From Shinella zoogloeoides (lineage in GTDB: Bacteria > Pseudomonadota > Alphaproteobacteria > Rhizobiales > Rhizobiaceae): DNA of 64,000 nt. Of the stretch, positions 1 to 64,000 are shown piece after piece; position 1 is the first letter of the stretch; every line of letters starts with the position of its first letter. The notes under the pieces are model-generated. The model had not been told where the DNA came from and did not search any database. It saw only the letters and a list, made by a program, of their open reading frames with translations. The stretch is from the NCBI RefSeq assembly GCF_022682305.1, contig NZ_CP093528.1, positions 1,749,501-1,813,500 of the forward strand, read 5' to 3'. Position numbers and translations under genes: made by a program.

Positions 1-86
1 CCGGCCGCGTGTGCGCGCGCGACGATATCGTCGCGCTCCGCCTCGAAATCCGGGAAATCCAGATGGCAATGCGTATCGATCAGCAT
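1..86 (-). CDS. tatD: TatD family metal-dependent DNase/hydrolase, N-terminal fragment
   Basis: Only the first 28 codons are in the window; the gene continues off the left edge. The readable start is MLIDTHCHLDFPDFEAE. The HCHLDF block is the first metal-binding motif (HxH) of the TatD amidohydrolase family. The start codon lies 4 bp beyond the stop of metG, so the two are surely one transcript; metG-tatD adjacency is common in bacteria. The rest of the protein cannot be judged from this window. Confidence 0.85.
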   Translation of the reverse strand, partial: MLIDTHCHLDFPDFEAERDDIVARAHAA

Positions 87-90
87 GCCG

Positions 91-1641
91 TCAGGCCTCG
101 GGAGCGACATAGCGCGGAAAGACCGGCGCCGGGGCTTCCAGCGGTGTGCCGCTGACAAGACGACCGGCTTCGCCGAGGGCTGCAAAGTCGCGCTTGTCGG
201 CAGGCGCGGCGACGAGGTTCAGCAGCTTGCAGCCCGATTCCGGCATGAAGGGCTGCAGCAGGATCGCGATCTGCCGCACCACTTCCGCCGTCACATAGAG
301 CACGGTGCCCATGCGCACGGGATCGGTCTTCTTCAGCGCCCAGGGCGCTTCGCCGGCGAAATAGCGATCCGCCTCGGAGACGACGGCGATGATCGCCGCC
401 AGCGCTTTGTGGATCTGCTGCTTGCCCATCTCCTCGCGCGTGATCGCATGCAATGCATCGACGGAGGCGAGCATCGCGCTATCGGCTTCAGAAAGGTCGC
501 CGCATTCCGGCACTTTGCCGTCGCAGTTCTTGACGATCATCGACAGCGAGCGGCTGGCAAGGTTGCCGATGCCGTTGGCAAGGTCGGAATTGATCCGGGT
601 CGCAATGCCCTCTTCGCTATAGCTGCCGTCCTGGCCGAAGGAGACTTCGCGCAGGAAGAAATAGCGGATCGGATCGAGGCCGAAATGGCTGACGAGGTTG
701 ACCGGGTCGACCACGTTGCCAAGCGACTTCGACATCTTCTCGCCCTTGTTGAGCAGGAAGCCGTGGGCGAAGACGCGCCCGGGCAGCGGCAGGCCGGCCG
801 ACATCAGGAACGCGGGCCAGTAAACGGCATGGAAGCGGATAATGTCCTTGCCGATGATATGGATATTCGCCGGCCAGTATTTCGCACGCGGCCCCTCGGG
901 ATCGGTCATGTAGCCGGTCGCGGTGATGTAGTTGGTCAGCGCATCCACCCAGACATACATGACGTGATCCGGGTCGCCGGGAACCGGAATGCCCCAGTCG
1001 AAGGTGGTGCGCGAGACCGACAGGTCCTTGAGGCCGGACTTGACGAAGGAGATCACCTCGTTGCGACGCTCGGCCGGGCCGATGAAGTCCGGGTTCTCCT
1101 CGTAGTGCTTCAGCAGCTTGTCCTGGTAGGCGGAAAGCTTGAAGAAGTAGCTCTCCTCCTCCACCCACTCGACGGGCGTGCCCTGCGGGCCGTAGCGAAC
1201 GCCGTCCTCGCGCTTCTCCGTCTCGTTCTCCTGGTAGTAGGCTTCGTCGCGCACGGAATACCAGCCGGCATAGCCGCCCTTGTAGATATCGCCATTGGCG
1301 GCCATGCGGCGCCAGATTTCGGCGCAGGCCTCGTAGTGACGCTCTTCGGTCGTGCGGATGAAATCATCGTTCGATGCATTAAGAAGAACGGCCATATCCC
1401 TGAATTCTTGCGAATTCCGGTCCGCAAGCTCACGCGGGGAAATGCCTTCCTTGCGCGCCGTCTGCTGCATCTTCTGGCCGTGCTCGTCCGTGCCGGTCAG
1501 GAAGAAGACATCGCGCCCATCGAGCCGCTGGAAGCGCGCCATGGCATCCGTGGCGATCAGCTCGTAGGCATGGCCGATATGCGGCTTGCCGTTCGGATAG
1601 GAAATGGCGGTCGTGATGTAAAAGCGGGACGTATCGGTCAT
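91..1641 (-). CDS. metG: Methionyl-tRNA synthetase
   Basis: Class I aminoacyl-tRNA synthetase charging tRNA-Met in the cytoplasm (516 aa). The HIGH signature is PHIGH at about residues 20-24 and the KMSKS loop is at about 302-306 ([12 protein letters not shown]). The catalytic Rossmann fold is followed by a helical anticodon-binding domain; the dimerising C-terminal extension of the E. coli enzyme is missing, the usual compact alphaproteobacterial form. It is preceded by holB and followed closely by tatD on the same strand. The ATG at 1641 lies 87 bp downstream of the holB stop and matches the usual N-terminus ([12 protein letters not shown]). Confidence 0.97.
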
Positions 1642-1728
1642 CTGGGTGCGTTCTGTCTTCGGTTGTGCAATGCCGCAAGGTATTAGACCATGCCGGCGCT
1701 AAGGGAAACAGCAAGTTTCGGATCGGGC

Positions 1729-2760
1729 TTAAAGCGACGCCCGGATGTCGTCCAGCACGCTGATGATCGTCTGCTTGCGGTCGAGATTGTAGCCCTGGGC
1801 GATGCCGATGCGCTCACCGAGCTGCGAGGAAAGCTGGGCGAGCCGGTCGGCGCGGGCGAGGTTCCCGGAAAGGGCGGCGCTGCGGGCCGTGTCGGTCACG
1901 AAATCGGTGGCGTGCTGGCAGAAGAAGGAGAAGACGGTGTCGCTATCCTTGGCCGAAAGCACGTCGGCCAGCTTGTGCACGTCGCGGCGCGGCGGCTCGG
2001 TCGGTGCCTCGACGATGGTCCGAAAAGCCTCCACGATATCGAAGCCGCCGTAGTTCACCAGCTTGAGCGCTTCGGAAACGCTGCCGTGGGCGGCGGAAAG
2101 CACATCCCCTGCCCGCGGGCCGGATGGCGCGGCGCCGAGGCTGTCGAGCGCTGCGGAAAGGTCGGCTTCGGACAGGGGCGACAGCGCAAGCGGCAGGCAG
2201 CGCGAGCGGATGGTCGGCAGCAGCTTGCCCGGCGCGTGGGTCAGCACGAGGAAGAGCGAACGCCTCGGCGGTTCCTCCAGAATCTTGAGGATGGCATTGG
2301 CGGCATTGCGGTTGAGGTCGTCCGCCGGATCGATGATGACGATGCGCCAATTGCCCGTGCCGGACGTCTGCGCAAGAAATTTCCCGGCCTTGCGTACTTC
2401 ATCCACGGTGATCGCGGACTTCACCTTGCCGGTCTTCTCGTCGACCGGCCGGGTCAGGTGGAGAAGGTTATGCGAGGCCCCGGCGACAAGCTGGCGGGTG
2501 ATGGGCGATGCACGCGACGGATCGCCGATCGCCTCCGGCGCCTCCGCAGGCTCGGGGTGGTGCAGCACGTGATTGGCGAAGCGGAAGGCGAGCGTCGCCT
2601 TGCCGATGCCTTCCGGCCCCTCGATCAGGATCGCGTGGTGGCCCTTGCCGGAACGGTAGGAGCGCGCCAGAAAATCCTCGGCATCGGCATGGCCGAAGAG
2701 CTTCCTCTGCTCGGCAGGATGCACCGCGCCGTCGAGAATGCCGGGACGTTCCTCGCTCAC
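1729..2760 (-). CDS. holB: DNA polymerase III subunit delta'
   Basis: Clamp-loader subunit of the replicative polymerase (343 aa). A P-loop-like GPEGIGKA is at about residues 48-55, followed by the arginine-rich AAA+ core ([11 protein letters not shown], the sensor/SRC region) and a helical C-terminal domain. The best start is a GTG at 2760, which overlaps the tmk stop by 4 bp; it gives [15 protein letters not shown], the expected N-terminus, and no suitable ATG lies nearby. Tmk and HolB are commonly adjacent in alphaproteobacteria, and the overlap implies translational coupling. Confidence 0.93.
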
Positions 2761-3437
2761 GAGACGCGCTCCGGGTGGCTCTGCGCAACGATCGGCAGCA
2801 GCGGCTCGACGATGGCCAGCACCTCGGCGGCAATCGCCTCCTGCGTCCTCGTGGCATCGATCACACGGCAGCGCAGCGGCTCGCGCGCTGCGATGTCGAG
2901 GAAGGCTTCGCGGCGCTTCTCGTGCGTTTCCAACTCTTCCTTCTCGAAGCGGTCGGGCTGCTCGCCGGGGCCGCCGCCGGCGCGCTTGCGGGCGCGCTCC
3001 AGACCCACCGATGCGGGAAGATCGAAGATGATCGTGCAATCCGGCACGACGCCGTTGATCGCCACGCGCTCCAGCGCCTCGATGAAGGGCTGCTCCAGAT
3101 TGCCGGTCACGCCCTGGTAGACGCGTGAGGAATCCATGAACCGGTCGCACAGCACGATGCTGCCGGCGGCGAGCGCCGGGCGGATGACCTGCTCGACATG
3201 GTCGCTGCGCGCGGCGGCGAAGAGGATCGCTTCCATGCGGATGCCATAGGGTTCGGCCGCGCCGGAGAGAAGGACATGGCGCACGGCCTCCGCGCCCTTC
3301 GAGCCGCCGGGCTCCCGCGTCATCAGCACGGTCAGCCCGCGCGCGCGCAAGGCGTCTGCCAGAAGCCGGATTTGCGTCGACTTCCCGGCGCCCTCGCCGC
3401 CTTCGAACGTGACAAACAAACCCTGTGCGGCCGACAA
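2757..3437 (-). CDS. tmk: Thymidylate kinase
   Basis: Phosphorylates dTMP to dTDP in the dTTP pathway (226 aa). The P-loop [11 protein letters not shown] is at residues 11-21, the DR(F/Y) substrate motif is [13 protein letters not shown], and the lid region is arginine-rich ([10 protein letters not shown]). It follows the divergent D,D-carboxypeptidase gene and overlaps holB by 4 bp at its 3' end. Length is typical for the family. Confidence 0.96.
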
Positions 3438-3563
3438 ATCCTGCTTCCGTTCCCGTGGCCGCCAAGGCGGCCTTCCGACGATATCCGCGATGCGGAGACG
3501 AGTCGGTCCACTACTAACCCATGTTTCCAGCCGGCGAAACGCTTTTCAGGGCCGTCGGAGGAC

Positions 3564-4730
3564 TCAGATCCAGAAGAAGAACAGCTCGATCAGGGCGTCC
3601 AGCGCCCGCGAGCGCAGCGTCCCCTCGCCCACGCTGCCGGCCGTGCGCACCGGCACCTCGCGCAGGAGCTGCTTGTCGTTCCATATCCTCAGCGTGCCGA
3701 CCGTCTGCTCCGGCTTCACCGGCGCGCGCACCGGCCAGGTGTAGACGACGCGGGCGACGAGCCGCTGCGAATTGTCCTTCGGCAGGAACACGTCCACTTG
3801 CTCGCCCGCCACCAGCGGCACGGTCGAGACATCGCCGCCATAGACACTGGCATCCGCGATGACCTCGCCGGCCTTGAAGAGCGTGCGGCGCTCGAAGGTG
3901 GAGAGCGCCCATTCGATGATCCGGCGGGTTTCCTCGATGCGCGCCTTGTCGCTCTCCATGCCCGCCATGGCGAGCACCAGATGCTTGCCGTCGCGGTTGA
4001 CGGCGGCGACGATGGAATAGCCGCTCTCCTCCGCAAAGCCGGTCACAAAACCCGTCACTCCGAGATTGAGGGCCAGCAGCGGGTTGCGGTTGCGCTGCTT
4101 GATCTTGTTCCACTCGAACTCCGGCTCGATATAGTAGTGCATATATTGCGGATAGGTCGTCTCGAGGTGGCGGGCGAGCGTCACCATCTCGCGCATCGTC
4201 ACCTTGTTTGCCGGGTTGGGCAGGCCGGTGGCGTTGGCGAAGGTCGATTTTTCCAGCCCGAGCGCCCTCGCCTCCTTCGTCATCCGCTCGGCAAAGGCCG
4301 TCTCGGAGCCCGTCATGCCCTCGCCGAGGATGATGCAGGCGTCGTTGGCGAACTGCACCGTGAGGCCTCGGATCAGGTCCTCGACACGCGGGCTCGACTT
4401 GAGCGCCGCGAACATGGTGGAGGTTCCTGACGGCGCACCGCCGGTTCGCCAGGCATGCTCGGTCACGGTGTAGGACGTGTCGAGCGTGATTTCACCGGCC
4501 GAAAGCGCCTTGAACACCGTCGCCGCCGTCATCAGCTTGGCAAGCGAGGCGGCGGGAATGACATCGTCCTCCCCGCGCGCGAAAAGCACCGTGCCGGTTT
4601 CCGCCTCGATCAGATAGACCTGCCGCGCCTTGACGTCAAAGCCGCCCTGCTGCGAGGCGGCCGTCTGGGCCTCGGCGACGGTGACGAACGACAGGAAAAG
4701 GACTAGGCAAGCGAATAGGCGGCGATGCAT
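3564..4730 (-). CDS. D-alanyl-D-alanine carboxypeptidase family protein (active-site motifs 2 and 3 altered)
   Basis: Penicillin-binding protein 5/6 family (peptidase S11), 388 aa, with a signal peptide ending near VAEAQ (residues 18-22), so it is exported to the periplasm. The nucleophile motif SLAK is intact at residues 62-65. The second motif, normally SxN, reads FAN at 127-129 (context TVQFANDACI) and the third, normally KTG, reads VTG at 229-231 (context GFVTGFAEESG). I re-read the third site codon by codon; it is a clean substitution without a frameshift. A PBP5 C-terminal domain follows and ends in a short hydrophobic segment (ALIELFFFWI). It probably still binds or senses peptidoglycan, but full carboxypeptidase activity is doubtful. 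It lies between rlpA and tmk, all on the minus strand. Confidence 0.85.
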   Translation of the reverse strand: MHRRLFACLVLFLSFVTVAEAQTAASQQGGFDVKARQVYLIEAETGTVLFARGEDDVIPAASLAKLMTAATVFKALSAGEITLDTSYTVTEHAWRTGGAPSGTSTMFAALKSSPRVEDLIRGLTVQFANDACIILGEGMTGSETAFAERMTKEARALGLEKSTFANATGLPNPANKVTMREMVTLARHLETTYPQYMHYYIEPEFEWNKIKQRNRNPLLALNLGVTGFVTGFAEESGYSIVAAVNRDGKHLVLAMAGMESDKARIEETRRIIEWALSTFERRTLFKAGEVIADASVYGGDVSTVPLVAGEQVDVFLPKDNSQRLVARVVYTWPVRAPVKPEQTVGTLRIWNDKQLLREVPVRTAGSVGEGTLRSRALDALIELFFFWI

Positions 4731-4823
4731 GGCGACTCCGGTATCGTCGTCACACTTCCACAGCCGTGCGCTTTGCGCAAACGGCTTTGCTCATCGGTCG
4801 GCCCGATGAGCCGGTTCAGTCAG

Positions 4824-4854
4824 CCGGCCCAATTAACCGGCCCAATTAACCGGC
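4824..4854. repeat. 13-bp tandem repeat overlapping the rlpA stop codon
   Basis: The unit CCGGCCCAATTAA occurs twice head to tail (4824-4836 and 4837-4849) followed by a partial third copy (CCGGC). The second copy contains the TAA stop of rlpA (4846-4848 on the minus strand). It is probably a slippage product; no function is evident. Confidence 0.8.
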
Positions 4855-5862
4855 ATTGTCGGCGAGCGCGGAAAACGGCGTCAGTTGTCCGTCCATCGTC
4901 AGGATGGCGTCGAAGGCACCCGAAGCGTCGCGCACCCGCTCATCCGCATAGGCTGCGGCATAGCTGGAGCCGGAGGACGGCAGCGGAACGAAATTCGGCC
5001 GCTCGATCGGCATCGGGCCGATCTCCGGCAGAAGGGCGAACTGCTCCATGGCCTGGAAGGCGTCCGAGACCGGCGCGGTCTTGGCGAGCGCCGTCATCGC
5101 GCTCTGCTCGGGCACTTTCAGATAGCCCTCGCCCTGCCCGACACCCGGCATCGCGTCGCTGTCGGCGGAAGCGACCATGACGCCGGTCGCGATCTGGCCG
5201 CCCGGATCAACCGCCGGAACGCGCGAGCCCTTGGTGACGTAGGATGCCATGAGATAGGGCATGTCGTTGCCTTCGAGCGGCGCCTTGCCGACATATTGCA
5301 CGCGCACCTTGGCCGTTCCGGTACGCTTCATGTCGAGCAGGTCGGCTGTCTTGGAGGAGACGTCGATCAGGCGGTTTTCATGGAAGGGGCCGCGGTCGTT
5401 GACGCGGACGACGACGGAGGTGCCGTTTTCCAGATTGGTGACGCGCGCATAGCTCGGCAGCGGGAATGTCGGATGCGCCGCGGAAAGGTGGTAGCGGTCG
5501 TAGACCTCTCCGTTCGCCGTCTTGCGGCCGTGGAAGGCAGCGCCATACCAGGAGGCAAGACCGGTCTTGCTGTAGCCCATCTCCTCCTTCGGACGATACC
5601 ACTTGCCGCGGACCTGATAGGCCTTGCCGAGCTGATAGCGCCCGCCGCCCTTCGGCACGGGCTGGCCATCCTCGACGACGCGCGGGCTGGCCTTGACGCC
5701 ATATTCCGACTCGGCGAAGAATTCCTTGCTGCGGGCCTTTTTCTTGGGCGCCGGTGTCGTCGTGGCGCAGGCCGCAAGGCCGGCGCAGATCAGCGGAATC
5801 GCGATAAGCCGCAGGCCCTTGCCGAAACGGCTCGCATTCGTCTTCAAGCTTTTATGTCCCAC
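4846..5862 (-). CDS. rlpA: RlpA-like septal ring lytic transglycosylase lipoprotein
   Basis: A 338-aa lipoprotein with a lipobox around LAAC (Cys at residue 32). The double-psi beta-barrel domain follows, with the hallmark strings ASWYGAAFHGRKTANGE and VRVNDRGPFHENRLIDVS, including the conserved Asp-Arg-Gly-Pro segment. RlpA cleaves naked glycan at the division septum. The C-terminal third (from about residue 210) is low complexity, and I see no SPOR domain, which in many RlpA proteins gives septal targeting. It lies upstream of the D,D-carboxypeptidase-like gene on the same strand. Confidence 0.9.
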   Translation of the reverse strand: MGHKSLKTNASRFGKGLRLIAIPLICAGLAACATTTPAPKKKARSKEFFAESEYGVKASPRVVEDGQPVPKGGGRYQLGKAYQVRGKWYRPKEEMGYSKTGLASWYGAAFHGRKTANGEVYDRYHLSAAHPTFPLPSYARVTNLENGTSVVVRVNDRGPFHENRLIDVSSKTADLLDMKRTGTAKVRVQYVGKAPLEGNDMPYLMASYVTKGSRVPAVDPGGQIATGVMVASADSDAMPGVGQGEGYLKVPEQSAMTALAKTAPVSDAFQAMEQFALLPEIGPMPIERPNFVPLPSSGSSYAAAYADERVRDASGAFDAILTMDGQLTPFSALADNAG

Positions 5863-6069
5863 GCCGCTATCGTCCCCGACAGTGTGCCAGCCAACTGCCT
5901 TGCCCCTGCAAGTCGGCCGTCAATGCCACTCAGTAAATAACAGTACGTTAAACATGCCGATAAGATGGCAAAATTGCGAATGGGGGTGTCCCGGCAGGCC
6001 GGCAACCATGTTTTATGGTTTCCGGTTGGTTAAAGCGCCCGCCCTGGAGGCGAGCGCCCAAGCGTCGTT

Positions 6070-6285
6070 TCAGGGGCGCGCCACCTGAAGGACATCGACG
6101 AGCCGGTCGGGATCGCGAACGCCGTGCCGGTAGAGCGTGATGATCGAGCGGGCGAGCGAGCGCGACCGGGCCTCATCGAGATCGATCGTGCCGGTGGCCT
6201 TCAACCGCGTGAAAACGCCCTTCAGGACCTCCAGGTCCTGAGGCTCGAACATGCCGATATGCGCGGGGTCTCGAAGCACATCCAT
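6070..6285 (-). CDS. Small conserved hypothetical protein
   Basis: A 71-aa acidic and basic helical protein beginning MDVLRDPAHIGMFEPQDLE and ending DRLVDVLQVARP. A strong ribosome-binding site (GGGAGG) lies just before the ATG. I assign no function. It looks like core sequence, because it precedes the inferred left junction of the mobile element, but it could have come in with an earlier insertion at the same tRNA site. Confidence 0.6.
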   Translation of the reverse strand: MDVLRDPAHIGMFEPQDLEVLKGVFTRLKATGTIDLDEARSRSLARSIITLYRHGVRDPDRLVDVLQVARP

Positions 6286-6375
6286 GACTGCCTCCCCTTT
6301 TCCGCATCCAGTCGGCGACATTGCTTTCGGGTGCGCGAAAACCCTAGGCCGACAATACGTCAGCAACAAGTCGGG

Positions 6376-6398
6376 AAAATTAGCAGCGCCGGCGTTGC
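6376..6398 (-). terminator. Stranded terminator of tRNA-Ser (inferred)
   Basis: On the minus strand GCAACG-CCGG-CGCTGC (one mismatch) forms a hairpin followed by TAATTTTCCC. No minus-strand gene ends just upstream of it in the present arrangement. If the element from 6411 to 26430 is removed, it lies about 13 bp after the 3' end of the tRNA-Ser gene, where a tRNA terminator is expected. That placement is inference. Confidence 0.45.
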
Positions 6399-6410
6399 GG
6401 GGTGAAGGAA

Positions 6411-6416
6411 TGGCGG
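6411..6416. other. Candidate attL core (TGGCGG)
   Basis: TGGCGG here matches the CCA end of the tRNA-Ser gene (TGGCGG at 26425-26430, plus-strand reading). The match is only 6 bp, which by itself proves little. It lies 12 bp from a stranded tRNA-type terminator and directly before the first element-like sequence (the higBA operator region), which makes it the most economical left boundary I can find. Confidence 0.35.
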
Positions 6417-6427
6417 GCCGCGACCGA

Positions 6428-6530
6428 TAGTGATGATCACTACGTTTACGCTATAGCCCTCAAAATCAATATCATCTCCGCTCGGAGCGAGCCGTAAAGC
6501 GTCGCTTGACGCTATCCAGTCTTCCAAATA
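6428..6530. promoter_or_regulatory. Promoter/operator region of the first higBA pair
   Basis: Two perfect inverted repeats lie just ahead of higB: TAGTGAT-G-ATCACTA (6428-6442) and AGCGTC-GCTT-GACGCT (6498-6513). The second overlaps a TTGACG -35-like hexamer (6506-6511) with a weak TAGTGT at 17-bp spacing. Such palindromes are expected targets for a HigA repressor. Whether the downstream defence operon is read from here is an inference. Confidence 0.5.
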
Positions 6531-6539
6531 GTGTGCGGC

Positions 6540-6851
6540 ATGAAGATTCGGAACGTGGTCCATCCGGGCTTGCGCTCTCTCATCGCAGAGGACGAACCGG
6601 CCGGCCCGCGAAGCATCGACGTTTCGAGGTTGCGGCGCATCCTGTCTTTCCTTCAGGACATGGCCGGGGCATCGGAGCTTCGCTGCGTCGCCGGCTGGAC
6701 GGTTCAACCGCCGTCCGGTGCCGGACGGGGAAAATGGGAGCTACGGGCCGCACCGGTCGGCGCGCTCACGTTCAAAATCGACGCACCGGGCGGCGAGATC
6801 GCTGACCTTGACTATGAGGGAACGGCTGAAACGTGGGCGCAAGCGCAATGA
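6540..6851 (+). CDS. higB: HigB/RelE-like toxin, divergent
   Basis: A 103-aa small protein with the RelE-superfamily layout: N-terminal strand (MKIRNVVHPG), two helices (SRLRRILSFLQDM) and C-terminal strands ending LTFKIDAPGGEIADLDYEG. HigB toxins are ribosome-associated mRNA interferases. The match to HigB is modest, and the call rests largely on the overlapping HigA-type gene. Start chosen at ATG 6540; an in-frame GTG at 6531 would add three residues, and neither has a strong ribosome-binding site. The stop overlaps the higA start (ATGA). Confidence 0.65.
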   Translation: MKIRNVVHPGLRSLIAEDEPAGPRSIDVSRLRRILSFLQDMAGASELRCVAGWTVQPPSGAGRGKWELRAAPVGALTFKIDAPGGEIADLDYEGTAETWAQAQ

Positions 6852-7168
6852 CCAGCATCCGAATGAAGGCCCCCGCCCATCCCGGCGGCTTCGTGAAGAC
6901 CGAGGTGATCGAACCTCTCGGCCTGTCGGTCACGGCCGCCGCCGGGGTTCTGGGCATCACCCGTGCGGCCTTGTCAGCCCTGCTCAATGAGCGGGCCGAT
7001 CTTTCGCCGGAAATGGCGATCCGCATCGAGAAGGCGTTCGGCGTTTCGATGGAAACCCTCATGCGGATGCAGAACAGCTTCGACATCGCCGAGGCACGGA
7101 AGAAGGCGGAGGCGGTCAACGTCGCCCCCTATTCCGGCAAGCCGCCGCAGCGAAATCTCCCGTCATGA
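6848..7168 (+). CDS. higA: HigA-type antitoxin, XRE-family repressor
   Basis: A 106-aa protein with a central helix-turn-helix ([20 protein letters not shown], about residues 30-49) and the HigA hallmarks [17 protein letters not shown] before and [20 protein letters not shown] after it. HigA neutralises HigB and usually represses its own promoter. The start overlaps the higB stop by 4 bp. The helicase gene of the defence-like operon starts 64 bp downstream on the same strand with no terminator visible between them, so the two modules may share a transcript. Confidence 0.9.
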
Positions 7169-7232
7169 CCCGTTCAATCTCAGCAAACTTCGGGGCAGAG
7201 GCTCGCGCACCCAAAAGAAAGCCGTCCACCAC

Positions 7233-10200
7233 ATGAAGCTCGAAGAAATCAAGTCTGGCCTGAGTCTATCCGGGATCGAACCGTCCCAAGTCGTGACGGT
7301 CGTTGCTGTCGTGCCCCTTGGGGAAGGCTCTGTCCAGCTCATCTACCGGACGCCGGACGGCGCGATGAAGGAACGGCTTCTCAACAGGGGCGACGAGCCT
7401 TCGGTCGATGTCGCCACGGCCGAGCGTCCCTTCTCCTTCGACGGTGACGGCGCGGCTTTCCAGCTTGCTTGCGAGGCGAAGCGGATCGACCTCGCCTTCC
7501 TCTTTGATCCGATGATGGCCGTCCACAGCTCGAATGTGGAACCGCTGCCTCACCAGATCACCGCCGTCTATGAGTCGCTTCTGCCCCGGCAGCCCTTGCG
7601 GTTCGTCCTCGCGGACGATCCCGGTGCCGGCAAGACGATCATGGCGGGCCTCTATATCCGCGAACTCATCATGCGCGCGGATTCACACCGTATCCTGATC
7701 GTCGCGCCCGGTAGCCTTGTCGAGCAATGGCGAGACGAGCTTTACGAGAAATTCGGTCTGGAGTTTCACGTCTATTCGCCGCTTCTGGAGCAGACCTCGC
7801 CGAGCGGAAACCCGTTCGACGACTATCCCCGCCTTATCGTCCGGCTCGATCAGCTCTCCCGCAACGAGGAGCTTCAGGACAAGCTTTGCGCGCCGGGCTG
7901 GGATTTGGCCGTCTTCGACGAAGCGCACAAACTCTCCGCGCACTATTTCGGTTCCAAGCTGGAAAAGACGGGCCGTTTCCGCTTCGCCGAGAAGCTGGGC
8001 GCGCATGTCCGGCACCTTTTGTTGATGACGGCGACGCCGCACAACGGCAAGGAAGAGGACTACCAGCTTTTCCTTTCATTGCTCGATTCCGACCGCTTCT
8101 ACGGCAAGTTCCGCGACGGCGTTCACAAGGTCGACGCCTCCGACCTCATGCGCCGCATGGTCAAGGAGGAACTGGTCAAGTTCGACGGCACGCCGCTCTT
8201 CCCAGAGCGCAAGGCGTACACCGTCAACTACGAACTCTCGCAGATCGAAGCGGCCTTGTATGAGGCCGTGACCAACTATGTGCAGACCGAAATGGGCAAG
8301 GCTGACCAACTCGAAGGCGCGCGCAAGGGATCGGTCGGCTTTGCCCTTACCGCGCTGCAACGGCGTCTCGCTTCAAGTCCCGAAGCGATCTTCCAATCGC
8401 TGAAGCGCCGCCGCGAGCGGCTTGAGAACCGGCTGCGCGACGAAAAGCTCGGCATCAAGGGGCGGCACGCCCTCGCCGAGACCTATGCCGGCGCGCCGGA
8501 GGACGATGACGACCTGAGCGCGGAGGAGCAGGAGACCCTTGAGGAAAACCTGATCGACGACGCCACGGCGGCCAAGACCGTTGTCGAGCTTGAGGCCGAG
8601 ATCGTCATCCTGAAGGGGCTGGAGGAGCAGGCCAAGGCCGTCGTCGCCTCCGGGCAGGATCGCAAATGGGATGAGTTGTCAAGAATCCTTCAGAATCACC
8701 CTGAAACCCGCGACGCCGCCGGTCGGCAGCGCAAGATCATCATCTTCTCCGAACACCGCGACACGCTGAATTACCTTCAGGCGCGGATTGCCGGCGTGCT
8801 TGGCAATCCCGACGCCATCGTGGCCATCCACGGCGGCACCCATCGGGACGAGCGCCGTCGCCTTCAGGCGCTCTTTCGCTCCGATCCCGATGTCCGGGTG
8901 CTGGTGGCGACCGACGCCGCAGGCGAAGGCGTCAATCTTCAGAACGCGAACCTCATGGTCAACTATGACCTGCCGTGGAACCCGAACCGGCTGGAACAGC
9001 GGTTTGGCCGTATCCACCGCATCGGGCAGACCGAGGTTTGCCACCTGTGGAATCTGGTCGCCAAGGAGACCCGCGAAGGCGATGTCTATCACCGCCTGCT
9101 TCTGAAGCTGGAGGTCGAGAGCCAAGCCCTGCACGGGCGCGTATTCGACATTCTTGGCGAGGTCTTCGAGGAGACCAGCCTAAAGGATTTGCTGGTCGAG
9201 GCGATCCGCTACGGCGACCGGCCCGAAGTCCGCGCCCGCCTGACGCAGAAGATCGACAAGGCGCTCGACCACGATCACCTAAAATCCCTCTTGAATCGCA
9301 ACGCGCTCGCCCAGGAGACGATGAGCGCGGATCGACTGTTCGCCGTGAAGGAGGAAATGGAGAAGGCGGAGGCCCGACGGCTTCAGCCCTACTTCGTCCG
9401 TGCCTTCTTCTCCAAGGCCCTCGACGCGCTCGGCGGCACAGCGCATCCGCGCGAGGCCGGCCGTTATGAGATCAGCCATGTTCCTTCGGTGATCCGCGAG
9501 CGTGACCGCCGCCTGACCGGCCGGAACCGCCGCGACCATGAGCCGGTCTTGCGGCGCTACAGCCGCATTTGCTTTGAACGTCAGGCCATCCAACCGCTCG
9601 ACAAGGCGGGACTGGAGCGCGCCGTTCTCATGCACCCCGGCCATCCGCTCATGCTCGCCATGTCGGATATGATCCTGGAGCAGCACACCAACCTTCTCCG
9701 GCAGGGTTCGATCCTTGTTGACCCGTCCGATGAAGGACTCGACCCGGCGCTGCTGATCCTGCTGACGCATGAGATCAAGTCCGGCGACAACACCGTGCTA
9801 TCCAAGCGCCTGCAATTCGTGCGGGTTGCCCCGGATGGGCAGGCGAGCTTCGCCGGATGGGCGCCTCATCTCGACCTTGAGCCTTTGCCGGAGGCCGAGC
9901 GCCCCTTGCTCAAGGACGTGCTCGACGCGCCTTGGCTGTCCTCCGGTCAGGAGGCGCGTGCCTTGTCCCTTGCCGCGACGACGCTGGTGCCGGAGCACTA
10001 TGGCGAGGTCGCGCAGCGGCGCATCGACCATGTGGAAAAGACCCTGAACGCCGTCCATGAGCGGCTGAGCAAGGAAATCGCCTTCTGGCAGGATCGTTGG
10101 ATGAAACTGAAGGACGACGCCGAAGTCGGAAAGGACGTGCGGCTCAACCTTCAGAATGTCGAGCGCACGCTTGGCGACCTTCAGGGCCGTTTGGACAATC

Positions 10201-10745
10201 GGAAGAAAGAGCTTCAGGCCATGCGCCATGTCGTGAACGGCACGCCGGTCGTGCTGGGCGCGGCGCTGATCGTGCCGGCAGGCTTGATGAACAAGCTGCG
10301 CGGCGACGAGCCGGCCGACCCGGTGGCGGCGACCTTCGCGGCCGACGCGGCGGCCCGCTCGCGCATCGAGCATCTTGCCATGTCGGCCGTCCGGCAGGCC
10401 GAGGAAGCGCGCGGTTGCCGCGTCGTCGATGTTTCCGCCGCAAAATGCGGCTGGGATTTGACTTCATACCCGCCAGCCGTGGACGGCAGGCAGCCCGATC
10501 CCAAGCACATAGAGGTGAAGGGCCGGGTGAAGGGCGCGAGCACCATCACGATCACCCGCAACGAAATGCTCTACGCCTTCAATCAGGGTGACAAGTTCGT
10601 GTTGGCGGTCGCCATCGTCGGCGAGGACGATGCCATCGACGGCCCGCACTATATTCCCAGCCCGTTCGACCGGGAACCCGGCTGGGGCGTCGCGTCCATC
10701 AATTTCAGTTTGGGCGATCTGCTCGCCAAAGCAGAGGCTCGATGA
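7233..10745 (+). CDS. SNF2-type DEAH helicase with C-terminal DUF3883 (nuclease-like) domain
   Basis: A 1170-aa superfamily 2 ATPase. Seen: P-loop [11 protein letters not shown] (about 129-139), DEAH at 229-232, [15 protein letters not shown] (motif III), [15 protein letters not shown] (motif V) and [11 protein letters not shown] (motif VI, about 589-599). A long helical middle follows. The C-terminal part has CGWDLTS and HIEVKGR, a D-x(18)-E-x-K spacing (D1075, E1094, K1096) followed by ITRNE, as in the DUF3883/NO VEIN C-terminal domain, which is thought to have a restriction-endonuclease-like fold. The start at 7233 (MKLEEIKSG) is the first ATG giving the conserved N-terminus. The stop overlaps the next gene by 4 bp. 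It is the likely DNA-tracking component of the operon; cleavage by its tail is untested. Confidence 0.88.
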
Positions 10746-12073
10746 CCGCGCTACGTCTCGACACGCTATCGCTGACGAATTTCCGCTGCTTCGCCCATTG
10801 CGAGGTCGCGTTCCACCCCAACCTGACTGTTCTGGTCGCGGAGAACGGCAGCGGTAAAACTGCCGTGCTCGACGCCGCCGGAGCTGCGCTGTCGGTATTC
10901 GTCAACGCGATCTATTCGCCGGAAAAGCTGCGGCGAATCGAGCGGAGCGACGTGCGCCTGATCCCCGGTCAGGAGCGCAGGATGTCCCCATGCCTTCCGA
11001 CCGAATACGAAGCGCAGGCAACCGTTCAGGGTACGGCCGTGACATGGAAGAGCGCCGTTAGAACCTACGGTGACAAAGTGCGTCCTGGCTTCCGGCACCT
11101 TGGCCCAATGAAAGCGGCTGCGCAGCCATTCCTATCCGATACGGCTGTTCTTCCGCTCATTGCCTATTACGGAACGGGTCGCCTCTGGAACGAGCAACGG
11201 CAGACCGAATATCGCCGTTCCTCCGTCACCAATGTCGGAGAGCGCGTCGCTGGCTATGCCGATTGCCTCACGTCGTCTTCGTCCTTCAAGGGCATTTCGG
11301 CATGGTTCGAGCACCGTTTCAGGCAGACGGCATCGCCGTCATTCCGGGAGAGTCTGCAAGCCAATCTCGCGATGATCGAAGGCGTGAAGACTGCCACAGA
11401 CACGGTTCTTCAGCCGACCGGCTGGTCAAGTCTCCGCTGGGATGACGAGCTTCATACGCTGACCGCCAAGCACGAGACGCGGGGCGAGCTGCCGCTGTCC
11501 ATGCTGAGCGACGGCGTGCGCACCATGCTTGCGCTTGTCGCCGATGTTGCGCGTCGCTGCGCCAGCCTCAATCCGCAACTGAGTGATCGGGCCGCCATCA
11601 AGACCCCCGGCGTTCTCATCGTCGATGAAGTGGACATGCACCTGCATCCCCGCTGGCAGCAGCAGGTGCTCGGCTTGCTGCAAAGCGCGTTCCCGGCCCT
11701 ACAGATCATCGTCAGCACGCACAGCCCGCATGTCCTTTCGACCGTCGATAAGTCGTCGATCCGCGTCTTCCATATCGACGGCGACGATACGCGCATCGAA
11801 ACCCCCCTGATCCAGACACGGGGCGTTGAGAGCGCCGATGTGCTGGCCTCGGTCATGGGCGTGGACCCGGTCCCGCAGACGGAAGAGTCGAGCGACTTGA
11901 ACGCCTACCGCGCCCTCATTGAGGACGGCAAGGCAGACACGCCGGAAGCAACGTCTCTGCGGGAACGCCTGGTCGCGCATTTTGGGGCGACGCATCCGTT
12001 GATATTGGAGTCCGACCGGCTCCTCCGCTTCCAGCGGTTCCGGCTTGCCAAGAACCGGACGGACGGAGCCTGA
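10742..12073 (+). CDS. Septu PtuA-like AAA/ABC-type ATPase
   Basis: A 443-aa RecF/SMC-like ATPase with its parts in order: N-terminal [14 protein letters not shown], Walker [12 protein letters not shown] (33-43), signature [14 protein letters not shown], Walker [20 protein letters not shown] and H-loop [12 protein letters not shown]. The insert between Walker A and the signature is short, as in PtuA and the retron Ec78 ATPase rather than in Rad50. Its partner HNH gene begins 1 bp after its stop, the PtuA-PtuB order. In Septu the ATPase forms a complex with the HNH nuclease and restrains or directs it. The start overlaps the helicase stop (ATGA), so it is translationally coupled to that gene. 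Confidence 0.85.
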
Positions 12074-12074
12074 C

Positions 12075-12716
12075 ATGAGGAAACTTGATCGCGCGATCTG
12101 CCCGGCACCGGCCTGCCTTGGCAGCTACACCCACGGCGTTCACAAATGGGACAACGTGTCATCCGCCGAAAAGGGAGAAATCAGAACGCAGCTTGAAGCT
12201 ATGCAAGGCCGTCGTTGCGCATATTGCGAGGGTAGCATCGACAGCCTCGGCCAACATATCGAGCACTTCCGTCGCAAGAGTCTCCATCCAGCCCTGACGT
12301 TCGATTGGAACAATCTCTTCTGGTCCTGCGACCAGACGGACTCCTGCGGCCATTTCAAGGATCGCGGCGCTGGCCCCTATAATGTGGTGGACCTCATCGA
12401 CCCTTGCCTTGATGACCCCGATGCCTTCTTCGTCTTCCGGGCCGACGGCACGATCAGCGTGCGGAACGGCTTGTCGGCGCAGGACGAACATCGGGCGCGA
12501 GAGACGTTGCGCGTCTTTTCATTGAATCCCCAATGGGGCCGCTTGAGGAATATGCGCCAAGCCGCCGTCTCTGGCTATGTCGATAGCGCCAATGACGCTT
12601 TCGATGCTGGCCTGACGCCTGCTGATATTCGCGCCTATTTCGCGCAGGAGCTTCAGGCTGCCCATGACCTGCCATTTTACACGGCCATCCGGCATGTGCT
12701 GACGGAAAGACAATAA
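12075..12716 (+). CDS. PtuB-like HNH endonuclease
   Basis: A 213-aa protein of the TIGR02646 type. The zinc/HNH region runs over about residues 47-96: RCAYCEG (Cys48, Cys51), [11 protein letters not shown] (His61, His64), [12 protein letters not shown] (Asn79/80, Cys85) and CGHFKD (Cys91, His93). The EH...N...H arrangement is that of a beta-beta-alpha-metal nuclease. In Septu and in retron Ec78 this subunit cuts nucleic acid, with tRNA cleavage reported for the retron version. It starts 1 bp after the ATPase stop, and the methylase starts 2 bp after its own stop. Its position inside a helicase-methylase operon is unusual. Confidence 0.85.
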
Positions 12717-12718
12717 GA

Positions 12719-15619
12719 ATGACCGTAACCGTGAAACCCCCGAAGAAGCTGATCGAAGTCGCGCTGCCGTTGGATGCGATCAACGAGTCTGCCGCACGCG
12801 AGAAGTCGATCCGGCACGGGCATCCGAGTACCCTGCATCTGTGGTGGGCGCGGCGGCCGCTTGCCGCGGCGCGCGCCGTGATCTTCGCGCAGATGGTCAA
12901 CGATCCGTCGTGGAAATGGGAGCTTGAGCACCCGGGCGAGATTCCGCCGAACAACATTAAGGCGAGCTGGGCCGCGAGCCGGAATCGGCTCTTCGCCATC
13001 ATCAAGGATTTGGTGAAGTGGGAGAACACCACCAACGAGGCCGTGCTGCAAAAGGCGCGGGCGGAGATTCGCAAGTCCTGGCGCGAGACCTGCGAACTCA
13101 ACAAGGCCCATCCGCAAGCGGCGGAGCTGTTTGACCCCGAAAAGCTGCCAGCCTTCCACGATCCGTTCGCAGGTGGCGGGGCGCTGCCGCTTGAGGCGCA
13201 GCGCCTTGGGCTTGAATCCTATGCTTCCGACCTCAATCCGGTCGCCGTCCTCATCAATAAGGCGATGATCGAGATTCCCCCGAAATTCGCCGGACGGCCG
13301 CCGGTGAACCCGGAAGCACGCGCCAGCCGTGATGCTTGGAGCAAGCAATGGGAGGGCGCACAGGGTCTCGCGGAGGACGTGCGCTATTACGGTCAGTGGA
13401 TGCGCGAGCAAGCACAGAAGCACATCGGCCATCTCTATCCGCCGGTCGAGATCACATCGGATATGGCAAAGGAGCGACCCGACCTGAAGCCGCTGATTGG
13501 CCAGAAACTTACCGTCATTGCGTGGATATGGGCGCGAACGGTCAAGAGTCCCAATCCCGCCTTCCGGCATGTGGATGTACCACTTGCTTCGACTTTCGTT
13601 CTTTCGAGCAAAGAAGGAAAACAATCCTACGTTCAACCGATCATTGACGGTGACAAATACCATTTTGCCGTAAAGGTCGGTAGGCCGCCGGCCGGCGCAA
13701 AGGAAGGCACCACCGCTGGAAAACGAGCAGCATTTCGCTGCCTGATGTCCGGTGTCCCTGTGGACTACAACCACATCCGCTCAGAAGGTAAGGCGGGTCG
13801 CATGGGTACGCGCTTGATGGCTATCGTGGCCGAAGGCGCACGAGGCCGCGTCTATCTCTCCCCATCGCCTCAGCACGAAATCGCGGCCGCAAAAGCTCAG
13901 CCGGAATGGAGGCCCGATATGCCTCTTCCCGACAACCCCCGCGATTTCAAGACGCCGAATTATGGCCTTAGTACCTTCGGCGAACTTTTCACATCACGCC
14001 AGCTTGTCGCGCTGACGACCTTCGGTGATCTCGTTGTCGCCAGCAGAAACAAGATCATAGAGGATGCACATGCTGCAGGATTGAATGACGACGGGGTAGG
14101 ACTCGATGTCGGGGGGGCAGGAGCGCGTGCTTACGCGGAGTCCGTAGCTGTCTATTTGGCTTTCTCGATTGATAAATCTGCTGACTATTGGTCAACGATC
14201 TGCACATGGCATTCTAGCAAGGAGCTGATCCGCAACACCTTTGGCAGACAAGCTATCCCTATAACGTGGGATTATGTCGAAACGAACGTCTTCTCAGACT
14301 CAACGGGAAACGTATCGAGCGGCATTGAATGGGCGCAAAAAGCAATAGTAAATTTCCCTGCAAAACCAGATGGTCATGCGACACAGGCAGATGCCCAACG
14401 TCAGAGCATTAGTCTGAGAAAGATTATATCCACCGATCCGCCATACTACGACAACATTGGCTATGCCGATCTTTCGGATTTCTTCTATATTTGGCTTCGT
14501 CGGTCGTTGCGGCAGGTTTTCCCCGAACTTTTTGCCACGCTTGCGGTCCCCAAGGCCGAAGAGCTTGTAGCTACTCCCTACCGGCATGGCAGCAAAGAGC
14601 GGGCTGAGACGTTTTTCCTCAACGGCATGACGCAAGCGATGCAGCAGCTTTGCGAGCAGGCGCATCCTTCATCACCTGTCACCATCTATTATGCTTTCAA
14701 ACAATCTGAGACGGAAACCGCCGAAGGCACTTCCAGCACCGGATGGGAAACCTTCTTGGATGCCGTAATCCGGTCCGGCTTTGCCCTCACCGGCACATGG
14801 CCTATGCGAACAGAGCTTGAGAATCGGATGATTGGATCGGGAACAAATGCCCTTGCATCCAGCATTGTCTTGGTTTGTCGTGCGCGCCCGGCAGCAGCGG
14901 AAACCGTTTCCCGCCGAGCTTTCCTGCGCGAACTGAATCAGGTGCTGCCAGAGGCGCTTGACGAGATGACGCGCGGCTCCGGCGACGACCGTTCACCCGT
15001 CGCGCCCGTTGATCTTTCACAGGCCATCATCGGCCCCGGCATGGCGGTATTCTCGAAATACGCCGCCGTGCTGGAGGCGGACGGCACGCCAATGACGGTG
15101 CAAACCGCGTTGCGGCTTATCAACCGCTTCCTCGCCGAGGATGATTTCGATCACGACTCCCAATTCTGCCTGCACTGGTTTGAGCAGTACGGCTGGAAGG
15201 AAGGCCGCTTCGGCGAGGCCGACACCCTTGCCCGCGCCAAGGGGACGAGCGTTGACGGTGTGAAGCAGTCGGGCGTTCTCTTTGCTGCCGGCGGCGTTGT
15301 CCGGCTGCTGAAATGGGCGGAATACCCGACCGACTGGAATCCGCTCGGCGACGAGCGCCTGCCGGTATGGGAGGCCCTGCATCACCTGATCCGCATCTTC
15401 AAAGCCGAAGGTGAGAGCGGCGCGGGCAAGGTGCTTGCGGCCGTCGCGGCTAAAGCCGAGGCGACGCGGCAGCTTTCCTATCGCCTCTATACGCTTTGCG
15501 AGCGGGCGGGCTGGGCGGAGGATGCCCGCGCCTATAACGAGATCATAACGAGCTGGAGCGCCATCGAGTCCGCCGCCGCAGCGGCACCGAAGGCGCATCA
15601 AGGCGAGCTGTTTGGCTGA
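12719..15619 (+). CDS. DUF1156 adenine-type DNA methyltransferase with mosaic centre
   Basis: A 966-aa protein. The N-terminal DUF1156 region reads [20 protein letters not shown]. The SAM-binding motif I is [17 protein letters not shown] (from residue 148) with the acidic [13 protein letters not shown] after it, and the catalytic motif IV is [13 protein letters not shown] (from residue 573), the DPPY class of amino-methyltransferases. The segment from about 13540 to 14900, between and around these motifs, is near 45-50% GC by direct count of several lines, while the two ends are well above 60%, so the target-recognition region looks exchanged. It likely marks self DNA for the operon. The next gene starts 14 bp after the stop. 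Confidence 0.9.
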
Positions 15620-15633
15620 AGGGGGAGCCAGCG

Positions 15634-18474
15634 ATGAAACCTTGGAGAGAAGTGGCTGTACCCCATCAGGACGTGCTTGAAGGCACGTTCCAGCAATCGG
15701 AGTTTGCGGCCGACATCACAGCGGTCAACACCGGCAAGGCCAGCCGCGAATATCAGGATGCCGGCGCGTTCTTCGACCGTACCTTCATCACGGAAGGAAT
15801 GGCGCTCCTGCTGACGCAGGTTGCGCAGCGCCTCGCTGGTCGGGGCGGTGAGCCGGTCGTGCAGCTTCAGACCGCCTTCGGTGGCGGCAAGACGCATACC
15901 ATGCTCGCCGTTTATCACCTTGCCACCCGCAAATGCGCCCTGTCCGACCTCGCCGGCATCCCCGCGCTTGTCGATCGGGCGGGCTTGATGGACGTGCCGC
16001 AGGCCCGCGTCGCGGTGCTGGACGGCACCGCGCACGCGCCGGGCCAGCCGTGGAAGCGGGGGAGCCAGACGGTCAAGACCCTTTGGGGCGAGATCGCATG
16101 GCAGTTCGGCGGTGCTGACGCCTTTGCGCTCGTCGCCGAGGCGGATGCGACCGGCACATCCCCCGGAAAGGACGTGCTGCGCGAGCTTCTGGAGCGCCAT
16201 GCGCCTTGCGTCGTGCTGATCGACGAGCTGGTCGCCTATATACGGCAATTCCCGGAGTCGCAGGCTATCAGCGGCGGCAGCTACGATTCCAACCTGTCCT
16301 TCGTGCAGGCCCTCACCGAAGCCGTGAAGCTGGTGCCGCGCGCCATCGTGCTCGCGTCCTTGCCGGAGTCCGATCTTGAGGCGGGCAGTCAGCGCGGCGT
16401 CACGGCGTTGCGCGCCCTCGAAAAGACCTTCGGGCGCGTGCAGGCGCTTTGGAAGCCGGTGGCGACCGAGGAAGCCTTCGAGATCGTACGCCGCCGGCTG
16501 TTCGAGCCAGTGCGCGATGAGAAGGCCAGAGAGGCCGTATGCCGTGCCTTCGCCGACGCCTATATCGCCGAGGGCGTGAAGCTGCCGGCCGACACGCAGG
16601 AACGGCGCTACTACGAGCGGCTGTTGCACGCCTATCCGATCCACCCGGAGGTGTTCGACCGTCTCTATGAGGACTGGACGACCATCGACGGGTTTCAGCG
16701 CACGCGCGGCGTCCTGAAACTCATGGCGAAGGTCATCTACCGGCTATGGAAGGACGACAACAAAGACCTGCTCATCATGCCCGGCAGCCTGCCGCTCCAT
16801 GACGGAAGCAGCCGCAACGAGCTGACCTACTACCTGCCCGCAGGCTGGGATGCTGTGATCGAGCGCGACATCGACGGCGACCGCGCAGAGACGACCGCTT
16901 TGGAGAACAAGGAGCCGCGCTTCGGTCAGTTGGGCGCGGCCCGTCGTATTGCTCGCACGGTCTTCCTCGGCAGCGCCCCGTCTTCGGTCGCGTCCAAGGT
17001 GGCTACGCGCGGCCTCGACCGCGCGCATATTGTTCTCGGATGCCTCCAGCCCGGACAGGCAGCATCCGTCTATGCTGATGCGCTCGGCCGGCTCGCCGAC
17101 AGGCTGCACTACCTCAATTCTTCCGGTGACAAGAGTCAGGACGCAACCCGCTTCTGGTTCGACACCCGCGCCAATCTGCGGCGGGAGATGGAGGATCGGA
17201 AGCGCCGGTTTGATGACCGGACGGAAGTACGCGGCAAGATTGCCGAGGCGTTGAAGAAGACGGTCGGCAATGCCACGTCCTTCGACGGCGTACATATCTT
17301 CACGCCGCATGGCGATGTACCCGACGATACCGCCCTGCGCTTGCTCGTTCTGCCGCCGGAGACTTGGTATGCCCGCGAGGAAAATCGACTCGCCTTTGAA
17401 GCGGTGCTGGAGATCATTGGCAAGAATGGCTCGAAGCCGCGCTATCGCAGCAACCGACTGCTCTTCCTTGCTCCCGATCACGGCGCGCTTTCCCGTCTCA
17501 ACGACGCAACGCGCGTCGCGCTCGCATGGGGTTCGATTGTCGAGGACGTGAAGGAAGGTCGCCTGAACATCGACCTGTTGCAGAAAAATCAGGCCGAGAA
17601 GGAGCTGAAGAGCGCCGAGGACGCGCTGCCGCGCGTGGTCCGCGAGTGCTACAAATGGCTGCTCTGCCCGATGCAGGACGCGCCGGCCGATCCGAAGCCC
17701 GGCATCGAGGCGTTCGCCCTGAACACGACCGGCGGCTCTATCGGCGGCGAGATCGAGCGGGTTTGCACCGACAACGAGCTGGTCATCACCACCTGGTCGC
17801 CAATCCACCTCCGGGCCAAGCTCAAGGAGCTTTATTGGAAGGGCGGACAGAACGCTGCGAGCGCAGCGGGCTTTTTCGAAGACACCCTGCGCTATCTTTA
17901 CCTGCCGCGCCTCAAAACGCAGGATGTTCTGGCGCAGGCGATCCGTGCTGGCGCTGCCAGCAAGGACTTTTTCGGCACAGCCTACGGCGAGGTCGATGGC
18001 AAGTTCGAGGGCTTCTCCTTTGGTGGCGGCAATGTCGTCTTCGACGACACCTTGCTTCTGATCGAGCCTCAATCAGCTCAAGCCTATGAGGATGCAAACC
18101 GGTCAGCACCGTCTCCCGCTGCTCAGGCTGCCGCCACGACCCCGACCGCGAGCGGCGTAGCCGAGGGGCCGAGTGTCTATGTTCCCAATGGCGAGGGCAT
18201 GTCGCCGGGGCCAGTGACGACCGCGCCTACACCGGCCGCTGCGAAGCCGAAAACCTTCTACGGTTCGGCCGAGGTTCCGCCCGCTACCGCAAAGATGCGT
18301 CTTGTGCAGATTGCCGAGGAAATCGTGTCAGTGTTGACATCCGACCCGAACGCAACCGTCCGCCTTGTGGTGGAAATCTCGGCCGAGTTTCCCGACGGGG
18401 CCGGCGATGGCGTGAGGCGCGCGGTTTCGGAGAACGCCCGCAGCCTTGGCCTGAAATCGGCCGATTGGGAATGA
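15634..18474 (+). CDS. DUF499 family ATPase
   Basis: A 946-aa P-loop ATPase. Walker A is [12 protein letters not shown] (80-91, G83-T87), and the Walker B-like region is [13 protein letters not shown] with D197/E198. The large central part has the DUF499 features [14 protein letters not shown] and [14 protein letters not shown]. Near residue 820 a linker rich in Ala, Pro and Thr leads to a short C-terminal domain. DUF499 proteins travel with DUF1156 methylases and large helicases in prokaryotic defence clusters; their biochemical job is not known to me. A ribosome-binding site (GGGGGAG) precedes the ATG. It is the last gene of the operon; the convergent hairpins at 18535-18600 lie just after it. 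Confidence 0.88.
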
Positions 18475-18534
18475 TGGCTACGGGCTATTGTGTGCCCACT
18501 TCCAATAGTGGCTACGGCTACCGATAGAGGATTT

Positions 18535-18600
18535 GCGCGGCGTTGCCGCGCGATGGCGGGCGGCGCTGCGATATGTGGGGTCTCCGCGCCGCCCGCCATC
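18535..18600. terminator. Convergent hairpin pair between the defence operon and traD
   Basis: Two perfect inverted repeats: GCGCGGC-GTT-GCCGCGC (18535-18551) and a 14-bp stem GATGGCGGGCGGCG / CGCCGCCCGCCATC (18552-18565 and 18587-18600) with a 21-nt loop. They lie between the stops of two convergent operons. There is no T-tract, so termination may not be intrinsic; a transfer-related site is the alternative. Confidence 0.5.
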
Positions 18601-18602
18601 GG

Positions 18603-18869
18603 TCACGCCCGATCCGGCTGCGGCTGCACTCTGTCGTTCGGGTTTGCCGGACGCTCCATCTCGAAGGCCATCTTTCCGAGTTTCGTCCATGTACCGCGCG
18701 CACGTTCGCCGTCCTCGCTGTTGAGCTTTTTCGCCATCCAGATCATCGCGCCGTAGATCATGGCGCGGTCGTCGCTGGTCAGGTCCACGATACCCGCTTT
18801 AACGACGAGGCCGCCGAGTTCGATCAGGTGCCGCGTGCGCTTCCGGCGCTCGATCTGCCAGCTTCGCAT
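18603..18869 (-). CDS. traD: Conjugal transfer protein TraD (small, Ti-type)
   Basis: An 88-aa protein with the family core RKRTRHLIELGGLVVKAGI and DDRAMIYGAMIWMAKKL. Small TraC and TraD of Ti-type systems act at oriT with the TraA relaxase; this is not the VirD4-type coupling protein of the same name. Start chosen at 18869 because the ATG is 1 bp after the traC stop (TGACATG), so it is coupled to traC; a longer frame upstream overlaps traC and is basic and atypical. Confidence 0.8.
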   Translation of the reverse strand: MRSWQIERRKRTRHLIELGGLVVKAGIVDLTSDDRAMIYGAMIWMAKKLNSEDGERARGTWTKLGKMAFEMERPANPNDRVQPQPDRA

Positions 18870-18870
18870 G

Positions 18871-19197
18871 TCATGCCGCGCCCGTTGCGCCTGATGCCGG
18901 TTGCGCGCCGCCCGATTGCGCTTGAGCGCCGCCAGTGTCGCGGTCAGGCGCTGATGCAGTTCGCCGCGATTTGCTGCGAAAGAACGCCGCGCCACGCTTG
19001 GCCCATGTCTCCCGCTTTCCGGTATCGGTGGTTTCCACCAGCGCGACCAACGCCCCGGCCAGTTCGTCGGCGGTGAGGCTGTCCGCTCCGGTGGCGATCA
19101 CCAATTCGCCAAGCTGCTCCACCTTGCGGGCTTTCAGTTCCCGCGCCTTGTCTTCCAGCGCCTTCAGCTCCGCGTCATAGTCCCGTAGTTTGCGCAT
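18871..19197 (-). CDS. traC: Conjugal transfer protein TraC
   Basis: A 108-aa protein with an N-terminal coiled-coil-like segment (YDAELKALEDKARELKARK), a central helical core (LGELVIATGADSLTADELAG) and a Gly/Ala/Gln-rich tail. It matches the TraC accessory protein of Ti-type relaxosomes. It is transcribed away from traA, with the oriT-like site in the shared intergenic region, the same layout as on Agrobacterium and Rhizobium plasmids. It is followed immediately by traD. Confidence 0.82.
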   Translation of the reverse strand: MRKLRDYDAELKALEDKARELKARKVEQLGELVIATGADSLTADELAGALVALVETTDTGKRETWAKRGAAFFRSKSRRTASAPDRDTGGAQAQSGGAQPASGATGAA

Positions 19198-19321
19198 GAT
19201 CGTATCCTTTCCCGGTCGCAAGTGGTTGATGCGGTAAGGATAGTTGCGCGGACGACAGAACGCAGTATTGTTGCCGGGACGGTCTGGCACGGCCCGGTCC
19301 CGCCCGAGATTTTTTCGAGGG

Positions 19322-19349
19322 AGGGCGCGCTTATACGTCGTTCCGACGT
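19322..19349. other. Candidate origin of transfer (oriT, RSF1010/Ti type)
   Basis: AGGGCGCGCTTA followed by TACGTCG-TTC-CGACGT lies in the traC-traA intergenic region. Read on the other strand the core is TAAGCGCGCCCT, one base from the RSF1010 nick region TAAGTGCGCCCT as I recall it, and GGGCGC near TTATACGTC recalls the Ti oriT. The 6-bp perfect inverted repeat beside it fits a MobA/MobL-type relaxase site. The identification is by motif and position, not by alignment. Confidence 0.65.
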
Positions 19350-19378
19350 GCGCTTGGCCGTGCCAATTCTTGATCGCG

Positions 19379-22348
19379 ATGGCGATCTATCATCTTCACG
19401 TCAAGGTCATTGGCCGCAAGGCTGGGTCGAGCGCGGTGGCATCCGCCGCCTATCGCTCGGCCTCGCGGATGCGCGACGAGCGCATCAACCGTGTGCAGGA
19501 CTTCTCCAACAAGCGCGGCGTTGTCCATTCCGAAGTGCTGTTGCCGGAGAACGCGCCGGAGCAATGGTCCGACCGCGAACGGCTCTGGAACGATGTCGAG
19601 GCGTTCGAGGTGCGCAAGGACGCGCAGCTTGCCCGCGAGGTGGAGTTCGCCATTCCGCGCGAGATGACGCAGGCGCAGGGCATCGAGCTTGCCCGCGACT
19701 TCGCGCAGGCCGAATTTGTCGATCAGGGCATGATCGCCGATCTGAATGTGCATTGGGACATCGGCGAGGACGGGATGCCGAAGCCTCATGCCCATGTCAT
19801 GCTCACCATGCGCAGCGTGGACGAGAACGGTTTCGGGCAGAAGGTCCGCGACTGGAATCGGACAGAGATGGTCGAACGCTGGCGCGAGCGTTGGGCCGAG
19901 CATGTCAACGAGCGGCTTTCCGAACTCGACATAGACGCCCGCATCGACCATCGCAGCCTTGAGGCGCAGGGCATCGGGCTTGAGCCGCAAAGCCAGATCG
20001 GAGCACCGGCGCAGCGCATCGAGGGCAAAGGGATCGAGGCGGCAGATCGCGCCGACATGCACTGCGAGATTGCGCGGAACAATGGCGACAGGATCATCGC
20101 CGATCCTTCCATCGCGCTGGACGCGATCACGCACCAGCAATCGACCTTCACGCGCCGGGATATGGCGATGTTCGCGCATCGGCACAGCGACGGGATCGAC
20201 CAGTTCAACGAGGTCATGGGCGCGATGCGCGGTTCGCCCGATCTGGTCGAACTCGGGCAGGACGGACGCGGCGAAGATCGCTTCACGACCCGCGACATGA
20301 TCGAGGCCGAACAGCGGTTGCACCGCGCGGCGGAATTGATGGCCGAGAAGGAATTGCACGAGGTCAGCGACAGGGATAGAGAGGCAGCACTTGCACGAGC
20401 GGAACAGCGCGGCCTTGTCCTGTCCTGCGAACAGGCCGACGCGCTGGCGCACGTCACGGACGGTCGCGACCTTGGCATTGTCGTCGGCTATGCCGGAACG
20501 GGAAAGAGCGCCATGCTCGGCGTTGCGCGAGAGGCATGGGAGGCAGCGGGCTATGAGGTTCGCGGCGTTGCCCTGTCCGGCATCGCGGCGGAAAATCTGG
20601 AAGGCGGATCGGGCATCGCATCCCGAACCATAGCCAGTATGGAACATGGCTGGGAGAACGGCCGTGATATGCTGACTTCCCGCGATGTACTTGTCATAGA
20701 CGAGGCGGGCATGGTCGGCACGCGGCAGTTGGAGCGCGTCCTGTCCCACGCGGCGGAAGCTGGCGCAAAGGTTGTGCTGGTCGGCGATCCGCAGCAGTTG
20801 CAATCCATCGAGGCGGGCGCAGCGTTCCGTTCGATCCATGACCGTCACGGCGGCGTGGAAATCCACGAAGTGCGCCGCCAGCGCGAAGACTGGCTGCGGG
20901 ACGCCACCCGCGATCTGGCGACCGGCAGGACCGGCGATGCGATCAGCGCCTATGACCGTTACGACATGGTGCATGAGGCGCTGACCCGCGAGCAGGCGCG
21001 GGACGATCTGATAGACCGCTGGGACCGCGATCGGCAGGCATCCCCCGACAGCAGCCGCATCATCCTCACCCACACCAATGCCGAGGTGCGGGAACTCAAC
21101 GAAGCCGCCCGCGACCGGATGCGAGAAGCTGGCGATCTTGGCGAGGACGTGCGCGTCACGGTCGAGCGCGGGGAACGAAACTTCGCCGCCGGGGATCGCG
21201 TCATGTTCCTACAAAACGAGCGCGGCCTTGGCGTAAAGAACGGCACGCTCGGCACCGTCGAGCAGGTCAGCGCGCAGTCCATGAATGTGCAGACAGATGA
21301 TGGCCGGTCTATCGCGTTCGACCTGAAAGACTATGACCGCATCGACCACGGCTATGCGGCGACCATCCACAAGGCACAGGGCATGACGGTGGACCGGACG
21401 CATGTGCTGGCGACACCCGGCATGGATGCCCACGGCAGCTATGTCGCCCTGTCGCGGCATCGTGACGGCATGGACCTGCATTATGGCCGCGACGACTTTG
21501 CCAGCCAGGACAAGCTCATCAACACCCTGTCGCGCGACCGCGCCAAGGACATGGCGACTGACTATCAGCCCGCGCAGAGCTACGCCGAACGGCGCGGCAT
21601 TACATTGCCTGAGCGCGATGTCTCGGTTGAACAGGCGCGCGCGCCGAGCGCCGCCATCGACCGGATCGGCGACATCATCTTCGGCGTGCGCGAACTCCGC
21701 GACGGCGCAGAAGGGCCGGAAAGAGAGACGACCGGCAGGGGGATAAAGCAGGAGATCGAGGCGGTGGCGCGGGACGCCGGAATAGATTCGGAGGATGCCT
21801 TGCGCCACGCCCGCAGGATGGCGCTCATTCGCCATGCCCATGCCGTTGGCCAGGTCTTCAACGCCGAGGATGCCGGGAGCAAGGCAAGCCCCGCAAAATG
21901 GGAAGAACTGGTCGATTCCCGCAGGACATTCGATGCGGTGCGCCCCTATGGCTGGCAGGACGCGGAAGCGGCCTATGCCAAGGATGAGAGCCTTGCCCAT
22001 GAGGCGGGATCGGGCAAGGTCAATCGCGCCATCCGCGCCCTGCAACTCGAAACCGAGATTCGGACCAGCCCAGAACGCCGTGCGGATCGTTTCGTGGAAC
22101 GCTTTCAGGAACTCAAACAGTCCGGCGAGCGCCGATATGCGGCGGGCGACTATTCCGGCTACAGGTCGGCGCGCGCGGAGATGGGCAACATGGCGATGAG
22201 CCTCGAACGCGATCCGCAGATGGAATCCCTACTCGAAGGCCGAAAGAAGCAACTCGGCATCAGCATGGATTTCGACTCAGGGATGAGGCTCAGCCGACAA
22301 CTCGCCCTCAGTCACGGTCTCGGCAGGGGGCGGGGCATCGGATTGTAG
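19379..22348 (+). CDS. traA: Ti-type conjugative relaxase-helicase TraA
   Basis: A 989-aa protein. The N-terminal MobA/MobL relaxase domain starts MAIYHLHVKVIGRKAGSSAV; the metal site is PHAHVMLT with His137 and His139. A TraI/RecD-like helicase follows: Walker A GYAGTGKSAML (373-377), VLVIDEAGMVG (about 441), VLVGDPQQLQSIEAGAAF and the C-terminal YAATIHKAQGMTVDR. It nicks oriT and unwinds the transferred strand. It is somewhat shorter than plasmid TraA (about 1100 aa). Start at 19379 is the ATG that gives the conserved N-terminus; frames further upstream run through the oriT region. Confidence 0.93.
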   Translation: MAIYHLHVKVIGRKAGSSAVASAAYRSASRMRDERINRVQDFSNKRGVVHSEVLLPENAPEQWSDRERLWNDVEAFEVRKDAQLAREVEFAIPREMTQAQGIELARDFAQAEFVDQGMIADLNVHWDIGEDGMPKPHAHVMLTMRSVDENGFGQKVRDWNRTEMVERWRERWAEHVNERLSELDIDARIDHRSLEAQGIGLEPQSQIGAPAQRIEGKGIEAADRADMHCEIARNNGDRIIADPSIALDAITHQQSTFTRRDMAMFAHRHSDGIDQFNEVMGAMRGSPDLVELGQDGRGEDRFTTRDMIEAEQRLHRAAELMAEKELHEVSDRDREAALARAEQRGLVLSCEQADALAHVTDGRDLGIVVGYAGTGKSAMLGVAREAWEAAGYEVRGVALSGIAAENLEGGSGIASRTIASMEHGWENGRDMLTSRDVLVIDEAGMVGTRQLERVLSHAAEAGAKVVLVGDPQQLQSIEAGAAFRSIHDRHGGVEIHEVRRQREDWLRDATRDLATGRTGDAISAYDRYDMVHEALTREQARDDLIDRWDRDRQASPDSSRIILTHTNAEVRELNEAARDRMREAGDLGEDVRVTVERGERNFAAGDRVMFLQNERGLGVKNGTLGTVEQVSAQSMNVQTDDGRSIAFDLKDYDRIDHGYAATIHKAQGMTVDRTHVLATPGMDAHGSYVALSRHRDGMDLHYGRDDFASQDKLINTLSRDRAKDMATDYQPAQSYAERRGITLPERDVSVEQARAPSAAIDRIGDIIFGVRELRDGAEGPERETTGRGIKQEIEAVARDAGIDSEDALRHARRMALIRHAHAVGQVFNAEDAGSKASPAKWEELVDSRRTFDAVRPYGWQDAEAAYAKDESLAHEAGSGKVNRAIRALQLETEIRTSPERRADRFVERFQELKQSGERRYAAGDYSGYRSARAEMGNMAMSLERDPQMESLLEGRKKQLGISMDFDSGMRLSRQLALSHGLGRGRGIGL

Positions 22349-22428
22349 AGTGCGCCAAGAATAGTGCCACTCGACACTGAGGGCGCGATTGCCAGTCTTG
22401 TCCCCTTCGCGCGCAGCGCCAACGTATT

Positions 22429-23298
22429 TCAGCGCGAGGTCGCAGGCTTCTCTTTTTCCCGATACCGCGCAGCGCGCTTACCATTCATATCAAGGTAACG
22501 AATCTCGAAGGCACGCGATTCATGCACGACCTGACGCCAACTGCCGCATCCATATTTTGCAGGTAGCTGTTCTGGGAACCGCTCGGCAATCCACTTGCCA
22601 GCCTCCGTGATAGATGCCCACCCATCGACAGCCAATTCCTTAGCAGCTTCACGCAAGGCGCGCACGATGCCTGCGGCAAACCAATCCACCTTCCCGTCCG
22701 GAGCAATGCCATTGATGACCAAATCCCGAAACTCAGTCGAACGGACAAAGGCATCGGCCAGACGCCGACTTTGTTCCATATGTTCTGCCCACCCGCGAAG
22801 CTGTTCAAAGTGTTGGTCGATGCGGCTGTAGGCAGCGAGCAACGCCCCGTGAGCGCCACGGCATCCCTCCAAGCTCCAGAGGTCGTGCTCTTCGATGAAG
22901 TGGTGAACCAAGCTGTTCCGCAGCAGCACCAATTCTCTAAGTTCAGTTTCTGTCCGGGCGAAATCTATGTCGGATAGGCCCAACTGCATCCGAAAACTGA
23001 ACGAAGCCGTATCCTCAGATGAATCGATCGTGTCCTTGGGTGCGGTCTGATCGCCGTTGACGACAACATACGATCCGAGGAGATCGCCGATCAGTGTGCC
23101 GAGTGTTTTGCGCGCGGTCTCCGTTACGCGCGCCGCTCGAATCGCCTCCAGCGCGTGAGGCGGTCCCGAGATTTCGTGATGTGCCACGATTGCCTTGATA
23201 AGGCGTTCGTACTGTTGCAGTCGCAGCAAGCATCGACCCAGCAATCTCTGTACTTCACGCTGAATCGTTTGCAGCGCATCGTCCGATAATGTTGTCAT
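22429..23298 (-). CDS. OST-HTH/LOTUS-domain protein with HEPN-like N-terminal region
   Basis: A 289-aa protein. The C-terminal region (about 215-280) reads AVDGWASITEAGKWIAERF, then YGCGSWRQVVHESRAFEI, a LOTUS/OST-HTH RNA-binding winged helix. The helical N-terminal part contains LVLLRNSLVHHFIEEHDL, where R127-N128-x3-H132 fits the R-x4-6-H signature of HEPN ribonucleases; this second assignment is mine and only motif-based. GC is about 50% in sampled lines, lower than traA and the recombinase, so it looks like recently acquired cargo. It stands alone, convergent with traA. Start at 23298 (MTTLSDDAL) is preferred over an upstream in-frame ATG that adds a basic tail. Confidence 0.7.
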   Translation of the reverse strand: MTTLSDDALQTIQREVQRLLGRCLLRLQQYERLIKAIVAHHEISGPPHALEAIRAARVTETARKTLGTLIGDLLGSYVVVNGDQTAPKDTIDSSEDTASFSFRMQLGLSDIDFARTETELRELVLLRNSLVHHFIEEHDLWSLEGCRGAHGALLAAYSRIDQHFEQLRGWAEHMEQSRRLADAFVRSTEFRDLVINGIAPDGKVDWFAAGIVRALREAAKELAVDGWASITEAGKWIAERFPEQLPAKYGCGSWRQVVHESRAFEIRYLDMNGKRAARYREKEKPATSR

Positions 23299-23619
23299 CG
23301 CGCCGCTCGCCCTCTGCTTTACGCGCCTCACTCATCCATATACAGCGCCAGTATCTGCTGGGCGCAAAGCTGCAAAGACCGCGTAGGTGCGAACTCGGCA
23401 TCAGTCTCGAATCAGGCCGTAGTCTTGGCCGCAGACTCTCCGTCACACGCGGCATTGACCTGGGCAGAGGCCGAGGTTTCAGCCTGTATGGTTTTCCTTT
23501 TTACCGCCGTTTCTACGCTACAGCACTACGAACGGTAAATATCTGTTGCGCAATGACAATTCGTTGCTCTGTCTGGTCTCTGCAATCGTCAAAAACAGCC
23601 AGCAGGAGGCAGCGCAATC
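23299..23619. promoter_or_regulatory. Divergent intergenic region between LOTUS gene and alpA
   Basis: 321 bp without a convincing gene. It must hold the promoters of both flanking genes. I see an inverted repeat TTACCG / CGGTAA (23501-23506 and 23533-23538) and a good ribosome-binding site (AGGAGG) just before alpA. No other clear signal was found. Confidence 0.4.
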
Positions 23620-23847
23620 ATGCGTCAACCAGACCGTATCATCCGCTTTAACACCGTCCGCGCTCGCACGGGTCTGTCGCGGTCCACCATCTATCGCAAG
23701 ATCGCCGAAGGCACGTTCCCGGCCCAACTGAAGATCAGCACCAACGGCGCTGGATGGCGAGAATCCGACATCAACCGCTGGATTGCCGATCCCGCCGGGT
23801 GGCGGCAACGCTCGCGTAACGAGTTCGACTTCCTCGATGACTATTGA
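23620..23847 (+). CDS. AlpA family transcriptional regulator / excisionase-like protein
   Basis: A 75-aa MerR-like winged-helix protein: IIRFNTVRARTGLSRSTIYRK is the DNA-binding helix pair and GWRESDINRWI the family's C-terminal motif. AlpA proteins activate integrase or excision genes in prophages and integrative elements, and in rhizobial elements they are usually close to the integrase. An AGGAGG site lies 10 bp before the ATG. The next gene overlaps its end by 11 bp. Confidence 0.9.
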   Translation: MRQPDRIIRFNTVRARTGLSRSTIYRKIAEGTFPAQLKISTNGAGWRESDINRWIADPAGWRQRSRNEFDFLDDY

Positions 23848-24094
23848 CCGCAGGGACGACGACAAGCCGGAGACAACCCGGCACGCCAAACGACCGCCCA
23901 CGGCGTCGGAGCAGCTTGAGGAATTGCTGGGTTATCCGTGGCCATTCCCTGGCAGGCCGCCCAAGCACGACCTCAGCACATGGACCGTCACCGACGACTG
24001 GCCCGATCCCGTTCCGGTCACGGAAGCTGAAATCGAGGTGTTCGAGCGATGGTTCGGCGACCTGTTCGATGAATTGTTTGGCTCCGGCTCCTGA
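23837..24094 (+). CDS. Small hypothetical protein of the element, overlapping alpA
   Basis: An 85-aa acidic protein starting MTIDRRDDDKPETTRHAKR, with a proline-rich middle (LLGYPWPFPGRPPKHDL) and an acidic C-terminal helix (FERWFGDLFDELFGSGS). It overlaps the alpA 3' end by 11 bp, implying coupled translation. I do not recognise a family. Its place beside an AlpA regulator suggests a role in element maintenance, but that is only context. Confidence 0.6.
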   Translation: MTIDRRDDDKPETTRHAKRPPTASEQLEELLGYPWPFPGRPPKHDLSTWTVTDDWPDPVPVTEAEIEVFERWFGDLFDELFGSGS

Positions 24095-24157
24095 GCCATT
24101 TCCCCATTGCAATATGGGTTATAGGGTGGTACATATGCCCAATATCGGAGTAAACTT
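24095..24157. promoter_or_regulatory. Promoter/operator region of the second higBA pair
   Basis: The 63-bp gap is AT-richer than its surroundings and contains the inverted repeat CCCAT-TGCAAT-ATGGG (24103-24118) and a second related half-site (TATGCCCAATAT) nearer the gene. This suits autoregulation by the HigA-type antitoxin. A CGGAG ribosome-binding site precedes the GTG start. Confidence 0.4.
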
Positions 24158-24454
24158 GTGATCGTAGGCTTTCGGGACGGCTGGCTTCGGGCTTTCTTTG
24201 TGGATGATGTTCGTTCCCGCAACATCCCATCCGATCTTGAAGCCCGCTTGTTCCGCAAGCTCCAGATGATTGACGACGCCGTGACCGATCAGGACTTGCG
24301 CGTGCCGCCTAGCAATCACTTCGAGAAGCTGCGCGGCAATCTCGCAGGTTTCCATTCGATCCGCGTCAACCAGCAATGGCGGTTGATCTTCCGCTGGGAT
24401 GGTGAACGCGGCGAGGCGGACGGGATTTATCTGGACGATCACAGCTACCGATGA
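24158..24454 (+). CDS. higB: HigB/RelE family toxin
   Basis: A 98-aa canonical HigB with the family strings FFVDDVRSRNIPSDLEARLF, LRVPPSNHFEKLRGNLAG and HSIRVNQQWRLIFRW. HigB cuts ribosome-bound mRNA. The start is GTG, downstream of a CGGAG site. The partner antitoxin follows 13 bp later. Close to the recombinase, it could act as an addiction module stabilising the integrated element. Confidence 0.92.
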   Translation: MIVGFRDGWLRAFFVDDVRSRNIPSDLEARLFRKLQMIDDAVTDQDLRVPPSNHFEKLRGNLAGFHSIRVNQQWRLIFRWDGERGEADGIYLDDHSYR

Positions 24455-24467
24455 AAGCGAGGCAACC

Positions 24468-24776
24468 ATGCTGACCACCAAGCGCAAGCCGGCGACTGTC
24501 GGCGAGATACTGACCGAAGAATTCATGCAGCCGATGGGGCTGACACAGGGCGCGCTCGCCGAGGCGATGGGCGTCCAGCGCAAGCACGTCAACGAACTAT
24601 GCGGCAACCGCAGGAACGTGACGGCGGCGACGGCGCTGATCCTCGCCCGCGTGTTCGGCACCAGCCCGGACTTCTGGCTCAACGTGCAGCGGCGCAGCGA
24701 TCTTTGGGAGGTGATGAACACGCCCAAGGAGCGCGAGCGGGTTGAGCGCGCGCGCCCGTTACAGAACGCCGCCTGA
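24468..24776 (+). CDS. higA: HigA family antitoxin
   Basis: A 102-aa XRE-type protein: ATVGEILTEEFMQPMGLTQG, then the helix-turn-helix LAEAMGVQRKHVNELCGNRR and FGTSPDFWLNVQRRSDLWEV, all typical of HigA. It neutralises the preceding HigB and usually represses the pair. ATG 24468 is preferred over a longer frame because it starts at the family N-terminus. Confidence 0.93.
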   Translation: MLTTKRKPATVGEILTEEFMQPMGLTQGALAEAMGVQRKHVNELCGNRRNVTAATALILARVFGTSPDFWLNVQRRSDLWEVMNTPKERERVERARPLQNAA

Positions 24777-24834
24777 GCGCGGCCAGCGGTCCACCAGTTT
24801 GGGCCGAGTCAAGGTTTGAGAAGGAGACATTGCC

Positions 24835-26457
24835 ATGACCGTGCCGCTGCGCGCTGCCCTTTACCTGCGCGTCTCGACGGCGCGGCAGGCCGAGCATGAC
24901 GTTTCCATTCCCGATCAGAAGCGGCAGGGCGAAGCCTATTGCGAGTCCCGCAACCTGCAACTGGTCGAAACCTTCATCGAACCCGGCGCATCGGCCACCA
25001 ACGACCGCCGCCCCGAGTTCCAGCGCATGATCGAGGCCGGGACCAGCAAGCCCGCGCCCTTCGATGTGGTCGTGGTCCATTCGTTCAGCCGCTTCTTCCG
25101 CGATCACTTCGAGCTTGAGTTCTACGTCCGTAAGCTGGCGAAGAATGGTGTGAAGCTGGTTTCGATCACACAGGAAATGGGGGATGACCCCATGCACGTC
25201 ATGATGCGGCAGATCATGGCGCTGTTCGATGAATATCAGTCAAAGGAAAACGCCAAGCACGTCATGCGGGCCTTGAAGGAGAACGCGCGGCAAGGCTTCT
25301 GGAACGGCTCGCTTCCTCCTATCGGCTATCGCACCGTCGCCGCCGAGCAGCGCGGCGCGAAGACCAAGAAAAAGCTGGAGATCGACCCGCTCCACGCCGA
25401 CACGGTGCGGCTGATCTATCGTCTCGCCTTGGAAGGCGACGGCACCACCGGCCAGATGGGCGTCAAGAATATCGTCTCCTATCTCAACAGCCGCCGCATC
25501 TTCACCCGAGACGGCGGGCGCTGGGGCATCGGGCAGGTTCACCGTATCCTGACCCGCCGCACCTATATGGGCGAGCATGAGTTCAACAAGCGCAGCAAGA
25601 CCAAGGAATTGAAGCCGGTCAGTGAGATCGTGACGGTTCCGGTCCCGCCGATCATCGACAGCGAAACCTTCGACGCGGTTCAGAAGCTGCTCAAGGCTCG
25701 TAATCCCAAGGTCATGCCCGCCCGCGTCATCAGCGGCCCAACCATGCTGACCGGCCTGATCCATTGCGCCAAGTGCGGTGGAGCCATGACCATCCGCACC
25801 GGCAAGGGCGGGCGCTACCGCTACTATTCCTGCTCCATGAAGGCACGGCAGGGACCGACCGCCTGCGAGGGCATGGCCGTGCCGATGGAGAAGCTGGACG
25901 ATCTGGTTGCCGACCACCTTGAGCAGCAACTACTCCAGCCCGAGCGGCTGGAAACCGTCCTTGCCGCCGCGCTCGACCGCAGGGAGGAACACGCTGAGCG
26001 CCGCCGCGAACATATCGCCGAGTTGAACAAGCGCGCCACAGAATCGGAACTGCGCCTCAAGCGGCTCTATGACGCTATCGAGGCGGGCATTGCCGATCTG
26101 GACGACCCGGCGCTGAAAGACCGCATCGACGGCCTCAAGGCCATCCGCGATCAGGCCAAGGCCGACGCCGACCGGGCGCAGGCCATGCTCCAGAACACAG
26201 GACAGAAGGCGGTAACGCCGCAGATGCTGCGCAAGTTCGCCGCAACCGCCCGCGAGCGTATCCGGCTGGAAGGCGGCGGCTATCGCCGCGACCACCTGCG
26301 CGCGCTCGCCCAGCGTGTCGAGGTCGCCGAGGGCGAGGTTCGCATCATGGGATCGAAGTCCCGGCTGCTACACACGCTTGTGGCGGGAAGCGGCGTAAAC
26401 TCAGTGCCCACTCAGGGACTGAAGTGGCGGAAGAGGTGGGATTCGAACCCACGGTAG
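24835..26457 (+). CDS. Large serine recombinase (integrase of the element)
   Basis: A 540-aa site-specific recombinase. The resolvase-type catalytic domain begins AALYLRVSTARQ with the nucleophile Ser14 and continues with VVVHSFSRFFRD. A Recombinase domain (GYRTVAAEQ to RILTRRTYMGEHEFNKRSK), a zinc ribbon (LIHCAKCGGAM and YYSCSMK, with a later Cys) and a coiled coil (about 380-450) follow. A good ribosome-binding site (AAGGAGA) precedes the ATG. The last ten codons, ending KRWDSNPR, read antisense through the tRNA-Ser gene, so the C-terminus is set by the integration site. It should catalyse integration at and excision from the tRNA end. Confidence 0.93.
   Translation: MTVPLRAALYLRVSTARQAEHDVSIPDQKRQGEAYCESRNLQLVETFIEPGASATNDRRPEFQRMIEAGTSKPAPFDVVVVHSFSRFFRDHFELEFYVRKLAKNGVKLVSITQEMGDDPMHVMMRQIMALFDEYQSKENAKHVMRALKENARQGFWNGSLPPIGYRTVAAEQRGAKTKKKLEIDPLHADTVRLIYRLALEGDGTTGQMGVKNIVSYLNSRRIFTRDGGRWGIGQVHRILTRRTYMGEHEFNKRSKTKELKPVSEIVTVPVPPIIDSETFDAVQKLLKARNPKVMPARVISGPTMLTGLIHCAKCGGAMTIRTGKGGRYRYYSCSMKARQGPTACEGMAVPMEKLDDLVADHLEQQLLQPERLETVLAAALDRREEHAERRREHIAELNKRATESELRLKRLYDAIEAGIADLDDPALKDRIDGLKAIRDQAKADADRAQAMLQNTGQKAVTPQMLRKFAATARERIRLEGGGYRRDHLRALAQRVEVAEGEVRIMGSKSRLLHTLVAGSGVNSVPTQGLKWRKRWDSNPR
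26425..26430. other. Candidate attR core (TGGCGG) at the tRNA-Ser 3' end
   Basis: Plus-strand TGGCGG is the CCGCCA 3' end of the tRNA. It is the point where the recombinase gene enters the tRNA, and it matches the 6-bp candidate attL at 6411-6416. The crossover could also lie a few bases deeper in the tRNA. Confidence 0.4.
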
Positions 26458-26514
26458 ACTCTCGCCTACGCCGGTTTTCAAGACCGGTGCCTTAAACCGC
26501 TCGGCCACTCTTCC
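26425..26514 (-). tRNA. tRNA-Ser (anticodon UGA)
   Basis: A 90-nt class II tRNA with encoded CCA. The 5' acceptor GGAAGAG pairs with the 3' CTCTTCC. The anticodon loop is CTTGAAA within the CCGGT/ACCGG stem, giving UGA, which reads UCN serine codons. A long variable arm (CGTAGGCGAGAGTCTACC region) and a T loop GGTTCGAATCC are present. It is the attachment site of the mobile element, whose recombinase gene overlaps its 3' end. Confidence 0.96.
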
Positions 26515-26639
26515 ATCCGATTGATTTGGTAGAGAAATCCACTTTCAGTTGATTTCTGGAAAACGGAGTTTGCTACCGCTTTGCTACCCAATCACTCGAC
26601 GGCTGGCTTTTTAACAGCTTTGATTGCCACGTCAACGTG

Positions 26640-26683
26640 CTCCGCACCACGCAACAGCCCGCCGATTGCAGCGGGCTGCGGAG
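26640..26683 (-). terminator. Hairpin downstream of uspA
   Basis: Nested inverted repeats CTCCGCA/TGCGGAG (26640-26646, 26677-26683) and CAGCCCGC/GCGGGCTG (26655-26662, 26671-26678) start 6 bp after the uspA stop. No T-tract follows, so intrinsic termination is uncertain. Confidence 0.5.
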
Positions 26684-26688
26684 CCTTC

Positions 26689-27138
26689 CTATCGAACGAT
26701 GAGAACGGGAACCTTGGCGTTCTCCGCAACCTCGGCGGTCTGGCTGCCCAGCATCACGCGGGACATTCCGGTCCGCCCATGGGATGCCATGACGATCAGG
26801 GTGCAGCCCTTCTCCTCGGCGACCTTCAGGATCGCGCCGGCGACCAGCTTGCGCGGAACGTGAATCGTTTCGATCGGAACGCCGAGTTCCTCCGCCCTTG
26901 CCCTGATCGGCTCCAGGATTTTCTCTGCGATTAGCCCCTGCGCCTTGTCGAAGGCCTCGACCTCGGCCTCGCCGGGCGACCAGAGATCGAAGGCATAGGC
27001 GAACTGTCCGCCGAGCGCCTCGGTGACCGTCACCGCCGTGACCTTGCTTCCATGTTTACACGCGAGCTCCAGGCCATGCTCCACGCCTGCCCGGGCGAAT
27101 TCCGATCCGTCGCTGGAAACGAGAATGTGATCATACAT
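26689..27138 (-). CDS. Universal stress protein family protein
   Basis: A 149-aa single UspA domain: MYDHILVSSDGSEFARAGVE at the start, and the nucleotide-binding motif MASHGRTGMSRVMLGSQTAE (G-x2-G-x9-G-S pattern), so it probably binds ATP, ending VPVLIVR. Cytoplasmic. It stands alone between the tRNA-Ser gene and the lpxB end. The 245 bp upstream (27139-27383) hold its promoter region; I see no gene there. Confidence 0.93.
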   Translation of the reverse strand: MYDHILVSSDGSEFARAGVEHGLELACKHGSKVTAVTVTEALGGQFAYAFDLWSPGEAEVEAFDKAQGLIAEKILEPIRARAEELGVPIETIHVPRKLVAGAILKVAEEKGCTLIVMASHGRTGMSRVMLGSQTAEVAENAKVPVLIVR

Positions 27139-27383
27139 GGCGGTCCCTTTGCTTCTGCCGTTTCATAAGCCATCATCTCTATCCAAGGCCGGCGAAACAC
27201 GCGTTGTCACAGGTCAAACGGGCAATTGTCGCCGAAATTGCTTCTTGTGCACCAGTGCCCTTGTTTGGGACACAATGGCCCCCTATATCACCGTCATCGG
27301 CATTGCTGATGAGCGCTGGAAAGTTTCTGCCGCTCGCAATCGCCGACCATCACTGGATGCTCTTGACCACGGATGTACTGGCA

Positions 27384-28598
27384 CTAGTGAGAAGGTGATG
27401 ATGAGGAAGGTCGGTGCGTTTTCGCCCCGGCCTTTTTTGTTGCCAGCAGATCGAGGATCACCGCCGCACCGGCCTCGCCCGGGGGGCGCGGGGTCTGCAT
27501 GCGTTCATGCACGAGGTCGTAGCCCTCCAGCATGGCGCGGCGTTCGGCCGTATCGACGGCAAGCCGCTCGAAGCAGCGGACCAGCGTCCCGGGTCGCACC
27601 TGCTCGTTGAGGAATTCCGGCACCACGATATAGTCCGCGATGATGTTGGGGATGGCTGCCGACCATACCTTCACCTTCTTCAGCAGGAAGGTGTTGGCCA
27701 GCCAGTCGAACCGGTAGGTGGAAACCACCGGCACGCGGGCAAGCGCCAGCTCGAGGATGATCGTGCCGGAGGCGGCAATCGCCGCGTCGGCCTCGGCGAA
27801 GGCCTGCCATTTTCCCTCGGCCGTTGTGGTGACCTGCGGCTTGACCGGCCAGTCCGCGGTCAGCCGCCGCACCAGCGCTTCCTGCCGCGGCACGGTGGGC
27901 AGCAGGAAGCGAATGCCGGGATTGCGCGCGGCAAGATCCTGCGCCATTTGCGCGAAGACCGGCAGCAGCCGGCTGATCTCCGTGCTGCGCGAGCCGGGCA
28001 GCAGCAGGCAGAGACGATCATCGGGTGCCCGATCCGGGCGGACGAGCCGCGCCGCGCGGATACGCCGGATATCCGGATCGCCGATCAGGCGATGGCCGAC
28101 ATAGGTGGTCTGCGGACCGTCGAGCCGCTCCATGGCCGCCGGCTCGAACGGCAGGAGGGCAAGGACCCGGTCGACATAGGCGCGCATACGCGGCGCGCGC
28201 TCCTCTTTCCAGGCCCAGACGCTGGGGCAGACATAATTGACCACCGGCAGGTCCGGCAGAGCCTTGCGCACGCGCCTGGCCACCCGATGGGTGAAGTCGG
28301 GGCTGTCGATGATGAGAAGCACATCCGGCCGCGCAGCGATCATCGCCTCCGCCGTCTGGCGGATACGGCGCAGCAGCAAAGGCAGGCGCTTCAGCACCTG
28401 CGAAAGCCCCATGATGGAAAGCTCGGAGAAATCGAACAGGGATTTCAGCCCCTGCCGTTCCAGCGCCTCGCCGCCAACGCCGACAAGCTCGATATTCCCC
28501 GGATAAGCCACCCGCAGCGCCGCGATCAGATCGCCCCCGAGCAGGTCGCCGGAAACCTCACCGGCAATAACACCGATCTTGAGCGTTTCTTGCGTCAT
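27384..28598 (-). CDS. lpxB: Lipid-A-disaccharide synthase
   Basis: Condenses lipid X with UDP-diacylglucosamine to the lipid A disaccharide on the inner membrane face (404 aa). Family strings: IGVIAGEVSGDLLGGDLI at the N-terminus, IDSPDFTHRVARRVRK, YVCPSVWAWKEERA and LLLPGSRSTEISRLLPVF. Its start overlaps the lpxI stop by 4 bp (ATGA). The C-terminal 15 or so residues (KKAGAKTHRPSSSSPSH) are a low-complexity tail. Confidence 0.95.
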   Translation of the reverse strand: MTQETLKIGVIAGEVSGDLLGGDLIAALRVAYPGNIELVGVGGEALERQGLKSLFDFSELSIMGLSQVLKRLPLLLRRIRQTAEAMIAARPDVLLIIDSPDFTHRVARRVRKALPDLPVVNYVCPSVWAWKEERAPRMRAYVDRVLALLPFEPAAMERLDGPQTTYVGHRLIGDPDIRRIRAARLVRPDRAPDDRLCLLLPGSRSTEISRLLPVFAQMAQDLAARNPGIRFLLPTVPRQEALVRRLTADWPVKPQVTTTAEGKWQAFAEADAAIAASGTIILELALARVPVVSTYRFDWLANTFLLKKVKVWSAAIPNIIADYIVVPEFLNEQVRPGTLVRCFERLAVDTAERRAMLEGYDLVHERMQTPRPPGEAGAAVILDLLATKKAGAKTHRPSSSSPSH

Positions 28599-29473
28599 CG
28601 CGCCGCCTCCGTTCTGTCCGGCAGGATCCCCGTCACGAAAAGGCCTTGCGCGTCCGCCTCCTGGACCAGCGCCGCGCGCTCGAGAACCAGCGAGCGGCCT
28701 GACTCGACCGCGATGCCGGAAAGCCCGGCAGCCTTCGCCCGCTGCAGGGTTTGAAGCCCGATGGACGGCAGGTCCGCACGCAGATCCTGCCCCGGCTTGC
28801 AGAGTTTCACCAGAACGCCCTTGCGGCGCTGCGAAATACGGCCGGCGGCTCTCAGCGCCGCCACGCGCTCCAGCATGCCGTCCGTACCTTCCGCGCCTTC
28901 CAGCGCCACCACGCGGCCGCCGACGGCGACGGCGCCCTGCCCCACGTCCAGTCGGCCGAGTGCGAGCGCCGCGGCAGCGGCCGCTGCTATATCGGCCTCG
29001 GCGGCAGCATCGGGCGCTATCCTGCCGAGCGGGCCCTTGCTGCCAAGCAGGTCTGGCACGATCTCATGAACGCCGACGACCCGCATTCCCTCCGCCTCGA
29101 TCAGCCGGATAACCATTTTCAGCACGGCGTCGTCGCCGCCCGTCAGCAGCGTCCGCACGACCGAGGGAATGATTCGGAGCGTTCTCAACGGCGCATGGAT
29201 ATCACGCCATTCCGGCCGGCGGCGCACCCAGCCGGACAGCACGACGCGGCCGACGCCATGCCTGCGGAAGGTCTCGGCGATGACGGAATAATTGCCGATG
29301 GAGGCTGTTTCGTGGTCGTATCCCGACCAGTCCTCGCCGGATTCGTCGCGCAGCGAGAGGATATAGGGATTTTCGCCCCGCGCGCGGGCGGCATCGGCAA
29401 CATAGCGCGGCAGCATGCCGCCGCCGGCGATGATGGCCAGCCGGTCACGCACCTCGGGCCGGCTCTCCGCCAT
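28595..29473 (-). CDS. lpxI: UDP-2,3-diacylglucosamine pyrophosphatase LpxI
   Basis: The alphaproteobacterial alternative to LpxH, converting UDP-diacylglucosamine to lipid X (292 aa). It shows the DUF1009 features LAIIAGGGMLPRYVADAARA, VLSGWVRRRPEW, VVGVHEIVPDLLGSKGPLG and LCKPGQDLRADLPSIG. The order lpxA-lpxI-lpxB supports the call. ATG 29473 is preferred over longer frames that run into lpxA. Confidence 0.92.
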   Translation of the reverse strand: MAESRPEVRDRLAIIAGGGMLPRYVADAARARGENPYILSLRDESGEDWSGYDHETASIGNYSVIAETFRRHGVGRVVLSGWVRRRPEWRDIHAPLRTLRIIPSVVRTLLTGGDDAVLKMVIRLIEAEGMRVVGVHEIVPDLLGSKGPLGRIAPDAAAEADIAAAAAAALALGRLDVGQGAVAVGGRVVALEGAEGTDGMLERVAALRAAGRISQRRKGVLVKLCKPGQDLRADLPSIGLQTLQRAKAAGLSGIAVESGRSLVLERAALVQEADAQGLFVTGILPDRTEAAR

Positions 29474-29478
29474 GCCCG

Positions 29479-30288
29479 TCAGCCCTTGCCCCGGTTGGGA
29501 GAGGAGAGCGCGCGGTCGCTGTCGGCGGCGATGAAATCGAGAATCTCGATGACCGGAACGCAATCGGCATATTCGTCGCGGATCGCCGCCGCATTGCCGC
29601 GGATCGAACCCTCGCTCTCGAAAATCTGCTTGTAGGCGCGGCGAACCCGATGGATCGTCGCCTTGTCCATGCCCGCACGGCTCATGCCGACCACATTGAG
29701 GCCGCCGAGGGCGCCGGGAATGCCGTTCAGCATGCCGTAGGGAATGACGTCATAGGCCGCACCCGAAAGGCCGCCGACGAAGGCCTGCCGGCCGATACGC
29801 GTGAACTGATGCACGGCCGAGCCGCCACCGATGATGACGCGGTCCTCGACGATCACGTGGCCGGCAAGCATCACGCTGTTCGACATCACGATATGGTCGC
29901 CCAGAATGCAGTCATGCGCGACGTGCGAATTGGCGAGGAAGAGGTTGTTGTTGCCGATGACGGTCTTGCCGCCGCCGCCCGTCGTGCCGGTATTGACCGT
30001 CACGCCTTCGCGGAACGTGCACATCTCGCCGACCGTCAGGGTCGTCTCTACGCCGTCGTGGTGCAGGCTCTGGGGATCGCCGCCGATAACGGCATTGGGG
30101 AAGATGCGGCAGCCGCGGCCGATGACCGTGCGCCCCGTCACGACCGCATGCGGCAGAAGCTCCACTTCCTCATGCAGAACGACCTTCGGCCCGACATGAC
30201 AAAACGGGCCGATAACGACGTTCTCGCCGATGACCGCCCCGTCCTCGACGACGGCGAGCGGATGGATCTTCGCACTGGCGGCAATCAT
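29479..30288 (-). CDS. lpxA: UDP-N-acetylglucosamine O-acyltransferase
   Basis: First step of lipid A synthesis (269 aa). A left-handed beta-helix built of hexapeptide repeats ([20 protein letters not shown] onward) contains the catalytic His in [12 protein letters not shown]. The helical C-terminal domain has [14 protein letters not shown]. Gaps to fabZ and lpxI are 2 and 5 bp, so it is within one operon. Confidence 0.96.
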
Positions 30289-30290
30289 TG

Positions 30291-30758
30291 TCAGGCATCT
30301 TCCTTGTTGACGATCATCGCGCCGATATCAGCTTCGGCGACAAGTTGCCCATCAACTTTTGCATCGCAATGAAACTTCCAGATATTGCCGCGCTGCTTCT
30401 GCTTCGTGACGTGGAACTCCACGCGGTCGCCAGGCACGACCGGCTTGCGGAAGCGGGCATTGTCGATCGTCATGAAATAGACGAGGTTCGAGCCGACGCC
30501 CGACTTGCGCGCGCAGATCGCGCCGGCCGTCTGCGCCATGCCCTCGATGAGCAGGACGCCCGGCATGATCGGGTTGTCGGGGAAATGCCCCGTGAAATGC
30601 GGCTCGTTGACCGTCACGTTCTTGATGCCGATCGCGGAGTTGTCGCTATCGATCTCGATGATCTTGTCGACCAGCAAGAACGGATAGCGATGGGGAAGAA
30701 GCGTCAGGATTTCACGCAGATCGGCAGTGCCAAGCGTTGCTTTGGTCTCTTCACTCAT
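30291..30758 (-). CDS. fabZ: 3-hydroxyacyl-[acyl-carrier-protein] dehydratase
   Basis: Hot-dog-fold dehydratase of fatty acid elongation (155 aa). The signatures are [33 protein letters not shown] with the catalytic His, and the following Glu in LLIEGMAQ. It supplies the hydroxyacyl-ACP balance used by lpxA and lpxD on either side. ATG 30758 ([10 protein letters not shown]) overlaps the lpxD 3' end by 8 bp. Confidence 0.96.
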
Positions 30759-31818
30759 CCTTGCCACCCTTTTTCTTCTCACGAGCACTGGCGCGCATGG
30801 CGATCTCCGCCACGTCACGCAGGAAATCACGCATGGGACGTGCGGGGATACCGCCATATTTCTCCCCGGGGGGAATATCGCCCACGACGCCGCTCATCGC
30901 GGCGATCATCACGCCGTCGCCGATGCTGATATGACCGTTGATGGCGGAAGCGCCGCCGATCATCACGCCGTCGCCGATACGCGTGCTGCCGGCGATGCCG
31001 ACCTTGCTGACGATGCCGCAATGCCGGCCGATGCGAACATTGTGGCCAATCTGCACGAGGTTATCGATCTTGGTGCCCTCGCCGATCACCGTGTCATCCA
31101 TGGTGCCGCGGTCGATGGTCGTGTTCGCGCCGATCTCGACATGGTCCTGGATGATGACGCGGCCGATCTGAACGATCTTGATCATGCCCGGCTTCAGGCC
31201 CGGCGCATAACCGAATCCGTCCTGGCCGATACGGGTACCCGGATGGATGATGACATTGTTGCCGATAAGCGCGCATTGCACGGTGGCGCCGGCGGCAATC
31301 GTACAGTTGCGGCCGATACGCACGCCCGCGCCGATAACCGCGCCGGGGCCGATATGGCTGCCCTCACCGATCTCCACATCCTTGCCGATCACTGCCATAG
31401 GCTCGACCGTCACATCCGGCTCAAGCCGGGCCGTCGGGTCGATGTAGGCGCCGGGAGCAATCCCGCCAGAGGTCGAGGTCATCGCTTCCGGCCGCATGGC
31501 GGACGGATGCAGCAACTCGCCTGCAAGCGCGAAAGCAGTATGGGCGCGCGGGGAAATCAGTACGGCGATGGACGCCGGCACCAGCGATGCCAGCGCGCGG
31601 TCGCACAGGATGGCTGTCGCCTCGCTGGTTTCCAGCTCGGCGCGCATCTTGCGAGAGAGAATATAGCAGAGATCGCCATCTTTCGCCCGGGCGACGGGCG
31701 AAACGCTGCGCACGATACGATCGGCATGTGCAGCGTCTACGAGTTCCGCCCCAAGCCTTGCTGCCAGGTCACCCAGGCGAACCCCGGCATGGGGCGGAAA
31801 GAACCGGTTATGCTCCAT
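30751..31818 (-). CDS. lpxD: UDP-3-O-acylglucosamine N-acyltransferase
   Basis: Third acylation step of lipid A synthesis (355 aa). An N-terminal uridine-binding domain ([19 protein letters not shown]) precedes a long left-handed beta-helix ([20 protein letters not shown] onward) with the catalytic region [15 protein letters not shown]. It follows bamA by 48 bp and overlaps fabZ. Confidence 0.96.
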
Positions 31819-31866
31819 CGGCGTGCTCCAGAACGCTCGTGTTCCTGTAGTTCTGGATCAACAGAC

Positions 31867-34221
31867 TCAGAACTGGGTCGCGATGCCGAACTTGAAGCGC
31901 TGGACTTCGTCGAAGTCTTCCTTCTTGAGCGGAATGGCATAGTCGAAGCGCAGCGGACCGAACGGCGAAGCCCAGATGATGGATGCGCCGACCGAAGCAC
32001 GCAGGCTCGAGCTGGTGCCGACTACCGAGTCGCTGCCGGTAAACGCGTCATTACCGTAAAGCGTGCCCGCATCGGCGAAGACCGCACCACGGAAGCCCGA
32101 GTCACGCGGAACGAGCGGCAGCGGGAAGGACGCTTCGGCAGATACGGTGAAGTAGGTCGTACCGCCGATGGAGTCGTAATCCGCCATCGTGCCCTTCTTC
32201 GCCCGCGGTCCGATGCCGCCGGATTCGAAGCCGCGAACGTCAGCAGCAGAGAGCTTGAACTGGTCGTAGACCTTGGTCTCGTCGCCCGTACCCCAGATGT
32301 GGCCGCCGGCAACAGAGATGGAGCCGATCACGTCGGCATCTTCGAGCAGCATATGGAAGTAACGCGCCTTGCCCGAAACCTTGTAGAAGTCGGAATCACC
32401 GCCAAGACCTGCGAATTCCTGCGTGACCTGCGCGAAGATACCGTCGCGCGGCAGCGTCTTGTCGTCGATCGTGTCGAACGTCACGGTATGCGAGATGGAC
32501 GAGCGGACCAGCGGGCTTTGCCCGACGACCGTCCAGTACGGCGTGGAGATGTAGGGTTCATTGGTGGTCGGCGCGCTGTAGTCCAGCTCCGTATAGTTGT
32601 AGCGGAGCGTGGTCGACAGATCTTCCGTGATCGGCGCCGTCACCCGCAGGCTGAAGCCCTGCGTATCGACGTTGTAGTAGTCCTCGCTCGTATCTTCGTT
32701 CTTGAAGAGATCGAAGCCGGCCGCAAGGCGGTAGCCGAGGAAATACGGCTCCGTAAAGGACAGGCTGTAGTCGCGCGAGTTCTTGCCGCCGCCTGCGGCG
32801 ATGCGGATGTACTGGCCGCGACCGAGGAAGTTCTTTTCCTCGATGGAGGCTTCCAGCTTGACGCCGCCATTGCTGCCGGTCTCGTAGCCGGCACCGATGC
32901 CGAACGAACCGGTCGACTGGTCCTGAACGTCGACGACAAGGACGACGCGGTCGGACTGGCTGCCCGGCGCGGTCGTGATGTTGACCGACGAGAAGAAGCC
33001 GAGGGCTTCGAGGCGGCGCTTGGCGCGCGTGATGACTTCCTGGTTGAAGGCGTCGCCTTCACCGATATCGAACTCACGGCGGATGACGAAGTCGCGCGTG
33101 CGGGTGTTGCCGCGAATCTCGATGCGTTCGACATAGGCGCGCTCGCCCTGGTCTACCAGGTAATCCACGGCGATGGTGCCGTTGCCGAGGTCGCGGTTGC
33201 CGCGCGGCGTTACGCGGGCGAAGGGATAGCCCTTTGCCGCGACGCGCTGGGAAATCTCGGACATCGTTTCCTGAACGTCCTTCGCCCGGTAAACCTTGCC
33301 CGGACGCGATTCGATGAGGCCCTTCAGTTCCTCGGAGTCGAGGCCCTCAACCGTCGATTCGACATTCACGTCACCGAAGTTGTAGCGCTGGCCTTCTTCG
33401 ACCGTGAAGGTCACGACATATTCGTTCGATGCTTCGTCGAGGACGGCTTCCGCGGAGATGATGCGGAAGTCGGCAAACCCGTTGTTGAAGTAGAACTGGC
33501 GCAGCGCCTCTTCGTCGGCGCGCAGCTTGTCCTCGCTGTAGACGTCCTTGCGGGTCAGGAACGAGAGGAAGTTCGACTTCTTGGTCAGGATGACGGAGCG
33601 CAGACGGCTGTTGCTGAATGCCTCGTTACCGACGAAGTTGATCTGCGAGATCTTCGTGCGGTCACCCTCGTCCACGACGAAGGCGAGGTTCACGCGGCCG
33701 TTGCCGAGCGGATAGGTCTGGGTGGTGACGGTGGCGTCGCTGCGGCCGATCGCGGCATAGGCATCGCGGATCGCCTGCTTGTCGGCCTCGATGGTCGTCT
33801 CGCTGAACGGACCCTGGGCACGCGAGCGGATAACCGCCTCGAGCTTGTCGTCCTTGATCTTGCGGTTGCCGTTGATGACGACGGCATTGATGAGCTGGTT
33901 CTCGTTGACGACGACGACGAGCGTGCCGCCGGAGACCGAAACCTTCACGTCGGAGAAATAGCCCGTCGCGTAGAGGCGGCGCACCGACTCGTCGATATCG
34001 GCATTCGAGAAGGTCTTGCCGGGCTGGATGGAGATATTCGCCTTCACCGTCTCGGCGCTGACGCGATCGGCGCCGCTCACCTGGATGCGGTTGACGACCG
34101 CAGCCTCGGCGCGGGTGGCGGAGACAAGCGTGGCAAAAGAGCCGCCCGTGACAACCATACTCGCCGACAATGCAACGGCAGACACGGCGTTCAAGAAGTT
34201 TGAACCAGCTTTCATCTTCAC
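31867..34221 (-). CDS. bamA: Outer membrane protein assembly factor BamA
   Basis: The essential Omp85 protein inserting outer-membrane barrels (784 aa). A signal peptide ends near TRAEAAVV, five POTRA repeats follow (first: VNRIQVSGADRVSAETVKAN), then the barrel with the VRGF-like motif (AADVRGFESGGIGPR), IIWASPFGPLRFDYA near the C-terminus and the terminal phenylalanine (KFGIATQF) used as the outer-membrane signal. It lies between rseP and lpxD, the classic order. Confidence 0.97.
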   Translation of the reverse strand: MKMKAGSNFLNAVSAVALSASMVVTGGSFATLVSATRAEAAVVNRIQVSGADRVSAETVKANISIQPGKTFSNADIDESVRRLYATGYFSDVKVSVSGGTLVVVVNENQLINAVVINGNRKIKDDKLEAVIRSRAQGPFSETTIEADKQAIRDAYAAIGRSDATVTTQTYPLGNGRVNLAFVVDEGDRTKISQINFVGNEAFSNSRLRSVILTKKSNFLSFLTRKDVYSEDKLRADEEALRQFYFNNGFADFRIISAEAVLDEASNEYVVTFTVEEGQRYNFGDVNVESTVEGLDSEELKGLIESRPGKVYRAKDVQETMSEISQRVAAKGYPFARVTPRGNRDLGNGTIAVDYLVDQGERAYVERIEIRGNTRTRDFVIRREFDIGEGDAFNQEVITRAKRRLEALGFFSSVNITTAPGSQSDRVVLVVDVQDQSTGSFGIGAGYETGSNGGVKLEASIEEKNFLGRGQYIRIAAGGGKNSRDYSLSFTEPYFLGYRLAAGFDLFKNEDTSEDYYNVDTQGFSLRVTAPITEDLSTTLRYNYTELDYSAPTTNEPYISTPYWTVVGQSPLVRSSISHTVTFDTIDDKTLPRDGIFAQVTQEFAGLGGDSDFYKVSGKARYFHMLLEDADVIGSISVAGGHIWGTGDETKVYDQFKLSAADVRGFESGGIGPRAKKGTMADYDSIGGTTYFTVSAEASFPLPLVPRDSGFRGAVFADAGTLYGNDAFTGSDSVVGTSSSLRASVGASIIWASPFGPLRFDYAIPLKKEDFDEVQRFKFGIATQF

Positions 34222-34451
34222 AACTTACCTTCGTTTTATCGCCCGGCAGGCATGCCCGATTCCGGACACGATTGCCGTTTTAACCGCTTTTGCCATACAA
34301 GCAAGGTCATGCGTTAATTTCTGTTTACTTCAATTCAAACCGTGGCCCTTAGGCCACTACCTGTTTTTCATCACGGTAAACAAAGCGTTAGCGCAACTGG
34401 CTCGTGACTGCGGCTCCCCTTTTCCAATTCCTGCCGGCTTGCCGGCCCATT

Positions 34452-35585
34452 TCAGCCGAGAAGCATGGATATGTCGTTCCAGGTCGCAAAGACCATCAGC
34501 ATGAGCACCAGCGCCATGCCGATGCGGAATGCGATCTCCTGCGCCCCGGGGCCGACAGGCCTGCCTCGGACAGCTTCCACCGCATAGAACATCAAGTGCC
34601 CGCCATCAAGTACCGGAACCGGCATCAGGTTCAAAAGTCCAATGGAAACAGACAGGACCGCGGCAAGTTGCAGCAATGCGGCAACACCCAGCGTCGCCAT
34701 CTGGCCGGAAGCCTGCGCCACGCGGATCGGCCCGCCGAGCTGATCGGCCTTCATCCGGCCCGTCACGAGGTTGGACAGATAGTCGAACGTGCCGGTCACG
34801 ATATGCCAGCTCTGCACCACGCCCTGCCACACGGCCTCGACGGGGCCGTATTCGACGACCCGGAAATTGCCGGTCTCCTGGTTGGTGACGATACCGATCA
34901 GGCCCAGTTCGACCTTGTTGCCGAACTGGTCGGTGATCTCGGTGCGCTGCGGCACCATGGGAAGGTCGAGATCGGCGCCGTCACGGCGCACGGTCACGAT
35001 GATCTTCATCTCCGGGCGCACGCTGACATAGCGGCGCACATCGTCGAAGGTGACGACCGGACTGCCGTCAAGCGCGACCAGAAGGTCACCCGGCTTGACG
35101 CCTGCCATGGCGGCGGCGCTGTCGGGGCGCACTTCCGCAACGATGGGATCGGCGACCTGCCGGCCGTAGATGGAGAACATCACGGCGAAGATGGCGATGG
35201 CCAGCACGAAATTGGCGATGGGACCGGCGGCGACCGTAACGGCCCGCTTCCACAGGGCGGCGCCCAGGAAGGTGCGCTTGCGCACGGACTCCGGCAGCGC
35301 GGCGACACTCTCATAGTCGGGAATGGAGGCCGGGTCGTCGTCGCCGAGGAATTTTACGTAGCCGCCAAGCGGGATCGCCGAGAGCTTCCAGCGCGTGCCG
35401 TGCCGGTCGTTGAAGCCGATCAGCTCCGGGCCGAAGCCGACCGAGAAGGCGGTGATGCCGATGCCGGACCAGCGGCCGGCAAGATAATGCCCCATCTCGT
35501 GCACGAAGACGATCAGCGTCAGCACGATCAGGAAGGGAACGATGTATCCCGTCAGGAATCCGGCGAAGCCGGCCAGCATATCCAT
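34452..35585 (-). CDS. rseP: Site-2 protease RseP/MmpA family
   Basis: Inner-membrane zinc metalloprotease (377 aa). The metal motif is VFVHEMGHYLAGRW (HExxH), a PDZ domain reads VRPDSAAAMAGVKPGDLLV, and the second active-site motif is LLNLMPVPVLDGGHLMF. It cleaves membrane-embedded anti-sigma factors or signal proteins. Start at 35585 (MDMLAGFAGFLTG) gives the first membrane segment; ATG 35579 is also possible. The 230 bp between it and bamA (34222-34451) hold no gene. Confidence 0.95.
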   Translation of the reverse strand: MDMLAGFAGFLTGYIVPFLIVLTLIVFVHEMGHYLAGRWSGIGITAFSVGFGPELIGFNDRHGTRWKLSAIPLGGYVKFLGDDDPASIPDYESVAALPESVRKRTFLGAALWKRAVTVAAGPIANFVLAIAIFAVMFSIYGRQVADPIVAEVRPDSAAAMAGVKPGDLLVALDGSPVVTFDDVRRYVSVRPEMKIIVTVRRDGADLDLPMVPQRTEITDQFGNKVELGLIGIVTNQETGNFRVVEYGPVEAVWQGVVQSWHIVTGTFDYLSNLVTGRMKADQLGGPIRVAQASGQMATLGVAALLQLAAVLSVSIGLLNLMPVPVLDGGHLMFYAVEAVRGRPVGPGAQEIAFRIGMALVLMLMVFATWNDISMLLG

Positions 35586-35610
35586 TATCCCAGTCCCAAA
35601 TCTCTCGCGG

Positions 35611-36444
35611 TTACGGGCCGAAAAGGAACACGCTCGCCGGCGTGTTCGCGGTGCCCGACACGATGGCATCGCCAAGCGCAATGAGGAACGCGGCGAAGCA
35701 GGCGAAAACAAGGCCGTCGACGCGGTCCATGACGCCGCCGTGTCCCGGAATGAGGCGGCTCGAATCCTTCACGCCGAAACGGCGCTTGATGAAGGATTCG
35801 AAAAGGTCGCCGATCTGGCTGAAAACGGACAGCACCAGCGCGATGACGGGCACCCACAAGCCGTTCAGCGAGAAGAACGCCATATGCACGAGCGTGCCGG
35901 CGATGACCGCGGCAATCGTCCCGCCGATCGCCCCGGACCAGGTCTTGCCCGGCGAAATCGGCGGCGCCAGCTTCGGCCCGCCGATGGCGCGGCCGACGAA
36001 GTAGGCCAGGATGTCCGTTGCCCAGACGACAGCGAAGATAAAGAGCATGGCGGCGAAGCCGTGCGCGGTGTCGCCGCGTATCGCGGCAAGCGAAATCACC
36101 GTCAGACCGGAATAGGCGATGCCGCCCGCAAGCCAGCCGCTTCCCTTGAGGATCAGGGCATAGACGACGCCGATCGCAACGGCGCCGATGAGCAGCGGCA
36201 GCGCGAATTCGTCGAAGCCGAAGAGCACGAGGCCGGAGACGAGCACGACGGAGAGCCAGCCGAAGGCATTGCCGCGGAAATCGGTTTCCGCAAGCCGCGT
36301 TATGGTCGACCACTCGTAATAGACGAGCAGCGCGATCGCGGCGGAAAGGACGCGGAAGGCAAAACCACCGAACCACGTCGCGGCGAGCACGACGACGGCG
36401 AGAACGATGCCGGAAAGAATGCGCAGCTTGAGTTCACTCTGCAT
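35611..36444 (-). CDS. cdsA: Phosphatidate cytidylyltransferase
   Basis: Makes CDP-diacylglycerol from phosphatidate and CTP, the branch point of phospholipid synthesis (277 aa). It is a multi-span membrane protein with the family signature SRLIPGHGGVMDRVDGLVF near the C-terminus and SPGKTWSGAIGG. The ATG at 36444 overlaps the uppS stop by one base (TGATG). Confidence 0.95.
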   Translation of the reverse strand: MQSELKLRILSGIVLAVVVLAATWFGGFAFRVLSAAIALLVYYEWSTITRLAETDFRGNAFGWLSVVLVSGLVLFGFDEFALPLLIGAVAIGVVYALILKGSGWLAGGIAYSGLTVISLAAIRGDTAHGFAAMLFIFAVVWATDILAYFVGRAIGGPKLAPPISPGKTWSGAIGGTIAAVIAGTLVHMAFFSLNGLWVPVIALVLSVFSQIGDLFESFIKRRFGVKDSSRLIPGHGGVMDRVDGLVFACFAAFLIALGDAIVSGTANTPASVFLFGP

Positions 36445-37190
36445 CACGACCCTACTGCAAGCGTGGCGGCGGGCTGCAGCCCGCCGAACCGGCGCTCCCG
36501 CATGGCATAGCGGGAGAGCGCGGAAATGAAGGTCTCGCGCGAAAAATCGGGCCAGAACTCGGGAATGAACATCAGTTCGGCATAGGCCGCCTGCCAGAGC
36601 AGGAAATTCGAAAGCCGCTCCTCCCCGCTGGTGCGGATGACGAGATCGGGATCGGGAATGCCGGCCGTATCGAGGCCGGCGCCGATGCGCTCCGGCGTGA
36701 TCGCGGAGGGATCGAGCCGCCCGGCCGCCACCTCGGCGGCGAGCCTACGCATGGCGCGCGCCATCTCGTCACGCGCGCCGTAATTGAAGGCGATCACCAG
36801 CGTGATGCCGGTATTGGCGCGGGTCGTCTCCTCAGCCTCCAGCAGCAGCGGCAGGATATCGCCCGCAAGGTTCTGCCGGTCGCCGATGATGCGGATGCGC
36901 ACATTCTGCTTGTGCAGCACGGCAAGGTCGCGCCGGATGAAGGTCTTGAGCAGGCCCATGAGGTCGGAGACCTCGCTTTCCGGCCGGCTCCAGTTCTCCG
37001 AGGAGAAGGCGAAGAGCGTGAGATAGGAGACGCCGCATTCGCTGGCCGTCTTGACGGCCTCGCGAACGGCTTCCACGCCCTTGCGATGTCCCATGGCGCG
37101 TGGCAGGCCGCGCGCATTCGCCCAGCGTCCGTTGCCATCCATGATGATGGCGACGTGTGCCGGTACGGTGCTGGGCGAAAGCTGGTTCAT
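36444..37190 (-). CDS. uppS: Undecaprenyl diphosphate synthase (isoprenyl transferase)
   Basis: Cis-prenyltransferase making the C55 carrier lipid for peptidoglycan (248 aa). Motifs: [20 protein letters not shown] (catalytic Asp), [30 protein letters not shown] and [19 protein letters not shown]. Start at 37190 ([13 protein letters not shown]). The next gene, cdsA, overlaps its stop. Confidence 0.96.
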
Positions 37191-37233
37191 GGGCAATCCG
37201 GAAAAGAGAAAATGAATGCAGGTGGCCGGGGCC

Positions 37234-37794
37234 TTATACCTGCATGATTTCCTTTTCCTTCTCGGCAAGCAAGCGATCGACGTCCAAAATCACGTCGTCC
37301 GTCATCTTCTGCACCTTTTCCGACTGGCTGCGGCTCATATCCTGGCCGATATCGCCATCCTTCTCGGCTTTCTTGAGGTCGTCCATGCCGTCGCGGCGGA
37401 CGTGGCGGATCGCGACCTTGGCCTTCTCGGCATAGTCGTGCGCGACCTTGACGAGCGACTTGCGGCGCTCCTCGTTCAGCTCCGGCAGCGGAATGCGCAG
37501 GTTCTGGCCGTCGATGATCGGGTTGAGGCCGAGATTCGATTCGCGGATGCCGCGCTCGACGGCGCCGACCATGCCCTTGTCCCAGACGGAAACCGACAGC
37601 ATGCGCGGCTCGGGAACGGAGATGTTGGCGACCTGGTTCAGCGGCACGCGCGAACCGTAGGCCTCGACCTGCACCGGGTCGAGCACGTTGGCCGAGGCAC
37701 GGCCGGTGCGCAGCGACGCGATGTCGTTCTTGAACGCGTTGATCGCGCCGTCCATGCGGCGCTTGAGTTCTTTAAGGTCGATACCTTCACTCAT
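37234..37794 (-). CDS. frr: Ribosome recycling factor
   Basis: Splits post-termination ribosomes with EF-G (186 aa, the normal length). Strings: [37 protein letters not shown] and the C-terminal three-helix bundle ending [19 protein letters not shown] 37794 ([13 protein letters not shown]) matches the usual start. Confidence 0.97.
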
Positions 37795-37851
37795 CGGAAT
37801 ACTCCCGTTTTCAGTCATGGCTGCACGCAATGGGCGTGCGCGCCTCCAGAA

Positions 37852-38574
37852 TCAGTTGTCGGTTACGATGGTCCCGCGCCCGCCGCCGGTCAATATTTCG
37901 GCGAAACCGCCTTTCTCGTGGATGGAGAAGACGATGATCGGAATGGAATTCTCCCGCGCCAGCGCAACGGCGGCGACGTCCATGACGGCAAGGCCCTTTT
38001 CCAGAATCTCGCTGTGCGTCAGGCGGTCGAAGCGGGTGGCGTTCGGGTCCTTCTTCGGGTCGGCGGAATAGATGCCGTCGACCTGCGTGCCCTTGAAGAT
38101 CGCCTCGGCGCCCATTTCGGCGGCGCGCAGCGCGGCGGCCGAGTCGGTCGTGAAGAACGGGTTGCCCGTGCCGCCGGCGAAGATCACCACGCGGCCGAGC
38201 GACAGGTGATAGAGCGTCGCACGCTGCGAGAAGCTCTCGCAGATTTCCGGCATGGCGATGGCCGAGAGCACGACCGTGTCGATGTCGAGCTTGCGCAGCG
38301 AGGTCGCCAGAGCCAGCGCGTTGATGACGGTCGCCAGCATGCCCATGTGGTCGCCGGTGACGCGGTCGCCGCCCTTGGAGGCGACGGCGACGCCGCGGAA
38401 GATGTTGCCGCCGCCGACGACGACGCCGACTTCGACGCCGAGCGCGCGGGCTTCGGCAATGTCGGAGGCGATGCGGTCGGCGACGGCAACGTCGATACCG
38501 AAGCCTTGCGATCCCATCAGCGCCTCACCGGAGGCTTTCAGCAGAACACGTTTGTAGATTGGCTTGGCAGTCAT
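37852..38574 (-). CDS. pyrH: Uridylate kinase
   Basis: Phosphorylates UMP to UDP (240 aa). Bacterial UMP-kinase (amino-acid kinase fold) strings: YKRVLLKASGEALMGSQGFG, VGVVVGGGNIFRG and VIFAGGTGNPFFTTDSAAAL. Start at 38574 (MTAKPIYKRV). It lies between tsf and frr, as in most bacteria. Confidence 0.97.
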   Translation of the reverse strand: MTAKPIYKRVLLKASGEALMGSQGFGIDVAVADRIASDIAEARALGVEVGVVVGGGNIFRGVAVASKGGDRVTGDHMGMLATVINALALATSLRKLDIDTVVLSAIAMPEICESFSQRATLYHLSLGRVVIFAGGTGNPFFTTDSAAALRAAEMGAEAIFKGTQVDGIYSADPKKDPNATRFDRLTHSEILEKGLAVMDVAAVALARENSIPIIVFSIHEKGGFAEILTGGGRGTIVTDN

Positions 38575-38707
38575 GGTCGCTCCTGAACTCGTGCGCCTGC
38601 TCGCCCGATCCGGCCGCCGGGCGAAAACCGGAGGACGGTTCCGCGCAGGGCAGCCTTGGCCGCAGAGAAATTTCGGGGCAGGCATTTCGGCAAGCCGGAT
38701 ACACGAA

Positions 38708-38733
38708 GGGCGCCGCGTTGTCACGCGGCGCCC
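38708..38733 (-). terminator. Hairpin downstream of tsf
   Basis: Perfect 10-bp stem GGGCGCCGCG / CGCGGCGCCC with a 6-nt loop, 28 bp after the tsf stop. The minus-strand flank is TTCGTG, so the U-tract is weak; it may attenuate transcription rather than stop it before pyrH. Confidence 0.6.
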
Positions 38734-38761
38734 TCACCTTTTCCCTAAGGGAATAGGAAAA

Positions 38762-39688
38762 TCAGCCCTTGGCGGCGGCGGCGACTTCAGCAGCGAAGTC
38801 CGACTCTTCCTTCTCGACGCCTTCGCCGAGCAGGAGGCGGGCCATGCCGGTGACTTCGATCGGCGCGCCGACGGTCTTTTCAGCTTCCTTGACGGCAGCG
38901 CCAACCGTGAGGTCGGGGTTCATGACGAAGGCCTGCGACAGCAGGGCGACTTCCTCGAAGAACTTGCGCATGCGGCCTTCGACCATCTTCTCGATGATGT
39001 TGTCCGGCTTGCCGGAAGCACGGGACTGCTCGATGAAGACGTTGCGCTCGCGTTCAGCGACGGCGGCGTCGACTTCTTCGGCGCGGATGGCGAGCGGAGC
39101 CGTTGCAGCAATGTGCATGGCGACCTGGCGGCCGATGGCGTTCAGGGCTTCCTTGTCGCCGGTCGACTTCAGCGCGACGAGGACGCCGAGCTTGCCGAGG
39201 CCGTCAGCGGCGGCATTGTGGATGTAGGTCGCGACGACGCCGTCTTCGACCGACAGGGCAGCCGAGCGGCGCAGGTTCATGTTCTCGCCGATGGTGGCGA
39301 CGGCGTCCTTGATGGTGTCGGTGACCGACTTGCCGGTTGCCGGGTAGATGGCGGCGCCAACGGCTTCAACGGTGCCGTCGGTGCCGAGAGCAACGTCGGC
39401 AACGCCGCGAACCATGCCCTGGAAGGCATCGTTGCGGGCGACGAAGTCGGTCTCGGAGTTGACTTCTACGACGACGGCCTTGGTGCCGGCGCTTGCAACG
39501 CCGATGAGGCCTTCGGCAGCCGTGCGGCCCGACTTCTTGTCGGCCTTGGCGATGCCCTTGGCGCGCAGCCAGTCGATTGCCGCTTCGATGTCGCCGTTGT
39601 TCTCAGCCAGCGCCTTCTTGCAGTCCATCATGCCTGCGCCGGACTTTTCGCGCAGTTCCTTCACCAGTGCAGCGGTGATTTCAGCCAT
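38762..39688 (-). CDS. tsf: Translation elongation factor Ts
   Basis: Nucleotide exchange factor for EF-Tu (308 aa). Strings: [36 protein letters not shown] and the core [16 protein letters not shown]. It follows rpsB with a 240-bp gap. Confidence 0.98.
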
Positions 39689-39857
39689 TGTGAGCCTCTT
39701 GTCGGTTCTTGTTGCGTGCCGCCGGAAAACCTCGGCGAACTCAAGGTTTTGGGAACGAATGTACCCGGAAGTATGACAGGGTGATGAAGACCACCCCGGC
39801 CTGCCGCCTCAGCCGTGACCCCATGGGTCGCGGGCAGACAGGGTCTTCAAACGAGCC

Positions 39858-39918
39858 GAGGCCAGGGATCGTCTCTCTGGCCTCGACAAGATGGAAAAGC
39901 AGGAGCGAAGCTCGCTCC
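39858..39918 (-). terminator. Two hairpins between rpsB and tsf
   Basis: Just after the rpsB stop, GGAGCGA-AGC-TCGCTCC (39902-39918) is followed on the minus strand by TGCTTTTCC, terminator-like. A second perfect stem GAGGCCAG/CTGGCCTC (39858-39884) lies further downstream. They probably reduce readthrough into tsf; rpsB-tsf attenuation is known in other bacteria. Confidence 0.55.
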
Positions 39919-39928
39919 GACTTAGACC

Positions 39929-40690
39929 TTACGCTTCGCCTTCGAGAGCCGGCTCGACCGGAACTTCGGCGGAAGCGCCGAGGTCACGGCCCGAAGCGCC
40001 CTGCTGGCGCGCGATGCCGTCGATGGCGGCGCGGGCGATCAGGTCGCAGTAGAGCGAGATGGCGCGCGAGGCGTCGTCGTTGCCGGGGATCGGGAAGTCG
40101 ATCGGGTCCGGATCGCAGTTCGAGTCGATGATGGCGACGACCGGGATGCCGAGACGCTTGGCTTCCTGGATCGCGATCGATTCCTTGTTGGTGTCGATGA
40201 TGAACATCAGGTCCGGGGTGCCGCCCATGTCGCGGATACCGCCGAGAGCCTTTTCAAGCTTCTCGCGCTCGCGCTCGAGGGTCAGGCGTTCCTTCTTGGA
40301 ATAGCCGGAGCCTTCCGAGGAAAGGATCTCGTCGAGCTTGCGCAGGCGCTGGATCGAGTTGGAGATCGTCTTCCAGTTCGTCAGCATGCCGCCGAGCCAG
40401 CGCGAGTTGACGTAGTACTGGGCCGAACGCTTGGCAGCGTCAGCGATGATGTCGGAAGCCTGGCGCTTCGTGCCGACGAAGAGGACGCGGCCGCCGCCGG
40501 CTACCGTGTCGGACACGACCTGAAGGGCGCGCGACAGAAGCGGAACGGTCTGTGCTAGGTCGATGATGTGAACGTTGTTGCGGTCGCCGAAGATATACGG
40601 CTTCATCTTCGGGTTCCAGCGGTGGGTCTGGTGGCCGAAGTGAACGCCGGCTTCCAGAAGCTGGCGCATAGAGAAATCGGGCAATGCCAT
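39929..40690 (-). CDS. rpsB: 30S ribosomal protein S2
   Basis: 253 aa. Strings: [38 protein letters not shown] and [21 protein letters not shown]2 binds the small-subunit platform. It is the first gene of the rpsB-tsf-pyrH-frr-uppS-cdsA-rseP-bamA-lpx series. Confidence 0.98.
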
Positions 40691-40866
40691 GCCTAGTTAT
40701 CCTTTTCCGGTTGAACCTCCGCAAGGCGAACAGCACTTCCTTCGGAAATGCCACCGGCGGAACAGCCCGGATTTCTCCCGGACGATCCCATGCCTCACGT
40801 GTGGAATGAGCGGCCCTTTAACCGCAGTTTCCCGGCAAATCAAGGGCAAATGGGTAAAAAAGTGCC
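40691..40866 (-). promoter_or_regulatory. rpsB promoter and leader region
   Basis: 176 bp between the DUF3108 gene and rpsB. A possible promoter on the minus strand is TTGATT, 17 bp, TAAAGG near 40820-40850, leaving a leader of more than 100 nt before the ATG. A long leader fits the S2 autoregulation known in other bacteria, but I identify no specific structure. Confidence 0.35.
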
Positions 40867-41694
40867 TTACTTGCACTCCGACTGCTTGAGCAGCTCCAGC
40901 TTGGCGAGCTTGCCGCTCAGCACGAAATCGCCATAGTCCATGGTGAGATCCCGGGTGATGCCGTTCTCGTAAAGCTTGAAGGACATGCGGTAGACCGGCA
41001 GCGCATCGCCCTCGCCCGCATCGTTGTAATAGGCGATGGAGACCGGCCAGAAGCCCTGCCTGGCGAAATCGCCCGCCTTGTCGGCATCCACGTCGCCGGC
41101 CTTCGGCATCTCCTTCTTGCCGACGACGGTCGTCGTCATCAGTGTCTTGTCGCCCGAATCCGAGCCGTCGAAGATGCGCGATTCGAAGAAGCGCTCGCCC
41201 TTTTTGGCACGCGCGATGACTTCCAGCATATGCTCGGTCGGAAAGCGGCTCGCCGCCAGTTCCACCTTCCGCGTGTCCGGCGAGGTCAGGTCGACGCTGA
41301 CGCCCTCCTTGCCCTCATGGGCGGAGCCGCGCACTTCCTTGTCGAGCTTCTCGTCGGTGAAGGAACGGGTGAGGAAGCGGAAATTGCCGTTCTTCAGGTC
41401 CTCGTAGGTCGTCGTCTGCTGGTCGGTCAGCTTCGTTTCCTCGCCGGTATTGACCTGCGTCACGAAGCGGAAGCTCACCGTATAGCCGTCACAGGGGCTG
41501 CCGTTGAACTCGTAGACCATGCGGCCATACATGCCGGCGATGCCGGAACGTTCGCTCGCATCCTTGAGCTTGAGGTCATAGACGGCGCGGTGCGGCGCAA
41601 GCCCGCTCGCCGGGTTGGCAAAAGCGCTGGTAACGCCGCTGCCGGCGAAGCATGCCCCGGCCAGAAGGGCCGCGACAAAGGCTGAACGAAACAT
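40867..41694 (-). CDS. DUF3108 domain-containing exported protein
   Basis: A 275-aa protein with a signal peptide (MFRSAFVAALLAGACFAGSG) and family strings APHRAVYDLKLKDASERSGI, ARKGERFFE-like KKGERFFESRIFDGSD and the C-terminal LTMDYGDFVLSGKLAKLELL. It is a predicted periplasmic EipB-like beta protein, which in related alphaproteobacteria affects envelope integrity; that link is from memory. Start at 41694 gives the signal peptide. Confidence 0.8.
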   Translation of the reverse strand: MFRSAFVAALLAGACFAGSGVTSAFANPASGLAPHRAVYDLKLKDASERSGIAGMYGRMVYEFNGSPCDGYTVSFRFVTQVNTGEETKLTDQQTTTYEDLKNGNFRFLTRSFTDEKLDKEVRGSAHEGKEGVSVDLTSPDTRKVELAASRFPTEHMLEVIARAKKGERFFESRIFDGSDSGDKTLMTTTVVGKKEMPKAGDVDADKAGDFARQGFWPVSIAYYNDAGEGDALPVYRMSFKLYENGITRDLTMDYGDFVLSGKLAKLELLKQSECK

Positions 41695-41812
41695 CCGTTT
41701 CCTCCTGTTGAATCCGGTGGCGATGTTATATGAACTCTTTCGGCAAAAGCGAGGCAATATCCGCGCGTTGCCGCATTCATTTCCAATCGTGCAGCCGAGC
41801 ATGGAGACCGCA

Positions 41813-42277
41813 ATGTCCGCTGAAATCGAAAAACGCGTCAAGGAACTGGGCTACGACATTCCCGTTGCGGCGGCACCCGCGGCAAATTACGTGCCCTTCG
41901 TGATCAGCGGCAACATGCTTCATATTTCCGGCCAGCTGCCGATGCAGGACGGAAAGCTCGCCTATACCGGCCATCTCGGTACGAATGTCGACGTCGCCGG
42001 CGGCCAGAAGGCGGCGGAACTGTGCGCCCTCGGCCTCCTCGCACAGGCCAAGGCCGCGCTCGGCGATCTCTCCCGCATCAAGCGCATCGTCAAGATCAAC
42101 GGCTTTGTCGCCTCCGCGCCCGATTTCGTCGAACAGCACCTCGTCCTCAACGGCGCGTCGAATTTCCTCGTCGGTGCGCTGGGCGACGCCGGCAAGCATG
42201 CCCGCGCCGCTGTCGGCATGGCCTCGCTCCCGCTCAACGCCGCCGTCGAGATCGACGCCATCATGGAAATCGCCTGA
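41813..42277 (+). CDS. RidA family protein
   Basis: A 154-aa YjgF/RidA-type protein: YVPFVISGNMLHISGQLPM at the N-terminal side, KRIVKINGFVASAPDF, and the C-terminal RAAVGMASLPLNAAVEIDAI. RidA enzymes deaminate reactive enamines. It belongs to the YjgF-like-2 subgroup by length. ATG 41813 is chosen; ATG 41801 would add four residues. Its stop overlaps the next start by one base (TGATG). Confidence 0.9.
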   Translation: MSAEIEKRVKELGYDIPVAAAPAANYVPFVISGNMLHISGQLPMQDGKLAYTGHLGTNVDVAGGQKAAELCALGLLAQAKAALGDLSRIKRIVKINGFVASAPDFVEQHLVLNGASNFLVGALGDAGKHARAAVGMASLPLNAAVEIDAIMEIA

Positions 42278-43002
42278 TGCACAAGTTCAACTGGCTGACC
42301 GAGCGGCCGATCGCCCATCGCGGCTATCACGACCTCAACCGGGCCGTCTGGGAAAACACGCTCTCCGCCTTCGCCCGCGCGGCCGATGCAGGCTTTGCCA
42401 TCGAATGCGACCTGCAATATGCGGCCGACGCCATTCCGGTCGTCTTCCATGACGATAACCTGAAGCGCCTGTGCGGCATCGAGGGGGACGTGCGCCAGCG
42501 CACCGCCGCCGAACTCGGCCTCCTGACCATCGGCGGCACGGCGGACCGCATCCCGACGCTCCGCCAGCTTCTCGATCTCGTGAAGGGCCGCGTGCCGCTC
42601 GTGCTGGAACTGAAGGGCCGCAAGGATGACGACGATGGTTTCGCCATGGCAGTGCTCGACGCCATCGAAAGCTACGAAGGCCCCATCGCACTGATGAGCT
42701 TCGACCATTGGCTTCTGAAGGACCTCAAGGAAATCGGCACCAGCCGCCCCGTCGGCCTCACGGCGGAAGGCGCACGCCCGGAAAATTTCGCCGTTCACGA
42801 GGAGGCGATGCAGCTCGGCCTCGACTTCGTTTCCTATTATTACGGCCATCTGCCGAATACCTTCATCAGCCGCCAGCGCGATCTCGGCAAGCAGGTCATC
42901 ACCTGGACCGTCCGCGACGACGAGGCGCGCACGATCACGGCCAACAACGCGGACCAGATGACCTTCGAGGGCTTCGATCCCCGCGAGCCGTTGACTGCCT
43001 GA
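42277..43002 (+). CDS. Glycerophosphodiester phosphodiesterase family protein
   Basis: A 241-aa GDPD-type TIM barrel: PIAHRGYHDLNRAVWENTLS (catalytic HRG, ENT), GFAIECDLQYAADAIPVVFH (metal-binding E-x-D and H), VLELKGR and VITWTVRDDEA. No signal peptide, so cytoplasmic. It hydrolyses glycerophosphodiesters to glycerol-3-phosphate. It is coupled to ridA upstream and lies 4 bp from the DUF482 gene. Confidence 0.92.
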   Translation: MHKFNWLTERPIAHRGYHDLNRAVWENTLSAFARAADAGFAIECDLQYAADAIPVVFHDDNLKRLCGIEGDVRQRTAAELGLLTIGGTADRIPTLRQLLDLVKGRVPLVLELKGRKDDDDGFAMAVLDAIESYEGPIALMSFDHWLLKDLKEIGTSRPVGLTAEGARPENFAVHEEAMQLGLDFVSYYYGHLPNTFISRQRDLGKQVITWTVRDDEARTITANNADQMTFEGFDPREPLTA

Positions 43003-43006
43003 CGAG

Positions 43007-44191
43007 ATGGCGGAGGCGGTGCGCATCCGTATCGAAACGAGCTTCGCCGATATTCCGGCGGAGGATTGGGGGCGCCTTGCCGGCGCCTCCCGGGACGATG
43101 CCGAAACGCCCTATAACCCCTTCATCAGCCACGCCTTTCTCTCCTCGCTAGAGGAATCGGGCTGCGCCATCGCCGAGACCGGCTGGCTCGGCCAGCACCT
43201 GCTGCTCGAGGACGAGGACGGCGGCCTGCTCGGCGCCCTGCCCGCCTACCTCAAGAACCACAGCCAGGGCGAATATGTCTTCGACCACAGCTGGGCCGAC
43301 GCCTTCGAACGTGCCGGCGGGCGCTATTATCCGAAGCTGCAGGCTTCCATTCCCTTCACGCCCGCGACCGGCCCGCGCCTCCTGCACCGTATCGGCCAGC
43401 CCGTCATCGAAACGCAGGCCGGACTTGCCGAAGGCTTCAAGGAGCTGTGCCGCCGGCACGGCGCATCCTCCGCCCATGCGACCTTCGTGCCGGAGGCGGA
43501 AATGCCGGTCTTCGAGGCCGCCGGCTACCTGCACCGCACGGACCAGCAGTTCCACTTCCTCAATGCCGGCTACGGCACGCACGACGATTTTCTCGAAACA
43601 CTCGCTTCGCGAAAGCGCAAGGCGCTGAAGAAGGAGCGCCGGGCGGCGCTGGAGCACAGCATTGAAATCGACTGGCTGACCGGCAGGGACCTGACGGAAT
43701 CCGTCTGGGACCAGTTCTTCACCTTCTACATGGACACCGGCGGCCGCAAATGGGGCCGGCCCTATCTCAACCGCACATTCTATAGCCTGATCGGCGAGCG
43801 CATGGCCGACGACATCCTGCTCGTCATGGCCAGACGCGAGGGCCGTTACATCGCCGGCGCGATCAACTTCATCGGCGGCGACACGCTCTTCGGCCGCCAC
43901 TGGGGTTGCATCGAGGACCATCCGTTCCTGCATTTCGAGGTCTGCTATCATCAGGCCATCGATTTCGCCATCGACAAGGGCCTTGCCCGCGTCGAGGCCG
44001 GGGCGCAGGGGGAACACAAGCTCGCACGCGGCTACCTGCCCGTCACCACCCATTCCGCCCATTACATCGCCCATGCCGGCCTGCGCCGCGCCGTCGCCGA
44101 CTATCTCGAGCGCGAGCGCCGCGACGTGGAGGAAATGGGTGAATACCTTGCCGACCATGGCCCCTTCCGCCGTGGCGAACACCAGGACTGA
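43007..44191 (+). CDS. DUF482 family GNAT-like acyltransferase (peptidogalycan biosynthesis annotation)
   Basis: A 394-aa protein of the FemAB/GNAT-related DUF482 family: YNPFISHAFLSSLEESGCA, QHLLLEDEDGGLLGALPAYL, the central FLETLASRKRKALKKERR and the C-terminal GLARVEAGAQGEHKLARGY, HYIAHAGLRRAV. The biochemical role is unknown; it probably transfers an acyl or aminoacyl group. It lies in the ridA-GDPD-DUF482-HIT run with gaps of at most 17 bp. Confidence 0.88.
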   Translation: MAEAVRIRIETSFADIPAEDWGRLAGASRDDAETPYNPFISHAFLSSLEESGCAIAETGWLGQHLLLEDEDGGLLGALPAYLKNHSQGEYVFDHSWADAFERAGGRYYPKLQASIPFTPATGPRLLHRIGQPVIETQAGLAEGFKELCRRHGASSAHATFVPEAEMPVFEAAGYLHRTDQQFHFLNAGYGTHDDFLETLASRKRKALKKERRAALEHSIEIDWLTGRDLTESVWDQFFTFYMDTGGRKWGRPYLNRTFYSLIGERMADDILLVMARREGRYIAGAINFIGGDTLFGRHWGCIEDHPFLHFEVCYHQAIDFAIDKGLARVEAGAQGEHKLARGYLPVTTHSAHYIAHAGLRRAVADYLERERRDVEEMGEYLADHGPFRRGEHQD

Positions 44192-44208
44192 AACACCGGG
44201 AGACCCGC

Positions 44209-44631
44209 ATGACCGCCTACGACACCAACAATATCTTCGCCAAAATCCTGCGTGGCGAAATTCCCTCGCACCGCGTCTACGAGGACGAGCACGCCGTCGC
44301 CTTCATGGATGTGATGCCACAGGCGAACGGCCATACGCTGGTCATCCCGAAGGCTCCCTCGCGCAACATCCTCGATGCCGACCCGCAGACGCTCGCCAGC
44401 CTCATGCCGGTCGTGCAGAAGGTGGCGGTCGCCGCCAAGGAAGCCTTCGAGGCCGATGGCGTCACCGTTATCCAGTTCAACGAGCCGGCCGCCGGCCAGA
44501 CCGTCTACCACCTGCATTTCCACGTCATCCCGCGCGTCGAGGGACTACCGCTGAAGCCGCATTCCGGTACGATGGAGGATCAGGGCGTGCTTGCCGCCAA
44601 TGCGGAAAAGCTGCGCAAGGCGCTCAGCTAG
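44209..44631 (+). CDS. HIT family hydrolase
   Basis: A 140-aa histidine-triad protein: IFAKILRGEIPSHRVYEDEH, MDVMPQANGHTLVIPKAPS and the catalytic HLHFHVIPR (H-x-H-x-H). Likely a nucleoside phosphoramidase or dinucleotide hydrolase. Its end overlaps the convergent azlD 3' end by 8 bp. Confidence 0.93.
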   Translation: MTAYDTNNIFAKILRGEIPSHRVYEDEHAVAFMDVMPQANGHTLVIPKAPSRNILDADPQTLASLMPVVQKVAVAAKEAFEADGVTVIQFNEPAAGQTVYHLHFHVIPRVEGLPLKPHSGTMEDQGVLAANAEKLRKALS

Positions 44632-44971
44632 CGCCGAGAATGGCAAGCCCCGCGGCCAGGAACCCCATGGCCGCGGCGATGCCGAGGATTTGCCGGAAGC
44701 GTCCACCGAGAAAGAAACAGAGCGCGCCGAAGATGACCGCCCCGAGCCTCAGCCAGAGCGGCGAGGCTTCCAGCGTTCCCGTTGGAAAGAAGATCATCTT
44801 GGCGATGACTGCCGCCACCAGCGCCGTGGCGACGGCCCTCACCCAGTTCAACAGTTCGGACCGCTCGTCTATGCGGTTGCCGGCAAGCACGCCCGCCCAG
44901 CGCCAGAGATCCGTCGCCAGCCAGCCGGCGACGGCGATATAGATATAGGGCCAGAGGCCATCGAAACTCAT
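44624..44971 (-). CDS. azlD: AzlD family membrane protein
   Basis: A 115-aa small integral membrane protein with three to four hydrophobic segments: YIYIAVAGWLATDLWRWAGV, VRAVATALVAAVIAKMIFF and LGAVIFGALCFFLGGRF. It is the small partner of AzlC in branched-chain amino acid export. Its start overlaps the azlC stop by 4 bp. Substrate is inferred from the family. Confidence 0.85.
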   Translation of the reverse strand: MSFDGLWPYIYIAVAGWLATDLWRWAGVLAGNRIDERSELLNWVRAVATALVAAVIAKMIFFPTGTLEASPLWLRLGAVIFGALCFFLGGRFRQILGIAAAMGFLAAGLAILGAS

Positions 44972-45702
44972 CGGCGCGCCTCCCGCAAGCGCAAGACGCG
45001 CTCACCCCACCAGGCCAATGTGCCGCCGATCACGCCGGCCAGAAGAATATCGTATTGCGGCGCGATCACCGCGAAGAGCCAGCCGAGCGCAAGCCCGATG
45101 CCGAGCGCGAAATAGATCACGCGATGACGGGCGGAAATCCAGATCGAGGTGAGGAAGTAGACCGGCGTCAGGAAGAACAGGCAGCCCGAGACGATCGGCG
45201 GAAACTCCGAGACCGCGCCATAGACAAGACCGACGAGCGCGATGTTGATACTCGTCAGCGTGATGCCGAAACCGGCAAAGAAGGCGACGCGCCCATGGCG
45301 CGGCACGTCCCGCACTCGCTCCATGGCAAAGACCCAGGCGGTGATGGCGACGAAATGCGAGATGACCAGCAGCAGCCAGGTCGGCGTACGCCGGTCGCGG
45401 ATTTCCGGCACCAGCGCCGCGACCATCGGCATCATGCGCACGGAGGAAAGCGTCACCGCGATGAAGGCGGCGGCGATATGCGCGCCCGACAGCATGGAGC
45501 CGACGAGGATCACCTTGGCCGGCAGCGCCCAGACGATACCCGTCATGAACATGACCTGCCCGACAGGAATCCTGGCCTCCGCCGTGAAGGCGGCGAAACC
45601 GACGAAGGAGAGCATCAGGATGATGGCCGGCAGGCTGAAAAGGCCGCGCATGCCGAGAAGGAACCAATGAATCTGCGAATGGGGTTCCGGCTCGGCGGTC
45701 AT
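44968..45702 (-). CDS. azlC: AzlC family transporter permease
   Basis: A 244-aa multi-span membrane protein: LPAIILMLSFVGFAAFTAEA, GQVMFMTGIVWALPAKVILV and the C-terminal VIAPQYDILLAGVIGGTLAW. With AzlD it exports branched-chain amino acids or related compounds. ATG 45702 has AAGAGA upstream; an in-frame TTG at 45720 lies in the clpA terminator T-tract and is unlikely. Confidence 0.87.
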   Translation of the reverse strand: MTAEPEPHSQIHWFLLGMRGLFSLPAIILMLSFVGFAAFTAEARIPVGQVMFMTGIVWALPAKVILVGSMLSGAHIAAAFIAVTLSSVRMMPMVAALVPEIRDRRTPTWLLLVISHFVAITAWVFAMERVRDVPRHGRVAFFAGFGITLTSINIALVGLVYGAVSEFPPIVSGCLFFLTPVYFLTSIWISARHRVIYFALGIGLALGWLFAVIAPQYDILLAGVIGGTLAWWGERVLRLREARR

Positions 45703-45718
45703 GAAAGTCTCTTGCGAC

Positions 45719-45748
45719 AAAAGAAAGCCGGGCAGTCTCCTGCCCGGC
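45719..45748 (-). terminator. Intrinsic terminator of clpA
   Basis: On the minus strand a perfect stem GCCGGGCAG-GAGA-CTGCCCGGC is followed by TTTCTTTT, 20 bp after the clpA stop. Confidence 0.9.
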
Positions 45749-45768
45749 CGGTATGATGCGTAAAGCCG

Positions 45769-48279
45769 TTACTTCTTGCGCGGCACCTTCGGAACCGCAC
45801 TGGAGGACTTGCGCGGCGGCTCATCCTTCGGCTCCTCGGCCTTGGTCTCAGCCGCCTTCTTCGAAGACTTGGCCTTGGCCGGCGCCGCCTCGGCGGCAAC
45901 GGTTTCCCTGGCCTTGCGCGGCTTCGCCTGCTTGGCGGGGCGCTCCGCGATCTCAGCCTTCGGCTTGATCGGTGCCGTTTCCGGCACGGCGTCGAGGATC
46001 AGGCCCTTCGAGCCGTCTTCCTTGAGGCCGACGGAGACGCGCACGACGCCGCCCTTCTTGAGCTTGCCGAAGAGAATCTCGTCGGCAAGCTTCTTCTTGA
46101 TGTTTTCCTGGATGACGCGCGCCAGCGGGCGGGCGCCCATCTTCTCGTCGTAGCCCTTCTCCGCCAGCCACGAGATCGCCTCCGGCTGGAGATCGAAGGT
46201 GACGTTGCGCTCGGCAAGCTGCGTTTCGAGCTGCATGACGAACTTCTGCACGACCTGATGGATGACCGGCGTCGGCAGCGAGCCGAACGGGATGATCGCA
46301 TCGAGGCGGTTGCGGAACTCCGGCGTGAACAGGCGGTTGATCGCCTCCATGTCCTCGCCCTCGCGCTTGGACGAGCCGAAGCCGATCGCGGCCTTGGCCA
46401 TGTCGGATGCGCCCGCATTGGTCGTCATGATCAGGATGACGTTGCGGAAGTCGATCTTCTTGCCGTTATGGTCGGTCAGCGAGCCGTGATCCATGACCTG
46501 CAACAGGATGTTGTAGAGGTCCGGATGCGCCTTCTCGATCTCGTCGAGCAGCAGCACGCAATGCGGATGCTGGTCGACGCCGTCCGTCAGGAGGCCGCCC
46601 TGGTCGAAGCCGACATAGCCGGGAGGTGCGCCGAGCAGGCGCGAGACCGTGTGCCGCTCCATGTATTCCGACATGTCGAAGCGCAGCAGCTCCACGCCGA
46701 GCGAGCTGGCAAGCTGCTTGGCGACTTCCGTCTTGCCGACGCCCGTGGGGCCGGAGAACAGGTAGCAGCCGATCGGCTTGTTCGGCTCGCGAAGACCGGC
46801 GCGTGACAGCTTGATCGCCGAGGCCAGCGCCTCGATGGCGAGGTCCTGACCATAGACGACCGAGCGCAGTTCCTTTTCGAGGTTGGCGAGCACCTGCTCG
46901 TCGTCCTTCGAAACGGTCTTCGGCGGAATGCGGGCCATGGTGGCGATGGTGGCCTCGATCTCCTTCTCGGTGATCAGCTTGCGGCGCTTGCCGGCGGGCA
47001 GCAGCATCTGGGCCGCGCCGGTCTCGTCGATCACGTCGATCGCCTTGTCCGGCAGCTTGCGGTCGTTGATGTAGCGTGCCGAAAGCTCGACGGCCGTCTT
47101 GATCGCTTCGTTGGAGTATTTCAGCTTGTGATACTCTTCGAAGTAGGGCTTGAGGCCCTTCATGATCTCGATCGTGTCGTCGATGGTCGGCTCGTTCACG
47201 TCGATCTTCTGGAAGCGGCGAACGAGCGCCCGGTCCTTCTCGAAGAACTGGCGGTATTCCTTGTAGGTCGTCGAACCGATGCAACGGATCGCGCCGGAGG
47301 AAAGCGCCGGCTTGAGAAGGTTGGACGCATCCATCGCACCGCCGGAGGTCGCCCCTGCGCCGATGACCGTATGGATCTCGTCGATGAACAGCACGGCGCC
47401 CGGATACTCTTCGAGTTCCTTGACGACCTGCTTCAGCCGCTCCTCGAAGTCGCCGCGATAGCGCGTGCCGGCGAGCAGCGTGCCCATGTCGAGCGAGAAG
47501 ATCGTGGCGTCCGCCAGCGCCTCCGGCACCTTGCCTTCGACGATGCGCTTGGCGAGGCCCTCGGCGATGGCCGTCTTGCCGACGCCCGGATCGCCCACAT
47601 AGAGCGGGTTGTTCTTGGAGCGGCGGCAGAGAACCTGGATCGTGCGGTTGACCTCGGCGTGACGGCCGATCAGCGGGTCGATCTTGCCGCCCTTCGCCTT
47701 CTCGTTGAGATTCACGCAGTAAGCCGTGAGCGCATCCTGCTTCTTGGCGGGCTCTTCCTGCTCAGCGCTGCCGCGCTGCTGCTTCTGCTCGTTTTCCGCA
47801 TCGTCGGAGCCGCGCACAGAGCGCTGCTCCGTGGAGCCGGGCCGCTTGCCGATGCCGTGCGAGATGAAGTTGACGGCGTCGTAGCGCGTCATCTCCTGCT
47901 CCTGCAGGAAATAGGCGGCATGGCTCTCGCGCTCGGCAAAGATCGCGACGAGCACGTTGGCGCCGGTCACTTCCTCGCGGCCGGACGACTGGACATGGAT
48001 CACCGCGCGCTGGATGACGCGCTGGAAGCTGGAGGTCGGCTTGGAATCCTCCTCGTAGCCGGTGACGAGGTTCGCCAGCTCGTCGTCGACATATTCGGTC
48101 AGCGTCTTGCGCAGCACGTCGAGATTGACGTTGCAGGCGCCCATGACGGCGGCCGCGTCGGCGTCGTCGATCAGCGCCAGAAGGAGATGTTCGAGCGTCG
48201 CATATTCGTGGTGGCGCTCGTTCGCGTAGGTCAGTGCCTGGTGGAGGGCCTTTTCAAGGCTTGAAGAAAATGTTGGCAC
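45769..48279 (-). CDS. clpA: ATP-dependent Clp protease ATP-binding subunit ClpA
   Basis: An 836-aa AAA+ unfoldase that feeds ClpP. The Clp_N double repeat is at the start (LEKALHQALTYANERHHEYA). Walker A motifs are GDPGVGKTAIAEG (D1) and GPTGVGKTEVAKQL (D2), Walker B motifs FIDEIH and LLDEIEKAH, and the ClpP-binding loop IGF is at residue 632. It exceeds the usual 760 aa by a tail of about 75 residues very rich in Lys, Ala, Pro and Glu. clpS lies directly upstream. Confidence 0.97.
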   Translation of the reverse strand: MPTFSSSLEKALHQALTYANERHHEYATLEHLLLALIDDADAAAVMGACNVNLDVLRKTLTEYVDDELANLVTGYEEDSKPTSSFQRVIQRAVIHVQSSGREEVTGANVLVAIFAERESHAAYFLQEQEMTRYDAVNFISHGIGKRPGSTEQRSVRGSDDAENEQKQQRGSAEQEEPAKKQDALTAYCVNLNEKAKGGKIDPLIGRHAEVNRTIQVLCRRSKNNPLYVGDPGVGKTAIAEGLAKRIVEGKVPEALADATIFSLDMGTLLAGTRYRGDFEERLKQVVKELEEYPGAVLFIDEIHTVIGAGATSGGAMDASNLLKPALSSGAIRCIGSTTYKEYRQFFEKDRALVRRFQKIDVNEPTIDDTIEIMKGLKPYFEEYHKLKYSNEAIKTAVELSARYINDRKLPDKAIDVIDETGAAQMLLPAGKRRKLITEKEIEATIATMARIPPKTVSKDDEQVLANLEKELRSVVYGQDLAIEALASAIKLSRAGLREPNKPIGCYLFSGPTGVGKTEVAKQLASSLGVELLRFDMSEYMERHTVSRLLGAPPGYVGFDQGGLLTDGVDQHPHCVLLLDEIEKAHPDLYNILLQVMDHGSLTDHNGKKIDFRNVILIMTTNAGASDMAKAAIGFGSSKREGEDMEAINRLFTPEFRNRLDAIIPFGSLPTPVIHQVVQKFVMQLETQLAERNVTFDLQPEAISWLAEKGYDEKMGARPLARVIQENIKKKLADEILFGKLKKGGVVRVSVGLKEDGSKGLILDAVPETAPIKPKAEIAERPAKQAKPRKARETVAAEAAPAKAKSSKKAAETKAEEPKDEPPRKSSSAVPKVPRKK

Positions 48280-48288
48280 GGTCGTTCC

Positions 48289-48639
48289 TCATTTCTTTTC
48301 CATGACACATTGCAGCGGGTGCTGGTGCTGGCGGGAGAAGTCCATCACCTGTGTCACTTTGGTTTCGGCAACCTCGTAGGTGAACACGCCACACTCGCCT
48401 ACGCCATGATTGTGCACATGCAGCATGATCCGCGTGGCCGCTTCCCGGTCCTTCTGGAAGAAACGTTCCAGAATGTGGATCACGAATTCCATGGGTGTAT
48501 AGTCGTCATTGAGAAGCAGGACGCGGTACAGGCTCGGCTTCTTGGTCTTAGGTTTCGTGCGGGTAATGACCGAGGTGCTGCGACCGGGAGTGTCGCCGCC
48601 CTCATCGCCATCCTGCATCCGAACCCATCTCACATTCAT
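48289..48639 (-). CDS. clpS: ClpS adaptor protein
   Basis: A 116-aa N-degron adaptor for ClpAP. The core is [20 protein letters not shown] (substrate pocket NDD...TPMEFV) and [16 protein letters not shown] at the end. A basic N-terminal extension ([11 protein letters not shown]) binds ClpA. The start may instead be the ATG at 48618 (MQDGDEGGD). 9 bp separate it from clpA. Confidence 0.95.
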
Positions 48640-48836
48640 GCGTGTCCATTCCCTTGACTACAGTCGCTTGCATCGGTGCGCCTCGCCCGAGGCTGCCATC
48701 TGGAACTGTTATCTAATGTCTCGGCACACGATTGTAAGACCCTCGCTTCGCACTGCAATCATAATCGCTGGCCATCCGAAGGAAATACCCGGATTTGCTG
48801 CCGCTGCGTCAGCCTCGCGCAATCCCCGGAACGCGC

Positions 48837-48870
48837 AAAGGCCGGCCGCGGTTGCCCGCGACCGGCCTTT
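48837..48870 (-). terminator. Hairpin terminator of the phasin gene
   Basis: AAAGGCCGGTCGCGG and CCGCGGCCGGCCTTT (one mismatch) form a 15-bp stem with a GCAA loop on the minus strand, 22 bp after the phasin stop. The TTT lies within the 3' arm. Confidence 0.75.
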
Positions 48871-48892
48871 GAACGCAATACGCGTAGGATTA

Positions 48893-49246
48893 TCAGGCTG
48901 CGACAGCGGCCTTGGCGGCAGCGGTGGCCTTGGCAACCGGTGCTTCGTAGGTCTTGTAGGCGCCCTTTGCGAGGTCCGCATACATTTCGCCAAGCTTGGT
49001 GGCTTCGGCGACGAAACCTTCATAGGAGGTCTTCACGAAGGCGCTCTGCAGTTCGACGGCAGCTTCGACACTCTTGACGCCGGACAGCTTCTCGAAATGG
49101 GCAATGCCGTTCTCGAAGGACTTCTTGGAATAGTCGGCGGCCTCGGTGGCGATCGCCTGCCAGCCCTGCGCGACGGACGTGTAGCTCTTTACGAACGTGT
49201 CCACGGCTTCCTTGCCCTTCTTGTTGGCGTCATCGAAATTGAACAT
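48893..49246 (-). CDS. Phasin family protein
   Basis: A 117-aa helical protein: MFNFDDANKKGKEAVDTFVK, LQSAFVKTSYEGFVAEATKL and an Ala/Lys-rich tail (AKATAAAKAAVAA). Phasins coat polyhydroxyalkanoate granules. Start at 49246 has a GGAG site upstream. Isolated, with its own terminator. Confidence 0.92.
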   Translation of the reverse strand: MFNFDDANKKGKEAVDTFVKSYTSVAQGWQAIATEAADYSKKSFENGIAHFEKLSGVKSVEAAVELQSAFVKTSYEGFVAEATKLGEMYADLAKGAYKTYEAPVAKATAAAKAAVAA

Positions 49247-49411
49247 CGAAGTCTCCTTTGGATCCCGGTGATTGACCCGAAATCTATATGCAATGCACAA
49301 AAAAGTCAATCGCGATGCTGCGATGCAATATTCCGCAGGCAAAGCAAGACCTTGCGCGATAGGTATGATCATTGGGCGCTGACAAAACGCAATTCGTCGT
49401 AAAACGATAAT

Positions 49412-49443
49412 AAAAAGCCCGGCGCGCAGAGCGGCCGGGCCTC
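49412..49443 (-). terminator. Intrinsic terminator of the DUF3126 gene
   Basis: On the minus strand GCCCGGC ... GCCGGGC with a 10-nt loop is followed by TTTTTATTAT, about 30 bp after the gene's stop. Confidence 0.85.
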
Positions 49444-49469
49444 GATGTTCCTGCGAGGATAGCGACGGA

Positions 49470-49673
49470 TCAGAGATCGATGTCGAGGATCGCCATGGAG
49501 AAGTTGTAGGACAGTTCCCCGTCCTCGTCGTCGCGGAAGATGACGCCCAGGAATTCGTCGCCGAGATAGACTTCCGCCGATTCATCCTTGCGCGGGCGGG
49601 CCTTCACGACGATCTCCTTGTTGAGATTGCGCTTGAAGTAGGCCTCGAGCTTCCTGATTTCTTCCGGCTTCAC
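49470..49673 (-). CDS. DUF3126 family protein
   Basis: A 67-aa protein: MKPEEIRKLEAYFKRNLNKE, then VYLGDEFLGVIFRDDEDGEL. Common in Rhizobiales next to cysE; function unknown. It follows cysE by 95 bp on the same strand. Confidence 0.9.
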   Translation of the reverse strand: MKPEEIRKLEAYFKRNLNKEIVVKARPRKDESAEVYLGDEFLGVIFRDDEDGELSYNFSMAILDIDL

Positions 49674-49768
49674 GTTATGTCTCCGTCAACGGTTGATGTG
49701 CGGCGCTTCTCGCACCTGCCTTTGGGCGTGTAAACCCTCCAATTCCCTATGAAGGGGACTTTTCCCGC

Positions 49769-50602
49769 TCACACGTCGTAGTCGAAGGCGGCCAGAAGCT
49801 GGTCCATCGCGCGCGACGGCTCGTTGCAGCCCGCCTCGCCCACGACCCGCGCCGGAACGCCCGCGACCGTCGATTTCGGCGGAACGGGCTTCAGCACCAC
49901 CGACCCCGCGGCGATGCGTGAGCAATGGCCGATATGGATGTTGCCGAGGATTTTTGCGCCCGCCCCGATCATCACGCCGTCGCCGATCTTCGGATGGCGG
50001 TCGCCGCCCTCCTTGCCGGTGCCGCCGAGCGTGACGTTATGGAGGATGGACACATTATCCCCGATGACGGCGGTCTCACCGACGACGAAGCCCGTCGCAT
50101 GATCAAGGAAGAAGCCCTTGCCGATCCGTGCGGCCGGGTTGATGTCCGTCTGGAACACGCTGGAGGATCGGCTCTGCACATAGAGGGACAGGTCGCGCCG
50201 GCCCTTCTCATGCAGCCAGTGCGCCAGGCGATGGGTCTGGATGGCGTGGAAACCCTTGAAATACAGCACGGCGTCGAGGAACCGCAGGCACGCGGGGTCG
50301 CGGTCGTAGACGGCCTGGATATCGACGCGCAGGATGCCGCCCCATTCCGGCCAGTCCTCCAGCATCTCGTCAAAGATCTGATGCAGCAGGTTGGCCTGGA
50401 GGTCCGGGTGGTCGAGGCGCTCGCAGACCCGGTGGATCACGCTTTCCTCCAGCGAGCGGTGGTTGAGCACCGTCGAATAGAGGAAGGCCGCCAGCAGCGG
50501 CTCGACCTCGGCGGCCACGCGCGCTTCCTCGCGCAGGCTGTCCCAGATCGGATCCATGGCCTTCAGCTTCTCGCTGGCCCTCAGTTCATTCGTCGCGACC
50601 AT
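49769..50602 (-). CDS. cysE: Serine O-acetyltransferase
   Basis: First step of cysteine synthesis from serine (277 aa). An N-terminal helical domain (DPIWDSLREEARVAAEVEPL) precedes the hexapeptide beta-helix with the catalytic His in FFLDHATGFVVGETAVIGDN and GGTGKEGGDRHPKIGDGVMI. Start at 50602 (MVATNELRASEK). Confidence 0.96.
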   Translation of the reverse strand: MVATNELRASEKLKAMDPIWDSLREEARVAAEVEPLLAAFLYSTVLNHRSLEESVIHRVCERLDHPDLQANLLHQIFDEMLEDWPEWGGILRVDIQAVYDRDPACLRFLDAVLYFKGFHAIQTHRLAHWLHEKGRRDLSLYVQSRSSSVFQTDINPAARIGKGFFLDHATGFVVGETAVIGDNVSILHNVTLGGTGKEGGDRHPKIGDGVMIGAGAKILGNIHIGHCSRIAAGSVVLKPVPPKSTVAGVPARVVGEAGCNEPSRAMDQLLAAFDYDV

Positions 50603-50690
50603 CGCCGCACTCCTTGGTATCATTCGCCCTGAATATAAAGCAAAGCGCGTCCAAGCGGAATGGCCGCCCGGAGGTTGTCGTAATGGGCCG

Positions 50691-51476
50691 TCAGCGCCCG
50701 TCGATTTCCGCGTAGAAGTCCAGCACGGCGCGCTTGAACACCTTGTCGCCGACGGCAAGCATATGGTCGCGGCCGGGAATGTCGAGCGCCCGGGCGTCCG
50801 GCATCAGGTCGGCGAGCGGCTGCGGCGCGCCGGCGATGTCGTCCTTCGTGCCGACGCCGATCAACGCCGGAGCGTCGATGCGCGCCATGTCCGCCGGCGT
50901 CAGCAGGTCGCGCGAGGTCATAATGCAGGCGGCAAGCGCCTGCCGGTCGGATTTCGTCTGGTCGGCGAAGGCGCGGAACATGCGGCCGCGCTCATGCGTC
51001 ACCGCCTCCAGCGACGGGGCGAGCAGCGCATCGGCGATGGGATCCCAGTCGCCGACACCCTCGACCATGCCGATGCCGAGACCGCCAAAGACGACGGAGC
51101 GGACGCGGTGCGGATGGGCGAGCGCCATGAAGGCCGTGATGCGCGCACCCATGGAATAGCCGAAGACATGCGCCTCGGAAATACCGAGATGATCGAGCAG
51201 CGCGGCGGCGTCGCCCGCCATCAGCGGCGGCGTGTAGAGCGCCGGGTCGTGCGGCTTGTCGCTTGCGCCGTGGCCGCGATTGTCGATGGCGATCACCCGG
51301 TAGCCGGCATCGCCCAGCGTCTTCAGCCAGCCGGGAAACACCCAGTTGACATTGGCACTGGAGGCGAAGCCGTGGATCAGCAGCACCGGCGCGCCGGCCG
51401 GATCGCCCTCGTCGAAGAAGGCAAGCTCCAGGCCGTCACGGGTGAAGCGGGAAAAGGGCGGGTTGTCGAGGTTCAT
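50691..51476 (-). CDS. Alpha/beta hydrolase
   Basis: A 261-aa alpha/beta-hydrolase fold: oxyanion region LLIHGFASSANVNW, IDNRGHGASDKP, nucleophile elbow GYSMGARI (Ser), acid ALIGVGTKDDIAG and His in GRDHMLAVGDKVF. Substrate unknown. It is divergent from the zinc-finger gene. Confidence 0.9.
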   Translation of the reverse strand: MNLDNPPFSRFTRDGLELAFFDEGDPAGAPVLLIHGFASSANVNWVFPGWLKTLGDAGYRVIAIDNRGHGASDKPHDPALYTPPLMAGDAAALLDHLGISEAHVFGYSMGARITAFMALAHPHRVRSVVFGGLGIGMVEGVGDWDPIADALLAPSLEAVTHERGRMFRAFADQTKSDRQALAACIMTSRDLLTPADMARIDAPALIGVGTKDDIAGAPQPLADLMPDARALDIPGRDHMLAVGDKVFKRAVLDFYAEIDGR

Positions 51477-51643
51477 CGCGGGGCCGTCTTTCGTTTTCTC
51501 GCCTTGCACATAATGCCGATCCGCCGCCGAGAAAACCGCAAAGGGGCCGAAATCTCATAAGCCGCGACGGTTTTGCATCTACACATTTCGCCCGAAGGCG
51601 ACTATGGTCCGCGCCAGAAAAGAGCATTTGCACGGAGCATGAC

Positions 51644-51892
51644 ATGGCTGGCCACAGCATTCCCCATTTCCAGAACGACGGCGGCCATAGTTCGATCGAG
51701 ATCGGCGTGAAGGAATTCATGTGCGTCGGCGCCTCCGTGCCCTACGACCATCCGCACGTCTTCCTCGACATGGGCGACGACAACGAGAAGGTCTGCCCCT
51801 ACTGCTCGACGCTCTATCGCTACAACCCGGCGCTGAAGGCCACCCAGACCGATCCGGCCGGCTGCACCTTCACCAACCAGGTCGCGGCGTAA
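51644..51892 (+). CDS. Small zinc-finger protein (NDUFS6-like)
   Basis: An 82-aa protein with KEFMCVGASVPYDHPHVFLD and the C-terminal VCPYCSTLYRYN, giving a Cys-His-Cys-Cys zinc site like mitochondrial NDUFS6. In alphaproteobacteria such proteins are accessory to complex I; here that is inferred from the family. It lies 22 bp from the FAD monooxygenase gene. Confidence 0.88.
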   Translation: MAGHSIPHFQNDGGHSSIEIGVKEFMCVGASVPYDHPHVFLDMGDDNEKVCPYCSTLYRYNPALKATQTDPAGCTFTNQVAA

Positions 51893-51914
51893 CGGCCGAA
51901 AGGCCGGTATCCCC

Positions 51915-53072
51915 ATGTCCACCGTCAAGACCACGACCATCGTCGGCGCCGGTATTGCCGGCCTGACGGCGGCGCTTGCGCTGGCCCGCAAGGGCATCGC
52001 TTCCCACATCATCGAACAGGCCCCGGCCCTCGAAGAGGTCGGCGCCGGCCTCCAGCTTTCGCCCAACGCCTCGCGCATCCTCGCCGACCTCGGCCTTATC
52101 GATGCGCTGCGCGCGCGCTGGACGGAACCCGACCGCATCCTGCTGGCCTCCGGCCTCTCGCTCTCCCCCCTCGCCTCGGTCCCGGCCGGCGTGTCCGCCC
52201 GCAACCGCTGGCATGCGCCCTACGGCGTCCTGCATCGCGCCTCGCTACAGGCCGTGCTGCTGGATGCGGTTCACCGGGAGTCGTTGTGCACGCTGACGAT
52301 GGGCGAGCGAATCGAGACCGCCGACGCGGCGCTCGCCATCGCGCCGGCCGACATCCTCATCGCCGCGGACGGCGTCTGGTCGCGGCTCAGGCAAGCGGTG
52401 CCCGGCGCCCTTCCCGCCCGGTATTCCGGCAATGTCGCCTGGCGCTTCCTCGTACCCTACGATACGGCGCCCGCCTTTCTCGATCCGCGCGCCGTGACGG
52501 CTTTCCTCGGGCCGCACGCCCATCTCGTCGCCTATCCGCTGGCCAAGGTCCAGGCCTTCAACATCGTCGCCATCCATGCCCAGCCGGAGGCACCGGCGGA
52601 AGGCTGGCTACGCCGGGGCGACAGCACGACCCGCGCGCGCCTGCTGAGCGCCTTCGCCACCTGGCACACGGATATCCGCCGTCTCCTGCCCGATGCGAAA
52701 GACCCGTTGGTCTGGCCGCTCTTCGGCTGCCCGGACGGCGCATGGACAGATGGAAGAACCGTGCTGATCGGCGACGCCGCCCATGCCATGACGCCATTCG
52801 CGGCGCAGGGCGCTGCAATGGCGATCGAGGACGCGGCGCTGCTCGCGGAAAGATTGGCGACGGCCACGGACAAGACGGCCGCTCTCGGCAGCTTCGAGAA
52901 AACCCGCCGGGCGCGCGTCGCCCGGGTGCGCAGCCGCGGCGCCTTCAACCGCTTCGCCTATCACGCCCGCGGTCCTGTCGCCCTCGCCCGCAATCTGGTG
53001 CTGTCGTTGCGCAAGCCGGAAGACCTCGCAGCCGATTTCGACTGGCTCTACGGGTATAGAACGCCGGAGTGA
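51915..53072 (+). CDS. FAD-dependent monooxygenase
   Basis: A 385-aa group A flavin hydroxylase: N-terminal GxGxxG in TIVGAGIAGLTAALALARKG, the DG motif in ADILIAADGVWSRLR and the second FAD motif GDAAHAMTPFAAQGAAMAIE. It resembles salicylate hydroxylase/UbiH relatives; the substrate cannot be told from sequence alone. Confidence 0.9.
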   Translation: MSTVKTTTIVGAGIAGLTAALALARKGIASHIIEQAPALEEVGAGLQLSPNASRILADLGLIDALRARWTEPDRILLASGLSLSPLASVPAGVSARNRWHAPYGVLHRASLQAVLLDAVHRESLCTLTMGERIETADAALAIAPADILIAADGVWSRLRQAVPGALPARYSGNVAWRFLVPYDTAPAFLDPRAVTAFLGPHAHLVAYPLAKVQAFNIVAIHAQPEAPAEGWLRRGDSTTRARLLSAFATWHTDIRRLLPDAKDPLVWPLFGCPDGAWTDGRTVLIGDAAHAMTPFAAQGAAMAIEDAALLAERLATATDKTAALGSFEKTRRARVARVRSRGAFNRFAYHARGPVALARNLVLSLRKPEDLAADFDWLYGYRTPE

Positions 53073-53114
53073 GCCCCCTCATCCGCCTACCGGATGAGGG
53101 TCGGTCTCAGAAGA

Positions 53115-54305
53115 TCAAACGGCCCGCGCCGCCGTCAGGCCGCGCTCGATATCCGCCCGGATATCCTTCACGTCCTCCAGACCGATCTGCAGGCGCAGCA
53201 CCGGCCCCTCGGTCGGCCCCTTGGCCACCCGGCGGTCGGAGAGGTTCACATGCACGGCAAGGCACTCGAAGCCGCCCCATGAATAGCCGAGGCCGAAGAG
53301 GCTGAGCGCATCGAGGAAGGCATGGGCCTTCGCCTTGTGGCGATCCGCCGCGACACCGTCGAGAACGATGGAGAAGATGCCGCTCGCGCCCTTGAAATCC
53401 CGCTTCCAGAGGTCATGGCCCGGGAAGCTCGGCAGCGCCGGGTGCAGCACGCGGGAAACGCCATCGACGCCCTCCAGCCAGCGCGCCAGTTCGAGCGCGC
53501 TCTCTTGATGGCGCTCCAGCCGCACGCCCATGGTGCGAAGGCCGCGCAGCACCTGGTAGGAATCGTCCGGCGAGGCGCAGGTGCCGAGCGTGATCTGCGC
53601 CTCCAGCAACTGTTCCCAATGGACGGTATTGGCCGAGACGGTGCCGAACAGCACGTCCGAATGCCCGGCCGGATACTTCGTCGCCGCATGAATGGAGACG
53701 TCCACGCCGAAATCGAGCGGACGGAAATAGAGCGGCGTCGCCCAGGTATTGTCCATGGTCACGACCGCGCCGTGCTTGTGGGCGGCGGCGGCAATGGCCG
53801 GAATATCCTGCATTTCGAAGGTATTGGAACCCGGCGCCTCAGTATGTACCAGCTTCGTGTTCGGCTTGATCAGCGCCTCGATGCCGGCGCCGATCATCGG
53901 ATCGTAATACTCGACCGTCACGCCGAGGCGCTTCAGCATCGTGTCGCAGAAATGGCGCGTCGGATGGTAGACCGAATCGACGATCAGCGCATGGTCGCCG
54001 GCCGAAAGATAGGCCAGGAACGGCACGGTGACGGCGGCAAGGCCCGAGGGAACGAGGATGGTGCCGGCCGAGCCTTCCAGCTCGTCGATGGCCGCGCAGA
54101 GCGCGTCGGTCGTCGGCGTGCCGCGCGTGCCGTAGGTGTATTTCTGCGCGCGGTTTTCCATGGTCGCGGCATTCGGGAAGAGCACGGTGGAGGCATGGAC
54201 GACGGGCGGGTTGACGAAACCGTAATAATCGGCCGGGTCGTTGCCGGCATGGGCAAGGCGGGTGTTCACGCCGGCGCCGGCGAGGATTTCGTCTCTGTTT
54301 TTCAT
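53115..54305 (-). CDS. metC: Cystathionine beta-lyase
   Basis: A 396-aa PLP enzyme of the Cys/Met metabolism family making homocysteine from cystathionine. Strings: AHAGNDPADYYGFVNPPVVH at the N-terminus, the PLP lysine in SIHAATKYPAGHSDVLFG, VTMDNTWATPLYFRPLDFG and the C-terminal GYSWGGFECLAVHV. ATG 54305 (MKNRDEILAGAG) matches the usual start; the frame stays open upstream without family sequence. It is divergent from aapJ. Confidence 0.94.
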   Translation of the reverse strand: MKNRDEILAGAGVNTRLAHAGNDPADYYGFVNPPVVHASTVLFPNAATMENRAQKYTYGTRGTPTTDALCAAIDELEGSAGTILVPSGLAAVTVPFLAYLSAGDHALIVDSVYHPTRHFCDTMLKRLGVTVEYYDPMIGAGIEALIKPNTKLVHTEAPGSNTFEMQDIPAIAAAAHKHGAVVTMDNTWATPLYFRPLDFGVDVSIHAATKYPAGHSDVLFGTVSANTVHWEQLLEAQITLGTCASPDDSYQVLRGLRTMGVRLERHQESALELARWLEGVDGVSRVLHPALPSFPGHDLWKRDFKGASGIFSIVLDGVAADRHKAKAHAFLDALSLFGLGYSWGGFECLAVHVNLSDRRVAKGPTEGPVLRLQIGLEDVKDIRADIERGLTAARAV

Positions 54306-54658
54306 GGTTTCGTTCCGGAGGAATGCGAGGGATCTGACGGCGTCGACTTTTCGCCACGCCGCAGGTGAGGTCAACCCCCATGCCGCAGGATAAGACGGCA
54401 TCCAAAGCGCTACAATTGTTACACAAGTGGTTTTTCCGGGCGGCTTTCTGCACAAATCCCCGATTTTTTGCCCAAGAATCGGTCAAATGCCGACAAATTT
54501 GGGTTACCAGCCGGAAAATGGCCGCTCTCCCTTGACCCTGCGGAAATTTGAGCATGAGATAAGACACCTCGCGCCGGGAGGGTGGCGGGTTCCGCGGTCG
54601 CGCCTGTCAGGGCGCGAGAGCCGCGGACAAATAAAGACAACGAAAAGGGTTGTAAAAA
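54306..54658. promoter_or_regulatory. Divergent metC-aapJ promoter region with aapJ leader hairpin
   Basis: 353 bp without a gene. At 54592-54626, CCGCGG-TCGCGCC / GGCGCGA-GAG-CCGCGG can form a strong two-part hairpin ending 32 bp before the aapJ ATG. A possible -35 (TTGACC, 54532-54537) lies upstream, but its -10 partner is weak. Upstream of metC I looked for a SAM-II riboswitch (GCTAAA near the start) and did not find one. Confidence 0.5.
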
Positions 54659-55687
54659 ATGGCAAAAAAAATCGTGACGGCGCTCGTCGGCGCCGCCGTG
54701 CTGGGGCTTGGCGCAACGGCAGCACAGGCAGACACGCTCTCTGACGTGAAGGCCAAGGGCTTCGTGCAGTGCGGCGTGAACGGCTCGAACCTCGCCGGTT
54801 TCGGCGCGCAGGATTCGGCAGGCAACTGGGCCGGCCTCGACATCGACCTCTGCAAGGCCGTGGCCGCTGCCGTCTTCGGCGATGCCACCAAGGTGAAGTA
54901 CACGCCGCTCTCGGCTAAGGACCGCTTCCCGGCCCTGCAGTCCGGCGAAATCGATATTCTTGCCCGCAACACCACCTGGAGCGTCAGCCGCGATTCGCAG
55001 CTCGGCTTCGATTTCCGCGCCGTGAACTACTATGACGGCCAGGGCTTCATGGTGAAGAAGGAACTCGGCGTGAAGTCCGCCCTGGAACTGTCCGGCGCGT
55101 CGGTCTGCGTACAGTCCGGCACGACGACGGAACTGAACCTCGCCGACTTCTTCCGCTCCAACAACATGGACTTCAAGCCGGTCGTCTTCGAAGCGCAGGA
55201 CGAAGCGGACGCCGCCTACAATGCCGGCCGCTGCGACGCCTACACGACCGACGCCTCGGGCCTCTACTCGATCCGCCTGAAGATGACCAACCCGGACGAC
55301 CACATGGTTCTGCCGGAAATCATCTCCAAGGAGCCGCTCGGCCCGGCCGTTCGCCAGAACGATTCCAAGTGGTTCGACATCGTATCCTGGTCGCATTACG
55401 CCATGGTCGCCGCCGAGGAATTCGGCATCACGACGGCCAATGTCGAGGAGATGAAGAAGTCCGCCAACCCGGACATCAAGCGCTTCCTCGGCGAAGAGGC
55501 TGACTCCACCATCGGCGCCGACCTCGGCCTGCCGAAGGACTGGGCCGTGCAGATCATCAAGGCAGTCGGCAACTATGGCGAATCCTTCGAGCGCAATGTC
55601 GGCGAAGGCTCCCCGCTCAAGATCGCCCGCGGCCTGAACGGCCTGTGGACGAAGGGCGGCCTGCAGTACGCGCCGCCGATCCGCTAA
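54659..55687 (+). CDS. aapJ: General L-amino-acid ABC transporter, substrate-binding protein AapJ
   Basis: A 342-aa periplasmic protein. The signal peptide ends at AAQAD (residue 24-25) and the family 3 solute-binding core reads GNWAGLDIDLCKAVAAAVFG, LARNTTWSVSRDSQLGFDF and YNAGRCDAYTTDASGLYSI. It captures a broad range of L-amino acids. A terminator-like hairpin follows it before aapQ, usual where the binding protein is needed in excess. Confidence 0.96.
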   Translation: MAKKIVTALVGAAVLGLGATAAQADTLSDVKAKGFVQCGVNGSNLAGFGAQDSAGNWAGLDIDLCKAVAAAVFGDATKVKYTPLSAKDRFPALQSGEIDILARNTTWSVSRDSQLGFDFRAVNYYDGQGFMVKKELGVKSALELSGASVCVQSGTTTELNLADFFRSNNMDFKPVVFEAQDEADAAYNAGRCDAYTTDASGLYSIRLKMTNPDDHMVLPEIISKEPLGPAVRQNDSKWFDIVSWSHYAMVAAEEFGITTANVEEMKKSANPDIKRFLGEEADSTIGADLGLPKDWAVQIIKAVGNYGESFERNVGEGSPLKIARGLNGLWTKGGLQYAPPIR

Positions 55688-55705
55688 GCGGCATCGAATC
55701 GATCC

Positions 55706-55733
55706 GGGAGGGCAAGCCATTGCCCTCCCTTTT
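55706..55733 (+). terminator. Intercistronic terminator between aapJ and aapQ
   Basis: Perfect 10-bp stem GGGAGGGCAA-GCCA-TTGCCCTCCC followed by TTTTC. It should stop most transcripts after aapJ and let a fraction continue into aapQMP. Confidence 0.88.
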
Positions 55734-55779
55734 CAGCTAACGCCCGGAAAACAGGGCGAAACAACGTCAGGGGAAATGC

Positions 55780-56988
55780 ATGGCTCTTGCGGATGCCCGA
55801 ACAGGGTCCGGCGAACCGCCGAAGGTATCTCTTCTCTACAATCCTGCACTGAGAAGCATCGTCTATCAGGTCGTCACGTTCGTCGTGATCGTCGCGGCCG
55901 TCTGGTACGCCTGGAACAACGTCGTCCAGAACCTCGCCCGCGCCAACATGACGGCCGGCTTCGGCTTCCTCAACAGCCGCGCCGGCTTCGACATCGCGCA
56001 GACGCTGATCGCCTATTCGAGCGATTCGACCTATTTCCGCGCGCTGCAGGTCGCCCTCATCAACACGCTGGTCGTCGCCGCCGTCGGCATCGTGACCGCC
56101 ACGATCGTCGGCCTTCTGGTCGGCGTCGGACGCCTGTCGCACAACTGGCTGATCGCCAAGCTCTGCACGGTCTATGTGGAAATCTTCCGCAACATCCCGC
56201 CGCTGCTGGTCATCTTCTTCTGGTATCTCGGCGTTCTCGCCCTGCTGCCGTCGATCCGCACCATCTTCCAGAGCGTGAAGGAAAACCCCGACGCGGTCTT
56301 CTTCATCTCCAATCGCGGCATCTACATGCCGGCCCCGGTCTTCGGCGAAGGCTTCGGGATCGTGCTTGCCGCCTTCGTGCTGGGCGTCATCGCCGCCATC
56401 GCCTTCACGATCTGGGCCAATGCCCGCCAGCGCGCCACGGGCCAGCGCCCGCCGGTGCTGTGGATCAATCTCGCGCTCGTCCTGCTCCTCCCGCTCGGCG
56501 TCTTCATCGCGATGGGCCAGCCGATGACGCTCGACTATCCCGTACCGGGCTCCTTCAACATGAAGGGCGGCATGGTCATCGGGCCGGAATTCCTGGCGCT
56601 TTACCTCGCCCTGTCGCTCTACACGGCCGCCTTCATCGCCGAGATCGTGCGCGCCGGCATCCGCGGTGTGCCGAAGGGCCAGTCCGAGGCCGCGTTCGCG
56701 CTCGGCCTGCGCTCGGGCCATACGACCCGCCTCGTCGTGCTGCCGCAGGCGCTCAGGATCATCATCCCGCCGCTCACCTCGCAATATCTCAACCTCATCA
56801 AGAACTCCTCGCTCGCGGTGGCGGTCGGTTACGCCGATCTCGTTGCGGTCGGCGGCACCATCCTCAACCAGTCGGGCAAGTCGATCGAGATCATCTCGAT
56901 CTGGATGCTGGTCTATGTCTCGATCAGCCTCATCACCTCGCTGTTCATGAACTGGTTCAATGCCAAGATGGCCCTGGTGGAGCGCTGA
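55780..56988 (+). CDS. aapQ: General L-amino-acid ABC transporter permease AapQ
   Basis: A 402-aa His/Glu/Gln-type permease with the N-terminal segment [20 protein letters not shown], a periplasmic loop, and the EAA loop [20 protein letters not shown]. It pairs with AapM in the inner membrane. aapM starts 1 bp after its stop. Confidence 0.95.
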
Positions 56989-56989
56989 G

Positions 56990-58144
56990 ATGACCGAGAA
57001 CATTACCTATCTGCGCGACCACTTCCTGGAGGCCGAGAAGCCGCCGGCATCCGAAAAGTCGGCCCTCGCCTGGATCCGCAACAATCTTTTCGCCTCGTGG
57101 AAGGACGGCATCCTGACCGTTCTCGCCATCACGGTGATCCTCTATTACCTGCCAAAGGCCTTCAACTGGCTGTTCTTCTCCGCCGTCTGGAGCGGTTCCG
57201 ACCGCACCGCCTGCCTCACCGTCGACCAGGGCGGCCAGTTGCCCTCCGGGTGGAGCGGCGCGTGCTGGGCCTATGTGAACGACCGATTCGTGCAGTTCAT
57301 GTTCGGCTCCTATCCGCGCGACGAGCTGTGGCGTCCTCTGCTGGTCGTTGCGATGTTCGTGGCGCTGCTCGTTCCCCTGCTGATACCCCGGGTGCCGCGC
57401 AAGGGCCTCAACGCCCTTCTGCTGCTGGTGGCCTTCCCCATCGTCTCCTACATCCTGCTGCTCGGCGGCATGTTCGGTCTCAGGCATGTGGAAACGTCGC
57501 TCTGGGGCGGCCTGATGGTGACGCTCGTGCTGTCCTTCGTCGGCATCGTCGTCTCGCTGCCGGCGGGTATCCTGCTGGCGCTCGGACGCCGGTCGAGGAT
57601 GCCGGTGATGAAAACGGTCTGCATCGTTTTCATCGAATTGATCCGCGGCGTGCCGCTGATCACCGTCCTCTTCATGGCGAGCGTGCTGCTGCCGCTCTTC
57701 CTGGAGCCGGGCAACAATATCGACAAGTTCCTGCGCGCGCTCATCGGCGTGTCGATCTTCGCGTCCGCCTATATGGCGGAGGTTATTCGCGGCGGTCTTC
57801 AAGCCATTCCGAAAGGACAATATGAAGCGGCCGATGCTCTTGGTCTAAACTACTTCCACAAAATGACCTTCATCGTGCTTCCGCAGGCCATCAAGCTCGT
57901 GATCCCCGGCATCGTGAACACCTTCATCGGCATGTTCAAGGATACGTCCCTCGTCACGATCATCTCGATGTACGACCTGCTCGGCATCGTGAAGGCAAGT
58001 TTTGGGGACTCGGGCTGGATCACGCCTGTCACGCCCTTGACGGGCCTGATCTTCGCCGGCTTCACATTCTGGATTTTCTGCTTCGGCATGTCGCGCTACT
58101 CGGCCTTCGTGGAACGCCGGCTCGACACGAACCACAAGAGATAA
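56990..58144 (+). CDS. aapM: General L-amino-acid ABC transporter permease AapM
   Basis: A 384-aa permease: membrane segment [20 protein letters not shown], and EAA loop [23 protein letters not shown] 56990 ([17 protein letters not shown]) is the expected start. aapP follows by 16 bp. Confidence 0.95.
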
Positions 58145-58160
58145 CTGAGAGGAAACAACA

Positions 58161-58937
<777 letters not shown>

Positions 58938-58963
58938 GCGGATCGGCATCGAACCGGAAAAGA

Positions 58964-58992
58964 GGCGGGCTCAATGGCCCGCCTTTTTGTTT
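58964..58992 (+). terminator. Intrinsic terminator of aapJQMP
   Basis: GGCGGGC-TCAATG-GCCCGCC followed by TTTTTGTTT, 26 bp after the aapP stop. Confidence 0.92.
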
Positions 58993-59179
58993 GGGCATGA
59001 TGCGAGAGGGCGTTTCGGCATACCCCGCCGGCCCGTCCTTGCTCTCTCCACGCTCATCGGGTCGCATCGAGAACCGAGAGACGGAGCCATTCATTCATGG
59101 CTCGAACACGCCCGGCTGGGATTTGGAACCCACCCCGCTCCGGCGCGTTATGATTGCGAACAAGCAGAAAGGTTCCACC

Positions 59180-59593
59180 ATGTTGAAGCTCAGAACCAGC
59201 CTTGGCGCAGGCGCCATCTCTTTCGCCCTTGCTGTCACTTCGGTCATTCCCGCGCAGGCGGTTACCTTCGCGAACGTCCCCGTTCCCGCGGCGTCCGCCG
59301 TCGAAAAGGTGCAGTATAGCTACGACCGCCGGATGGAACGCCGCTGGCACGGCCATCGTGGCTCCCGTTACCACCGCCCGGGCTACCGCCGCCATTCGGA
59401 CGGATGGTGGTATCCGCTGGCCGCCTTCGGCCTCGGTGCTGCGATCGGTGGCGCGATTGCCAACGACCGGGGCACGGGTGATTCGCATGTGAGCTGGTGC
59501 GCGAACCGCTACAGGTCCTATCGCGCCTACGACAATACGTTCCAGCCCAATTACGGCCCGCGCAAGGAATGCATCTCGCCCTACTCGCGATAG
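59180..59593 (+). CDS. BA14K family exported protein
   Basis: A 137-aa protein with a signal peptide (LGAGAISFALAVTSVIPAQA), a basic His/Arg/Tyr-rich middle (HRGSRYHRPGYRRHSDGWWY), a hydrophobic Gly-rich helix (LAAFGLGAAIGGAIAN) and the BA14K signature CANRYRSYRAYDNTFQPNYG with a second Cys in KECISPY. Lectin-like immunoreactive family of Rhizobiales. Start at 59180; ATG 59150 is also in frame. Confidence 0.9.
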   Translation: MLKLRTSLGAGAISFALAVTSVIPAQAVTFANVPVPAASAVEKVQYSYDRRMERRWHGHRGSRYHRPGYRRHSDGWWYPLAAFGLGAAIGGAIANDRGTGDSHVSWCANRYRSYRAYDNTFQPNYGPRKECISPYSR

Positions 59594-59632
59594 GGATTGC
59601 CTCCGGGCCAGGCTTTCAGGACTGTAGGGCAA

Positions 59633-59663
59633 CAAAAAACCCGGCAGGAATGCCGGGTTTTTA
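59633..59663. terminator. Bidirectional terminator between the BA14K gene and pyrG
   Basis: AAAAAACCCGGCA-GGAA-TGCCGGGTTTTTA serves both convergent genes, with a T-tract on each strand. Confidence 0.93.
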
Positions 59664-59680
59664 TTGATCCTTCGCTTGCC

Positions 59681-61393
<1,713 letters not shown>

Positions 61394-61406
61394 TTACACA
61401 GAAGAA

Positions 61407-61432
61407 GGCCGGTTGGTTTGCGCCAACCGGCC
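61407..61432 (-). terminator. Hairpin terminator of secG
   Basis: Perfect stem GGCCGGTTGG-CGCAAA-CCAACCGGCC on the minus strand followed by TTCTTCTG, 22 bp after the secG stop. Confidence 0.75.
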
Positions 61433-61454
61433 GGTTTGTTTTCGTTTCCGCGGC

Positions 61455-61943
61455 TTACTGGCCGCTCGGAACGCCGGCGTTGCCGCCCTGCCCCGTCGCG
61501 GCACCCGTGCCGGCGCCAGTCGCCGTCCCGGAATTCGCCGGCGTGTCGCCGGTGCCGGTAGCAGCGCCACCCTCGGTCGGAACGGCATCCGTGCCGGTCG
61601 TTGCGGGCGTCTGGTTCGTGTCGGTCTGCGTACCCTGGCTCTGCTGCTGGCCGCCCAGTGCGTCGAGAACGCCGCCCGTGCCGGTCGTGCCCGGAATGCG
61701 GTCGAGGATGTCGGTCGGCTGCGTCTGGTAGCGGGCAAGGATGCCCATGCCGAGCGCCAGGACGAAGAACAGCGTGGCAAGGATCGCCGTGGTGCGCGTC
61801 AGGGCATTGGCCGTGCCGCGCGCCGACATGAAGCCGGAGCCGCCGCCGATGCCGAGGCCACCGCCTTCCGAGCGCTGGATCAGCACGACGCCGATCAGTG
61901 CGACGACGACCATGAGATAGATGACGAGCAAGATGGTCTGCAT
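61455..61943 (-). CDS. secG: Protein translocase subunit SecG
   Basis: A 162-aa SecYEG accessory subunit. Two membrane segments (TILLVIYLMVVVALIGVVLI and TTAILATLFFVLALGMGILA) flank the conserved QRSEGGGLGIGGGSGFMSAR. A C-terminal tail of about 85 residues is almost only Gly, Thr, Ala, Gln and Pro. tpiA is upstream on the same strand. Confidence 0.94.
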   Translation of the reverse strand: MQTILLVIYLMVVVALIGVVLIQRSEGGGLGIGGGSGFMSARGTANALTRTTAILATLFFVLALGMGILARYQTQPTDILDRIPGTTGTGGVLDALGGQQQSQGTQTDTNQTPATTGTDAVPTEGGAATGTGDTPANSGTATGAGTGAATGQGGNAGVPSGQ

Positions 61944-62067
61944 GTTTTCAGGTCCCGGCCAGACGGCTCACATTTCAGGTTTGCGGCTCAATATACCAAG
62001 CCGTGCGCCATTCCAAGCCCTTACCGGCCAATCCGCCCGCCCTTTTGCGGAGCAGGCGGAGAAAGCC

Positions 62068-62838
62068 TCAGGCCGTCAGCGCTTCGTATGCGCGGTAGAT
62101 GGCAAGGAAGTCGTCGGATTTCAAGCTCGCCCCGCCGATCAGCGCGCCGTCGACATTGGCGACGCCCATCAACTCCCCGGCATTGCCCGGCTTGACCGAG
62201 CCGCCGTAGAGAATGCGCATCTTCGCGCCCTCGCCGGCAAAGCGGGCGGTCAGTTCGGCGCGCATGAAGGCATGCGCCTCCTCCACATCCGCCACCGTCG
62301 GGGTCAGTCCGGTGCCGATCGCCCAGACAGGCTCATAGGCGATGACGGTATTTTCCGCCGTTGCGCCATCCGGCACGGAGGCGGCAAGCTGCGTCTTCAG
62401 CACGTCGAGCGTCTTGCCCGCCTTGCGCTCGTCGCCGGTCTCGCCGATGCAGACGATGGCGACCAGATCGTTCTGGTGGGCGATCTCCGCCTTGGCGCGC
62501 ACCAGCGCGTCGCTCTCCTTGTGGTCCGTGCGGCGCTCGGAATGGCCGACGATGACATGGGTGCCGAAACAATCCGCGATCATCTCGGCGGAGACGTCGC
62601 CGGTATGCGCGCCGGAAGCCTTCTCATGGCAATCCTGCGCGCCGATCTGAAGCGGGCTGTCGTCGCAAAGCGCGGTCGCCACGTAGAGAAGCGTCGCCGG
62701 CGGGCAGATCAGCGTTTCCACCTTCTGCGAAAGCGGCCCCTTCACCCCCTCGGCCATAGCCTTGATCTGGTCGAGCGATGCGCGCGTGCCGTTCATCTTC
62801 CAGTTCCCGGCGACGAGCGGTGTAACGTCCGGTGTCAT
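62068..62838 (-). CDS. tpiA: Triosephosphate isomerase
   Basis: Interconverts dihydroxyacetone phosphate and glyceraldehyde-3-phosphate (256 aa). Lys in [12 protein letters not shown], His in [16 protein letters not shown], catalytic Glu in [13 protein letters not shown] and the C-terminal [15 protein letters not shown]. Start at 62838 ([13 protein letters not shown]). It is divergent from the caspase-like gene. Confidence 0.97.
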
Positions 62839-63002
62839 GAGCATCCCCTTCCATGAAATCAACCGCATGGGGCGTAGCAAATCGGGGCCGGCAAGAAAAG
62901 GTGCGTTCTGCGGCGGCGCGGCCGGAATCGGGCTTGAATATTGCGGGTTTCTGAACCGTAATATCGCAGGGCGAACTCGATCATGCAGGATGGATGGGGC
63001 GA

Positions 63003-64000
63003 ATGCTTCCCTCACGACGCCTTATAGCCGGCGCGGCGGCCGCGCTTCTGCTTGCCGGCGTCGCCATGGCGCAGGAGGGCCAGCCGCAGACGCGCGGCCT
63101 GATGCCCATAAAGACCGCCGTCGGCCGCGTGACGGCGGAGGAAGCGGAGGCCTCGCGGGAACTCGGCGCAAAGCGCGTCGCGCTCGTCGTCGGCATGGCC
63201 GCCTATACGTCCATCGCGCCGCTGCGCAACACCGAGGCTGACGCACGCGCCGTGGCCGCCATGCTCGAACGGCTCGGCTTCACGGTGGATCTTGCCGTCG
63301 ACGTCCCCCTTGCCCAGATGAAGGACACGATAGCTGGCTTCTCCCGCAAGTCGGAAACGGCCGACATCGCCATGGTCTATTATGCCGGCCACGGGGTCGA
63401 GGCGGCCGGCGAGAACTACCTGATCCCCATCGATATCGAGATCGACGATCCCGCGAAGATACCCGACCGGGCCGTCAGCCTGCGCTCGGTGCTCGGCAGC
63501 GTCGCCCATGCCCGCAAGCTGCGCATCGTCATCCTCGATTCCTGCCGCAACAACCCCTTCCCTGCCTCGCCCGGCCTTGCCGCGGCGGCGGGCGCCTCGG
63601 CTATGGGGAGCGGCGGACTTTCCACGCCCGATCCCTCGCAGGGCATGCTCGTCGTCTATGCGGCGGAGGGCGGCAAGGTAGCGCTCGACGGCGAAGGCGA
63701 ACACAGCCCCTTCACCAGCGCCGTCCTCGAAAGCCTGCCACGCCCCAATATCGAGATCGGCCTCGTCTTCCGCCAGATCCGCGACCGGGTCATGACGCTG
63801 ACGGCCAACCGCCAGCAACCGCATTTCTACGGCTCGCTCTCCGGTGCGCCTTTCTTCCTCGCCGGCGAGGACGCCAAGGTCGCTGCCATCACCGACAAGG
63901 CCAGCCAATGGCAGGCGCTGAAGCCCGATCAGGCCGGGCAGCTTGCGGGCCTTGCCGAGGAAGGCAACACCCGCGCCATGATCGGCCTCGGCTACATGGC
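63003..64000 (+). CDS. Exported caspase-like (C14) protein, cut by window end
   Basis: At least 332 residues are visible and the frame is open at the window edge. A signal peptide ([20 protein letters not shown]) places it outside the cytoplasm. The caspase p20-like domain starts [20 protein letters not shown]; the catalytic His is in [19 protein letters not shown] and the Cys in [12 protein letters not shown], so the dyad is intact. The last visible residues ([15 protein letters not shown]) begin what looks like a Sel1-type repeat. Exported caspase-like proteins with repeats are common in Rhizobiales; their substrates are unknown. Confidence 0.88.

Follow-up and report, generated by a model that had tools for sequence, protein, structure and literature searches.

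Does a complete Septu-type ATPase-nuclease pair lying inside an Hma defence operon of Shinella zoogloeoides form one machine with that operon, or is it carried there as cargo? The operon lies in a stretch of 64,000 nucleotides (contig NZ_CP093528.1, positions 1,749,501 to 1,813,500), referred to here as the window. Hma (Payne 2021, PMC8565338) is a DUF499-centred, BREX-related system of Type 1 (PMC12839542) and is restriction-modification-like. A preliminary description of the locus had proposed a single composite machine, an interpretation that is partly supported. Probably, the Hma operon carries PtuAB as exchangeable cargo in the gap between HmaA and HmaB (the A-B gap), all on a mobilisable element integrated at tRNA-Ser, with PtuAB serving as a separately triggered second layer.

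Gene content of the operon and its mobile element

Five plus-strand genes at 7233-18474 were confirmed by ORF checks and profile scoring in the order HmaA-PtuA-PtuB-HmaB-HmaC (Table 1), and no broken frame was found in any of them. Their junctions (a 4-bp overlap, then +1, +2 and +14 bp) agree with the preliminary description, which had the pair tightly coupled within one operon. The near full-length matches of the helicase, the DUF1156 methylase and the DUF499 ATPase to PDLC00659, PDLC00660 and PDLC00662 bear out its recognition of a full Hma set, present in a single operon as in Hma / Type-1 BR systems. The Septu-type pair is complete as well: a PtuA ATPase with Walker motifs adjoins a PtuB HNH protein.

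Table 1. Features of the defence operon, the element that carries it and the integration site (window coordinates).
Feature	Position	Strand	Description and matches
Integrated mobile element	6411..26427	.	Ends approximate; carries operon, inserted at 3' end of tRNA-Ser
Small ORF	6540..6851	+	No Pfam or NCBIfam match
HigA-family HTH protein	6848..7168	+	TIGR02607 91.5 bits (cut-off 47.7)
HmaA	7233..10745	+	SNF2 helicase, C-terminal NOV_C domain, PD-(D/E)XK-like motif; PDLC00659 2090 bits
PtuA	10742..12073	+	ABC/SMC-type ATPase; PDLC00310 606 bits
PtuB	12075..12716	+	HNH nuclease; PDLC00358 343 bits; TIGR02646 154 bits (cut-off 52)
HmaB	12719..15619	+	DUF1156 methyltransferase; PDLC00660 1788 bits
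HmaC	15634..18474	+	DUF499 AAA+ ATPase; PDLC00662 1491 bits over residues 1-946
TraA-type relaxase-helicase of element	19244..22348	+	MobA_MobL 247 bits; PRK13889 1751 bits
Large serine recombinase of element	24835..26457	+	Resolvase, Recombinase, Zn_ribbon_recom domains
tRNA-Ser(TGA), integration site	26425..26514	-	ARAGORN, Rfam

The mechanical ORFs of HmaA and PtuB extend from 6963 and 12045, and an ATG stands at 7233 in the former. HmaA matches the SNF2 and NOV_C domain profiles and has the motifs GAGKT (residue 131), DEAH (229), D1075 and E1094-V-K1096; the NOV_C match and the motif together point to the C-terminal PD-(D/E)XK nuclease of Hma / Type-1 BR helicases, as read from sequence alone. 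PtuA (443 aa) has GSGKT at 36 and a further 10-residue motif at 291, and PtuB, for which Pfam gave no match, has HIEHF at 61 and NN at 79. HmaB has DPFAGGG at 148 and DPPY at 573, and its middle is variable, identity dipping at about residues 291-640. HmaC has FGGGKT at 82 and lacks the N-terminal HEPN extension of relatives that are about 165 residues longer; HEPN_Swt1 was found in both of the extended relatives scanned. The functional meanings of all these motifs are taken here as presumed. A promoter scan, which was uninformative, returned no sites.

The defence operon is cargo of an element of about 20 kb, of the serine-recombinase type. In the congener L135 the site is empty, the matches to the window that stop at 6386 and resume at 26425 lying 27 bp apart, and in L136 a 50-bp piece matching window positions 6411-6460 represents the other end of a related element. 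These comparisons place the element ends to within about 25 bp; no exact direct repeat of at least 10 bp is shared between 6300-6520 and 26350-26560. The HigA-family protein is a candidate regulator of the operon, and its gene also stands upstream of HmaA in four other loci (L024, L025, L036, L123). The small ORF preceding it may be HigB-like; tblastn against the fetched loci found no counterpart.

Occupancy of the gaps between Hma genes

The gaps were examined in the best 80 of at least 576 HmaB loci, plus 20 regions. In this sample, the A-B gap was readable in 72 cases, with a PtuA gene in 20, a trace of PtuA in one and neither in 51, whereas PtuA was present in none of 85 B-C gaps; conversely, the HEC-02 ATPase was found in no A-B gap and in nine B-C gaps. 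Of 68 loci in the sample, 27 have only the A-B gap filled, 19 both, 17 neither and five only the B-C gap. Profiles of HEC-01, 02, 05, 08 and 09 match cargo in Hma gaps. Unrelated cargo shows the 4-bp overlap too, in 9 of 27 loci; the overlap is thus a property of the gap and not of the PtuAB pair, and the gene-overlap argument for a composite falls.

The same five-gene order occurs on a Rhizobium rhizogenes plasmid, reached through its HmaB match, and in five alphaproteobacterial contigs (L025, L026, L034, L036, L040), and therefore is not due to chance. Other alphaproteobacteria have Hma with an empty A-B gap (L024, L042, L055), and the near-sister Hma operons of L056 and L059 carry different cargo.

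PtuA, for its part, is often found without Hma. Among 50 PtuA matches listed in a phylum sample, two adjoin HmaB, and no Hma was found near PtuA in 20 stretches fetched from the 48 listed that are not beside HmaB. In a class sample of 385 genomes, HmaB (E<=1e-100) is present in 13, two of which also have PtuA (E<=1e-40). There are 16 plasmid records with PtuA at E<=1e-20, three of which were inspected as PtuA matches, and 62 with HmaB, of which the Rhizobium plasmid was inspected; five pattern matches for PtuA in viral contigs yielded no confirmed case. Because Hma is often without PtuA, PtuA often without Hma, and the overlap shared with unrelated cargo, PtuAB appears exchangeable and not obligate, contrary to the single obligate machine first proposed.

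The census adds a checkable pattern, namely which cargo occupies which gap. Gap-specific cargo is absent from full-text literature listings, though the pattern may already be contained in the Payne 2024 preprint.

A layered model and its alternatives

The genes and their order, the motifs, the exchange of cargo, the element and its empty site are all read directly from sequence. In the favoured model, every biochemical step of which is predicted, HmaB would mark self DNA through amino-methylation, HmaC would load or scan, and HmaA would translocate and use its PD-(D/E)XK-like end to cut DNA that lacks the mark. PtuA and PtuB would form an ATPase complex that holds the HNH nuclease and then frees it as infection proceeds, whereupon PtuB would cut DNA or else tRNA, the target reported for retron-Eco7 and Septu EcB88, and growth would stop. 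The two layers would have the operon, coupled translation and horizontal transfer in common; a direct physical link is possible in this model, but not required. In those two systems the reported target is tRNA-Tyr; for another Septu, action on DNA has been reported. Since PtuB is retron-like, tRNA cleavage is the likelier output, and on grounds of kinship the HNH protein may act on tRNA instead of DNA.

A tentative alternative, which overlaps with this model, is that PtuAB is a back-up triggered by phage inhibitors, or by HmaA-made nicks or fragments, that signal the defeat of Hma, by a guard logic like that of PARIS; the functional link would then run via the phage and not through contact. 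The other gap cargoes HEC-01, HEC-02, AbiL/RloB and Schlafen are also of ATPase-nuclease or abortive type, HEPN is present in part of the HmaC family, and a BREX survey proposes back-up effectors of this kind. However, no trigger is seen in the sequence, and Septu EcB88 is reported to be protective without an Hma partner.

It is unlikely that the gaps are addressed docks, the A-B gap for PtuAB, HEC-08 and HEC-09 and the B-C gap for HEC-02, HEC-01 and, for the most part, Schlafen, in which an effector beside HmaA would be physically or kinetically licensed by it. Under this reading, Hma would serve as a chassis whose effectors are interchangeable and coded by position, and the PtuA lineage of the window would have come to depend on Hma.

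Direct gating of the PtuA-PtuB nuclease by Hma proteins that detect and track foreign DNA, as first proposed, is rather improbable, although the tight junctions on both sides of the pair, the preference of PtuA for the A-B gap and several features of the trees are in its favour. On a tree of HmaA from 71 loci (23 with PtuA, including the window, L123 and the remnant in L052; 26 with other cargo; 22 empty), presence of PtuA takes 15 changes, where shuffling gives a mean of 19.8; a count this low arose in 6 of 500 shuffles, so that presence is somewhat clustered. All seven rows of the HmaA clade to which the window belongs retain the pair. In the window's PtuA clade every one of the 10 rows is embedded (support 90/82; for nine of these, 100/99), and on the PtuA tree the embedded cases are strongly clustered, with 6 changes against 15.5 shuffled (0 of 500). 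Distances for HmaA and PtuA agree weakly but positively (Spearman 0.59, n=21; 0.42, n=15), far less than those for HmaA and HmaC (0.93-0.94), and correlate at 0.54 within the main PtuA clade (n=11, p 0.001). The two clusterings, the embedded clade, this last correlation and the gap specificity, for which plain co-transfer does not account, were counted against the cargo reading; the 15 changes on the HmaA tree and the much lower agreement of HmaA with PtuA than with HmaC were counted for it. Against direct gating stand the frequent separation of Hma and PtuA, empty-gap alphaproteobacteria included, the overlap common to unrelated cargo and the differing cargo of close sister operons.

PtuB and HmaB are mosaic. 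Among the 68 loci of the 71 that could be scored, PtuA is present in 2 of 13 with HmaC of HEPN length and in 21 of the remaining 55. The HEPN state, however, shows just two changes on the HmaA tree, and mutual exclusion of HEPN-fused HmaC and PtuAB was therefore set aside. PtuB is no replacement for a lost HmaA nuclease, because all 70 evaluable loci of the 71 keep an intact nuclease-type motif, whether PtuA is present or absent (L041 was not evaluable).

That the pair merely landed inside a defence operon would suit the frequent turnover of cargo, but is very improbable given the gap specificity of PtuA and the clustering of embedded PtuA. Membership in a type I-A retron, suggested by the TIGR02646 subfamily of PtuB, is scarcely credible, with no Rfam retron-RNA match in window positions 1-30000, the sole RVT_1 match of the genome about 1.55 Mb distant, and a PtuA of 443 aa scoring 291 bits against the retron Ec78 PtuA equivalog cut-off of 500.

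Comparison with known systems

Profiles of Hma, Septu, DISARM and retrons were run as the preliminary description had suggested, and the Hma and Septu profiles matched. On the helicase, the DrmD profile of DISARM scored 383.5 bits, below its cut-off of 610, the best PADLOC match of the helicase being HmaA, and the retron PtuA profile was likewise below its cut-off.

The locus resembles Hma in all three proteins, in their A-B-C order and in near full-length profile matches, and differs in lacking the HEPN fusion found in part of the HmaC family and in holding an additional pair between HmaA and HmaB. Septu type I is likewise a two-gene ATPase-HNH unit, and the window PtuA is near in length to the solved PtuA 8ee4, its nearest solved chain (280 bits); however, the subfamily of PtuB is that of retron HNH proteins, with 129 bits to 9n69_F, 109 bits to the retron Ec78 PtuB 9vh1_F and 44 bits to 8ee7_C, a PtuB to which its likeness appears only distant. 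We take 8ee4 and 8ee7 to be Septu structures. The PtuAB effectors of type I-A retrons (Ec78/Eco7) are kin through PtuB, which scores 148.4 bits to the equivalog NF041761, just below the cut-off of 150, but neither reverse transcriptase nor retron RNA was found near the pair, and retron PtuA is about 100 residues longer.

Septu embedded in Hma has already been published, and the locus is therefore a well-resolved example and not a new machine. It is a clean, intact case of one defence system nested within another, and the mobile unit that carries both has a known empty site; whether embedding entails functional dependence is thus open to direct testing. The Hma-embedded candidates (HEC) of the Payne 2024 preprint, as described in papers that cite it, are defence genes between Hma genes and represent the same idea, from which the window differs in that the pair it carries, Septu, had been named before.

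The nested operon and its mobile element

The five plus-strand ORFs and four junctions were found exactly as in the preliminary description, as was its combination of an Hma set with a Septu pair: PADLOC profiles, matched over nearly the full length, name the genes HmaA, PtuA, PtuB, HmaB and HmaC. Pfam matches were obtained for four of the five proteins; PtuB, with no Pfam match, is matched by TIGR02646 in NCBIfam. All five have catalytic-type motifs.

In a congener (L135), the sequences flanking the element are 27 bp apart, so that approximately 20 kb was inserted at the 3' end of a tRNA-Ser gene. Element genes include a TraA-type relaxase and a large serine recombinase. A bacterium of another genus in the family (L136) has the element backbone from just after hmaC, and beyond it approximately 4 kb of different cargo, followed by a 50-bp stretch that matches the left end of the element; this cargo, in place of Hma, includes PDC-M57B and a GmrSD-type gene, and thus the element seems to be a carrier for defence genes. 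In a member of the window's own genus (L140), the backbone is split into pieces, and the genes on its left side are different ones. A HigA-family gene, a candidate regulator, is directly upstream of hmaA in four loci (L025, L036, L123, and L024, which lacks PtuAB), and plasmid pC6.5e of Rhizobium rhizogenes has HigA, all five operon genes, and traA on the opposite strand. The element backbone also encodes a LOTUS/OST-HTH-domain protein, and the alphaproteobacterial sRNA ar35 is located just outside the element. The window's genome (G000) has a second, apparently decayed Hma locus (L002, L016), with approximately 168 extra N-terminal residues in HmaC (a length that would fit HEPN), an HmaB match lacking the first 379 residues, and no HmaA match in the stretch examined.

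Coordinates of the operon, the element and associated features
Feature	Location	Strand	Remark
Operon hmaA-ptuA-ptuB-hmaB-hmaC	window 7233-18474	+	junctions -4, +1, +2, +14 bp
Mobile element	window ~6411-26427		3' end of tRNA-Ser
Flanks matching L135	window up to 6386, from 26425		
Backbone shared with L136	window 18532-26511		
LOTUS/OST-HTH protein	window 22429-23331	-	
sRNA ar35	window 27296-27441	+	
Cargo replacing Hma	L136 8817-12891		
Second Hma locus	G000:C1:4284651-4286390		
Large B-C-gap protein	L043 4795-7575		

Cargo of the Hma gaps

Gene order was surveyed in the best 80 of 576 confirmed HmaB loci, ranked by HmaB likeness rather than sampled randomly, and in 20 regions taken from 398 sampled genomes of the phylum. 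Five loci (L001, L002, L006, L007 and L012) were excluded at the outset, a negative gap led to the removal of L020, and the window and L123 are outside the counts. The gap between the HmaA and HmaB genes (A-B) was readable in 72 loci and that between HmaB and HmaC (B-C) in 85. PtuA is inside 20 of the 72 A-B gaps, with a recognised PtuB beside it in 18 (the exceptions, L027 and L102, have a short PtuA); L052 has only a 43-residue PtuA trace, and 51 gaps have neither gene nor trace. In L066, PtuA and PtuB precede HmaB, and HmaA is off the contig. Empty A-B gaps occur in other alphaproteobacteria (L024 Microvirga, L042 Tabrizicola, L055 Hyphomicrobium).

Cargo other than PtuAB in the two gaps; HEC, Hma-embedded candidate; families were named from one scanned member per BLAST cluster, many singletons being unscanned
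Gap	Cargo	Loci
A-B	HEC-09 (NYN)	7
A-B	HEC-08 (DUF3644)	5
A-B	Schlafen	2
A-B	GmrSD cluster	1
A-B	AbiL/RloB-type pair	L077 and cluster-mate L079
A-B	singletons	
B-C	HEC-02 ATPase	9 (partner clustered in 8)
B-C	Schlafen	5
B-C	HEC-01	3
B-C	GmrSD cluster	2 (further GmrSD in L099)
B-C	others	

No PtuA was found in the 85 readable B-C gaps and no HEC-02 in the 72 A-B gaps (20:0 versus 0:9; Fisher 1e-7, uncorrected for kinship), and this gap-specific pattern is the part worth following. The B-C gaps of L043 and L065 encode large proteins of one cluster (927 and 951 aa); that of L043 has SMC/AAA-type matches and an N-terminus that we take to read like a PHP domain.

Translational coupling had been considered a sign of one composite machine. 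With gene starts picked by rule rather than from translation evidence, 14 of the 19 loci scored do have an HmaA-PtuA overlap of exactly 4 bp (the others being two at -10 and one each at +32, +46 and +2523), but HmaA overlaps an unrelated first cargo gene by the same 4 bp in 9 of 27 loci (L011, L014, L017, L035, L056, L082, L084, L097, L101), and thus the coupling is not peculiar to PtuA.

Partial co-inheritance and mosaic genes

The strong form of the earlier proposal, one obligate composite machine, is not supported: in homologous loci the pair is embedded in some A-B gaps but absent from most, and PtuA presence requires 15 changes on a quickly built HmaA tree (71 loci, the window and L123 among them; shuffled mean 19.8, as low in 6/500). 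Near-sisters on this tree differ in cargo (HEC-08 in L056, PtuAB in L059), and PtuA is kept in all seven rows of the window's clade. On a tree of 23 embedded and 23 other PtuA sequences, groups that were gathered differently, with long branches in nine standalone rows and L124 tagged as alone despite an Hma locus approximately 3 kb away on its plasmid, embedding requires 6 changes (shuffled 15.5, 0/500 as low). One clade of 22 (support 95/89) has 19 embedded and 3 standalone members, and all 10 members of the clade with the window (90/82) are embedded; two further embedded pairs elsewhere indicate that embedding arose more than once. In L124 (a Rhodococcus plasmid), HmaC is annotated as a Swt1-family HEPN protein, and the PtuA-like ATPase, downstream of the Hma operon, has no recognised PtuB.

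PtuA adjoins HmaB in 2 of the 50 rows listed for a sample of the phylum (G000, G395; two rows are pieces of one gene). Twenty of the other 48 were chosen for a closer look, and none has Hma in the stretch examined, although contig edges cut some of these stretches short. In a 385-genome sample of the class, PtuA was detected (E<=1e-40) in five genomes, adjoining HmaB in the window's own and G483 (87%), the other three (33-37%) being in genomes that have no match to HmaB. Of the 13 genomes with HmaB, 11 lacked PtuA at this threshold. Distances correlate at 0.94 for HmaA-HmaC and 0.59 for HmaA-PtuA (n=21, leaving out L102, and L066 for want of HmaA), at 0.93 and 0.42 with alphaproteobacterial near-copies collapsed (n=15, p 0.015), and at 0.84 and 0.54 inside the main PtuA clade (n=11, p 0.001). 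Thus, co-inheritance of PtuA with Hma is real but partial, far weaker than that of the Hma core genes with each other.

Compared with its three closest operons (L123, L025, L036), the window has fourfold-site identities of 68-69% in HmaA and 62-71% in HmaC versus 39-46% in PtuB (HmaA versus PtuB, Fisher 3e-6 to 9e-5) and 24-31% in the middle of HmaB, presumably the target-recognition part of the methylase; residues 1-350 of PtuA differ from HmaA in L123 only (p 0.014). Recombination seems to replace PtuB and the middle of HmaB and to leave the frame genes in place. One of two standalone pairs also shows PtuB replacement (L120/L121, PtuB 33%, PtuA 67%; absent from L114/L116, 95% and 85%), so it is not special to embedding.

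Possible functions and relation to known systems

The content, order and motifs of the operon, its cargo exchange and its mobility are direct observations; functionally, HmaB would mark self, HmaC may scan, HmaA would cut, and PtuAB may constitute a second layer. The DPPY motif of HmaB points to amino-methylation; Payne 2021 (PMC8565338), however, gives m5C. The same paper named Hma as a three-gene operon that is often with Septu type I and often elsewhere too. PMC12255303 (2025), citing Payne 2021 and a 2024 preprint, uses 'Septu in Hma systems' to illustrate the embedding of one defence system in another, and citing papers describe Hma-embedded candidates and report that some of these candidates defend (PMC12988326, HEC-06 and others; PMC12111858, HEC-04; PMC10855318). 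The arrangement itself is therefore not new, and the window locus is well supported as a new member of it. PMC12839542 classes Hma as Type-1 BREX-related and includes dyads of an HNH protein with an ABC-ATPase among back-up effectors.

The 16-residue spacing H64-N80 in the window's PtuB equals, by spacing rather than alignment, that of H75-N91 in PtuB of Septu EcB88, both of which are reported to be required there. Depletion or cleavage of tRNA-Tyr is reported for retron-Eco7 and EcB88 PtuAB; retron-Eco4 probably has a target other than tRNA, and the Septu system of E. coli ATCC 25922 is reported to act on DNA. Because PtuB of the window comes closest to the retron type, we lean towards tRNA as its target.
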